The notes under the pieces are model-generated. The model did not search any database. It saw only the letters and a list, made by a program, of their open reading frames with translations, and was not told the origin of the DNA. DNA of 64,000 nucleotides from Plumapathes pennacea (taxonomy: Eukaryota; Cnidaria; Anthozoa; Antipatharia; Myriopathidae): contig OZ038462.1 of NCBI GenBank assembly GCA_964036295.1, forward strand, positions 40,405,680 to 40,469,679, written 5' to 3'. A program made the position numbers and the translations under genes. Position 1 is the first letter of the stretch, and every line of letters begins with the position of its first letter. Positions 1 to 64,000 of the stretch are shown here, one piece after another.

Positions 1-206
1 TACCCCCACCCACCCCACCCATCCCCACACCAGATTCCCAACCTGAATCACTTTCTTGAGAATGTGTTGAGTTTGTCATATCTGTGTCTGTAGGTGAGAA
101 ATGCAGTTTAATATTTTTAAACTAAAATTATGGTGAGAAAGTAAGATTGGAAACTTCCAAAATCTGCAACATGCCATATAAATTAATTTGTAGCTTTGAT
201 TTACAG

Positions 207-2592
207 TTTTTGTGTATGGCCTGCTGACTCTGGTTCTTACATTCCTTGTCTCTAAACTTGGCAATATGATCCTGCAGGTATAGTAATCTTTTTTAGTTAG
301 TGGGAGGATGTCATATCATGTGTTTGACAGTGCACTGTTTCATGTTGTATTTCATTTTTATGTTGTATTTCTATAAATTATTATCATCAGATGAGTGCAT
401 CGATGTTTGGTTGTATTGGAGGTCCTTTGTTGGGCATCTTCTCACTTGGAATTCTTACAAGATCTGCTAATAGCAAGGTACTGAGATGTGTGTGTACAAC
501 CAGTGTCTAACAAATGCAGATCGCAGACCAAAAGAAAAGGAAAGAAAAGAAGAAAAGAAAATGCAAAAACAAAATCTCTGTACAATTTACATGAGACCAG
601 AAGCCAAAACGAATAAGTTAGACCAGTCTTACAGAGTCAAACTGCTCTGAAGTGATTTTTCAAACCATTGACAAAAATTACATGGCAAGAGTCAGTTTAC
701 TTGAGAAGAAAAGCAAAATGATCAAGAACATCCAGAAATACCGGATCTGGGCAGAAAACTTGCTGCGGTTCGCAGTCTACATTTGTGGATGTATGGACCA
801 TATATCCAGTCATGTACAACATTTATTAAAATCACTGTCTAGTATTTTTCTGAGGGTAATTCTGGGCAGAGTGTCATTGTTTGCTGCTATAGATTAAACA
901 GCCATCAGATCCAGGAGAGATCTGACCACTTGGGGTTTGGGGGCTTGTGCTCTCTAAGAAGTATTTTGAGATTTTAGACTCTCCAAAACACCATTTCTAA
1001 ATGGTAAATGCCATTTCAGTCGGGCTGAAAACTGTAACTTAAAAAAATCTGACTGGTTTCTATAAAGTGACCACTGACCAATTATGGCTTGATATTTTCA
1101 GGGAGCTCTTTTGGGTGCAATCAGCGGCATTTGGACTGTAACCTGGATTAGTATTGGTTCCATTGTCGATCCTACTGTTCTTCAAAAACTGCCCTTGTCA
1201 GTGGAAGGCTGTTCAGCTGTGAATTCAACAAATTCCACTCTCATGCCGATCACTGTTGCACCAAGACCAATAAGGTGGGTGTGTGCAGGTACTCTGTTGG
1301 ATAAAACTGCAACTGATAAACAGTTATTTACACCAATCAACAGCACTAAACCAGGATGCAGTCAGTGTTACCAGTCAGCCTCTTGTTTTGTATCATACAG
1401 TGGAAGACCCGGCCTTACGGACACCCGTTTATTACGGACATTTTCTCCCGACCGAAACTCATACAGATGCCTTTAAAACAAACCTAATACGGACACCGGG
1501 TAATACGGACACGTATCCCACAACGTATCCCAAATATGAGATTTTCATGCAAAGTCAACCCGGTTAAAACGGACACTATATTTGCTAATATATATTTTTA
1601 TCCAGTACAGCGTGCAGTTACTGACTACTTCAAATAACACTAACGTCCGTACGAATATTGTTATAACGTTACATGCTCTTGAACTTAGAAGTCTTAGACG
1701 TTTCTGGTTCCTGATGATGTTACGTAGTAACATATCATATATCTATAATCATGTACGTGACATAATTTGACAGACCCGGTTTATACGGCGGACACTGTGT
1801 CTGATCCCGATGATGTCCGTATTTTCCGGGTTCCGCTTAAAGGAAACTTTTGTGCGTTAAGAAACTTTAATTCCTTTGCTTGATGTGGATTATAATCTTG
1901 ATAGTGTCATTTTTTTCACCAGCAGCAGACTACACACTATGTATTCTATATCGTTCTTCTGGTATGGCTTTATTGGGTTTACCATAACATACATCGTTGG
2001 ATATTTTGCAAGTTTCATCTTCAGTGAGTACAGTATAAACTGTGTTACCCTTACCTATAATATATACTGCAGGGTCTGCAACTTAACACCAAGTTCATTT
2101 GAGAAATGTGTTGGAAAACGTCAGAATTTCTTTAAATACGTGTATGAGGGTCAGTGGACAATGACTTGTAAACAGAAATAATTATGGTCAAAATGTTCAC
2201 ATTATGTTAGTTTAGTTAGTTGTGTACTTTCTTTGCAGTGTTAACGCCTAAAAGTATTTGACTTGTCGACTCATTATATGAGTAGGAATTTATGCGAGGT
2301 TACACATTTCAAGACTGATCACATCACAGCTATCGCGAACCATGTGCCATTGTGATTGGCATTTAGATTGCCTACATGATAAACGTGAACTAAAGTGCCA
2401 CTTGGGAATTAAGGTACTTTATTCGTGTCAAATGAAATATCTTTTCATTTTTTAGGACAGCAGCTTGAGCCTGTGGACTCTCTGCTGCTCTTCAACTACT
2501 CTGCTTTCTTTCAATCACTCAAGTGTGGATCCCAGCCCTCACACAGTAAAGAGGTACACGTGTCTCTAATGTCTCTAATATCACTTTTTTAG
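207..2592 (+). CDS. SLC5-family sodium/solute symporter, C-terminal exons (5' end outside window)
   Basis: These are the last five coding exons of a sodium-coupled transporter of the SLC5 family, closest in feel to the monocarboxylate/multivitamin members SLC5A8, A12 and A6, which move small organic anions across the plasma membrane with Na+. Exons are 207-277, 391-477, 1102-1274, 1923-2023 and 2456-2592, with the stop at 2590. All introns are GT-AG and the phases match. Translated pieces include FVYGLLTLVLTFLVSKLGN, then GCIGGPLLGIFSLGIL followed by a typical SLC5 ANSKG junction. Next come a TM segment and an EGC-plus-Asn-rich extracellular loop (NST sites), then YSISFFWYGFIGFTITYIVG as the last membrane helix. 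The fourth exon follows an AGCAGCAG acceptor, so its exact start could shift by 3 or 6 nt. A GTACAC at 2554 might be a further donor, which would put the true end outside this model. The substrate cannot be assigned. Confidence 0.8.
1398..1838. mobile_element. Degraded inverted-repeat element (pogo/Tc1-like MITE candidate) in SLC5 intron
   Basis: The element lies in the intron between the third and fourth SLC5 exons seen here. The left end reads TA then CAGTGGAAGACCCGG, and the right end carries the degraded complement (CCGGGTTCCGCTTA). Inside are repeated TACGGACAC words (about 1417, 1435, 1488 and 1503), with complementary GTCCGTATT near 1815. The layout of a TA flank, CAGTGGAA terminus and repeated subterminal words resembles pogo/Tigger-type elements. 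No transposase reading frame is left. The family assignment is inference. Confidence 0.5.
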
Positions 2593-3995
2593 GAGCAGGA
2601 ACTTAGCGAACGTTTTCTTGAAACACCTATATGTACATATGTATATGTGTATGTGTATATATATGCATATGTACACGTTTATATTCGCTATTGATTTTTT
2701 TGTTATCGATTGACAGAATGAGGAATGACTGGATGTCCTTTATTTACTGCAGGGAAATACAGAAAGGGTACAACCATATAGAAAACTAACAGCAGGAGAA
2801 CAAGACGACACTCAAATCCAGTGATTAACATAATCCAAGTAAGCAGAGACCGTGCAGCTCCAAAATTTACCTGTGCTATTTTTGACTCACGTGTATCCCA
2901 CACTGTACACTGGACAGAGCGGTACCACCAGTCGCAGAGGGAGCAAGAAACACCTTCAACAAATCAGAAACCAAAGTAATTCGCGTTTGGTTTTGCTTTG
3001 AAGAATAAACCAATCAGCGGTACGAGCCAAAACCAAAAACAATCATACGATTACCTTCTACAGTCATCCGAAAACGGCTGTATGAGCAACAGAATGTTTC
3101 AGTATAAGCGTATGCTAATTAATTATTAATATTGATTTAATCTCTGATAGTGACCAAATGAGCAAAACACTTCCTTAAAATAGTTATTTGTTATATAGTA
3201 GAACTATTTTTTTAGCCTACACAGAAAATGTATACATACAAATCTAATTTACAATTCATTCAAATAAGAAACTTTAGTATGTTGCTGAAACTCACTAAAA
3301 ACCAGGTTATGAGTCCGTTGTTCTTTAATTGACAAATAGTTTGCTGCATTATCTATTGTATATAGATTATGTTATGGTCAGGGTTGCAGGATTTTTCCAG
3401 TGAAAATAACTCATGCATACAACCATTGTTGTGGTACTACATGTACGTACAAAGCTAAATTGCATGAAGTATTTTATTTATCTACAAATGACTTATTCTA
3501 AAGATTTTTCGTACTCTAATCCTATTATAAGATAGAGGCAAGTGACATCTTTGCAAAGACAACAAGAAAATCGAGTTTGACGCAATACAAACAGACGTCA
3601 AACTTCTATTGTCGTTGTCTGCACAGATGACGTCATATAATGTTAAAAAATGAACATAAAATAAACAAAACCACGAACACTGGACACTGAATTGGCTAAC
3701 AATTAGCCCGAAGTAGTCTGGTAAACAAACCGTATACTTAGGAGGCACCATTACAGTTGTTTTCTATCAAGTTTGCGAGGTCTCTTTTTCTGTGAAATAC
3801 CTGAGGCAAATGTATAGGGAAAACTTAGTTGTGCGATATCTTAGCTGAAATTTTACGAATTTATACGCAAATCGTCTGATGTGACCGTTTTAGGTGCAAA
3901 TATTAGGGATGTGCAGTAAAACAACTCGTTATCACCACAGAACTTAGATAGATAGTGTCACACGTATTACTGTACATTGGCACTTCAATAAAGTA
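2593..3995. other. SLC5 3' flank, no gene seen
   Basis: This AT-rich stretch follows the SLC5 stop codon. An AATAAA at 3004-3009 is a possible polyadenylation signal. A TATG/TACA-rich low-complexity run lies at 2625-2685. No convincing coding exon is visible on either strand. Confidence 0.5.
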
Positions 3996-4006
3996 TATTA
4001 TTATTA

Positions 4007-4038
<32 letters not shown>

Positions 4039-4060
4039 GTTGTTGTTGTTGTTGTTGTTG
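3996..4060. repeat. (ATT)n/(GTT)n microsatellite
   Basis: A run of ATT units changes into GTT units near 4038. The poly-Ile/poly-Thr minus-strand frame over it is an artefact of the repeat. Confidence 0.95.
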
Positions 4061-4200
4061 TATGCTTTCTGTTCTTGTACGAGAGTTGGGGGTGTTCTGT
4101 GTCGTTCATCTTTGTTGATAGTGTTAGCTGACCCTAACTCGGTCTAACCTTAATCGAGTGTCGCTAACCCTAACCTAAACAACTGAAAAACAATAAGACG

Positions 4201-5110
4201 GGCGCTAGAAATAGGAGCAAATAATTGCCTAACACTTCACTCTTTTCAAACAAAAGGGCATAAAATTATGCGTAGTTTTCTTGCTATATCTCGTCAACGG
4301 CTGACGACAAATAAGGCAAATGCAGTATAAAAAAGTCTCGTTATAGTACAAGGAAGGTTTCCTGAAATTTTCGGCCGTTTTTAGCAAAAAGCAAGGGCTA
4401 TAGCTTTACCATTTTTTCAAAAATCGGCCAATTTTGGCCTAATCTCAGAATTGCATGAAACTTCCAGAAAATGTTCTTGGAATATAGCGAGATTATAATA
4501 TGAAATCTGTGATATTCAAAGAGCAGGCGCGAGTACTACGAGCAAATAATCGCCTCACACCTCTCCCTTTTCAAGCAAAAGTGCGCAAAATTATGCATAG
4601 TTTCATGCTATATCTCGTCAACGGCTGAAGAAAAATAAGACATGTATTTAAAAAGTCTCGTTATAGTCCCAGGAAGGTTTCCTGAAAGTTTTAAGAGTTC
4701 TAAAAATTTTACTCTAAATCGGCCATTTTTGGCCTAATCTCAGAATCGCACGAAACTTTCAGGAAATGTTCCTGGGAGTATAGAGAAGGTTTTGATACGA
4801 AGTTTGTGATATTCAAAGAGCAGGCGCGAGTAATACGAGCAAATAATCGCCTAACACCTCTCCCTTTTCAAACAAAAGTGCGCAAAATTATGCGTAGTTT
4901 TCTTGCTATATCTCGTCAAGAGCTGAAGAAAAAATAAGACAAACTTATTGCAAAAGGTCTCGATATAGTGCCAGGAAAGTTCCCTGAAAGTTTCAAGAGT
5001 GTTAAAAATTGCTCAAAATCGGCCGTTTTTGGCCTAATCGGCTCAGAATCGCATGAAACTTCCAGAAAATGGAATAGGTATATACTTGAATGGAATAGGT
5101 ATATAGCTTC
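4201..5110. repeat. ~300-bp tandem repeat, three copies (satellite-like)
   Basis: Three head-to-tail copies begin at about 4201, 4526 and 4823. Each contains, in order: GGCGCGAGTA-TACGAGCAAAT, a CTAACACCTCTCCC block, GCTATATCTCGTCAA, AAGTCTCGTTATAGT, CAGGAAGGTTTCCTGAAA, then a CAGAATCGCATGAAACTTCC block. Divergence between copies is moderate. The array ends about 80 bp from the stop codon of the Xlox/Cdx-type gene, so it lies directly beyond that gene's 3' end. Confidence 0.9.
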
Positions 5111-5161
5111 TAAGGCACTGTCCATCATAATACTTTTCGACGACACAATTTAAACTGGACT

Positions 5162-5167
5162 TTTAAT
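5162..5167 (-). terminator. Possible polyadenylation signal (ATTAAA) of the Xlox/Cdx gene
   Basis: ATTAAA on the minus strand lies 24 nt after the stop codon at 5192. It is the only close poly(A)-like hexamer I noticed before the satellite array. A 3' UTR this short would be unusual, so the assignment is tentative. Confidence 0.3.
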
Positions 5168-5191
5168 TCATTTTCCCAAACTGGTAGTTCA

Positions 5192-7280
5192 CTAATCTTC
5201 CAGTTCATACAACCTTCGTATATCGACTGGATTTGTCTTAAAGCTCTCAAACGAGCTTGTTTCGCTCTTTTTCATCTTCATGCGGCGGTTTTGGAACCAA
5301 ATCTTAATGTGCTTTTCGGAGAGACTTAGCGACCTGGCCAGTTCAGACCTGCGCTTGCGCGTGATGTAGTGACTGAACAGAAACTCCTTTTCCAGTTCCA
5401 CTTGCTGTGTTGTCGTGTACGCCGTGCGTGCTCTTGTGCGAACCACTGCTGACCTCCAGGACTCTCGTCCGCGTCCCTGCACTAAGCTCTGATCAGCTGG
5501 AAAACAACAACGACAACTTTATTCAAAGTTTGATGACAGACTTGCGCCAAGATGACAAACGCTGTTACAAACTTAGTTATAAATGCACCCGGCGTTACCA
5601 ATCACATCGCGCATACTATCTGTACCTTATAAAGCACGCTACAAAATGCTACACTATTTTAACGCGGTCAGTTTTCTCCCAACATTAACCCGTTTTCTCC
5701 CAAGCTCAAAACACATATTCTCCCAACCTTTTAAGACCAGCTTTCATGTGAGCAAGGTATCAAAAGTTCTCTTTACAATATGACATGTTTCTGGAGAACA
5801 TTGAAGTTACCCTAAACGCACTCCCTTAGACAAACAAAAACAGCTATGATCTATAAACCGTCCAAGTTTACCTGTACTCCGGACAAAATGACTGCTATAA
5901 TTGATGGCAGCACTGAATAGGAAAGAGGAGGTTGCTGCACCACGGAGGTTTTGGGCACACGAGTGTACCTTTCAGAAACGTTTTGGACAAACTAGAAGCC
6001 GGGCCCCAAGATGGTGCAGCCAATATTCTTGACGGGGTCAGAAAAAGTCCACTTTTTTAAGCCAACGGCAGCATAACCCTGACTTGCGAAACTACATTCT
6101 GACTGATTCAACCTCTCAAGAGTCCTTCCAGGCCGTGTCCTTCAAGTTCACCCAGGAATCTTAGTTAGACCTTTCACTGTCATATTTCTCTTCTCAAATT
6201 AGACTTTTAAAACAATAATGAACTCTACTCAACAAGAACGTTCCACTTATATAAAAATGTACTCGTTGAGAGCTTTTATCTGGGCGTTCACACCTTTAGG
6301 TTTCATCAGGCAGCTCTGGAGTTGGTAGTCAGTACTGCTATTGGAATGTACTAGTTGCCGGAGAGCTTTCATTTGAGTGGCCACACCTTTAGGTTTCATT
6401 TAACAGTTCAGGAGGTGGAAGTGAATACTTCTATTAGAATGAACTCATCAAGAGCTTTCACTTTAGTGGTCACACCTTTAGGAGCTTTCAGTCGAGTGGT
6501 TAAACTTTAGTTAACAGTTCTGGAGCTAGAATTCATTTTGTCGGTTGAGTCCAAGTGCGGAAAACCGCGTAGATATACAAAAACAAATTAAACAAACGAA
6601 CGATTTCCACAGTAAGAAGACAATGGTTATTCAATACAAAACAGGGTACACTTTTAAGGTGTGCCAAACTTTGGCCTGGTGTTACATGAGCTCAAACTGT
6701 CACAAACATTACTTTTGGTTTCCACTAGGAAGGGCCGAAAGTCCAACTTCCCTCTCCAAAAGTGAATGCTCTAAACGTCAAAGCGTTAATGAAGTATTTT
6801 TTGTTGATATTTTGTTGCGAACCATGTACAAAACACGCTGCGTAGAAAAAATCATATTAGCATCTTATGTTCTCCCTTTTCTGCTAAAGATTGCTGTTGA
6901 ACATTCCGACAATATGCTCATATACACAAGAGAGTTTAAAAGTTCTCCATACCTAATCCTGTCCCGTTGCAGGATATTTGGCCAACGTCGGGTGCCTCAG
7001 CTGCTGCAGAACTCGACCCGTCGCTGGAATAATGACGCAGAGGGCTAGAGAAACCCAAGTGCAGCGAACCAGCAAATGGATCCGGTGAGATAGGAGGGAT
7101 CCAACCCAGAGGATCGGGCGGACAAGTGGGACGGATTTTGGTTAAGGGGGAACTTGTCCCCAAACAACCAATACGAGGCCACTCTGCTTCAATGGCATGT
7201 CCATCACGAGTGTCTGAGAGACCAGTTTGGAGGAACTGCGGGTAACGTGTATTGACGTCAGTGTAGTTGAATTTCTCCAT
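5192..7280 (-). CDS. Xlox/Cdx-type ParaHox homeobox transcription factor
   Basis: This gene encodes a sequence-specific nuclear transcription factor. The model has two exons: 7280-6953 (109 codons plus 1 nt) and 5481-5192, giving 205 aa. The donor reads ATTAG|GTATGG and the acceptor AGCTTAG|TGCAGG, and both are phase 1. ATG 7280 is the first in-frame Met after a TAA three codons upstream. The homeodomain spans residues 124-183. It has ELEKEFLF in helix 1, HYITRKRR before helix 2, and [13 protein letters not shown] in recognition helix 3. His44, Ile45, Gln50 and Asn51 are present; His44 is a hallmark of the Xlox/Pdx class, while HYITRKR recalls Cdx. Residue 56 is Met, where Xlox proteins have Trp. 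The N-terminal part is Ser/Pro/Gly-rich and lacks a clear YPWM hexapeptide. Gsx lies upstream on the same strand, as expected for a ParaHox cluster. A Hox gene of another class is the alternative and is less likely. Confidence 0.88.
6225..6540. repeat. Imperfect ~100-bp tandem repeat in Xlox/Cdx intron
   Basis: About three to four degenerate units recur inside the single intron of the Xlox/Cdx gene. Each contains GAATG-ACTCGTTGAGAGCTTTCA-like text, a GTGGTCACACCTTTAGG block and AACAGTTCTGGAGCT. A further lone copy lies at about 33172-33260, so the family is dispersed in the genome. Confidence 0.8.
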
Positions 7281-7726
7281 CACTTGTTATTGCTCTGCTA
7301 ATGTCTTGTCCGTGCGTAGAGGTATCAACAAGTTGACTTCGAGGCGCTCAGGTGTTTTTACTTTTTTTAGTTATGCTTTCCGAGAGTGTGACTGAGTAAT
7401 TCCTGCTGCAGGAATTACAAAATAGACAAGCGCTGTAAATTCACCGTGGAAAAACACTTTGGGTCCTACGGAATCTGACTAATTCTGGGACTAAGTCACC
7501 TGTATGTTTTTCATATCTCTACACCTAGAATATTACCCAGATCATGTTGATGCGCCAACTGTCACCAGGATATCGGAGATTACAGAAGACCAAATAAACA
7601 TTGGCGTTTCAAGTCACCACTGCATTCAAACTAGAAGTTCTAGTATGTCAATGCAAGTCCCATAATTATATTAATGCGCTTGGGGAACACAATATCCTGA
7701 ACAGAATTTGGTTTCGAATTCAAGTG

Positions 7727-7752
7727 TTTTTTTTTTTTTTTTTTTTTTTTTT
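7727..7752. repeat. Poly-T run
   Basis: Twenty-six consecutive T. It could be the tail of a minus-strand retroposed sequence, but no body can be recognised. Confidence 0.9.
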
Positions 7753-8395
7753 CTTTTGTTGTTGTAATAAATAGATTTCCTTTGACGCACATCGCAGCTC
7801 CCCACACCTTCTGGTTCTAGCTATTTATTTAGTTCGTATATCGGACACGCAATGCGAATAACTACAGAATAACAAACTCGTAAATCTTACCTCTTGACAG
7901 GTAACGAGTATCTGTATACTCGTACGGCGCACAAAGGTTTGAATTCTGCGGGCTGCAACCGTTCATATTACCCATTTCAATCTGTAAATTTAAGAATACA
8001 GAATGTTAATAATACAGAACATACACAGACTGCGGTATACAGTCAAATAAGAAACAAAACTATCTAATTCTGAAGCCAGCTGTCGGTTAAAATTACAAAG
8101 CTGGCTGGCTAACATAACTCACTCAAATGCAAAATATGTTCGGGTTGTGATGAGTTTCGGTTCATGGGCGGTGATGGCGGCAAAATTAACGATAATTGCT
8201 TTTCATTTAGAAGGGAGGTACTCCTAAAAACCTATCTATTACAAACGCATTCCACAGGAGATTTCCCAGCAGTAGTCATAAACTTAAAAAGCCAACAGGG
8301 AAGTGGAATACGAATGCTATATATGTAACTAGTTGAGCGCTTGCTACCTCTAAACAGTCACAAGGAAACATTTCTTCCCCTGTCACCAACCAGTC

Positions 8396-8421
8396 AGCCA
8401 AGCCAAGCCAAGCCAAGCCAA
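8396..8421. repeat. (AGCCA)n short tandem repeat
   Basis: About five perfect AGCCA units. Confidence 0.9.
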
Positions 8422-10736
8422 GTCCAGCTCCAAGAACTCACAAAAGCGGCAAGTTAAAAAAAAGCGACGCCCATTACACATGCGTCAAAAGGGTCGGGCA
8501 AAATCCAAAAATCACTCCAATGACGGCATCACACACCTAGACATCAAAATAACCGACTGAAAATAAACAAATGGTTTGTGCAGTGGAGGCCGAATATTAA
8601 GCAGGAATTTATGGAGGCTTTCGGGTACCGTGAACGTTCATAAATATTAAGCTAGAAGAGTGAGCTTCCCGATAAATTTTTCATGGTGAACAGCATAAGT
8701 GAAGTCTCGATGTTTAACTACAGATCTTTTTTGTGCAAGAAGATAGAACAGGCCTGTATGAAAAGGAGGCTACATGGTCGAATAATGGCCCCCTCTATCT
8801 TGCGAAGGATCAGCAGCGGGGCGCAAATCGGTGCAACTATCTCCTTTCGACAGTCAACTATACAGCCATTAGAAGTACAGTACGGCAGGCATGGCGTACA
8901 TGGCAGGCAGTAGTATCTTGCTTAGTAGTGGGTTCCTCACTTTTTATCTTGTTCAAGCAGCAGATGCGGAGAATAAGCCATAATTACATAAGTATTAAGT
9001 GCTTAAGAAGTTCCTGTTCATACCAAACTGTGTTAACTATCATAACAAGCGAATCAACTGGGCGAGTCTTAAAAAAGCTGACTAATTACCAGAACTTTAC
9101 TGCAGATTTAGTTGAATTACATAAAGATAAGAAAGGTTCGGATTGAGAAAAGAGGTAGAAAGAGAATGTATTACATCGGTTCTACATGTGATAGGCTTGA
9201 ACAAACATGTTCCCTTTTGCGCAAAAATAGAACAATGGCGCGGTTTAACCAGATGATAAGGCCTTTAAACTTCAGATGTATACAGTTGTCCTTGTGTTAA
9301 TGTCCATTGATAAACTGATATTTTTATTGTACTGCGCTATAGTCTTGTCGTCGTCTGCAGAACATGAACCCTCGACCGGAAGCCATGTGGATAGAATTAG
9401 CAAGGAAGATTAATGTGCAGTCGAACGCAGCCACGCCCTTCATAAATCGTCATTCCCGTAAATTTCTTTCCATTCCTGTACTTTCACTCTCGAAGAGGTG
9501 ATCTCTTTTTTTTTTTTTTTTGCCAAACTTCTTTTAAAAAAATGATTTAAGTGTCTTGATTTTCAGACGCCAAGCAGCATTCAAAGAGAATTCCTTCTAC
9601 CGTGTAGACGAACAGGATGGAGCTTGACATTGGATACACAGCTCCTTCCGTTTCTTAATAGGACCTAAGGAGACGCATTAGTATATCAAAGAGTTCTAAA
9701 ATGCTTGAGGCGATTTACTATCAAGTGATTGAAAAACATTTGTAGCTATAAACAGTACATTAACAACAGATTTTCCTTTTCTCGTGGTGTTTCTTCTCTG
9801 CAAATACCATGCAGTATTCACAAATGGCTCCATGATTACAAAAATACGCAAAATACTGTCTCGAAGTTTGCTTGAAAAGAAGAACTGAATTCTAGCACTG
9901 ATGAAGAAATCGCTGTTAGTCCCAAACTGAAACATGCTGTCAATTGTCACGAATCTTGGGACTGAGATAATTCGGCTTCAATCATGTTTCTGCAATATCC
10001 CTTCAACATCATTATCCTTTCTTGTGGGCTTTAGGGCGATAATAGGGGCTTTCAGTATCGGCACTGAGGCAGTTGATCGTGCAATATACCCGAGCAAGAA
10101 ACTTTTAACCGAATAGATAGTCATCGAAGTTACAGATAACGAATAAATACCGATGGAGAGAATGGGGTACACTCTCTGATTGGACCGAATTCTTCCTTGT
10201 CGTGTTCTTGCTGTACAGTAGCGGATAAATTTTTCAGTCATATTTTAGCTAATAATCTTCATTTAAAGAGATAGAGAGGGGCCCAATCTAACTCGCTGTT
10301 GATAAAATCTGGGTTAATGTCGAGTAAATGTTGATAAATCTGAGCAAATGTTATTTGCGTGAGGTTTTTCAGGTCTCATTCCAAAACATGACCGAAGACT
10401 TGAAAGTATAAGATGCCTTTACTCCATCGCCGAATGAACTAAGGGTAAGACTGAGACAGCTATAGTGGGATCCCGTAGTACACGCATGTCCAATGTACCC
10501 AATCTCAGTCCGATTTCAGTTTGACCGTCGGTCCGTCCGGTCACCATTAAAATGAGGGTTCTCAATGAGCACATTCTCAGAACAGTCATTTGAATAGTGT
10601 AGTGCTGAACGAAGTTCGTATTTTTGGTATTTGCAAGTAACTTTCACCCCCCTCCCCCTCCCAACTTCAATTTGCTTCTTTATTCTCTCTTCAGAGATAA
10701 ATCACACAATGTTGAGAACTTGGCCTCTGATACCTT

Positions 10737-10854
10737 ACTTACAAGAAAGCTGGTTAAATAATCAGTCCTTACTACATCATTCGTATATTTTCTTCTTAAA
10801 AAGTTGGGGGAATCTGCCATTTGAGCTTGAGAGTACAACATAGCAGTGAAAGGT
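10737..10854. repeat. Dispersed repeat, copy A
   Basis: Shares CGTATATTTTCTTCTTAAA, an AAAGCTGGTTAAA-like block and TTTGAGCTTGAGAG with a second copy at about 49430-49555 in the same orientation. The copies are diverged and no termini were identified. Confidence 0.65.
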
Positions 10855-11308
10855 CGATAAAAATTCTAAACTCAAATCAGGGTGACTTGGCAAAACCATC
10901 ATTTGATTAATAACAGAAGCCAGTCACACAGAAGGGAGCTTGGGTACAACCATTCTTCTTAATGCTACTAAGTAAAGCAGCACATGGGATTCCCTGGCAA
11001 ATCGGCCCACGCGCTTTGCTATTTAATTCTAGTTTATAACATTTTTAAAGTCCAAAGCTGCGATCTCTTTTGGTCTTTTCTTGTTTTCGTATGTTTTTGG
11101 ATTTCGCACGTGCACACGTGTCGGCTTGAGATCAAACAGGTGAACTTAGCAGGTAGTTACATGTGCTTGCTAAACGCTTTAACACGCTTTCAACTGGTTG
11201 CGAACACAATGGCTACATGTAACTGTAATGTTTGTCTTTTTCAGCCGTTTTTCACGTTCACGTTTGAACGAGTTTCATTGAAGTTCCTAAGTGTAACGTG
11301 GGTAAATA

Positions 11309-11338
11309 TAGTATTGTATTGTATTGTATTGTATTGTA
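11309..11338. repeat. (GTATT)n microsatellite
   Basis: Five to six units of GTATT. Confidence 0.9.
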
Positions 11339-13998
11339 ACGTGCTTGTTATCAGGTATTTTTGAAATGTGTTAAATGTTTGAGAAGTCACAGTGTGGCTC
11401 TGAGAGAAATCTTGTTGGCTTTGAAATGAATAAAGATCAAACTGAACCCACTTCAGAAAGAGAACGAAGAAGCCTCGAACAGGAGGCAGTGCGAGCTTTG
11501 AATCACAACACAACAAAACTACAAGAACGGTAACAAAAGACCATCAGCCGGAGATTGACCAAACTTAAGTAAACGATTGAACGTGGCATAAAACAAAGTG
11601 TGCTGCGATGGCCATACCTGCCCACTCTACTTGTCTAATAAATTAAAAAATACGTGTTCATATGTACATGAGAATTGAACACACTTTCTGCACGTGTATG
11701 ATTTGAACATTGGGGACTTAGCAGGTCCACACGATCTTTGACTTGTTTTGCTTTGTGTTTCGGGTATGCAGATCCCTTTGGATGTTTATTATCGCCTTGA
11801 AAGCACATTACAAAGTGAGTACAACACGTGCGATCGATGGAGATCGCGGCGAGCGGGTGCCAGAGTGCTGTTTGTTATGTACTTCAACTTGTACTAACTA
11901 TACCTGTTTAAATAACCGGCCGTGGAAAACACTTCTAAAACGGACTTTCTCCACCAGAAATAAAATCCATACCCGGAGGAAGTTTATGTCAAAATGTGCT
12001 GTATGTCCAAGCAACGACTAAATCAGTGCAGGTTCTGGGATAAGAAACCTATAGTAACGTGAAAGCTATGAGAGATATTCATCATTACAAACCGGCTCTT
12101 GTTGGTCTTTTGTATAAAGTTTAACAGGCCTCTTGTTCAAAGGCATATCTCCAGACTCTTTGTGCTATCTATTAATAAAGCAACATTAACAACTTTATTG
12201 AACTTACAGCCAGAGATCGAGAATGTTGACAAAGCGCGGTGATCAATTCAAATACCCCCAGAAATCTTGCCACAATCCCTACAGAAACATGCATGTGTCA
12301 AGTTGCTAATCACATGACTTTTTCCCTGTCTGACACCTCGTGTGCAAAGGGTTATTTTTATAGACCTATCCTCCGTAAATAAATATCAAGAAATATCAAG
12401 AGGAAACTACCAGGCCATGTGTCATGCACTATAGTGTAAAATAAATCAGAAGGAAACCAGTTCCTCTAAGAGCACCATAGGCAATAAGAACATCATCTAC
12501 TAACGACACACATCATGCTACTGTATTTCTATTTCCGGTCTACTGTTCTCTCTATCTTCATTGTACGACTCTCGAAATTTCATTCCTTCAAAAGTTTTGT
12601 TACAACACACAGTACGCGTCCAGTAACTATCAAACTCTGTGTGTTGCTAATTTTGGGTAGTTGTTATCAATCTGCGTTTGTTTTAGTCCCTTCATTATTT
12701 CTAAGGTCAGTATTCGGATATTCTAAGAAATATGGAGCAGTCGTGTAAGCACGAGGACGGAAGAGGACGACGGCAACCTCGGCCGTGAAACAATAAAACT
12801 AATTGCAGAAGACAAAAGGCACACGTGAATAACAAAAATCTGAATTTGACCTGTTCTTGGGGTCGTGCGCTCTCGCGTGTGCGAATTCAAATGCTTCTTT
12901 TTAACGAGATTGACAGAACGTGGACGACATTTCGAGAACTTAGTAAGAGACGATGAACACAATAGAACCTCGGCAGAAACGGAACAAATTGAGCAACCTA
13001 AGAATAGACGATGTTACAAAGACATAAAGAAAATGGAGCCGAGAAATTTTTCTTGGTTCCTTAAGCTCCTGTGCCGTCCTAGTTTGCTTAAACTCCCGAT
13101 TGATCTCGTTTCTTCTTGCATGTATATCTCTGTTTCATATAAGGAACTCACAGCATATTGCACTATTTACAGTGTGAAAAAAGGAGAGTGCTAATCAACC
13201 TTCTAATGATTTGATCCGTTTTCTCTGTTTCGTACAGCCTCGTCGAACGTAAAGTAAGCGTAAGCAAATTGTCAATTACTCCACCCAGTTTTGCAACAAA
13301 AGGCTTACTTGAAAACCCAACGTAATCAATTCAATCACGCTAGACTTTGAACACCACCATTAGAAGCTATTCACACTTCACCGCGGGGAGTCGTAATGGA
13401 AGTCACAACTTTGAGTTTATAAACAACACGTTTAAAACAATAAAGGGTTTTTCCATGTTTTAAAATAAAGGCGTTCTTGGCCGGTTAACCAGTTAATCTT
13501 CAATCGATACTGTTCAATGATCTTCAGTGGTCACCTTTATATATATTCAGATGTGAAGCCCCAAATTTCTTCTTGCGCAATAATATAACTCTACTCACGC
13601 ACAGTGAAACACGAGTAGTTTAAATTTTTCAAGTCATCAATATAATGTGTTTCTATACACCGTGAAACAGGAAACAAAACATGGAAAGATCCAAGCTCGT
13701 CGTCATATTACCACCATCTTTGATCGTTCTATTGTGTATTTACTTCTATAAAGTCTTGGTATATTCATTCAGTGCATCTGAACAAGAATTCAGTCACAAG
13801 GGTGTTTGGGCATAAAGCCGACATAATCCACTCAAATGTAGCTTCAGTGCCGGCCTCTAATACTGCAACATACAGCTATTAGTGAAACTTACTGATCCCA
13901 TGTAAGTAAATAAACAGGATTTACCAGAGTGTGAAATTTCATGACGTGTACGGAAAAAATATTCTGATTCGCTCTCAACAGGCTTTCTGCACTTCGGC

Positions 13999-14713
13999 AA
14001 AAAAATAAAAAATAAAAAAAATAAATTAAAGTAAAGTAAAATAAAATAAAATAAAATAAAATAAAATAAAATAAAATAAAATAAAATAAAATAAAATAAA
14101 ATAAAATAAAATAAAATAAAATAAAATAAAATAAAATAAAATAAAATAAAATAAAATAAAATAAAATAAAATAAAATAAAATAAAATAAAATAAAATAAA
14201 ATAAAATAAAATAAAATAAAATAAAATAAAATAAAATAAAATAAAATAAAATAAAATAAAATAAAATAAAATAAAATAAAATAAAATAAAATAAAATAAA
14301 ATAAAATAAAATAAAATAAAATAAAATAAAATAAAATAAAATAAAATAAAATAAAATAAAATAAAATAAAATAAAATAAAATAAAATAAAATAAAATAAA
14401 ATAAAATAAAATAAAATAAAATAAAATAAAATAAAATAAAATAAAATAAAATAAAATAAAATAAAATAAAATAAAATAAAATAAAATAAAATAAAATAAA
14501 ATAAAATAAAATAAAATAAAATAAAATAAAATAAAATAAAATAAAATAAAATAAAATAAAATAAAATAAAATAAAATAAAATAAAATAAAATAAAATAAA
14601 ATAAAATAAAATAAAATAAAATAAAATAAAATAAAATAAAATAAAATAAAATAAAATAAAATGAAATAAAACAAAACAAAACAAAATAAAATAAAATAAA
14701 ATAAAATAAAATA
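13999..14713. repeat. Giant (AAAAT)n pentanucleotide array
   Basis: This is an almost perfect AAAAT/ATTTT array. It is uninterrupted from about 14036 to 14662, roughly 125 units. A short AAAAC patch lies near 14670-14685 and edge units are degenerate. Minus-strand frames made of repeating FILFY residues are purely a product of the repeat. The array sits between the two ParaHox genes. Confidence 0.98.
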
Positions 14714-17190
14714 ACCCAGATATATTTGTCATGAGACAACCATATTTATCACTAGATGCAGCTATCAAGATTCGGGTCTAAGATTTTTTCACTTGCCTGA
14801 AAATAGAATAGGAGTATGTATTGTGTATCTTTATACAGATTATCATGTATACTACAGTGCACCAGATGAAACATTATCTTTTATATACAGCATTCATTTC
14901 TTTATTGCCAGCAGGAATCCTCCACGTTTCCTAGCTACAAGAGCGACCATAGAAAGTTAGTGAACAAAATTGACCTGATAGCAACGCAAATGGCTGGGCG
15001 GCTATAAATAAATTACACCAGTGCTAATTAAATTTGTTCTACCAAGATTTGAATGTGAACCAAACGTGAAGTGAAATTACCTTTTGTGGGAAATAAACTA
15101 TGTTTCATTGCTACATCATTTTGCTAGAATCGAATTAGCCTCCAGCTGAAAATAGAAAGCCATCTGCGTGACTCGGACATAAAACATGGAAAGGGAACTA
15201 TATCATCAAGGACGTTCTAAATCGATATCGGTTTAAGAACGTTGATTCGAACACCCTGCCCAGAATAAGCTGAGAGACTGAAAATGTTCTGTGCTAAAGA
15301 TCTGTTGTTGTTACACCGAAACGTACTAAAAAGGCTAGAACAGCCCGCGCTTGGGCAAATAGAAAGCGTGCCAAACACGCGTTACTTAGGGTGTGTGTGC
15401 GCTGCCAAGTGGCACACGCGCGTTCTAAACGAACTTTGAAAAGCAGAGCACGAGTTACATCTTGTTCTACTTCTATTTAGGCGCTCACTTGACAGAGCTG
15501 TTGAATAGAAACATATGCGATCTGTGGCAACAAAGTCTTTACGACCTGTAAACGGCAGGCTTGCGGCGGCAGGTTGAAACTAGGATTAAGAGACTGCCGA
15601 ACAATTTAAGATACTTTCTCGTTTTCATTTATTGAACTGTTTTCACTGAACTTAATTAATTTTATGACTTAATTACTTCACACCGGCAGATTTTGGAAAG
15701 GAAATGAATCTGTTGTTTATTTCGGTTACTCTGATAGTTTGAAAAATATATAGAGAGCTGTCGCGAACGTTTGTTTTTCAGCTTTGGCAATAAAACATTC
15801 CACCTGCAAAATTACACCTGGTGCTTTTGACGATTATTTGAAGTTAAACCTTAGCGTACTCTTTCGTTTTTGGAATCCAGACTGAATTATATTTAAGAAG
15901 CATGCATTTAATGCATATACGATTCAGAACACAAAGCGCAATTTCAATCATTGAAATGTTTTGGTCCTTTATTTTCTTGCTTAATTAAATAAGTCCTTCA
16001 AAATGCAGCCAAAAGAGCGGAATTAGGCAAACTTTGTGAAACACGCAGCTTCCTTTGACCAACAAAAAGTTGCAGTTTGCTTTTCGGAAACAGTGAACAG
16101 TAACTTCCTCGGCAGGAATAGGAAATGTTACTTATAAGTGCTCTGAACAAACTTAAGGTCGTTTGCTAACCCGCTTCTTGTAAAAGAAAAAAAAAGAAAG
16201 AAAAGAAAGCAGTGATAATTGAGCAAAAGCTGTGACAAATTCGCATCTGTTCTGAAGTCTCCACTTTAAAATTGTCGTTATTTTTTATACGGTCGTATGA
16301 TGGGCGTTTCATCATGAACACAAACGAAGGTTGAAATCTTTAAGGCAAGTAACATTGGTATACCCAATCAGTTGTTTAGTTTTATCGTTCATGTACGCGT
16401 TCAATTTCTCACAAGAAAAAAAAAAGAGAACAGCGATTACTATAACAGGGAATGGGCCTTATACAACAACATTTCTTTGTTATACAGATGAGGATGCTTC
16501 TTTGTTCGAAGCACACCTGCTTCGCATAAAAAAAACGACGCATAAAAGGGTTTTGTGACGAACTTCAGCTATTTGCTGAACAGATTAAAGATGCTAAAAT
16601 TCGCACATTGTGTGAGAAAAGTAAATGTGAACGAGTATACTCCCAATAAAATATTCGTATTTTTTTTTTCGGTTTTATTCCATGTTATGTTTTTGGGTAT
16701 GTTATGTGTCTGTATACCTCGTGCTGTTGTCTGAAAAATGTGCCTACAATCTGAGCTCAGAAGAAAAGGGTTTTATAGGTAGTCTCAATTTGATTTCAAA
16801 GAAACAATTTAAAAGTTTTAAAATGTAAAAACGCTGTTTGTGTCCGCCATCTTTTCCCGTTCATCGAGTGTGGTTTGCATGTGTGACCCGCCAGAGAGCA
16901 GATAGTGAAGTCAAACGATCGCAACTCTTCTTTCATCTGATGTCAAAATACACAAAACTAAACACCTCAATAAACAGAAAAACAAACTAACGAACAAACA
17001 AAAAGACCAAAGTAATGGCTTGGAACAGTGATGTCTAGTGGGAAATTCATACCCAGACAGCCGTTTCAATTATATTTCTTCTTACTTATATTTGACAAAA
17101 TTTAACTTTTCTCTCGTAAATGGTCCATGGTTACCAAGGAAACGTACTTGTCTCGCACACACAGAATTGTATTAATATTAATAACTTTAT
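14714..17190. other. Inter-ParaHox sequence, no gene recognised
   Basis: AT-rich sequence without a recognisable exon. TTAATTAATTTTATGACTTAATTA-like words (homeodomain-type TAAT cores) cluster near 15648-15680, but such words are common in AT-rich DNA. Confidence 0.4.
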
Positions 17191-17519
17191 AATGGTGATG
17201 AGGAGTCAATGAGGCTGATGATAATGATGGTGACGATATTGTGACAGTGATGGTGATAATGACGATGATGATGATGATGATGATGATGACAGGGATGTTC
17301 ATGTTCATGGTGACTATGATACTGATGATGATGGCAATGATGATGATGGTGATGGTGGTGGTGATAGTGGTGATGGTAATGATTATGATTATGATTATGA
17401 TAATGGCGATGATGGTGATGGTGATGGTGATGGTGATGATGATGATGATGATGATAGTGGTGGTGGTGGTGATGATGGTGGTGATGGTGATGATGATGAT
17501 GATGGTGATAATGGTGGTC
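17191..17519. repeat. Imperfect GAT/GGT trinucleotide array
   Basis: About 330 bp of ATGATG, GGTGAT and GGTGGT units. Poly-Met/Val frames across it are artefacts. Confidence 0.95.
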
Positions 17520-20500
17520 GAAGAACGGGAAACGTTAGTGTAAAGTTAGCGTGAAGCTTACAGTTCTCCTTGTAACTTTTAATGTTGTAGTTTCCTTTCG
17601 TAACTTCTCATTGGCGGACCGAGTAACGGCTGCCAGTGGTTTGTCGTGTTGTCATTACAGATTCAGGCGACTGCAACTTTCACGATGAAAGTGATTTTTC
17701 GCTTTTTGAGCATTGTGTGGTTAGAGACGAGCTTGCACTGTATGGTAAATTTATGCTACAGTCTTCCTCATTTAGCCTCGACAGTGCTACCCACATACTT
17801 CTTAGATCTGCTTTATTATATTGATGGCCGTGAAAACCGGTTAAAAAAGTGAAAATACAAGTATAATATAGTTAATGCATCTTCAGAGCACACATATTTT
17901 TATTTTACTACGATATTAATCACAGATTTATCATATTTTTCTAAGTCTTCCAACATACTGGATATCTCTAAACTTTAACATGTTTATAAAAGAAAGATGG
18001 AGATATCTGCGATCATCACACCCAACCAAGATATTTACAAAACAGTAAACCGTCATCAATCACCAAAGAAGTACAGCTTCTATAATAACATTTCTTACTT
18101 AGAACTTTTTTCTTCTTCCTTCTTGGGGCAAAAGCGAGAACGAATGCCGATAACAAAGGTCTCTTCTTCTAAATTTTAGGCAAAAGACAATAAATTTTTT
18201 TGCCCTACGGCGAGCCGGTTTTTTTCTCTTCCTTGCAAACGGAAATCCCAAATGTCTCAATTATCGTTACCTCGTCCCTATTCTCGATTTATATTTGAAG
18301 TCAAGACCCATTTCAAGTCTGGAGCACAAACAAAAAAGCGCAAATTAATTTCCTCAAATGACCAAATTAAATGTACTTTGATGGTATAAATGGCCCTCGA
18401 AGATGCAAATCCAATTCTTTTTGTCCGAAACAAAAGCTCGTTTTCAAAACTAACAGAAAAAAAGGCATTGAATCCTTCCTGATGTGTTACACTCCAAGAT
18501 AGCCGACTAAGGTAGGTCGACTTTACAAAAGATTGTTTGAAGATGCCTTTTTTTCATTTCCGCTAAAAGTATCAATCCTTGATTATGCTCTTTGCTATTT
18601 CCAAAAGCCGCTTTAAGTTAAAATCACTTTGTTTACTGATGGAGGATGAGTTTTCTCTCCGGAAATTAATCACTTCGCATTTATTGCTCGTTGTTTGTGA
18701 ATTAGTCTTCAAATCACCTGCTTCTCTTTCCATTTCACTGCTATCACGTATTCATTTATTTCTTATGAAGTTTCAGGTAGAAAATTTGACATCACAAGCA
18801 TTCTTCATGCTGAAGCTGTCGTTAAATGGCAACCCTTTCGTTTCACATAACGCTGGTTCGTGTATTAAACCACTTATCACCTCAGATTGCGTAATAAACT
18901 TGGCAGCAAAGACACAATTTAAAAATATTCCGGTCCAAAATAATGTGCTTCAGTTGAAACAGTAAGAAAAATAAAAACATTCTGGCTAAAGTCCAAGTAA
19001 GCGACTGCAAAACCCTTGCTAATTCGTATTTGTGAATTTCAACTTATAATGGCCAAACGCGCAAAAAAAATATGTGTGTGCATGAAGCAAGGCAACACTA
19101 TAAAGTAACGATATAATTGTATTATGTCTTATGCTTTGCACACCAAAACCTTGTCTCTCTGCGGCTCTGAATTTGAAAATCGACTCTTTCCAATTAACTA
19201 TGCCACAAGAACTAAATTTTATATATAATTATCAATTCTCGGTTTTTCTACGTAATAAAATTTTAACTTGGGTTTTCAAGATTATTAAGGTAATTTTACT
19301 AAAACGATAGAACGCCAATTTATTTAACTAAAACGCGGCCAAACAGCAAACTAAGGAAAATCGCAGGTATACAGGGCAGCTGCAGTTGTATAATTTGTCG
19401 TTAAGTAATACGCAATTTCAAAATATGTTTCCTGAAATTAAACTACAATAAGTCATGACATAGCATTTAATTTTTGTGTCAAAATCAAATTGGCACGCGT
19501 ACAGTTTGAAAAAATATTACCGACAATGACATGCACGAGTTAATGATACCTTTTCGTGTCGACATCTTGTCTTACGCCGGTATACTTTCTAATTAATACG
19601 TTACGGCCTGCCTACAAATTCAAACAATCTCCGTGAATTTAGAAAAAGGCGTAAATATTAGATTTTAATGTTCGTTCGCCAGAAAAAGAACCGAAATATT
19701 CGCAGCGATGTTGTTGGTTTTAAATAGTTTTCTATTTTTCAGATCAACACAAATATAAGGTCAGAACCGCCTTACCAGCAAGTGGTTCACAAAGAAGTCG
19801 ATCAGAGTGTATAGCCAGTGAATTGTCGGCAGATTTGGAAAAGATAATAGCACATTTAACCGATTCTATACACATCAAAAGGCTTCTTTCTTTATGCACT
19901 ACCATATATCACCAGGACAGGTGTAAATTAAAACGGTAATCGAATTTGTATTCTACACAAAAAACGGCAGAGTGGCAACAACGCCAAGCCATATCAACTA
20001 CTTGAGGTTTTCTGCGCCACTAAATTGCGTACTTACAGATTTGAAATTTGAGTAGAAGCAAGTCTACAAGTCTACAAGTTATTGACCTGCTTTATTCGCT
20101 TTATCTTCTGAGCATTTCTAATAAACAATGAAAAATAAGGTTTATACTCTAAACAATCGCAAAAGGATCGCGAAGAGTTCCAATTAAGGGCGAGATATCA
20201 TTATTTTTATGTGTTCAATCGCACGCGCGAATGGGCGAGGGAATTAGTTACAGAAAAATATTCAAGGCTGTCCCATATTGAAAGCTTTCCTCGCTCAGTC
20301 AACACTTTTCACAAACATATCAACCACCCTTCTTCGAAAGAAAACATGCTGCATAATTATCAAATACCATTCAACTTGGACACACAGCTGAAAGTGGTAT
20401 CTTTGGTTCTGCATATACCGACAACTTTCGTTTTCTTTGCAGAAACGAAAGTTTCATCTGAGTGCCGTTTCATAGCGTTGCTATACAGCCATTTCAAATC

Positions 20501-22591
20501 CGAAAATCAGTACGACCGCTCATTTTTTGTTCTTTGCGAAGTGTTCTAATATCGGTAGAATCGCAAAATCTTTGTAGTGAAGAAGAAAAATAAACTTCAA
20601 TACAAAGAAAACTAACGTTCGATAATTCAATATAACGCATTTGGTAATCAGAGGCACTGGCAACGAGCCATGCAGTGTGCACACTGTTAGTCAAATTATT
20701 TTTTCGTTGTCTCGCCAACGATACAGAATTGAACAGTATAGAGTCACTTCGGTGTCTTTAAACTCGGAGCAGATAGTACGTGAGCGAGGAAAACACAGCG
20801 ACAATATCAGTCCAAATAGGGCAAGGCCAGAGTCATAATTTGTCTGTGTCGACCACAAGCCAATGGAAAATGTGTTTTGAATAGCACTGTTCAGCGTTCA
20901 CTGATCAATTAAGCCACTTACTGCTTCACACAAAAGCTATTAGTGGCCCACGTATCAACCGAGGCGGATACAAGCCCGCAAAAATGATGAGACTTCCCGC
21001 TTGTTTCGACACTGAAGAGACGATACTTACACAATTAATGCATGCAAGGCCAGAAATAGCAGGTCTTCATCTTCAGGATTTACCACGTATAATCTTCAAA
21101 AGCGCTGAAAAGCGCACCGTTAAGCGATCTCGCAAGCCGCTAATAAGTAAATTTTGACGGAAACATGTAAAGTGTGCTTCTATTAACAAAAAGTCCACAA
21201 CAAAAACGAAAACGGCCGACGCAAAGGTTTACCCGAAAGCTGCCGGCATTTGAACAGTTATTATGAAGCCACATGGCTCTATGAATTACCATAATACAGA
21301 GCCGATTAGAAAGAATTAAATTTGCTGTAAACAGTTGTTGCGAAGCAGCGCCAGAATCCGGAATTCAGAATGGACACGCTTACGGCTCCTAACTCCAAAT
21401 TTGTGTTCACTTGCCGGCTTCTGTTGGCCATTGCAAACTCTGCTTTAGAACTGAGATTAATTCCTTAAGCTCTTTAAGTTTTCTCTCTATAATTAGGGCA
21501 GCGGACGAGGAACTAAAGGACATAGACAGATTGCCCACTTCAAAGTTCAAAGCATCATTTCATTTTGGGTGCTCATAGAACGCTATCTATAATAATGATA
21601 ATAATAAGAAAAGAGTACGACAGCTCTTCCAAACGAAAGCCAGCGCATTTTGGCATGTAGGAAATGCTCTCATTGGCTCCAAAAGTTCAACTGTCAACGC
21701 TTCAATAAAGGAACCCGTTCGTCAACAATATTTGTGGTTCGTCTAATTTGTATTTAAATGCAAAAAGAAAGAACGCATGTATCCCATGAATTTCCATTTA
21801 GGCCAGTGCCAATTGTTGGGGAGTCGATACTGATGAATTAGGAGGGGCTAAGATTTTGTATTGGTTTATGAAAGTGATACACGCAAAGAGATAAGGAGAG
21901 ATGATAAAATCCAAAATCGAGAAGGGTAGTTGTGGTTTCTTTTCTCGTGAATGAATTCTCGAACTTTGGAAACCGCGAAAACAAAGACACACAGGCAAAT
22001 GAAGGAGACAGCAAAACGGAAAATCATTGTCGTTTTTCCATAACAGGTGCATCTATTCATGGGTGCCGTTTGAATAAGGACTAATCGCATTTTCAGAGTT
22101 AGTTTTCAGCCCCTGTAAAGTTTTAATGACGAGTTTTCAAACCAAATAATAACCAGATAACGGTATAGCTGGGTATAGGGTAGTATTTCTGGACCTAAAG
22201 CACGAGCGCAAAAGTGCTAAAATTAGCAAGCGCCACATTGGCTCGAGGTATACAATTTGTGCGGACTTCTAGACAATTTTATCACCTTGGGAATAGTGAA
22301 CCAAATGATTATTTTTCGCTATCAGGCTCAGAGAAAAGGCGAAAGACAGTAAACACTGACTTTTCCGGTTACAGTGTCTTGGTTTTGCGGAACAGAAGCA
22401 AACTGAAGATACAAGCTAAAGATATATATTAGAAAAAAAAATCATTGAACACAACAAGAACCGGCGTAGAAAGAAAAAAAGAACCAAAACAATGCTATGA
22501 AAGAGTATCAAAGTAGGACAAAGCAAGCGAGAGCAAAGTATTATAAACAGAAACTCTAGACGGACGCTGACATTTGGAATAAAAGTCGGCT
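17520..22591. other. Inter-ParaHox sequence 3' of Gsx, no gene recognised
   Basis: About 5 kb, AT-rich. No frame on either strand carries a recognisable domain, and no repeat family seen elsewhere in the window was noticed here. Confidence 0.4.
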
Positions 22592-22597
22592 TTTATT
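22592..22597 (-). terminator. Polyadenylation signal candidate of Gsx
   Basis: AATAAA on the minus strand, about 370 nt after the Gsx stop codon at 22965. This is a plausible 3' UTR length. Confidence 0.5.
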
Positions 22598-22964
22598 GAC
22601 CGCAAGCCAAAGGCGTTGCATGATGATCTATAATATACACTTTCTATAACAATATATTCACGCACAGAGGAACATATGGCTCTCAAAAACACTTTGTACA
22701 ACCTCAATGACGAAAAAAAATTATAAGTCACACGACCGCAAATGTGACGTACGATTTTGCGTTTGACAAGGGCGTATTAATCGACAAACAGAAGTCTTGG
22801 CGCAGAAACTCTCCTTGTCCCCTCGGTCTATCAATTAACTAAATGTGACGACAAATTCACCGCCTATAATTTCGTTCATTCTGCCTTCGCCAGAGTATAT
22901 AAAACTAGTGTACATTACGCGGTGAACTTTACAATTTCTATGTACAATGTTCGCGGCTGGTTAT

Positions 22965-23787
22965 TCAGCTTGAAGGAGAGAGCGGGCTGCGTGGAGAATC
23001 GCTGTTCTGATGTTGGGCGGCTTTCTTGTCTTTCTTCCACTTCACTCGCCGGTTCTGAAACCAGATTTTCACTTGTTTCTCAGACAAATCAAGAAGAGCA
23101 GCAATCTGTATCCGGCGTAAGCGAGAGAGGTATCTGTTCTGGCTGAATTCCTTCTCGAGCTCCAATAACTGCATGCTAGTGTACGCAGTCCTGATGCGCT
23201 TGGATCGCGAGTTGCCTCGGTTGCTGTTGTTTGATTCTTGGGCCGCTACTAAAAACGGAAAACAGAAACAAGAATGAGATCCCAAATGATCAAATACAAT
23301 ATCAAGATGTCAAGAAAAATTGCTGGTGGGTAAAAACAGGCCGCTCAATACACCTGCCACAAGCGAATTCGTGTTTGCATGTAGTTAAATTGTGTCCTTT
23401 TAAAAAGTATCAAATTTGCGACTGAAAAAAACATATATATATATATACAGAAAAAAAAAGAAGATAATTACCGTAAGAAGCAAGATGTAGCCTTTCCTCT
23501 TCACTGACCGGGTAATGTGGTGGGAGGTGGGAGTGTTCTTTCGATAGTTCCCTCGCGGAATAAAAGCCCGTTGGCGTCCCGGCGCTACGAATATGCATAA
23601 ATGGGTGAACTGAAGGAGCGGAGGGAATGCAAAGCTGACACAGTCCGCTCGGATCGGGAGTGCTAGGAGTCCAACAACATGAACACGGAACCGGTGTCTC
23701 GAAGCTACGCCTTGCCTCGGCGTTTGTGGTCAAGGTTTTCGCCTTGCTGTTCTGTATAAGTGACTCGATGTAAAACGAGGAGGACAT
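22965..23787 (-). CDS. Gsx: Gsx ParaHox homeobox transcription factor (anthox2/cnox-2 class)
   Basis: This gene encodes a nuclear homeodomain transcription factor; Gsx genes pattern nervous tissue in many animals. Two exons, 23787-23472 and 23248-22965, give 199 aa. The donor TACG|GTAATT and acceptor TTTTTAG|TAGCGG are both phase 1. The start is fixed by the conserved Gsx N-terminal motif, here [11 protein letters not shown]; a GTG-initiated extension upstream is ignored. The homeodomain is at residues 121-180. It has [18 protein letters not shown] in helix 1, [13 protein letters not shown] around helix 2, and [17 protein letters not shown] in helix 3. Gln44, Gln50 and Asn51 are present. NRYLSRLRR together with NRRVK is the Gsx signature. 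The short C-terminus is Ser/Pro-rich and ends 19 residues after the homeodomain. A TATA box lies 67 bp upstream of the ATG. Confidence 0.95.
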
Positions 23788-23853
23788 TGTGGGAGACGTG
23801 TACACTGAGGATGCAGGTCGCCTTCTGGTTTGGACGTGTGGCTCGCAGCGGTC

Positions 23854-23859
23854 TTTATA
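23854..23859 (-). promoter_or_regulatory. TATA box of Gsx
   Basis: CTATAAAG on the minus strand in a GC-rich setting, 67 bp upstream of the Gsx ATG. Transcription would start near 23829, with a 5' UTR of about 40 nt. Confidence 0.55.
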
Positions 23860-23861
23860 GC

Positions 23862-26800
23862 CCAGCCACCAGTGTTAACCCGCACGTGCGCTTCTATTGC
23901 CAAATTATCTGCACCATTGTGAAAGGTATAAAGGGGCATCATAAATAATGAACGAATTTTAAAGCTTTAGAAAAACAGTTTAAAGCCTGCTTAATTACCG
24001 ATACAGCCATTGAACGGGCTGTTGAATGATTACCTCAAAACACAGGGCGTGCCGTACCACTCTGGGGTTAGGATTGGCGTTGGCAGTAATAATTTGCGAA
24101 GTCGAATCGAGGTCAGAAGAGAACTGATCCAAGGTCAATGCACGCGACAACGCTAAACAAGGGCTTCGGCAAATTAATCACGAAGACCCCTGCGCCTCCT
24201 TTTAAAACGGCTCGCGCCAAAATCACCTGCGAGGACTGATGACATTTCGATATTCAATTGTTAGGCTTTCACTCGGCCTTTTTGCCATAATTGTAATTAA
24301 CCTTTCATCTATATCGCTCGTTTCACTATTGTGTTGAAGTGAAGTTTTCTCTCTGTGACAATCGCACATCCTGTATAATTACAACTAGGCCCTTCTCCAA
24401 GCGCCGAGTATCCGGTTCTTGTTTGACGGCATCGGAGGAAGTCAAACAACGAATGGCTAATTCCATTTTAGACATTCGCTTTTCTACTCTTGATGATTAA
24501 ATTCGCTTCATTACACTCGAAACAAAATTATGTAAAACTGCCCCCATTTAATTCAATCAAAATTGTTTTTGAAATCCAGCAAGTATCGCTTCGTGTGTAT
24601 TATTTGTTTAACAGTCACAAAATAAATTGATTTTTTTCCTCCTTTTATTTTAAGGATTAAGTTCCAGAACATTTTCCATTTCAGATTCTACGCGCGTCCG
24701 CTAACCCGCCACAACGACAACAAATTTAGCTTAATCCTCTTTCCACTCTGCGAAAAAGGAGATTTTCACATTTTTTATCACGCTTTTTGCCCCTCTCTCC
24801 CGACTGCAAATATCGATTTAAATTGCAAAATTCAAGCTGGGATGACTGAAGTGTAGTTTAATAGAGCTGACAATTATATTCGTAGCAAAATTAAAATGTC
24901 GTGTCACCGGCTCTGGCCTGAAATAAAATATTAAAAACAAAGTACGAAGTTTATGGGTTGGATTTCATTTTCCTTGATGTATTTTTCACTCGTGTAAACC
25001 ATGGTCAAAATCAACTGGCAAATTAGTTGTTATTCACAAGTGACTCGCGCTTTCAAGTTTTGACGTACAGAGCTGGTTATGTAGTTGGTCACCCAGAATA
25101 TTCGGTTTGTATTATCTCAAGCCGCAGCGATAATAGCAAATCCAATTTTAAGCGGTTTTGTTGATTTGCGTTAACTGGTTCTTGCTAGTGGATCTAATAA
25201 AGTGCCTTCAAAAGGTCCCATGGCGAGCAAACAAGAGCAACTAAATAAGCAACCCCAAGGGCTTATTAGCACTGGCTGAAACTTTAAATCGAACACACCC
25301 AGATCAGACTTACAATAGCACTTCGGGGAAGCTATTGGCCTCAAACTGAGATCGCGACCGATCTAATTTAGGTTGCAAGATGATTGGAAAAGCGAGTGGG
25401 AGACAAATTCGTGAAGTTTAATTTAGCTGGGTACACAAGAAATTACTGCTTCTGTTTACCAACTTAATTACTCTTAATCTTTCCGGAAACATGTTCAACC
25501 TCACTAAATACAAGGAAATGCACCGGGATTTCGTTTTCTTCCTCCACAAACAACAGCGACCCAGGAAATTGCCCTTTCGAGCTGTTAATACTTGCAGCAG
25601 TTGAGAGAGCAGAATGAGAGGGAAGTCGGCTGGTGTAAAGTAAATAAGCTAGTTAATGAAAGCCATTAAATAAAGACGACAAATAAAGCGATATTTTTGT
25701 GTGCGTAAACTGTGTTAAGGTCGCGCGTGCGGATGCAGTTAACCCGCTATGTTTGGTTTAAAATGACTCAGACTGCAAATCTTGTTTCCATGGTACTGTC
25801 CCTGGCAAAAATATACAAGAGTGGCTTTCATTCGGGACTGTGGAAAGAACCCGGAGGAACATGTTTTGTTTGTCGTCTATTCATGTGATAAAAAACTGCG
25901 CAACATCGGTTTCTGATGATTATCCGGAAAAAGGAAGTTCTTAAGTAAATCCCATTCTTAATTGAATATTTATCTGCCGCAGTAACAACCTGTCTGTTCT
26001 GATCTTTGGCCTTCGAAATTAAAATGCCGAATAAATTCTGCAAATTTTTCGATCAATTAAACCGGTTTCGGCAAAGAAAACAATAACAAATATCAAGATG
26101 TTGAAAGTTTCTTTGGTGGCTTTGAAAAGGGCAAAAAGAAGAAGTTAAGTATAAAAGGGAGAGCAAAGACAAATCCTATAGTTCGAAACAAGTGCAGAAT
26201 ACGAAACAAAAAGTGCAACAAATAGTCACAGAACTGTAACTACACAGTCCACGAGCTATACATTGAAACCTGCTCGTCTGCCGAACTGTCAGTTCAAGGT
26301 GACACACGAGGCAATCATTTCACCGCCGAGGTACCTGCATGGCATTCAAATTTTAATTGAAACGAAGCTATAAACGTGTTTTGGCTGACCATTAATTAAC
26401 AAACATCATTGTGAGAGGCACCTCCGACTATCGAAAAAGTGAAAATAACAAAAGGCAATATTCGAGTTAACATCGAGATACAGGCTTCTGGCACACGCCA
26501 TCTGCCCAATGAAAACCGTCTAATTAGTTAAGGTGATAGACCACTTAAGCGCCACAAAATACCCCCCAATACCACATGTTTTAGACACCTATTGAATAGA
26601 ATAAACGATGCAAGTATTCAGAAACATGAAAATACCCACAGAATTAGCCAATTATCTGAAGTAATCACAAACATAGCTGACTTTAAACCGTTTTATGTTT
26701 CTTCGCTATCGATCGTCATAAAATCGTAACGTTTGGCGGACAAATAGGCTTAATTGCCAGAGAAATATTCGCTGCGGATGAAAACGTAGAAATCATGATA

Positions 26801-28317
26801 ACAGACTGTACTTGAAACCTAAACAGTTCATACAAAACATACAGATAACACTATCTTGATGGTGAAAACACGAAGGCGAGTTTGAATGTTTCTGATCTGA
26901 AACACCTTGAAGTTAGCATGCCGTACCATAATAATTCAATATTTAATTAAATTCTTGGCTTCAAATTCGACTCCTGTTGGGTTCTGCTTTCTTAAAAAAT
27001 GTCCGAAGACAATTAGGTCGTACTGAACAACTTTAAACACATTGATTTTATTTTATTGTTTCTTAGCAGCATGAGGCAGCGATGCGACACCGGAAAATCT
27101 TTATTACTCGTGTAATAAACCTGTTTCTTGTGTTAAGTTTGAAAAACAAAACATTTTCCAGGTATTACGAAAAGAACGGAAGCTTTGATCTCGAATCCTC
27201 CATGAACCTGTCCTGTTTACATCTTTCCAGATGCCAAAAGGCAGGTTCTTGTCCATGAATGCTAGCACATGCTTCACGGCAGAACATTTTCGTCCCAGAC
27301 TCAGTTCATAAAAAAGAATGACCTGAGTTTACTATGATTTTAATAGTATAGCATACAGTTGTATAGATACACCTCGAGTTCGACAAGAAATGCTAAGGTC
27401 ATTAATATTTTACCAAGCGGCGTTTCAAACTTTGTTCACCAATTTCGACCGAATTAAAACAAAATAAATAACGACAAGCCAGAGCAAGAATTGCTAAAGT
27501 GCCGCCAATACCTTGAACAGCGTATTGATAAGTCAAGGATAAACAGTTAAACGCTGGCTGCGAAAAAAGTAACCACAGTTCTCGTACATTAAAAGTCGCC
27601 GTATCTATTTATATTCTTTGGTTTTGTAGATGCAGCAAAAATAATAAAAATATAGAGAAAGCAAAAAAAAAAGCAAACAAACAAACAAAAACAAAAACAA
27701 AGACAAGAAACAAAACCAAAAAAGACTGGATATAACTGAGATTAAGCAATCCTTCATACTTGCTCAACAATGAGTAAGGTACATGTATTTTTAAATTTCA
27801 TTATCTTAGTTAATAAGCATCTGGTCGACAAGCCAATTTCGGAATCGATTAAGATTCTGCTGTGTGATTATTAAAACAAGTTTCGCACCATAATTTTTGC
27901 TTATGGAGAACCTAATACACGAGGAAATGCTTCTAAATAAGATCAAAATATCTGTAACGAATGGTTCTGACAAGAAGTGAACGAGCGACAAACTGAAATA
28001 AAACTACGACAATATGGAGTAAACAGTTGTGATACTTCGGTTAAGATATGTTTTTCTTGACTTGCTTCAAAAACATGAAAAACTAAAAATTCTTAGCTTG
28101 TTTCATGAAGTTTGAGTTATCTGTGTTACAAATTAATACTATCAGTCAGGCAGTGCTGGAAAACAAGTGATGTAAATGCAAATAGTTTTAGTCTGAATTA
28201 GAGTCCGCAGGTTAAAGTCGAATGATAAATTATCTTCATTACAAAATCCGACATACAAGGAAAATAAGCTGAGGCGGCAATACTCATGCTCTCCACTCCA
28301 CAAAAAATAAGGCAAAA

Positions 28318-28355
<38 letters not shown>

Positions 28356-31300
28356 CAAAAACAAACGATATATCGGCTCGAGTAACAAAACTTGAAGAAA
28401 CCGGAGACAAGCAGCTGCTTTTAGTGGTTCGGCGAGGTTACTTATCATGAATGAGCAGGTTATTAAAACGCTCAGACAGGCATAACGTTGTCCAAGTAGA
28501 CACTCGTCACAATCATTATCGTCAACAACAGAAAGTATAAAGAATAACACAGGCGAAGCGATTATGCATGGCTTTAAAAGGAGACACCGTGTTTCTTTTG
28601 GTTTCACCGGTGCGAAAAACACCAAAATTTAATAATTGAAATGCTTGACAGAGATTAACATAAAATTTGCTGAAGGAAAGCTAGCAAAAGGTTCGTTATT
28701 TGCGAGGGATTTCTAACTTTACCAATCTTTCGATTACACCGAATGCAATAGGTTAAAAGGGCGACCGAATAGTGGAAACATGTAGATATTTATCAAAGCT
28801 AAAAATAGACAAATAAATTTGCACCACGAAGAGAATGAAAAAAATTAAGGAATAATTCAGTTTAATGTGAGTACAAGCCTTGGTCATTTTGAACTCGCAG
28901 TCTTCGAAGGCAAAAAACAATTGTAGAATCTTGAACAGTGTTCTATTGACTAAGTGTTTGATCCGAAGCGGTTCAAACGATCACTTTGAATTGTAACAAA
29001 AACAAGCTTCAATGTATGGCAACAAACAAAAAAGTCAGTTTTCCAAACTTCCCGTTTCTATAACGTTTAAACATTTCATTTGCAACGGGAGATAACTGTC
29101 TAAATAGCGCAAATGTCAGTAAGAACAGAAATCCGATTTATCTGCGAAAGTATGAAACGGTTTTCGGGATTTTCTGGTGTCATCACAGAAAGTACAAGTC
29201 AAGATAGCCAAACAATGAAAACGAAAACAAACGACAAGATCGAGTAACGTTGTACACCAACTTGACTCTAAGTTATATAGCGTGTAAACTGAATATTTAC
29301 TTCTGAAGACTTACCTCCAAGATCGGCAACAATGTGCAATTCACACCAGGTTAGGAACAAATAAGTCGCTCCGACACGTTAACAGTACGGCTGGAAAGCC
29401 GGAATAAGCGTTAGAGAAACACTTTACCCGTCGCACGTGTTACAGAACACCAAACAAACATTCTATTGTACATGTAAACTTTCATCAAGAATTAAATTCC
29501 ACGCATTGTAAATCGAACTTTGCACAGCCTTTATTTCAAAGTAACGGCCCGCAATTCTGAACAAAACTCACGGCACATTGATGCTAAATACTTCGCTTTG
29601 CTATATATATTCTTGGAACACTTTTTGTATCGAACAAGTTTCTTCTGTACCTAATCTGCTCTCTAAGGGCGCGATAGCAAGCACAATACAGCAAAGATAA
29701 TAGAACAATTCAGAGTGTATCTACTGTAAACTGAAAACTTGCACAACATGAGTGAATGACAGAGACTTTTGTTTCCGAGCTGGTAAATATGAGCAACGTG
29801 CTTTTCGTTCATTTTGCCAAAAAGGCGACACGCGATGTACTTTTCAACAAAAAATTCATTACCAATCACAAATTATCGCCAGCACAAGGTGGGACACGTG
29901 CCAAAATCATAAATGTCCGATTTGCTTTCTTCTGGGATTTTGAGCGGTTTTATTCTAAAACACAAACGCCCCGCTTTGTTAAGCTGCACCGAACCTAGCG
30001 GTTTTTTAAGGGAGGGACGTCCAAAGTAATAACAATCATAGAATCTATTCTTTCCCAAGGCTTTGGTTGAACAACACAAATGCTCTTTCTTCTTTGTCTC
30101 CGAACAAAAACCAGAATGAAAAACAGCTAAATGACCCAAGCCAAGCTTGCTGATTTAATCGTCTCATAGTAAGTTCCCGTTTTGTACAATACGAAATCTC
30201 CTCAGATTAAAGCTATCAGGTTACATAGTTCTCTACAGCTCAAACAACTCATTAAAATCAACAGATGTTCAAATTTAAATATCAAATATTGACCTGTGGA
30301 AATGTGGGTTTTGTTTGCTGACTTGCTAAGCAGGACCGAACGCGCCGCTGCGTCTAAGATCAAACAGCACTTGACAAAAACATCGATTAAATATATTTGG
30401 CCTTGAAATGAAAGATCACCAAAACACCAGCATCACTTAATCAGAGGATTACAAACAGCAATTAATGCGAGGTGCTAACCAATTTCCTTTTCATTAGGAC
30501 GTGCGTACATTACACCCGCGTAACATAAGCACGCGGTCAAGTAATTATCAATCACAAAAGGGCCTGACATGGTCCCTGACAAATTCGATAGAAATTCTTT
30601 ACAGTGCCATCTGCCTAAGTGTAACAGTGTGTTGCCAGTTATTTTTTTTACCCCTGCAGCCCAACGCAAACACCAGAACAACAAAAAGACAACCATGAAT
30701 TTGGCCGATTGTCTTTTGTCAGGATCAGTACCTGTCCAAGCGAAGCGACCATCTGTCCCACTGCACAACCACGGCTGATACTGCTGAAAACCCCCGCAAG
30801 GAACTCGCAAGGTTCCACACCTTTACTACTTTGACTTGCGTCATCACTGAATGAATTTTTAAGTCATCAAGCTTCATCTTTTCCGTCAATTTCCCACTCC
30901 TTCGCCCACACTAGTGAGTCAACAGAAACCGTTCTATTGTTTGTGCATGGCACTTTGTGTACATTTGAGAACAAATCTGATCTCGCGATTATCGAGGGAC
31001 TCTTATCATATATACATCAACAAACGCTAACAGTGGCTTGTGTTTGCCAAACGGATCAAACGGGCATTAAACGCAGACAGAATCATCTCAGCTTTCACGC
31101 CAGCTTGCTTCTCGTGTCTTGGCCATTTACATGTCTTTAAACTATACTTTAAACTATCTATGTAATTTGTGTTGTCTTTGCACGAGCCAATTTTAAGAAA
31201 GCAAAGGTTACGATGCTTTATCAATGCATGCCCGTTGTCTTGTCACTTCCAAAGAAGCTGCGTTTCAAAGCGACTTTATCAATGTCTCGAACAGATGGCT

Positions 31301-32079
31301 TTGAACCCAAATCGACCTAATCTGTGACGCAGTTTTGGGACACGAAAGGGGTACGAAAGTTTGCCATGCACTGAAACTAACTTTCCGCAAAGTAAATCAA
31401 ACAAAAAATATGCTATTCTCGGCTCCAAGACACAATGACGGAGGTAATAATGTGAGTATTGACAAAACAAGATTAAGCCGGACGGACAAAAGTGTTTCAA
31501 AGAGGATGATTCAATCTGTGATCTAATTTTGGTTCCACTGTAAACCTGGCGCCAATAGAAAAGAAGTTTATTCTCAGCAGAACGTTGCTCGACTATTGTT
31601 GAGGGTGAAGCGTGGTCTCTTTTCCAGGAATCGTTTTCTTCGTATTTCGTTCTCGAGTAAATGGAAGAAAATATATAGACCTGCAAAATGGTGTTTTATT
31701 TCAGTTGAGAAAGTTGAAGCGTGCTTTTTGGAGCATAGCTCTCTTTATCGACACTAAAAGAAATCCAGACCTGCATGAGTGTAGCAAAAAATAAACAGCG
31801 GCTGTGCCGAAAACTGTACTTGAACGAACTCCGGTGACTGAACTTGATTATTGTCACTTGTACACCACATAAGTCAAACCGCTCACTTTCACTGCACATT
31901 GTCTTTTAGATGATCGCATTGACGGACCAACGTTTGTTTCTTCTTCTCTTGCTTTCCTTTCGTCTAACGCTCAAAAATACAGCAAAAGATTATTTACAGG
32001 GAAAAACGCGCTAAACAACCAAGTGCTCTTTAAACAGTATGGAAAACTGATTCAAACCATCTAGTTGCATACACAAAAG
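23862..32079. other. Upstream flank of Gsx, no gene recognised
   Basis: About 8 kb, AT-rich, free of recognisable exons. It contains an A-rich AAAC stretch at 27662-27720 and a CA microsatellite at 28322-28352. Candidate cis-regulatory territory for Gsx, by position only. Confidence 0.4.
28322..28352. repeat. (CA)n microsatellite
   Basis: About 15 CA units. Cys-Val repeat frames on the minus strand are artefacts. Confidence 0.95.
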
Positions 32080-32129
32080 TAAACAAAAACAAAAACAAAA
32101 ACAAAAACAAAAACAAACAAAAAAAAAAA
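32080..32129. repeat. (AAAAC)n microsatellite
   Basis: About seven AAAAC units followed by an A run. Confidence 0.9.
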
Positions 32130-32210
32130 CCTTGTTGTCCTGACAGCAGTACCTAAAACTGTAGTACATGCAAGATCCCCCGCAATCTAGCAATTCTCTA
32201 GACCTTTTTA

Positions 32211-32442
32211 AGGTGGTGTTACACTGGTCGATTTGCAGCGACGACTTGCAACGATACAATGTTGCGCTAAAAGTTGTTCAGGTGTAACACCCCATTGTGA
32301 ACGATTTTTCACGATGTTTGCAGTGCTGCAACGCGTTGCAAGTTTTTGAAAGCGATTTAAAAACTCGCAACACCGCTGCGTGAATTTGAAGCGAATCGGC
32401 GTTGCAAATCGTCGTTGCAAATCGACCAGTGTAACACCAGCT
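32211..32442. mobile_element. PIF/Harbinger-type MITE, 232 bp
   Basis: The termini are inverted repeats of about 40 bp: AGGTGGTGTTACACTGGTCG at the left and the complement of AGCTGGTGTTACACTGGTCG at the right, followed by related TTGCAACGACGA text. It is flanked by TTA on both sides (32208-32210 and 32443-32445), the 3-bp TWA target duplication typical of PIF/Harbinger. It is too short to encode a transposase. Confidence 0.8.
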
Positions 32443-32621
32443 TTACGAAGAAAAAAGATACAAATTTATTTCGCATATCGAATTATTTTATGCTGTTTCT
32501 ATGCCCTATCGGAGCAAGTGTGTGTTGTACACAATGTTTTTGCGGATATAAGAACCCTGATATATTGGTCAATGGAAAGACGTGATGGCAACTAACTAGT
32601 TTATCCTGCATGGTGTCAGGT

Positions 32622-32694
32622 TACCCTGAGTGCCAGAGGTTATCTCGCTCTCGGAAGCTCCGCGCTGCGAGGACAACCTCTGGTACCCAGGGTA
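32622..32694. repeat. Short palindromic repeat (TACCCTGGGTACCAGAGGTT type)
   Basis: TTACCCTGAGTGCCAGAGGTT is answered 30 bp later by its near complement, AACCTCTGGTACCCAGGGTA. The loop contains the self-complementary core CTCCGCGCTGCGAG. Confidence 0.7.
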
Positions 32695-33659
32695 GTGTTA
32701 GGTATGCTGCACTTTTCAAATAAAATTAGCTCCAGATGCTAAACTCAAAGACACCATCTTTTCGTTATAGTACTGCAATAAAGGATAAGTACTCTAACGA
32801 CGGGTTTTACTTTCCAAATAATACTTCACAAATGGTGAGTTACCGTCGATCAACGAGGGCTTCTATACGACGAAGACACATGATTAATTGCTACCACCAC
32901 CGACTCACGGCCATACTTTTCTAGTTCTAGAACTCTGTAAAAGTGTTAGTCTTTATAAGCTATAGCAGTATTTTTTTACACTGAGACAAACGCAGGTTGA
33001 AAAAATTGTCAGTCATTTCTTCACAGAAAAACTCGCGGTTCGTCACTGGTTGAACGTCCGAAAACTGGCTGAGCCGGACTGACAGGACAAACCCTTCGCT
33101 CCACATTTTAACTTTAAATGAAACTTAAAAATATCAAAAAAACAAGAGCTACTTTTAACAATAAAATGCACACTGCTGTTAGAATGTACTCATCCAGAGC
33201 TTTCATTTGAGTGATGACACTTCTTGGGTATCATTGGACAGTTCAGAAGCTGCAAGTTGTATAGTCGAGATTCGTGTCGACACAACGACATGATCGATCA
33301 TGATATGATTTGTATATAATACACACATATATATGAACTATGCCGACAGACATTGACGATGTGAATGACCTTTGCAGTTATGAAGCAACTAGGTCGACGC
33401 AATAAACGGATGTTGACTGTGCATGTTAACACGTTCACGGTTTTGGATTTCGTTTACTGCAGCTCGGCAGTTTATGAATATGAACATATTAACCGTCAAA
33501 AACACAAGATAATATTGCTAAAAGTATGTTCAACAGGAATGATCGCCATAGAGTAGCGTTATAGATACTTCCAATCGGTAAAAAACACAGCCTATCGAAC
33601 ACAACTATAAGTTCTCTCCTGTAACAAAAACGTAAGTTTATACGAAGACAAGTCCGCAG
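32695..33659. other. HPF1 3' flank
   Basis: No gene seen. A lone copy of the ~100-bp repeat found in the Xlox/Cdx intron lies at 33172-33260. Confidence 0.5.
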
Positions 33660-36600
33660 TTACTTGGTCGGAATTTGGCTCAGCGAGTCGCGCGAGCGGT
33701 TTTTCAGGTGCGTCTCGATAACCTCGGCGAACTCTGTGCGTCCCAACAGCTGATACGCAAGAGGCGCGAGGCTCAGGATGGTGTTGTGGAATTTTTCGTG
33801 TCCAGAGCAGAACAGGTCCAGACCCAACTCCAACCCCATGCCATAGTCGCACTCGTCGTTGGCAAACTGCACTAAAGTGATGATTTCTTGCAGGTCTTCC
33901 GAGGCCTGCTCTTTTATTTTCTCGTTTTTACCGTCACTTATGTTCTTGAGCATTCGCTTCAGTTCGCCTGGAGGAGGAGAGAAGAAAGTACTAAAGATAC
34001 TACTCACATGTCTCCTCTGTGGGTCCTGTTTTTCTCTTCGGTTTTTAGCTTATCCATGCGCTATCAGCCATATATCCCTCCTCTAATTTTGGGGAGGCAA
34101 ATAGCAAGAAACACACGCTTTTTAACCCAAACGGACCCAATGTTTGCAAAACTAGTTTTATTTTTCGGACTTGCGACAGGTTGCCAAACGGATTCGCAAG
34201 TCAGCTCTAAGTCCACAAAAGCAACCTTCATAACAACCGCTGGTCAGCTGGGTTCGACTTGGGTTGCGTTGACTTGCGTCCAAATTTGAGCTCAGTCAAA
34301 GACATAATTGATATAGCTTTCTCCTTTTGTCTGTTTTTATTCCTTTCTGTCATTTTGGGGTGGTTCCAGGCCATTTTGAACAATTTTTCGCGTGGTCCAC
34401 TACCAAACAAAAAAATCGCTCAAAATCGGCCAAAGTGACACACAAAGGATAGAGTAGACACACAAAGGAGCAAGGTAAATCAGATATTTCTTTTATTTTC
34501 AAAATTCAACCCATTGGGTTGCCTGTGTCCGGACTTGACTCGTGTTTATATTGCATGGGAATCGCTAGGAATTCGTAACGATCCAGAATCCTATCGTGTT
34601 AGAACATATACCGGTACAGTGTGTGATCGTGTTTCAACAGTAACTTACCATCAGATACTGTTAATGGCCTGTATCCCACTTCATTGGCATCAACAGGAAC
34701 TACAATGCCAGCCTTGTGGAAGGTTTTGGCCACCATTTTCTTGTTCCTGGCTTTAATTGCAGGGGTAACAGACTCGAGAGGATACCTCAGCTCCTGTGCC
34801 TTGGATTTCAGAGAGGACTGTAGTTTTTTCAGTGCACTTCCTTTGGATTTGTCCTTTGTCTTCTTTATTGCTTCAGTCAAACATGCGCTAAGTAAGTGTA
34901 AATCAGAACCATGATTAACGTAAATGTTATATTATCTTTCACAAGGTAGTTTATACACTCTCATCCTTGGAGAAGGATGAGAGTGTATAAGGGGCAGATC
35001 ATGGGGCGTGGACAAAACATTTCAAAAAACAACAACAACAACAAAAAATACATCTGCCACTTTTCCCTTTCCCTACTTGAACACAATGTAAGATTTTTTA
35101 TAGCCTTTCACAGACCTGTCCCTAAAATGTGCAGCTTTTATATGTGGTCTCATAAGTCTATGGCAAAAAAGTTACCCTGTCAGAGACAAAATTTCAAACT
35201 ATTTTAGACTAGAAGCTTCAAACCACACCCACCCTTTGTGGTGGTACATGCCTACAATATGTATGAGAGTACCACCACCCCCCCCCCCCCCCCCCCCCCC
35301 CCTCCCAGGATGCAAATGCAATAAATTATCTAATCGCTAATCAGTAAGATGAATAATTAAGTGACACATTTGGGCAGAAATTGAACACAAAGTTGACTCC
35401 TGGTGAGGGAGGGAGGGTCAAATTATGCAAATGCTAAACTGCTAGAAATCACAAAGTAGAAAAATATGAAACTGTGTGATATGCAATGCGAGTAAATAAC
35501 TAAAGTAACTTGATTAGGTAATCAAAATAACAAATAATTATTATTTAACTGATAATTATCAGCCAATAGCAATATACTAAGTACTTCTTACTTGACAGCA
35601 GCAAAGAGGTTCTGTCCAAGCACTGTGAACTCACAACCAACATTGGCCTTGTTGGAACAAAGAAACACTGGTTCAGCCTTTGGATCATCTCTAAAGTGAA
35701 CATAAAAGAAAAACATTCAGGTTACTGCCATCAGCTACTAGGAACAAGTCAAGACATGCCCAAGATGGGTGGGAGGGAGTACCATAAATTATATTCCACC
35801 ATAAATGGCATGATTTTGAAGTGTTTTGCAGTGAAACCTCGATATAACGAACCTCGGTATAACAAAATCCCTGATATAACAAAATCCCTGATATAACAAA
35901 CTATATTTGTCAGCCCCTTACAGCCCAGTTACAGTAAAATGTATGTGAACAGAACCTCTCTATAATGAAACCCTGTTATAATGAACACAATTTCTTTCTG
36001 ATACACAGTTAGAGGCAAATGAGGTCCAAAAATGGTATGGGTAAAACTGTTAAATCTTCTTTATTTTTGGCTGAGAGTCCGGGTTTTGAGAACCATTTGG
36101 CACCACCCCCACCCCACTGTACCCATGGGCCAGCTTAGATTTGAGTCTGCAGGGCCTACACCACCATTCTGTGTGTCAGTTCTTGGTGTTGGTTAATTAT
36201 TAAATAACATCAGAGATGCTAAACATTGGCCGTTTTTCATTTAAAATAACATGCACAGAATTAGTGACAAATGGAGTGTGAACAAATATGTTGGTTGTGA
36301 TCATCTGGGTTAGAGTAGTCTGAGAAAGACTGTTGTTGGTGATTGACGTTTCGACCACATGAGAAGAAGTCACCTTCAGAATCATGTGAAGAGCCATCTG
36401 ACACAAGCTATTCACTTTGAAGCCTCTCACCTCTGGACTCTTGAAGATGATTTCTGGCAGACTGAGGCAGTCAAAATGTCAGTCACCAAAAACAGTCTTC
36501 CTGGAGACTAATCGAACCTCAATGATCAAAACCAAGAATACACAAACAACCAGGGAGATTTACTGTGTAAGCCAAACTAACCTGTAATATCCCACATGAA

Positions 36601-37760
36601 AGCCCTCTTTATCATCTCCCCTAATGACCGTGATAAACTCTGGAGGATCATAAAAGTATCGCCAGTGCAGGTGATATGAGGTTATACATGACTCATCCAC
36701 ACCAACAAAGCGCCCACCCAGGAAGTCATACAGCCCAACAAGTTCAAATCCAAGAACATCCTTCAAAGACTCTGAAAAAAATGATTAAAGACCATCACTA
36801 AATCTGAACTTTGGCCATTACTCCTTGAGCACTGTCCCCATTCCATACTAAAGTATCTTAGGTAATGGTTTACACGACGCAAAAGATACCTTGAGGGTTG
36901 TAGGAGTCCAAGTCCTTGCAAAAATCCCAGAAATCAAGGAAGTCCTGTGGCATCTCACACTTGAACTTGTTCCTCAAGATCTCTCTGATCTCGTCTGTAA
37001 AATGTAATGCAATCAATCTTTGTAACCTACCACCTAACCCTCTGCTCTAGGGGTGGGGGAGGCTGACTGGGGGCTGGGGACTCCCCCGGGGGGGGGGGGG
37101 GGGGGGGGAACTCCCATATATTTCCTATATAGGGACGTTCCGCCCGATAGGGTATCATTTTCAGGGTCTTCTGTGATTTTTTCCACGCTTGGACAGTCCT
37201 GAATAGGGTGCCGCTCTTTTACAGTTAGAAGAGAAATTCAAACATTCTGTTAGATAATTGCGTTCTCTGCTGTCATTAAAAGTTACGCTATCATTCCTAT
37301 GCTAGTATGGTAATCGTAAACTGAACGATCGGTTTACAGGGTATTAAATATGAAAAAAGGCAGTCGGGAGTTTGAGGCATCACCGGCACCCTCTACCCGG
37401 GCCTCTACCTAAACTTCACTCGAGCTGTGCTTCCCTTCCTCCAGCGGGTTTCCCAAACATCAATATATATATATTGATAGTTCTAAAGCTACAATTCAAA
37501 CCCGCCCAAACGGCTCGAGGCTCCTGGTATCCTCTTATTTACAGACCCAATGTTTTGCTGGGAAAAGGAAAATTTCAATCACTAAAATGAAGTCACTACA
37601 GGTTTTACAGACTTTAAAAGATGGGTCCAGATTATTGGTGTGTATCAGCCTTTTACAGACTCGCAAACGTATTTGCTCGTTCATAACCTGAACTGAGTGA
37701 TGGCGTACAGCTCGTTGTCTTCTGTTTCTTCGCTGGAGGCTCTCGTCCGTCCGCCATCAT
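33660..37760 (-). CDS. HPF1: HPF1, histone PARylation factor 1
   Basis: HPF1 is a nuclear cofactor that binds PARP1/2 and completes their active site, switching ADP-ribosylation to serine. Six exons were assembled: 37760-37688, 36994-36890, 36771-36582, 35690-35592, 34887-34649 and 33967-33660, for 337 aa (human 346). All introns are GT-AG, with phases 1,1,2,2,1. Key stretches are [15 protein letters not shown] (exon 2), [14 protein letters not shown] and [12 protein letters not shown] (exon 3), [11 protein letters not shown] (exon 4), and the C-terminal [19 protein letters not shown] (exon 6). Asp273-Glu274 in NDE correspond to the human catalytic Asp283/Glu284 pair. The N-terminus is short and basic (PPAKKQK, a possible nuclear signal). 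Two tandem ATGs start exon 1; the second (37757, MADGRE) sits in the better context. The gene is transcribed head to head with POMP. Confidence 0.95.
34951..34990. repeat. Perfect 18-bp inverted repeat in HPF1 intron 4
   Basis: The arms TTATACACTCTCATCCTT and its exact complement are separated by only 4 nt, so an RNA would fold into a tight hairpin. It lies in the intron between HPF1 exons 4 and 5. No known element is recognised. Confidence 0.9.
35278..35302. repeat. Poly-C run
   Basis: Twenty-five consecutive C after a CCA-rich lead, in HPF1 intron 4. Its length is likely unreliable in assembly. Confidence 0.9.
35829..35990 (+). mobile_element. Tigger/pogo-like terminus, truncated
   Basis: Begins CAGTGAAACCTCGATATAACGAAC, a typical Tigger/pogo end, and repeats GATATAACAAA and CTATAATGAAACC words. 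No matching right end is present, so this looks like a solo or broken terminus. It lies in HPF1 intron 3. Confidence 0.6.
36285..36440. repeat. Partial copy of the 59.6-kb hairpin repeat
   Basis: TGGTTGTGATCATCTGGGTTAGAGTAGTCTGAGAAAGACTGTTGTTG-like text matches one arm of the inverted repeat at 59601-59729 and then diverges. It lies in HPF1 intron 3. Confidence 0.7.
37088..37108. repeat. Poly-G run
   Basis: Twenty-one consecutive G in HPF1 intron 1. Confidence 0.9.
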
Positions 37761-37899
37761 GGATTGTATTTGGCGCGCAGGGTAAAATAATCCCGTGGAG
37801 GGAGGGGACAGGACAGGAGGGTGATGTGAAAATGGGCGAGAGCAGACTGGTCACGAGTCTTGTTTCACACGCATGGTCAGTAGTGACAATAAGGACAAA
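37761..37899. promoter_or_regulatory. Bidirectional HPF1/POMP promoter
   Basis: Only 139 bp separate the divergent HPF1 and POMP start codons. The interval lacks a TATA box and is GC-richer than its surroundings (GGCGCGC, GGAGGGAGGGGACAGG). Both genes begin in the same word, ATGGCGGAC: on the minus strand at 37757 and on the plus strand at 37900. It resembles the YY1-type AAnATGGCGGC initiator element of many housekeeping promoters. The YY1 link is inference. Confidence 0.7.
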
Positions 37900-40585
37900 A
37901 TGGCGGACATGGTGAGTGCAGTCGAGAAATACTTCTGCTGATTCCTCTTTTCACCGATGCTTACCTTCAATATACCTCCTCGTTTAGCGTTAGATTATTA
38001 CTAAAATATATGCTTGCTTCATTTGTTTTGCGCATTACCGTGCTAACATAAAGCAAGGTAACTAATCAAAGGAATTATGTGCTGTGTCATGCCGAGTTGC
38101 TGTCGATTTCAAGTAAAATACCGTGAATAATGACTTTACTTAGATTCAAGCCTTTCCCCTTCCCCATACTTTGCTCATTTTTAAGGGACTATTCACTGAT
38201 ACACTGTTGCTGATTTAATCTGTCAGATCTCTCTTTGTCAATTATTTTCCATAAATATACATATTGTACAGATAATTGTTGTTTGAAAGAACAGAAGGGC
38301 TTCTGGAGTTTGAAATATCTTGTTGTAGAATATAAAACATCACCTTCACCAATGTTCTTTTTCATTATTGTGCGCCAGAGTGGACCTCCAAGTATTTTCC
38401 CCAAACCTGATCCAGTAGTGGAAGTTGCTGGTGGCAGTGGTCCCTATGGTTTGCCAGACAAACTGACTACAGGGTAATTAAGAGCATGAGTTGTAGTGTG
38501 AAAATATGTTAATTGTGATAATATGCAATAGCAGTCTCCTGGGACAGTCTATCCCTGTAACTATTTTTCTTGGGCAGGGAGGAATGGTAAAATACATATT
38601 ATTATATAAACACAAGTGTTTTACTGGAAAATATACCATGCATAAAACCCCTATGAAACTACATCCGGGACCTGAGTGGCGTGTTTTCCATATCCTCACT
38701 AGTAAGGATATCAATGGCATCATTTCCCGCTTTTGCACAGTTGTTTGTACATTTTCTCGTAAAACACTCATGTCTATATAATAAAAAGAAAATGACACAG
38801 CAGCTTGAAGATATGGACTTTATTTTCTCATGGTAGAAACAATATTTTTACTCTCTCGCACAGTGCTTGTTTGTAAAATATACCACTCAAAATTAGAATT
38901 CATATCTTCACGCCACCATGTAATATCCTCTATATATGTGGCATAACCAGTGTATACTGTCATAATTTTGTGGCAGAGGTTTGGGTGAGGGCAGTCCTTT
39001 TTATGTTCATGGAGTTGGCTGTCAATCTGGGCCCGGTTTTTCAAAGGTCGATTAAGCTAATCCAAGATTACCGAAATTCATTCTCTCTACCTCTCTGCCA
39101 ATAAACTGCTTGGTTTTGTTCGAAGATGGATTAGAAAGCTTGTTCCAGCTTAAAACGCTATCAAGAAAGTGTGGACGAAACTTTCACGTTTTCAGGCTAA
39201 AACAATTACAAGAAAGTTTAGACCTAATCCGGATTAGCCTAATCGTGCTTTGAAAAACCGGGCCCTGACTGTTTCGCCATTTTCCCTATTGCTGTATCAA
39301 CAGGCTGTCGAGTGTGAAGAGTACTCTCTCATGCGGTCATCCCCTGGAGGCGTCAGAATTGAAGGTTATCTTCTCTCAACCACACATTATACACATTTCA
39401 TATGCAGTATGGAGAACTTGGCTTTTGATAGCATGCTCATATGACACAATATATGAAACTATCAACATCACATTACATCACTCATTTCTTTTCAAACAGT
39501 TGAAAGATTTTGTCCCCATCATTTTTGCTAACTGTACCTATGTCTTATACTGTAAAGACTCCATGACAAGTGCATCAACTTTAGCCCTTAAGCTTGATTC
39601 TACTGTACATGTAAACATAGCTTACTGTTCTTTCTTTCTTTCTCTGTGTACAGTATGCTAAAAATCAAGAAAAACTTGACATGAGAATGCTCAGGAACAC
39701 ACAGGGACTCCATGCACCACTCAGACTGCAGATGGAACGAGCTGTCACTTCAAAGGTCAGTACACAGCTTACAAACACCTACAGTAAACACTGTACACAG
39801 CTTACAGACTACAGTAAACACTACACAACTTACAAACACCTACAGTAAACACTGTACACAGCTTACAAACACCTACAGTAAACACTGTACACAGCTTACA
39901 GACTACAGTAAACACTGTATGCTGAACTGTTTAACACCTGCTGGTACTGGAATAAAGGATGTGCATAGTACTCTTTACCATTTATGTAAACAAATTGGAA
40001 AGTTATACTCTGATAATAATAATTTGTACTTTACTTGCAGTTGTGTATACACACATTTTGAAACCAGGAAGTGATAAATATTCAGGAGTTACAGATTTTA
40101 ATGTCCTTCATCTGTGTTGTTGCTGGGATATGTCAGCATCCATTGTGAGCAGGTTTTATTTCTATCTGTAGATCCAGCGCTTACCAGGCCTACCCAGCTC
40201 CCATTTAGCTCTGGATACTTTACTGGGAACTGATGAATGGATAGGTTTTGAGGACTTCCTGAATGGTAAGCCATGTGTACTATACATGTGTAGACATGTA
40301 AGTCTTGCATTACATGTCTACAGGTCTAAACTTTCTTGATAGGCAGCTTTCTCTCACTACTGAACCTTCATGATAATGTTTTGAACTGTTAAAACCCCAC
40401 AGTTTGCTAATATAAAACATTCCTGGGTGTCTTCATTCTATTTTATTACTATGGTCCAAGTGATTTTGTCAATATCACAACAGTTTGCTGAAATTTTTAT
40501 TTTGTCACTAATTTTAGCTCCAGGAGACTCAGAAGTCCAAGGAAACACCCACCTAATGATGGAAGCCAAGCTTGGGCTTCTCTGA
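37900..40585 (+). CDS. POMP: POMP, proteasome maturation protein (Ump1 family)
   Basis: POMP is a chaperone that assembles the 20S proteasome core from half-proteasomes and is degraded when assembly completes. Six exons: 37900-37911, 38379-38473, 39304-39364, 39654-39755, 40172-40265 and 40518-40585, giving 143 aa (human 141). All introns are GT-AG with matching phases. Family landmarks are YGLPDKLTTG, CGHPLEASELK, MLRNTQGLHAPLRLQMERAV, IQRLPGLPSSHLALDTLLG, DEWIGFEDFLN and the C-terminal HLMMEAKLGLL. Exon 1 codes only for MAD-Met before GTGAGT; it was chosen because it fits the phase and lies opposite HPF1 exon 1. AATAAA at 40942 probably ends the transcript. POMP lies in the GSX1-PDX1-CDX2 region of human chromosome 13, so its presence here is part of the ParaHox synteny. 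Confidence 0.95.
38590..38931 (-). repeat. Dispersed fold-back repeat, copy 1 (POMP intron 2)
   Basis: On the minus strand this matches 62486-62832 over about 340 bp, including CATATCTTCAAGC and CCACTCAGGTCCCGGATGTAG. In this copy the inverted-repeat part has decayed. Frames containing KLHPGPEWR appear in both copies, but their similarity follows the DNA and is not evidence of a gene. Confidence 0.85.
39029..39265. mobile_element. GGGCCCGG-type palindromic MITE
   Basis: GGGCCCGGTTTTTCAAAGGT at the left is mirrored at the right by the complement of GGGCCCGGTTTTTCAAAGCA. Both are followed by CGATTA-GCTAATCC. About 237 bp in POMP intron 2. No clear target duplication was seen. A relative lies at 50335-50564. 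Confidence 0.7.
39758..39921. repeat. Minisatellite in POMP intron 4
   Basis: About five units of ACAGTAAACACTGTACACAG followed by CTTACAAACACCT or CTTACAGACT. Two unit lengths alternate. Confidence 0.9.
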
Positions 40586-40941
40586 GGTGTCCAAACTTTC
40601 TGTGCAGACCTTGCCAAACAGACTCATGCATCATTGCAATTGATTCCAAGTACTTTCAGCTAGTGACTAAACTGACGTATATTGTAATTTACACACAAGG
40701 CTAGCTTGTTACTGGGTAACCATCAGCTGTAGATACATCTGGATGTGCACTATATGTCAAAGGGTGCAAATCTTGCATATTCAGTTTGCAAAGTCCATGT
40801 TAAACACAAGCAAGCAGTTCTATTGTAGGTACAAAAGAATATCAGTTCAGCACAAGCTAAAGACTTGCATTCAGTTACATTCTGTTGTGAGCCCAATTCA
40901 GGCCAGGCCTTCAATCTTGTAACTTCTCTGCCACATTGTCT

Positions 40942-40947
40942 AATAAA
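40942..40947 (+). terminator. POMP polyadenylation signal candidate
   Basis: AATAAA, 357 nt after the POMP stop codon. Confidence 0.55.
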
Positions 40948-41454
40948 AAGTGTTTAAGTAAATTTGTCTCAATTTTCACTCTCTTCTTGGTATTTGGTTA
41001 CACACAGCATTATTTTATCCTCATCGGTGAGTTCCAGCTGAACATCCTCTCTTTGCAAGGAAGCTGCAATGGGCTTCTAGTAACAATCATTATCACAGGT
41101 ATAGTATAGCTGGATACTTTGTAAAAGTGTTTTTGGTGGTTTTGCTTGCATTTGCCATTTGGGCATCTCTCCTAACAACAGTAAGTTTGCCTTTTAGTCT
41201 GGTACTTGCAGTTTGACATACTGAAGCATGTTCCCCTAGCTAACATATCTTGCTAGAAACTAACAATAATAGATTCAAATTGAACAAATTGAATGGATGA
41301 ACGAAGAAGATCTTATGTGACATTTGGTGTAAATGTGTCTTTTCCATGCACAACCAACTGCATCATTTTGATCCAAAACACATTAGCACTGTTTAATAAC
41401 AGTCAAGTGTAAGGCGATAATGTAAGACATGGTAATTGTGAACAAGTTGAACTG

Positions 41455-41633
41455 GTCGGTAAGTGGTCGGTAACGTGGTCGGTATGTGGTCGGTATGTGG
41501 TCGGTATTTGGTTGGTATGTGGTCGGTAACATGGTCGGTAGCATGGTTGGCAACATGGTCGGTAAGATTTATGATGTGGTCAGTAAGTGGTCGGTAAAGT
41601 GAAAGGTTTGGCCGGTAAGTGGTCGGTAGCGTT
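41455..41633. repeat. GGTCGGTA-rich degenerate tandem repeat
   Basis: Roughly a dozen GTGGTCGGTA-like units of about 9-15 bp. The array directly abuts the Merlin transposase fragment. Confidence 0.85.
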
Positions 41634-41672
41634 TTTCATTTCGGATAACGTTCATTTGAAGCGCTAGATGAA

Positions 41673-41900
41673 TCATTCACTTTCGATGATTGAAAGGAAC
41701 CGGTCAGCTTGATTGAATTGCCGTTTCCACATGAACTCGTCAAGGTACTCTGGGATGCGATCATAGCGAGTGCTGTTCATCCGCTTCAGCTTTCGCTTCA
41801 CAGCACTCCAGAGGCCTTCGACAGTGATGGTATGCACACCCGTGAAAGGGTCAACAAAGTTCTCGGAGTGGTTCACCGTCAGGTGAAGGTATCCATGGTG
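41673..41900 (-). pseudogene. Merlin-type transposase fragment (ISXO2/IS1595-like DDE, C-terminal part)
   Basis: The minus-strand frame contains HGYLHLTVNHSENFVDP, then HTITVEGLWSAVKRKLK and YLDEFMWKRQF, ending at a stop at 41673. ENFVDP...TVEGLWS-KRKLK is characteristic of the ISXO2-like transposase domain of Merlin DNA transposons, and the Glu in TVEGLW is the likely third catalytic residue. Only about 75 codons survive. The N-terminal part with the two catalytic Asp is missing, cut off at a poly-T run (41906-41932). A non-functional relic. Confidence 0.78.
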
Positions 41901-41902
41901 TT

Positions 41903-41905
<3 letters not shown>

Positions 41906-41932
<27 letters not shown>
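41906..41932. repeat. Poly-T run
   Basis: About 27 consecutive T at the broken end of the Merlin fragment. Confidence 0.9.
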
Positions 41933-41933
<1 letters not shown>

Positions 41934-42016
41934 TTGCACCAATTACATCTGTTTACTGAGTATTTTTGTAAATACAATGAGCATTATTTGGAAAATCTAG
42001 GGGGGGGGGGGGGGTC

Positions 42017-42320
42017 CTCAGGTATATCAATGACAGGGACTTATCAATGAGGCCAAATTTTTAGACCCAAAAAAGGCCCATTAGGCTAAAATTAGATCCA
42101 ATAAAAGCTAATGGCCCAGAACGTAACCCCCCAAAAAGGCCATATTTTTCTCCACACCAAAAATATAGAGGAAAAAGAGTATCTTTTTCCATTTGAGAAC
42201 AGTATATGCTTTTTACCAACCTAAAAAAGGGCCCTGTGAAAACAGTTCCACCCATAAAAGGGCCCCAAATCACTAATTTCAAACTCAAAAAAGGGCTTCC
42301 CTGCCACTGATGCACCTGAG
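42017..42320. mobile_element. Candidate inverted-repeat element, ~304 bp
   Basis: CTCAGGTATATCAATGACAGGGA at the left corresponds to the complement of CTCAGGTGCATCAGTGGCAGGGA at the right. A G run precedes it (42001-42014). The interior is rich in AAAAAAGGCCC and AAAAGGGCC words. No clear target duplication. Confidence 0.55.
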
Positions 42321-44020
42321 TATACCCAGTCCTCCAAGCCAAATTGCCAAGACAGAGTATGAACTTGGGAGTTTGCTTAATTTTGTCTCAAGAAAAACAT
42401 TTTGTTTACAACTACAGAGATCTTTATTGATGATTCTAAAATGATGTGATCGTACATGTATTTTGAAACAGTCAAACATTCAGAAAATAGTGGTTTGGAA
42501 GTGATAATTCTTGCTACAACGATGAGGTGCCAGCGCCTAGAATGTGCATGTGCCAGCACATGCAAGTCAGAGCAAGGAAAGACAGTGCTATAGTTTCTGA
42601 GTTAGATTATTGCTACAAAAACATGGTCAGTTCTACGACAAATGATTCTATTAACTGATTCCCACTGGAACATGTAACTTCAGTTATAACACCTTGAGCT
42701 AATGGCAAAATAAGGTATAATAATTGTTATTATTAGGAATGGTATTATAGTTTAGCTTAGCTGTGGCATCTGGCAGCCAAAAATAAATACTATTTAGCTA
42801 CAAAATATAACAAACAAATGAGTAATAATTACTTAACCAAATTACAACTTCTATGAAAATTAGCAAGGTTACCACTAGTATAGGAATTTTCATGCTTCCT
42901 CCATTGAAAAGTCTAAAAAGCATTTGTGGCAACCTTTTTAAAGCATCAGTTACTGACTACACATGTCCTTGGACAATTGTGCAAATCAACTTACAGATAA
43001 TGCTGGCTTTTGTGCCATAGAAATGAAAACTATGTAGAGTTTGATGTGGTCAAATTCAATAAGCTTACATGTATCTAAATGACAGTATTTTTTGTTTTCC
43101 CTTACATGAAATACTGGATGAAGCCAACAAATAATGCCCCCACAAATAAAATAAAACCCCATCACTAGAATTCAAGTGCAATCTAAGTCTATAGTATTTC
43201 TCCAGTCAGTATACAGCTCTTTTTACCAGGTGCCCTCAGATAGAAAGAAGAAGCAGAACACAACATTATTTAAGCAGGAAAATAATTTGTAACAATAGAG
43301 GGCACTATTGCTACATTTTAAAGTAATATTTAGTTCTTAACTGATTCTATTTTAATTTACAAAAGTGCAAATGTCACACAAAGAAATCAAATTAAATAAA
43401 TAGAGAGTGCATGTTTGCCTGTGGGAGGTTTTGCTGTTGTCTCACTTGCTGTTTTAGCTTTACTCAAGCACTATCTGGTCCAGATGTGTATTTTCTATCA
43501 ATATTAGGATAATATTATTCTTTGTTTGAAACTGATGTCATGGAAGCAATGTTGGAGTAATTTAATACCAAAAGATTGCCCAAAACCAACATGGCTGCAA
43601 TGTCTTTGTATCATGAGCCTTCGGGGATTGATTGCAAATCAAAAAGTAAACATTTGGAAACTCCAGAGTTTCATTTCGGGAAGTGCTTGATTATTTTATA
43701 TAATTATTTTCTTTGAAAAACAGTCCTCAACTTTGACAGCTAGTTTTTTGAGGTAAAAAAGAAAAGATTCCATGAAACCTCCCACAGGTCATTGCATTGT
43801 CAAACTATTTTTGTAAAATTTACAAGAAGTGCAGGGCACCCTAAACTTGAAATATGGCAACGCTAAATTCTCTTCTCACATGACTGGAAAGATTCCTACA
43901 CTCCATGAGGTAGGACAAGCAATATTATTGATAAAGCATACCAATATTTACAATGACCAGTCAGTATATGGACATCAGTTTAGTAAATGGCAACTCTTCT
44001 TCCAAAGTAATTCAGACTTG
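42321..44020. other. CHIC 3' flank, no gene seen
   Basis: AT-rich sequence without recognised coding exons on either strand. Part of it is probably CHIC 3' UTR. Confidence 0.45.
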
Positions 44021-48502
<4,482 letters not shown>

Positions 48503-50334
48503 TCACGGTTCACACAAAGAAATATTATTTCTGTGTGAATCGGAAGTGAAGTAAACTGACTATTTATCACGGTGCGAGGTGCGTGATGGGATTACAAACC
48601 GCGAGCAGTCTGGCACTAATTTCTTTCTTATCTCACCCGATTTCATCCCACTACCCCAACCTAGCCTGCGAGCTGGCTCTCCGTTCCAACCTTCCTTTAT
48701 TTTGATTTTCAGAAGAAGTAGGCATTATTATCCATTCAGCGGAATGAATTTCAGCAGCAGGATTTAAAATTAAATGAAATATCAAATATATCATCAGAAC
48801 TTCAAACTTCAATATTTGATCGATTTTAAAATAGATCTCATGACAGGTGGCATGACCAAAATTGTCGATACTTATCAAAGCCGAGATCAATTTTGGCATG
48901 CTTACCAGTAGCTCGGCGAGTAACATTTCCCCTTCTATAGATCAGCTTGACATCGTCAAGGAGTACTGATGGTGCTAAAACGGATAATGATTTAGGTAAA
49001 ACATGCACCAAAAGGGAATTGTAAACCGAAGCGCTTTAATATGCTGGCGCTAAAAAACAGGGCCCAGGCGGTTGTTCATGTCATTTTCTAGGCTTGAAAA
49101 TGAAAAGGTTTCGCTCACGATACGACTTTCTCGATGAATATTTTGGTTTTTAGCTACAATTAGTTCTTGGGCAAGAGCACGTTTGGGCCAACACGTACAA
49201 TAACAAAGCTTACAGGATATTAGTTGTAACACCTCTAGAACTGCCTACTCATTTCATATTCTGTTCACTTTGCATCACAAGCAGAGTTCAAAAAATACAA
49301 AACACCTAGATCTGATCAGCAGTGGCAAAACTAGATTCATACGTTTCAAAGACCTCTTGTTTGACCGAATTTCTCCTTCAGTTTCTGAACAGATCTATAA
49401 ATAAAGGAGAACTTGAGGTTTGCTCCGATAGCTTGCTCTGTGAAAGCTGATTAAAGTATCAGTTCTCACAATATAACTCGTATATTTTCTTCTAAAAAGC
49501 TGGAAGAGTCTGCTTTTTCAGCTTGAGAGCGAAAGTGTTGTAAAGGTGCCTGTGGCAAAGGGCTAGAGTGGAGAACAAGATGACCCCGGGTTAAATAGAC
49601 TGCCTTTATTGCCATTAAACTTTACAAATTCTTCACGACAACCAATCATTTACATACAAACTGTATAAGCACAACTAACTCACAGAGAACAATATATTTG
49701 ACAACTTGACGGTCGAAAATATCCGTCCGGCCAAGTAAATTTATTTCCCTGCAATAGGGCAGTTATTTATAGTGATATTCATAATTCCTACCTTTCAATT
49801 CTTAAATGAAAACTAGTTTCTTTCCCAGAGTGTTAGTCAATAATTGTGCTACTAATATGTAGTAAGAAACCGAGGATATATATACACCGCGTATTATTCA
49901 ACACCAGTGGGCTAACCCTATGTACGGACCTGATCAGAAATTATGCCGAGATGCAATATAATCAGCCCGGTAAATACATAAATGTGCTAAGCCTCGGCCT
50001 TTCGTGCTATTCTCACACACGTAAGCAAATATAATACATATCGACACGAGCCGTTATTTTCTTTTAAGTGATTTTACGTTGTCATATAGCATCTTTTAAA
50101 TAATATTACATTTTCCGTTGCCAGAGAGAATTATCCTTTTTTTATACTCCAGCAGCAAGCATTGCTTCAAATTTCAACATACTTGGGTATTTAGCACGAT
50201 GTGCAGCACATTGTATATACGTACATCTGTGTGATATAGGGACGTTTTAGAATGATTAAGAAAGGCGAGAGCGCTAGCAGGTGCAGAAACAGCCAGTTCA
50301 GATCGGACAGGAGATGTTCATGTTTTTACGGCTA
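48503..50334. other. CHIC upstream region
   Basis: Holds the CHIC promoter by position, but no TATA box was identified. A dispersed-repeat copy lies at 49430-49555. No other gene seen. Confidence 0.45.
49430..49555. repeat. Dispersed repeat, copy B
   Basis: Same family and orientation as 10737-10854. CGTATATTTTCTTC-TAAAAAG and TCAGCTTGAGAGCGAAAG-like text is shared. Confidence 0.65.
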
Positions 50335-50564
50335 GGGCCCAGTGGTTTAACACTTGCATGAATATTCATCTAAGCCCAATTCTTTCTTCTGACCTTTTAC
50401 CAAACGAACTGACACGGAGGTTAAGCCCAACTGATATGCTTCTATATAAAAGAAGTGAAAGGAGCTGTTATCTTAGGGTTTTCCGATTTCGGGCTAAAAG
50501 ATAAAAGCAGCTTAGCTATAATATATCCAGGATTTCCCAAATCGTACTTTGAACAACTGGGCTC
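50335..50564. mobile_element. GGGCCCAG-type palindromic MITE
   Basis: GGGCCCAGTGGTTTAACACTTG at the left is answered at the right by the complement of GAGCCCAGTTGTTCAAAGTACG. About 230 bp, related in ends and size to the element at 39029-39265. Confidence 0.6.
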
Positions 50565-50920
50565 TATACTGTTCTCCCATATTTATGCCGAGAGTATAAC
50601 TGAATAATTTCCATAAAAATGAAAAGACGATAAGCGTATATGAAGAAGACACATTTCGGTTGTACACAAGGTGAGAGTTACTGAGAAAACCATACCTGGT
50701 GTCTATGCATACCCGCCGGCGTGACTTCGAGCAAAATTTTCTCTGACTATAGGATCAAAGAGTAAACTCCGTTTGAAGTCGCGCCCTCACACAAAACGTG
50801 ATCAGAAAGGTTTCCGGCTGATTTAGGGCCGGGCCGCACTATAGGAAGTTTAGTCGATAATAACTCAGCCTCGACAGCAATACGACGGCTTCTTCAATGT
50901 TTGGTAGCAACTTGCAGACA

Positions 50921-50926
50921 TTTATT
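50921..50926 (-). terminator. GPCR polyadenylation signal candidate
   Basis: AATAAA on the minus strand, about 330 nt after the GPCR stop codon. Confidence 0.4.
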
Positions 50927-51257
50927 TCTAGTGACAAGCGCTGTTTGTACTTCAAGTGATGCAAATGTCGATGTTAGTGTCGTTAAAGTTACGAGTGCGA
51001 CCGGAGTCTTGAGTTGCATGTTTCGCCGGATGCATGTCGAATAACTTCAACACTGCAGGAACACACTGTTTGCTTGCTCACCTAATACATGGAATTTATA
51101 GCTTCGCACAGTGTCGTATATTGCTTCATAGTGAGCAGTAAACGTATAAAAATGGAGTCGTACATAATTTCAAAGAAAGTGAACACTGAGTTACTGGACA
51201 CTTTTACAGATCTCAGACTGTGTCATTACCCAAGTCCTCTTGAATTCTCATTCACCT

Positions 51258-52178
51258 TTAACAATGCTGCGCACCCGTGACAAACGGTTTGGCCTTGTCG
51301 GCTTCGTGTTTCCATTTGATGTACCACAAGGGGATGAGAGTAGTGGTGATGATAGGGATACAAGCGCAGATAACGCCTACTATATTTGGCACGACATCTG
51401 AATATGAGGTAAAGAAGCTTTCCACCACATATGGCGACCACGTAATCAAAAACAGGCCAATTGCCATCTGCAGGCGCTTGTGGTGTTTCTCATGCTCGAG
51501 GGGAGATCTTTCACCTTCTTCCAGCTCGGAGATTCTCCCCGTAGCAACTTTCAGCTTCGTGGCAATCTCTTCGTCTTTCTCTTTCCCAAAAAAATTGTAG
51601 ATAAGCATGGAAATTGGAACAAGAAAAATGAACGATGTCGCCAGTGTGTAAGGGATACCAGAAGGCGGCCAGTCAACTTGACAGAAGGCTTTCCGACTGA
51701 TAAACACGTACTTACTCCAGAGAAGTGACAATGAATAGGACAGTGTGGTGTGAGCGATAATGTACCCCAAAGGAATGGACTGGTTTTGGTGGCTCGCGGA
51801 GCGTGGACTACCCGCAGGTTTCGCAAACCGGAAATAGCGTTCGCTCGTAATGGTCACCAGAGTCGAGATGGACACAATGATGTAAATAACATTTGTGAGT
51901 CCGTACAAACGGCACCAGTGTTCCTCGAAATACCACCTCCCGCTCGTGCTCACAGAAATCAGGAGAGGAAGATCTTTGATCGACACAAGGACATCCACCG
52001 CAGCCAGATTTGCGACGATTAGTGCTGTGCAAGATGAGCGGAGGCTTCTCTTGCCGTAAATATAGTAGCAGACCGACAGGTTTGTTACAATCGTCATCAT
52101 ACAAAACACCGCGATCACTGCGGCAAGCGGAGAGGACGATGTGAACTCCATGCTGACTCTCAAGTCGCTATTTGCCAT
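51258..52178 (-). CDS. Orphan class A (rhodopsin-like) G-protein-coupled receptor
   Basis: An intronless 306-aa seven-transmembrane receptor, so a plasma-membrane sensor coupling an unknown ligand to G proteins. Start ATG 52178 gives MANSDLRVSMEF; the two codons before it (GTG, CAT) are not needed. Helices lie roughly at TM1 17-41, TM2 51-74, TM3 88-112, TM4 136-156, TM5 175-197, TM6 238-260 and TM7 264-288. Visible class A features are LAAVD in TM2 (Asp62), Cys89 and Cys166 for the conserved disulfide, SERYF (Glu-Arg-Tyr, DRY equivalent) at 112-116, TWSP in TM6 (CWxP equivalent), and IPLWY in TM7 in place of NPxxY. The third loop is charged (KEKDEEIATK). TM7 has no retinal-binding Lys, so it is not an opsin. 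The N-terminus is very short. The ligand class cannot be assigned; lineage-expanded cnidarian receptors are the likely relatives. Confidence 0.9.
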   Translation of the reverse strand: MANSDLRVSMEFTSSSPLAAVIAVFCMMTIVTNLSVCYYIYGKRSLRSSCTALIVANLAAVDVLVSIKDLPLLISVSTSGRWYFEEHWCRLYGLTNVIYIIVSISTLVTITSERYFRFAKPAGSPRSASHQNQSIPLGYIIAHTTLSYSLSLLWSKYVFISRKAFCQVDWPPSGIPYTLATSFIFLVPISMLIYNFFGKEKDEEIATKLKVATGRISELEEGERSPLEHEKHHKRLQMAIGLFLITWSPYVVESFFTSYSDVVPNIVGVICACIPIITTTLIPLWYIKWKHEADKAKPFVTGAQHC

Positions 52179-52459
52179 ATGCACTTACTGTTCTCGAAGT
52201 TATTGGAGGTTTTCTTCCAAATAACTTAAAGGTCGTTTAAGGCACTGTTATTCGAGTGGGGCTCCTGTGTCCTGCTTCGGAGGATTATTAACCCAGGATA
52301 AAATCCCACGCGGAAATAATATATCAACGATTACCGACGAAGGAGAAAGACCAAGGGATCTGTCCGCTAGCAAGAATTGATATCCTTTTGAAACCGCAGG
52401 CAATTGTGAACTTCTAAGGTCTGGCTCTGACTAATTGAAAATACTACAAAGGCTGGATT

Positions 52460-52780
52460 TTGACAAGACGACTACAAAAGACTTCTTTACAATTAGATGT
52501 CTTGAAGCCGAGCTCGGGAAATAATGTTAAATTTATAAGCACTTTTCTCTCCTCCACCTGTTACTGGTACCGCGAGGAAAATTCTCATTGGATGTTGTCG
52601 GATTGCTCTGTCGTGTGATTGGTTTAAAAGCACAGGGGTTATTTTATTCCTTTTAACACTGAAGGGTGCATATTTCTACAGGTTTACCAGTTGCTGTGTA
52701 ACCAGGTACAAAAAAGACAGTCTCGCTTCGGCAAATAACTATTTCATAGTTTTTCCCATTGAAAAGTTTAAATAGTCCTT
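52460..52780. repeat. Duplicated segment upstream of the GPCR, copy A
   Basis: About 300 bp, repeated in the same orientation at 53741-54042. Shared text includes TACAAAAGACTTCTTTACAA, GTGTGATTGGTTTAAAAGCA and GGGTGCATATTTCTACAGG. Copy A starts about 280 bp upstream of the GPCR start codon and contains CCAAT-type words on the minus strand, so it may overlap its promoter. Confidence 0.9.
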
Positions 52781-53740
52781 TCTTTTATGAGAACGGCCTT
52801 ATTGCAAACAATAAACAGCGGTTGGTGACGAAAGCCTTTTGAACATTTCATCACGGATGAGTAATTTTCACCCAACTGAGCAGCCCAGCAACAGAACGGA
52901 AACAATTGATTATGACAATGCAAGACTTTCGGAGACATGTGTGTGATTAAGTGACAGCACGTGGAGCCAGTTTGAGTAATTTGCATATTGCAACCTTCAA
53001 GCTCTTTTGTTATCGTATTTGTTTTACAAGAAACCCCTCCATGGTGATAATTCGACATTGATAACCTCAAGGAAGCCATACCGTATCAGAACATTCACAC
53101 ATAATAAAGTGATATTCTGACTGTCGGCCTAAGAGAACTGGCCGTGGGAAAATAAAATGTTCTAATTTTAAAATTAAGTTATGTTATACAATGATAATCA
53201 CACGGCACCAGCAAATTTAATAAATTCATTAGTAGCGGACTTCTCGGATACTCGTCACTCGATATTTCCTTTGTAACTATGTATTTCAAAGTCGGTTAAA
53301 AAGCGAGAACAGGGATCAGCGAAATACTTGAACCACGCCAATCAGTGCACCTGTACTTAGGATAAATCTTCATAAGTCACGTTATAATCCATCAATAGTG
53401 CGAAACAATCAAATCGCGACAACAATGTTTTTTGTTGGGGAAGAAGGGGGATATCTAAAAACCAGTTCACTCCAACAGAGATAGGAACTAAAAAAATAAA
53501 ACGAAAAGAGAACAATAGTTTGAATATATCACTGAGTCACTACGGAAAACAAAAATGTATATCTAGAAGATTTCCGAGCATTGCAAGCCGTTTGACATCA
53601 ATTTGCTTGTGTGGCTTACAGTCATTAATTTGCGTGGTGCTGAAAAACACAGTACGGTGTCATGACGGACTATGAGAAGATAAAAAGTTTTTAATTAAAA
53701 CTGTCTCCTGCGCTCGTTCCCAGGGCCTTTTCCCTTTGTT

Positions 53741-54042
53741 TTGACAAAAACAACTACAAAAGACTTCTTTACAATCAAATGTCTTGAAACCGAACTCAGG
53801 AAATAGTGTTAATTTATAAGTACTTTTCTCTACAGCGAGGAAAACTCTACTCATTGGATGTCGTCGGATTGTTCTGCCGTGTGATTGGTTTAAAAGCACA
53901 GGGGTTATTTTACTCCCTTTAGCACTGAAGGGTGCATATTTCTACAGGTTTACCAGTTGCTGTGTAACCAGGTACAAAAAAGACAGTCTCGCCTCGGAAA
54001 ATAATTAGTTACATAGTTTTACCCATTGAAGAATTCAAAAAG
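53741..54042. repeat. Duplicated segment upstream of the GPCR, copy B
   Basis: Direct duplicate of 52460-52780, with one internal deletion of the CTCCACCTGTTACTGGTACC block. No receptor coding sequence is found between the two copies. Confidence 0.9.
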
Positions 54043-54796
54043 TCCGGCGGCCTCGTGGTTTCCCTACGCTACTCTCGTGTTCTCCCAACTTCCCGCGTGT
54101 TTGGAAGAGGCTATATTACACGGAACCCCCGTAAAATACGGTGATCATTTCTTTTTTTTTTCTGTCTTTTCCCCTTTTTTCTATTTCAAGCATAATAAAC
54201 TACGCCACAAATAAATTGACAAAAGTTATAGGCCTCTTATGCAAAGTGCGCTCATTTATTAATAGAAATCTTTTGATTAGTTTGCATTATGCCCTAGTTT
54301 ACTGTATCTATATTATGGGAATGTCGTATGGGGCAATAACTATCCGACAAGGTTAGAAAGGTTACAAAATATGTAGAAAAAGGCTTTACGTGTGATTACT
54401 TTTTCTTCTTACATTGCACCAACGAAACCATTATTTCAAGAGTTAAATATATACTCAATATAGATAAATCAGATAAAATAATATACAAATTGTTCTTTTC
54501 ATGTTTAAGTCGATAAATAACGAATTACCTGGTAGTTTTATAGTGCACACACGCTATTACAAGAAAAGCCAAACAAATCCATGAGCAAATTATGGTCAAT
54601 ATTAACTAAAGCGCAAAGGACCAAGAATATATGAAACAAAGTCATATTATACTCTAATTTAAACGAAAATAAAATGATACTTCCTATCTCAATGATTCGC
54701 ATACAAGTGATTGTATACGTCATTCAGGCGTGTTACTGTTGGTGGCGATCTATACTTGATACTCGATCGATACTTGATTAGAGTTGGTAAAATAGA
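54043..54796. other. Intergenic, repeat-like
   Basis: GTAAAATACGGTGATCATTT followed by a pyrimidine tract resembles the stretch at about 45700-45760, so another dispersed family is likely here. No gene seen. Confidence 0.4.
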
Positions 54797-55560
54797 TACA
54801 TACATACATACATACATAAACTTTATTTCCATTCGGATTTATGAGTAGCACTAGAGGTGCTAGTTTCTCCGAACATACAACAACAAAACTAAGAAAGGCC
54901 TAAAAATAACTACATTATATCGAAAGAAAGGAGATTAAAACTACAATATTTATATATATGCAAGATATAAAAATTAAAATAAATAAAAATAAAAATATAG
55001 AGAAAAAAAATACATATTTACGGATATATACTAAATAAATGATATTTACTAAATCTGACGCTACACCGAGAGTAGCGCTAAAAACGCAAACCCGAGAATC
55101 ACGCTAGAACATAATTCCTAATGCCGCGCTTGAACGTAGACAAGGTGTCCGACGTTCTTACAGCGTCTGATAAACTATTCCAGGCCGAGACAGCGAGATA
55201 CTTGAAAGAGTGGAGGCCAAAAGTTGTGGTCCTAACCGCTGGTATCTGTAGTTTCCTTTGTCCCCTTAGGTTGTATGTACTATGAGTGCGCTCGTGGAAG
55301 AGTGATGTGATATATCCAGGAGCCATGTTGCATAGGCCTTTGTAAACCATAGTTAACATGTTCTGGATTCTCTTGTCCTTTAAGGATACCATATTGAGCT
55401 TTCTGAGCAGTACTGAATAAGAGCTTGATGTGTCCCCTAGAACTGAGCGAAGCGCCTGCTTATTTACTAACTCTAGCTTGTCAGAATTACGTGCACCACA
55501 AAAGTGCCATACAATACTACAATACTGAAAAATAGGTTGTAAAAACGCTTTGTATAAACG

Positions 55561-56404
55561 CAGTGGCGGATTTAGAGGGGGGCCGAGGGGGCCGCGCCCC
55601 CCCCCCCCCCCCCCCCCCCCCTTTGTCTGGGTCTCGGGTTTTTTCAGACAACGTAGACCTCTACAATCGTACACGGGCTTTGTTTTTCGTTTTTTGTTGT
55701 TGTTTATATCAATCAATTCAGAACTTTTGTTCAGTTTCGTTACCAGTAATTATTATAAAGAAAATTGAGAAACAAGCAGCAATGTGGAATGACGTGCTGC
55801 GTGCGAACAACACTCTGACACTCATCCGGCCCAGGCGTACTTGTGTAATTTTGTCGCAAAATTAATCCGTTTGAAAAGAGCCCTAGAGCCAATGAGAGAA
55901 AATGGATTTGTTGAGAACGAGACATTCTCTCCTTGTTCACAAGGATATACCTTTGGATTACAGTGCAATTGTTGACGACTATGCCACGTGTAACCAGAGA
56001 AGGATGACATTCATCAATCCCATGATGTGACTCTTACTTATATCCTCTGCATGGGATTGATGATTGCAATAGGGTGACCCTAGTTTGTTGGCTCCTATAC
56101 TATTAGCGCGCTGCAACAGATTTATCTGTTGTTTGGCCAATTGGGGGTGTGCGTTAGGCAGCAAAGTGTTTTATTACGTGTTCGATGCGGCGCCGAGCTT
56201 ACCGGCAGTACCTGAAAGATAAATTTCCTTCCAAAAGCTTAATAAGCTTCCAAAAGCTTAAATGGTCTAAAAATGCAGGAAATCGCTGTTTTAGGAGGTT
56301 TAGATTTCAAAATTTTCCGGGGGGGCATGCCCCCGGACCCCCCTAGCGGCTCGCGCCTACCGGCGCTCGGCCCCCCCTTTCTCAATTTCCTGGATCCGCC
56401 CCTG
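55561..56404. mobile_element. Non-autonomous inverted-repeat element nested in the LINE (hAT-like)
   Basis: The ends are CAGTGGCGGATTTAGAGG at the left and the complement of CAGGGGCGGATCCAGGAAAT at the right, with C- and G-rich subterminal blocks. TAAACG flanks both sides (55555-55560 and 56405-56410) as a 6-bp target duplication. At 844 bp it has no transposase frame. CAG-GGCGGAT termini are seen in hAT elements, some of which make 5-6-bp duplications; the superfamily is inference. Confidence 0.75.
55597..55621. repeat. Poly-C run inside nested element
   Basis: About 25 consecutive C in the subterminal region of the nested element. Confidence 0.9.
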
Positions 56405-56693
56405 TAAACGTACCTTTATAGATCCCGAAAGAATCTTTCTAAAGCGTCCGATAACCCTAATCTGATTGTTAACCTTTTCACAGATATGTGATGTATGCTT
56501 TTTAAAACTAAGTCTGGAGTCAAGATTAATTCCCAATAAATCTATATCATCACACTTCTCGATCTTCACTGCATCTACTGTAAATGAGAAATCCAAATCT
56601 GTTTCTCCGAGTATGAGTGTTTGAAATTTGCTAGGATTGGCCATGAGGCCATTTTGCCTAAACCAATTAGCAGCTACCGATAATTCCAGTATT

Positions 56694-57222
56694 CAGAGAC
56701 ACTATTCATAGATAGATAAGATTAGAATGGAGGACTAGCTGTAAAAACCTGAAAAGGTTTCCACAGTCCACATCTACAGGAAAACTTATTAATTGAAATT
56801 ACAATCAATAAAGACGTCATTCAAAACAAAATGAAAAGGCCCTGGGAGCGAGGTTGGGGAGAATATGGGTTTTGAGGTTGCAGTAGAGCTGGAAGAATTT
56901 GAACTTCACAACTACTTGACTCCGAACATAGATATAATTCAGGCGGTTTTATGAGAAAGGAGACAGAGGACGAAGAAAGACAGAAGGAAAGAAAATCAGT
57001 CCATTGTCATATCGCGCGTTTATATTTTGTCTGCCTCAGTGATCCAGAGTGAGGAGGAGCGACTGGGGACGAGGCAAGTGCATGTTGTTCCCGTTCAAAT
57101 TTTTGCATACACAAATACTCCAAAGGATTGTGGGTAAAACAATACCTTGGCAACCCGTAGCAACAGACATCAAATCCACCATATTGAACACGATATCGAA
57201 GTTGAACTGAAATCGTCGAAAA
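56694..57222. other. SPATA4 upstream region
   Basis: The promoter of the SPATA4-like gene by position. No TATA box close to the start codon and no other gene. Confidence 0.4.
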
Positions 57223-60200
57223 ATGAGCGGCCTAGCACGAGAGATAGTCAAGTGGATTCAAAGCCTTGACCTTTCACACACCGTCAGGAACACTAGAAGG
57301 TAAGCGTTTTTGATTGATCCGTCGCCTATCGCAAGTCAAATCAGGCGAGAAAACTTGGAAATGAACAGCGATTGATCGCGACAGTGTCAAGTCTGGTGAT
57401 GTATTGTGACATGCCTTTTATTTTATCCAGGGATTTTTCGAATGGATACCTCGTAGCAGAGATTTTCTCGTGGTATTACCCGCAAGAAATCCAAATGCAT
57501 TCGTACGACAACGGGACATCACTCCAGACAAAGCAGGGAAATTGGTCTCAACTGGAACGGGTATGTCAGATTGTCACAGTAAGTCTGATTTACCCTCTTC
57601 TAAATCCGAGCTTTCAATCTCTTTATTCTCTTGTTATCTGTAGTTTTTCCGGCGTCAGGGGTTTGATATTCCAGAGGATATCGTAGAAGGAACAATACAC
57701 TGCAAGCCGCGAGCCGCTGCTCTTCTTATGGAAAAAATTTACACACATCTTACCAACAGGACGTAAGTCAACAACTATCCATCAAACTAACTTCGGGACG
57801 CCTTTGGAGTCCACGAGGTTTTAATATAGGATATAATATAGAGTATAATCTGTGAATGAGATGTTTATGAGATCAAATTGAGTCTTCTCATTTAATCAAT
57901 AGATGATGGCTTTAATAATACTATATTGAAATATCAATATTTTACAACCATACCTCTCTCTCCGATGACCGCATGTCCAAAGTCCCAGTGACCAGTAGAT
58001 TTCTCAAGTTACAATGCATCCAATACTATTGGCTTAATTGACAGGTAAAAAAACTGTAGGAGATAAGATTTTGGTGTCACAATTGAATGCTGTAAAAAGC
58101 AACTTTAAACCCATTTGCTAGCCTGATGCTATAATTAAGCATAAGTGCAACTTACCAGAAATCGGTCTACTCAAACTGTGCAAGGTTCACTGAAATCACC
58201 ATTACTGTACATGTAACCTGTAACTACATGCAGCTTGAACAGAATTAAGTGAGTACAATCTCAGCAAACGATACAGTCAGTGGTTACCAAAACCAAAGTT
58301 AGTACATTGCCAATCACAGAGGCTGTAAGTTAAAATCACTTGGCTAAAGCAGCTTTGTGCTTTCACTGTTTGTGGACAAGATCACAATCAGGTTTTGCTT
58401 TTGTTCTTGATGAGCCTAGAAAGCAGTCAGACTTGTTTCGACCAATCCAAACATGTGGCTCAAACACAAAACTAAAGCAATAACTCATTCAATAGCTTGC
58501 TAAAATGTTTACATTAATTAGTACCTGCATTTGCTGTTTATAGAGTTAAAAGTTTGTCCTCAGAAGAGGAGGCTGACTTCACAGACAGAGCCTATCAGAC
58601 ACAGCTCCCAGCCCATGCAAGATCAACAGCCTCTATGGTGGGTTAATTAAACTTTAAATTTGACATCTCAAACTCATGAACAATCTCATGATTTTATTAG
58701 CCAAGCCAGCACATTGTATTTGGTCAGGTGCATGGACAGGTTTCAATAGTCAAACCCTGGTTGAAGTGTTTGATCCAATTTATGACTCAGGGGATAAACT
58801 TTTCTGCATAGATTACATTCCTTTGAGAAGTTACTTTAAAAACTTGCGAATCTTCTTTGACGAGGGATTTCAAACACCCAGAAAAAATAAAATCAATCAG
58901 CTGAAAGAGGCCCATGGAGCCAGGGCTACTTTGGTTTCCATAGCACAAGCGAACAAGTGGTTTGCGCAACCCCTTGGACAGGTGCTGGTCTTTCAAAAGT
59001 TTATTCCCAGCTCAAACCCTTTGATAGGAGCACACTTACAGGGAAGCAGCCGGTATCTATAATTTTCATGCCTTAGGTTTGGCGCAGCCTGGTGTTTGGA
59101 ACCCCTCATTGAACACTCGCACTAACTTGTTTTTTGAAATACCAATCTCATCATTCTTTAAATAGCTCACATGTACTTAAAGTTAATTAGGACTCTTTTG
59201 CAATAGGCCATCAAGAACAACATTGCAAACACAGAACTTTCTACAGATCCAGACATGATACTTTGCAGACAAAAGGTAAGAATCACTGTCATCATTAACT
59301 TCATTAATGTAATCAAACATATTATCTAAAATAATTTTACAAAATATAACAAAAAACCAGTGGTTCACTGATTTTTGTAATTAATTAATGGTCCAGGTTT
59401 CCCTCCATAGGCTCAAGCCATAGTCAACAGTCATGTTGAACACAGACGACAAGAGAGACTGGAAAATCCTGGTAAGATATTCTCATTCAAGGCCTACAGC
59501 ACTCTATTGTGATAGAAGTCACACACACACACACACACACACACAAAACATTTGGAGAGATTATTCATCTCATTCAGTGGGTCTATGTAAATGACTACTG
59601 TAGGTTGGTTGTGATCATCCAGGTTAGAGTAGTCTCCAGAAAGACTGTTGTTGTTGACTGTTGTTGGTGAGTCACCAACAACAGTCTTTCTGGAGACTAC
59701 TCTAACCCGGACGATCACAACCAACCTACTGTTCACACTCCTGGGTTCAAACCATTTGCCATAAATGACTACTGTTACATAGTTCAGTGCAGTGCAGGGA
59801 TTTTGCTGTGCACAGCAGTTTTGAAAAGCAGACATATGGTACAACACATCAATAATGTCATGTGGGAGTTTTGGACACAATTCTGTACCTGTCTTTTGTT
59901 CTTCCAATAAGTTTGGGGAGAGTTATAATGAAAAAGAAGGAAATGCTTTTAATTGTCTAATCCAGATAACTTGTCTGTTTCTAGAACTGAGTTAGTATGG
60001 ATGACATTCAGCTTGATGTTAAAATTTAAGTATTATGTAACTTTAATTTGATAGCTAGATTTAGCATCCGTCCCACACTTGGTCAGTTGTGCCCAAGACT
60101 AGCACCACCACCAAACTACAGCCAAAATATACAAGAAAAAAGAGATCTGCCTCCAACAAAAGGTAAGGATTACTGTGCACTCAGCAGAAAAAAAATAGGA

Positions 60201-63200
60201 TTTTGCAATCCACTTATTTTGTCACATCTCAGTGCTCCACATTAACGACTGCCAGCTGGGTCATTCCACAGTATTTCGTATGTTGCGGAGAAGACATTTA
60301 GAGACATTCAGTATGCCACAGCTCGAAATCCAAATGTCACAGTAATAAAATTCTACCTTTTTCTTGTAGACATTTATTATAGCTATGCCCACTATGTTGC
60401 AATTTTCTGTAAGTTTTAAACATGGAAGACTACAGCAAGATAAGTGACTGTTGCGGAGAAGACTCAGAGAATTTGCTATTTTTGTTTTACAAAATCTAAG
60501 TGAAAAGTTCTCTGATTCTATGATGGATTCACAATTTCTTTTTGTTTTGTATTAAAGAGTGGTGTATATATTTTAAATATATGGCAAAAAAAATTAGCTG
60601 CATTTGTTCGATCATCAGAAAAACTGACCATATTTTGATGTGTCTCTGTTGCGGAGAAGACGTTGCGGAGAGGACATTTTTGTCCATGAACAAATAACAC
60701 AAAAATCTCATTGAATTTGACAAAGTGTGTTATGTTAAACAACTCTTATTAACATTCTAGAATATAAAACAGCTTTTAGTGAAACATATGGTGATAAATG
60801 TCAACAAAAACAAGGTCCTTTGATCAGACTAGCATGGTATTGAAAAAGAAAAGGGTTGTGGTCACATTTTTCAAGTTGATTTTGATATGGATAGACATTA
60901 TTACTTCATTGTAGTTTTAATCATTGTATTTGGTGCATCAAGAACTGATGTTACCAGAAACTCTGGAAAAAACTTATGAAATGCATAAACTTTAATGCTG
61001 ACTCAGACCACAAAGCATTATGGGTAAAACCAAAAATCCAGAATACTTGGCAAAAATACCCCCCCAAAATAATTCTTGTCAAGTACACATACATTCTTTG
61101 TTATTAACATATCCTATAATATATAACAGCTTTTAAAGAAACATACTATGCTGTTAAATGTCAACAATAACAAGGTCCTCACAGTAACTTCAAAACGTTT
61201 CATTTCAAACTTGTTGCAACAATGTTGATTTCAACACAGTCATGTAAATACTTGTACATGTTAATGTACAATGTTTGTACATATCTCATGTTTACTGAAC
61301 AGCAACATAGTGTAGCAGTTTAGTGACAACTCTGCTTCCTTGAAAGCTTGAAAAACAGTTCCAAGTTCCTCCAGATCTGGAGTTTCAAAGGGGCCATTGC
61401 CCTGCCATCGTACTGGGCCATAAAACACACAGGTGGCATGTACTTTATCAATGTCATCTATCTAGGCCAATCAGACATTTTGGCACCAACTCTGTGCAAG
61501 AACTTTGAATGTGGTGAAGTGATTTTTATTAGCAAGTGCTCTCCCAAATGCTGTTTGAGTAGACAGAATGCCTTGTACTAATGTTATCTTCCTGTAGTAA
61601 TGTTATCTTCCTCTCAAACTTTTAACTAATGCAGTCTAAGTACACTGCTGCACACTTCAAAATATACTAACAGCCCTGAAAAGTACAATTTACCTAACAT
61701 GAGTTTATTTTAGAATTTATTTAGTTTATAATGAGTTTATTTTGAATCAACTTTTAAGCAATGTGTCCTCTCCGCAACAGAAATGTCCTCTCCGTAACAA
61801 AAAGAAAATGTCCCTAAATCATTAAGGTGATGAGCTGAAGAATATCTGAACACAATAAAACATACCTCCTGTTATAAATTAGAAGTTATCAAACTGTGTA
61901 CCTAATATGATTATGTGGTCATCCATAACATAAACTTTTAGGTGTCAAAATGTTGCGGAGAGGACATTTAGCAAATGGACAGTCTCTAGCACAGGACTCT
62001 GGGTAAAACATCATCCTGTAACAACTGTTCTGTAAACCGCATCAGTAATAGTTTATGTCCTGATAACTTTTGTGAGGTTTCAGTTTTTCATTTGTTTTTA
62101 AATAATAAATTGATTTGTCCTCTCCGCAACGGCCATTTTTACTTTTTTCATGTTTGATTATAATTTATGCATCACTATCAACATGCTACCCCCATAAATC
62201 ACATCATAAAGTAAACTATCAACACCAAGCTACAACTTAAAGGGCATTTTGGGTTTGATTCAAAACATTTAGAAAACTGATATCCATGTCCAAAATACTG
62301 TGGAATGACCCAGCTATGCCTGGGATAGAGATGAAACATCCAATATTACTTAAAGTAGACCTAAAATCCAAATCTGAGCAACAACCTGAAACCTTAATGC
62401 TGAGCACAGCATCTGACGAAGTACTGGTAATCTACTATACTATCAATTTACCAGAAGTACCGCATATATCATGCAACACATAGAGGATATTACACGGCGG
62501 CACAAAGATATGAATTTTATTTTCGAGTGGTAAAAACAATGTTTTACGAACGAGTGCTTCGCGAGTGAGTAAAATATTGTTTTTACCACTCGAAAATAAA
62601 ATCCATATCTTCAAGCCGCCGTGTAATTTTCTTTTTATTATATTTGAAACGAGTGTTTTATGAGAAATTGCACAAACAGCCGTGCATACGCGGGAAATGA
62701 TTCCAACGATATCCTCACTGGTGAGGATATGGAAAATACGCCACTCGGGTCCCGGATGTAGTTTCGTATGGATTTTACGCATGTTATATTTTCCAGTAAA
62801 ACACTCTTGTCTATATAATAAAATTTGTTATGTTGGTACGTATAAATGGACAGAGTTGGAGCAATCAATCATTCATCATGTAGCAGCACCCTAACTTCTT
62901 CATTTCTTTCTTGTGTTCAGATAATGAAGCTGAGAAAACCCATTTTACAGAAATAGAAGTGAATCAACTGACTGGTGGACATGAAGGATTTTTACCGCCA
63001 CTTCACACAAGTGCAATTTACTCTCAGGTGTATTAAATTAAGCCATGTTTCACTCAAAACCTCAGTTAATCAGTGACAAATAAAGCAGAGTAGTAAAAAA
63101 ACACATGCTCTAGGTTTTGTCCCACATCAAAGAATTTGTTCCGCAATCACATCTACAACATCATGTGAGAGTTATCAGTACAATACTATTCTTTATTAAG

Positions 63201-63763
63201 ACACTGCTTTATGTCCAGTATAAATCAGTGCATTACAGCCTATCACATCTATCTAGTAAGTGTTTTTTTACTCATCAAATCTCTATATGGAGCAGAAATT
63301 CTACTTAATTTTCCATCTACAGTAACAGTATTAGCAAGTTACCTGTATCTAGGTGCAATTTGTTTCTGGAAATGTGTACAAACAGTAGCTGTTTCTTGTA
63401 TAAATGTGTTTGGACACTTCACTAAAGACTAATAATTTTGACTTTTTGACAAAATATATGACATATTGTACACCAGTGAATTCATGGATGGTTTATATCA
63501 TTTTTTAGAGACAATATGAAGTCTCTTGTTATAATGAATCTAATAAATTAAAAATATACAAGATTGTCAATAGGTTTGATAAAGTTGTACAAGAAGTACC
63601 CATCTACACTTATTGTATTGAAAGTACTCTTTTTATCAAAATAATGTAGGAAAAACAAAGAGCCTGGGAACACCAGGATGAACTAGAAAGAGTTACTTGC
63701 TCAAAGAAAAATGAAATCATTTTTGCAATGCTGAAGTTTCTACTATCTTGTGAAAAAATATAA
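57223..63763 (+). CDS. SPATA4: SPATA4-like CH2 (Spef1/CLAMP-type calponin homology) domain protein
   Basis: SPATA4 belongs to the CH2/Spef1 group of microtubule-binding calponin-homology proteins and is linked to sperm and cilia. Nine exons: 57223-57299, 57431-57560, 57644-57762, 58544-58637, 59207-59275, 59411-59471, 60055-60162, 62921-63027 and 63650-63763, for 292 aa (human 305). All introns are GT-AG and in phase. The CH2 domain fills exons 1-3: [68 protein letters not shown]. Then come [14 protein letters not shown] and AIKNNIAN, also typical of SPATA4, followed by a basic, charged linker and a diverged tail. Exons 8-9 are weakly conserved, so the exact C-terminus is the least certain part. 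Intron 7 (2.8 kb) is enlarged by a DNA-transposon-like insertion. Confidence 0.9.
59520..59545. repeat. (CA)n microsatellite
   Basis: About 13 CA units in SPATA4 intron 6. Confidence 0.95.
59601..59729. repeat. Long inverted repeat (hairpin), ~55-bp arms
   Basis: TAGGTTGGTTGTGATCATCC at the left pairs with the complementary end at 59710-59729, and the match runs on through AGAGTAGTCTCCAGAAAGAC. The spacer is about 20 nt. It lies in SPATA4 intron 6. One arm has a diverged relative at 36285. Confidence 0.9.
60254..62315. mobile_element. 2.06-kb inverted-repeat element with repeated TTGCGGAGAGGACA motif
   Basis: The left end AGCTGGGTCATTCCACAGTA is matched by its exact complement at the right end, with near-identity extending to about 23 bp. 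It lies in SPATA4 intron 7. TGCC flanks both sides, with one extra A at the right. Eight copies of GTTGCGGAGA-GAC occur inside: forward at about 60282, 60449, 60648, 60662 and 61952, reverse at about 61764, 61784 and 62116. They may be transposase-binding sites. No transposase domain is recognised in any frame. The superfamily is not assignable from sequence alone. Confidence 0.75.
62486..62832 (+). repeat. Dispersed fold-back repeat, copy 2 (SPATA4 intron 7)
   Basis: Inverted copy of the family at 38590-38931. Here the fold-back part (62489-62627) is well preserved: arms of about 58 bp beginning ATTACACGGCGGC, with a short centre around CGAGTGCTTCGCGAGTG. The rest shares CGGGTCCCGGATGTAGTTTC with copy 1. 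Confidence 0.85.
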
Positions 63764-64000
63764 TAATAATGATGACACAAAAGAACAGGTTGAAAATTGT
63801 TTCACAGGCTAGTAAATAATGTAAATTACAAAAATATGACCAGCAATATAGAAGTCCTCACATTTCATTTTATACCTGGTACAAGTAAATAGATTATTGT
63901 ACATGGCCATGCCATATCAAATCAAAGTCTACACGATTTGGAAGACATCAAAGGATCAAATTCATATTTAGGGATTTTCCTTTTTGTTGCTTGGAGTTTC

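Follow-up and report, generated by a model that had tools for sequence, protein, structure and literature searches.

Linked Gsx and Xlox/Cdx-like genes in the antipatharian Plumapathes pennacea form a probable ParaHox cluster

Two homeobox genes lie on one strand of a 64,000-nucleotide stretch of the Plumapathes pennacea genome (hereafter the window), and a sequence-only reading took them for a cnidarian ParaHox cluster in which Gsx is linked to an Xlox/Cdx-type gene. Are both genes intact, does each belong to the family named, and does their linkage reflect ParaHox descent? Our results indicate that the window very probably contains an anthozoan ParaHox cluster of two genes, Gsx and Xlox/Cdx (called HOX2B or NVHD065 in other anthozoans), beside HPF1 and POMP.

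Gene models of the pair

Both genes are encoded on the minus strand and consist of two exons; the one intron precedes the homeodomain, which is left undivided. In-silico splicing of Gsx exon 1 (23472..23787) to exon 2 (22965..23248), where the entire homeodomain and the stop codon lie, produces a complete open reading frame of 199 aa with a GT..AG intron of 223 bp. Its coding length is 316 + 284 nt, corresponding to 200 codons with the last base at 22965. The 60-residue homeodomain spans 23025..23204, its ends being derived from a 57-residue Pfam match at 23031-23201.

The Xlox/Cdx-like gene begins with a start codon at 7280-7278. Exon 1 (6953..7280) comprises 109 codons plus one base, is followed by a GT donor and splices in frame to exon 2 (5192..5496; acceptor ..TTTTCCAG), which contains the whole homeodomain (5261..5440, with His at position 44) and the stop codon. 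The spliced product is a complete open reading frame of 210 aa, and the GT..AG intron measures 1,456 bp. The Pfam homeodomain (PF00046) is far above chance in both proteins, with E values of 3.1e-22 for Gsx and 2.4e-20 for the Xlox/Cdx-like gene. The two genes are arranged head to tail, about 15.7 kb (15,683-15,684 bp) apart. Thus, the intact homeodomains, the complete gene models and the spacing all stand as the sequence-only reading described them, and the motifs it quoted are present in both proteins. The one reading frame tried between the genes, at 20885-21157, has no Pfam match, and neither Rfam (at the gathering threshold) nor ARAGORN returned any match on the window (0 each).

Identity of the two homeodomains

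For comparison we used 27 reference homeodomains, seven of which were confirmed over the residues given by PDB chains. A genome-wide homeodomain search, in which 150 of the 224 candidates were scored, gave at least 150 matches; filtering for a motif and for 22 or more residues identical to a reference yielded 39 distinct homeodomains at 53 loci. From these, 13 were hand-picked (the more Hox-like ones plus Msx) and combined with the references and the two window homeodomains into a tree of 42 sequences.

The Gsx homeodomain shares 48/60 residues with ind and 46/60 with GSX1/2, the next best of the 27 references being HOXA4 (44/60). The Gsx clade is supported by SH-aLRT 97.9 and UFBoot 98, and the best natural single-homeodomain PDB match is GSX2 (8eml, 89.8 bits). 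We take an N-terminal start of the MSxSFxIxSLI type to be characteristic of Gsx, and direct reading finds such a start here, in an unaligned comparison. The AU test does not reject placement with Hox1 (p 0.25) or Hox3 (p 0.14). Judged from these sequence features, the identity proposed for Gsx is firm.

For the second homeodomain, identity is highest with PDX1 (41/60), followed by HOXA5 (39), HOXA3 (38) and CDX2 (32). The Xlox-type His44 pointed out earlier is indeed there, and among the 27 references only PDX1 shares it. At 15 sites the homeodomain agrees with either PDX1 or CDX2 but not with both, siding with PDX1 at 12 and with CDX2 at 3. In the PDB, the best natural match is likewise PDX1 (2h1k, 75.3 bits), ahead of abd-A (70.9), HoxA9 (70.6), CDX1 (59.7) and CDX2 (59.6); an engineered tandem engrailed chain (6m3d) totals 81.7, its two domains scoring 43.5 and 43.1. 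A Cdx-type homeodomain would carry Q44 and RRAKERK, whereas this one has H44 and RRMKMKK. At position 56 it shares Met with HOXA9, where PDX1 has Trp, and the terminal MKMKK is also common to HOXA9.

The homeodomain phylogeny called for by the sequence-only reading recovers Gsx with Gsx and the second gene with PDX1 (SH-aLRT 92.3, UFBoot 87, with one bilaterian Xlox sequence in the tree). However, the AU test rejects no alternative placement of the second gene: it retains Cdx (p 0.55), Xlox plus Cdx (0.48), central Hox (0.44), posterior Hox (0.30), the genome's own HoxF-like homeodomain L032 (0.29), Hox1 (0.24) and Hox3 (0.115). The Hox3 placement alone is excluded, on RELL and c-ELW and on no other measure. 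The gene would therefore be best placed with Xlox, while the homeodomain alone excludes neither Cdx nor Hox.

Upstream of the homeodomain, Xlox proteins presumably carry a hexapeptide of the FPWM type. By eye, exon 1 contains no such hexapeptide, its lone W lying in DPLGWIPP. Because the hexapeptide is absent, we file the gene as anthozoan Xlox/Cdx rather than Xlox proper. One possible reading treats the cnidarian gene as a one-to-one Xlox and not as an unsplit Xlox/Cdx precursor; we regard it as tentative and lean slightly against it. His44, the higher identity to PDX1 than to CDX2 and the 12 versus 3 discriminating residues favour it, and Met56 and the missing hexapeptide disfavour it. If it were true, the cnidarian-bilaterian ancestor would have had a three-gene ParaHox cluster, and Cdx would have been lost in this lineage.

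Neighbouring genes and chromosomal setting

The window lies inside the 42.4-Mb contig C1 of a genome of 24 contigs and 290 Mb. Two genes adjoin the pair on its right. HPF1 (histone PARylation factor 1; 33720..36748, minus strand) is represented by four Pfam PF10228 profile matches at 33720-33965, 34641-34898, 35555-35704 and 36581-36748, the third of which crosses a TAA, probably beyond the exon end. Among PDB chains, 6tvh ('Predicted protein') matches its last exon best, with 134.7 bits. POMP/UMP1 (proteasome maturation protein; 39651..40585, plus strand) is assembled from exon pieces at 39651-39761, 40172-40264 and 40517-40585, the last with the stop codon; the joined pieces match Pfam PF05348 with E 8.3e-25, and the N-terminal exon or exons were not located. 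Profile searches found no match for HPF1 or POMP anywhere else in this genome. The left neighbour (361..2030, plus strand) is an SLC5-type sodium-coupled transporter, represented by exon pieces that come closest to SMCT1; the joined pieces match PDB 7sl9 with E 1.6e-15, and Pfam gave no match for them.

The human GSX1-PDX1-CDX2 cluster lies at 13q12, and we take POMP, MTIF3, PAN3, RPL21 and URAD to be its neighbours, with URAD adjoining CDX2. Four of these five genes are on C1: POMP within the window, MTIF3 1.06 Mb, RPL21 3.70 Mb and PAN3 3.90 Mb from the pair. The sole RPL21 match crosses a TAA and may represent either a pseudogene or an exon extended beyond its end. The chance of at least four of five falling on C1, which makes up 14.6% of the genome, is 0.002, or 0.011 for three of four without RPL21; these figures apply to five hand-picked, non-random genes and count the URAD miss. 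Both loci thus link Gsx to an Xlox-type gene and have POMP, PAN3 and MTIF3 on the same contig, as well as RPL21 if its doubtful match holds. In contrast to the human cluster, the window shows no separate Cdx homeodomain, and URAD is absent from C1, with three copies on C8.

The Hox-like genes lie elsewhere. Among the matches listed, Evx-, Hox1-, Mnx-, Gbx- and Mox-like genes are on C3, and a Hox-like gene and Msx on C12, with labels taken from the tree and identities.

Anthozoan counterparts and origin of the linkage

In corals, the ParaHox block 'H2' comprises HOX2A (cnox-2/Gsx) and the Xlox-like HOX2B, flanked by CD027/HPF1 and POMP, and this set is described as conserved among corals (Ying et al. 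2018, PMC6214176). The P. pennacea locus contains the same two homeobox genes and the same two single-copy neighbours, in a comparison at the level of gene set. With a single Xlox-like gene beside Gsx and with HPF1 and POMP nearby, the second gene matches the anthozoan Xlox/Cdx gene in its setting. The same paper names histidine biosynthesis as a trait of robust corals. HisG has no match in this genome compared with a match in 13 of 14 control genomes; this is weak evidence against a robust coral, because a gene split into exons could escape the search. GFP (PF01353) has no match here or in any of the 14 controls (0/14) and is uninformative.

In Nematostella, as the sequence-only reading noted, such a linkage is already on record: that of anthox2 (Gsx) to NVHD065 (XLOX/CDX) had been reported by 2007 (Ryan et al. 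2007, PMC1779807). As described there, that pair has the same orientation, two exons per gene, the homeodomain wholly in exon 2 and His44, as here. The spacing is 12,977 nt compared with about 15,680 bp, and the short Gsx intron 176 bp compared with 223 bp, whereas the NVHD065 intron measures 10,529 nt and ours 1,456. The flanking genes also differ, resembling an RNA polymerase II subunit and a DNA polymerase in Nematostella (PMC1779807) where HPF1 and POMP are found here; Ying et al. name Nematostella as the exception to this synteny (PMC6214176). Linkage of Gsx to Xlox/Cdx is further reported for Edwardsia and the anemones compared with it (PMC12053456) and, separate from the Hox cluster, for Exaiptasia (PMC9444052) and Nematostella chromosome 10 (PMC10719294). 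For Exaiptasia, one passage gives the cluster as Xlox and Gsx, another as Gsx and two Cdx (PMC9444052), while only one such gene was found here. The pair has been published for corals, with the same neighbours, as well as for Nematostella, so the arrangement is known and not new.

Could the linkage have another explanation? An assembly artefact joining two unlinked genes is exceedingly improbable. The absence of N from the window means that no N-filled join separates the pair, which leaves an ungapped misjoin, but the window lies inside a 42.4-Mb contig and the same genes are reported together with HPF1 and POMP in independent anthozoan assemblies (PMC6214176). Nor do we give real weight to decay of one or both copies: the frames are open, the splice sites are canonical and the homeodomains intact, including W48, F49, N51 and R53. 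No second Xlox/Cdx-like copy was found, because the best of 81 homeodomain matches in the genome, besides the gene itself, is 64% identical.

It is also conceivable that the 5.2-kb gene is a posterior or central Hox gene translocated beside Gsx, and that the pair is not ParaHox by descent. The retained AU placements with posterior Hox, central Hox and L032 and the MKMKK ending are compatible with this, and ParaHox genes have been discussed as possibly detached Hox genes (PMC1779807). However, Xlox is preferred in the best tree, in pairwise identity and in the PDB ranking, and His44 points the same way; the same pair recurs in published accounts of corals and anemones (PMC6214176, PMC10719294, PMC1779807, PMC9444052 and PMC12053456), and four of the five human neighbours share C1 with the pair, apart from the Hox-like genes listed on C3 and C12. 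We therefore consider a translocated Hox gene unlikely. The ParaHox cluster first proposed from the sequence is supported by the identity of Gsx, His44, HPF1 and POMP, the shared neighbours and the location of the Hox-like genes.

The linkage would most simply be ancestral, dating from before the cnidarian-bilaterian split, and it is tempting to speculate that a shared regulatory landscape has retained it. Each protein is predicted to be a nuclear DNA-binding transcription factor acting via its homeodomain. In Nematostella, Gsx is described in scattered oral ectodermal cells resembling neural precursors, its partner Xlox/Cdx in stripes contributing to the ventral mesenteries (Ryan et al. 2007, PMC1779807). 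By analogy, Gsx in P. pennacea may act in such neural-precursor-like cells, and its partner may act in stripes contributing to the ventral mesenteries.

The locus is a further example of the anthozoan ParaHox block, gap-free and at chromosome scale, and fits the published view in which ParaHox genes were already linked, apart from Hox genes, before the cnidarian-bilaterian split. It is compatible with a two- or three-gene ParaHox ancestor, the second gene being Xlox, Cdx or a common precursor. For other cnidarians, adjoining HPF1 and POMP, with MTIF3, PAN3 and probably RPL21 within 4 Mb, provide an anchor for the locus.

Gene models and linkage of the pair

In-silico splicing yields complete models for both homeodomain genes, as the sequence-only reading had proposed. 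The Xlox/Cdx-like gene comprises two minus-strand exons (7280-6953 and 5496-5192) encoding 210 aa, and Gsx comprises two exons on the same strand (23787-23472 and 23248-22965) encoding 199 aa. Their introns, of 1,456 bp and 223 bp, respectively, are both of the GT..AG type and keep the frame across the join, and Pfam finds a single homeodomain above the curated cut-off in each protein (E 2.4e-20 for the Xlox/Cdx-like protein and 3.1e-22 for Gsx). The proposed same-strand spacing of ~15.7 kb is also borne out, with about 15,680 bp between the two genes. The window corresponds to 40405680-40469679 of C1, a 42.4 Mb contig of the 290 Mb, 24-contig genome, and contains no N.

An AAAAT array (14009-14714, 706 bp, 141 copies, 98% matches) and a TGA trinucleotide array (17216-17513, ~100 copies at 66% matches) lie between the genes. 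Immediately downstream of the Xlox/Cdx-like gene is a tandem-like repeat (4195-5071; offset ~324 bp, 81-82% identical).

Affinities of the two homeodomains

The Gsx homeodomain is identical to ind at 48/60 residues, to GSX1 and GSX2 at 46/60 and to HOXA4 at 44/60. Its natural PDB matches rank GSX2 (89.8 bits) above Scr (82.3) and PDX1 (80.1); the tandem engrailed construct 6m3d totals 98 bits, with 51.2 and 52.9 per domain. In our homeodomain tree it falls in a clade with the Gsx references (SH-aLRT 97.9, UFBoot 98), and this half of the proposed ParaHox assignment stands.

The second, Xlox/Cdx-like homeodomain matches PDX1 at 41 of 60 positions, HOXA5 at 39, HOXA3 at 38 and CDX2 at 32. Among 27 references, its His44 is shared only with PDX1, and its residue 56 differs from that of PDX1. 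The tree places it in a clade with PDX1 (92.3/87), and the AU test leaves Cdx, Xlox+Cdx, posterior Hox, central Hox, Hox1, Hox3 and the species' own HoxF-like gene unrejected (p 0.115-0.55), as expected from 60 residues; on the RELL and c-ELW measures, Hox3 is the only placement that fails. The grouping with PDX1 favours the Xlox/Cdx assignment, within which the gene may be either an Xlox or an unsplit Xlox/Cdx. The Nematostella gene described by Ryan et al. (PMC1779807) has a nearly identical profile: it matches amphioxus Xlox at 39/60 positions and amphioxus Cdx at 30/60, and also has His44. Cnidarian HD065 likewise groups only weakly with Xlox in Steinworth et al. (BS 44, PMC9825252).

Both proteins would act as transcription factors through their homeodomains. 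According to PMC1779807, Nematostella expresses Gsx in scattered oral ectodermal cells resembling neural precursors, and NVHD065, its Xlox/Cdx gene, as stripes that contribute to the ventral mesenteries; by analogy, similar roles may apply here.

Genomic setting

Such a pair is an already known kind of arrangement, described in Nematostella (PMC1779807, itself citing a description from 2006), corals (PMC6214176), Exaiptasia (PMC9444052), and Edwardsia and other anemones (PMC12053456); our contribution is one further instance. To its right lie HPF1 (33720-36748, minus strand; four profile matches, one running over a TAA) and, beyond it, POMP (39651-40585, plus strand; three exon pieces), and a whole-genome profile search found no match to either family outside this locus. 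Exon pieces of an SLC5-type transporter lie to the left (plus strand). According to Ying et al. 2018 (PMC6214176), the only match in our literature search for ParaHox synteny with POMP, conserved single-copy HPF1 (as CD027) and POMP flank the coral pair, with Nematostella as the exception.

Elsewhere in the window are an uninterrupted rhodopsin-family GPCR frame (51258-52184, minus strand, 308 aa, PF00001 E 2.4e-21) and two minus-strand frames (55099-55749 and 56357-56692) that by impression resemble non-LTR reverse transcriptase pieces, with no Pfam match. Two dispersed repeat pairs of ~330 bp are present, one inverted (38599-38933/62821-62480, 83% identical) and one at 52458-52778/53739-54045 (85%).

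As an independent check, wider synteny was scored by the genomic location of matches to POMP, MTIF3, RPL21, PAN3 and URAD, neighbours of the human ParaHox cluster that we picked. Besides POMP in the window, C1 has matches to MTIF3, RPL21 and PAN3 at distances of 1.06, 3.70 and 3.90 Mb, respectively; RPL21 is a single match genome-wide, running over a TAA, and URAD has three copies on contig C8. C1 makes up 14.6% of the genome, and for these author-chosen genes the chance of at least four of five is 0.002, or 0.011 for at least three of four without RPL21. A comparable analysis for Nematostella was made by Hui et al. 2008, as cited in PMC2723086.

Other homeobox genes

Of the 39 distinct homeodomains recovered, those of the Mox-, Gbx-, Mnx-, Evx- and Hox1-like genes map to 13.1-25.2 Mb of contig C3 together with three more that are Hox-like; C12 holds another Hox-like gene and Msx. 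Among the 150 homeodomain matches listed, the ParaHox pair stands alone on C1 beyond 36.5 Mb. This layout resembles that of Nematostella, for which PMC10719294 describes ParaHox and SuperHox on separate chromosomes. The same genome search shows fifteen partial homeodomains within ~0.2 Mb (C1:36.22-36.44 Mb), one with an internal stop, which cover profile positions 1-46 as if intron-split there; they look like a tandem homeobox gene array, possibly of the PRD class.
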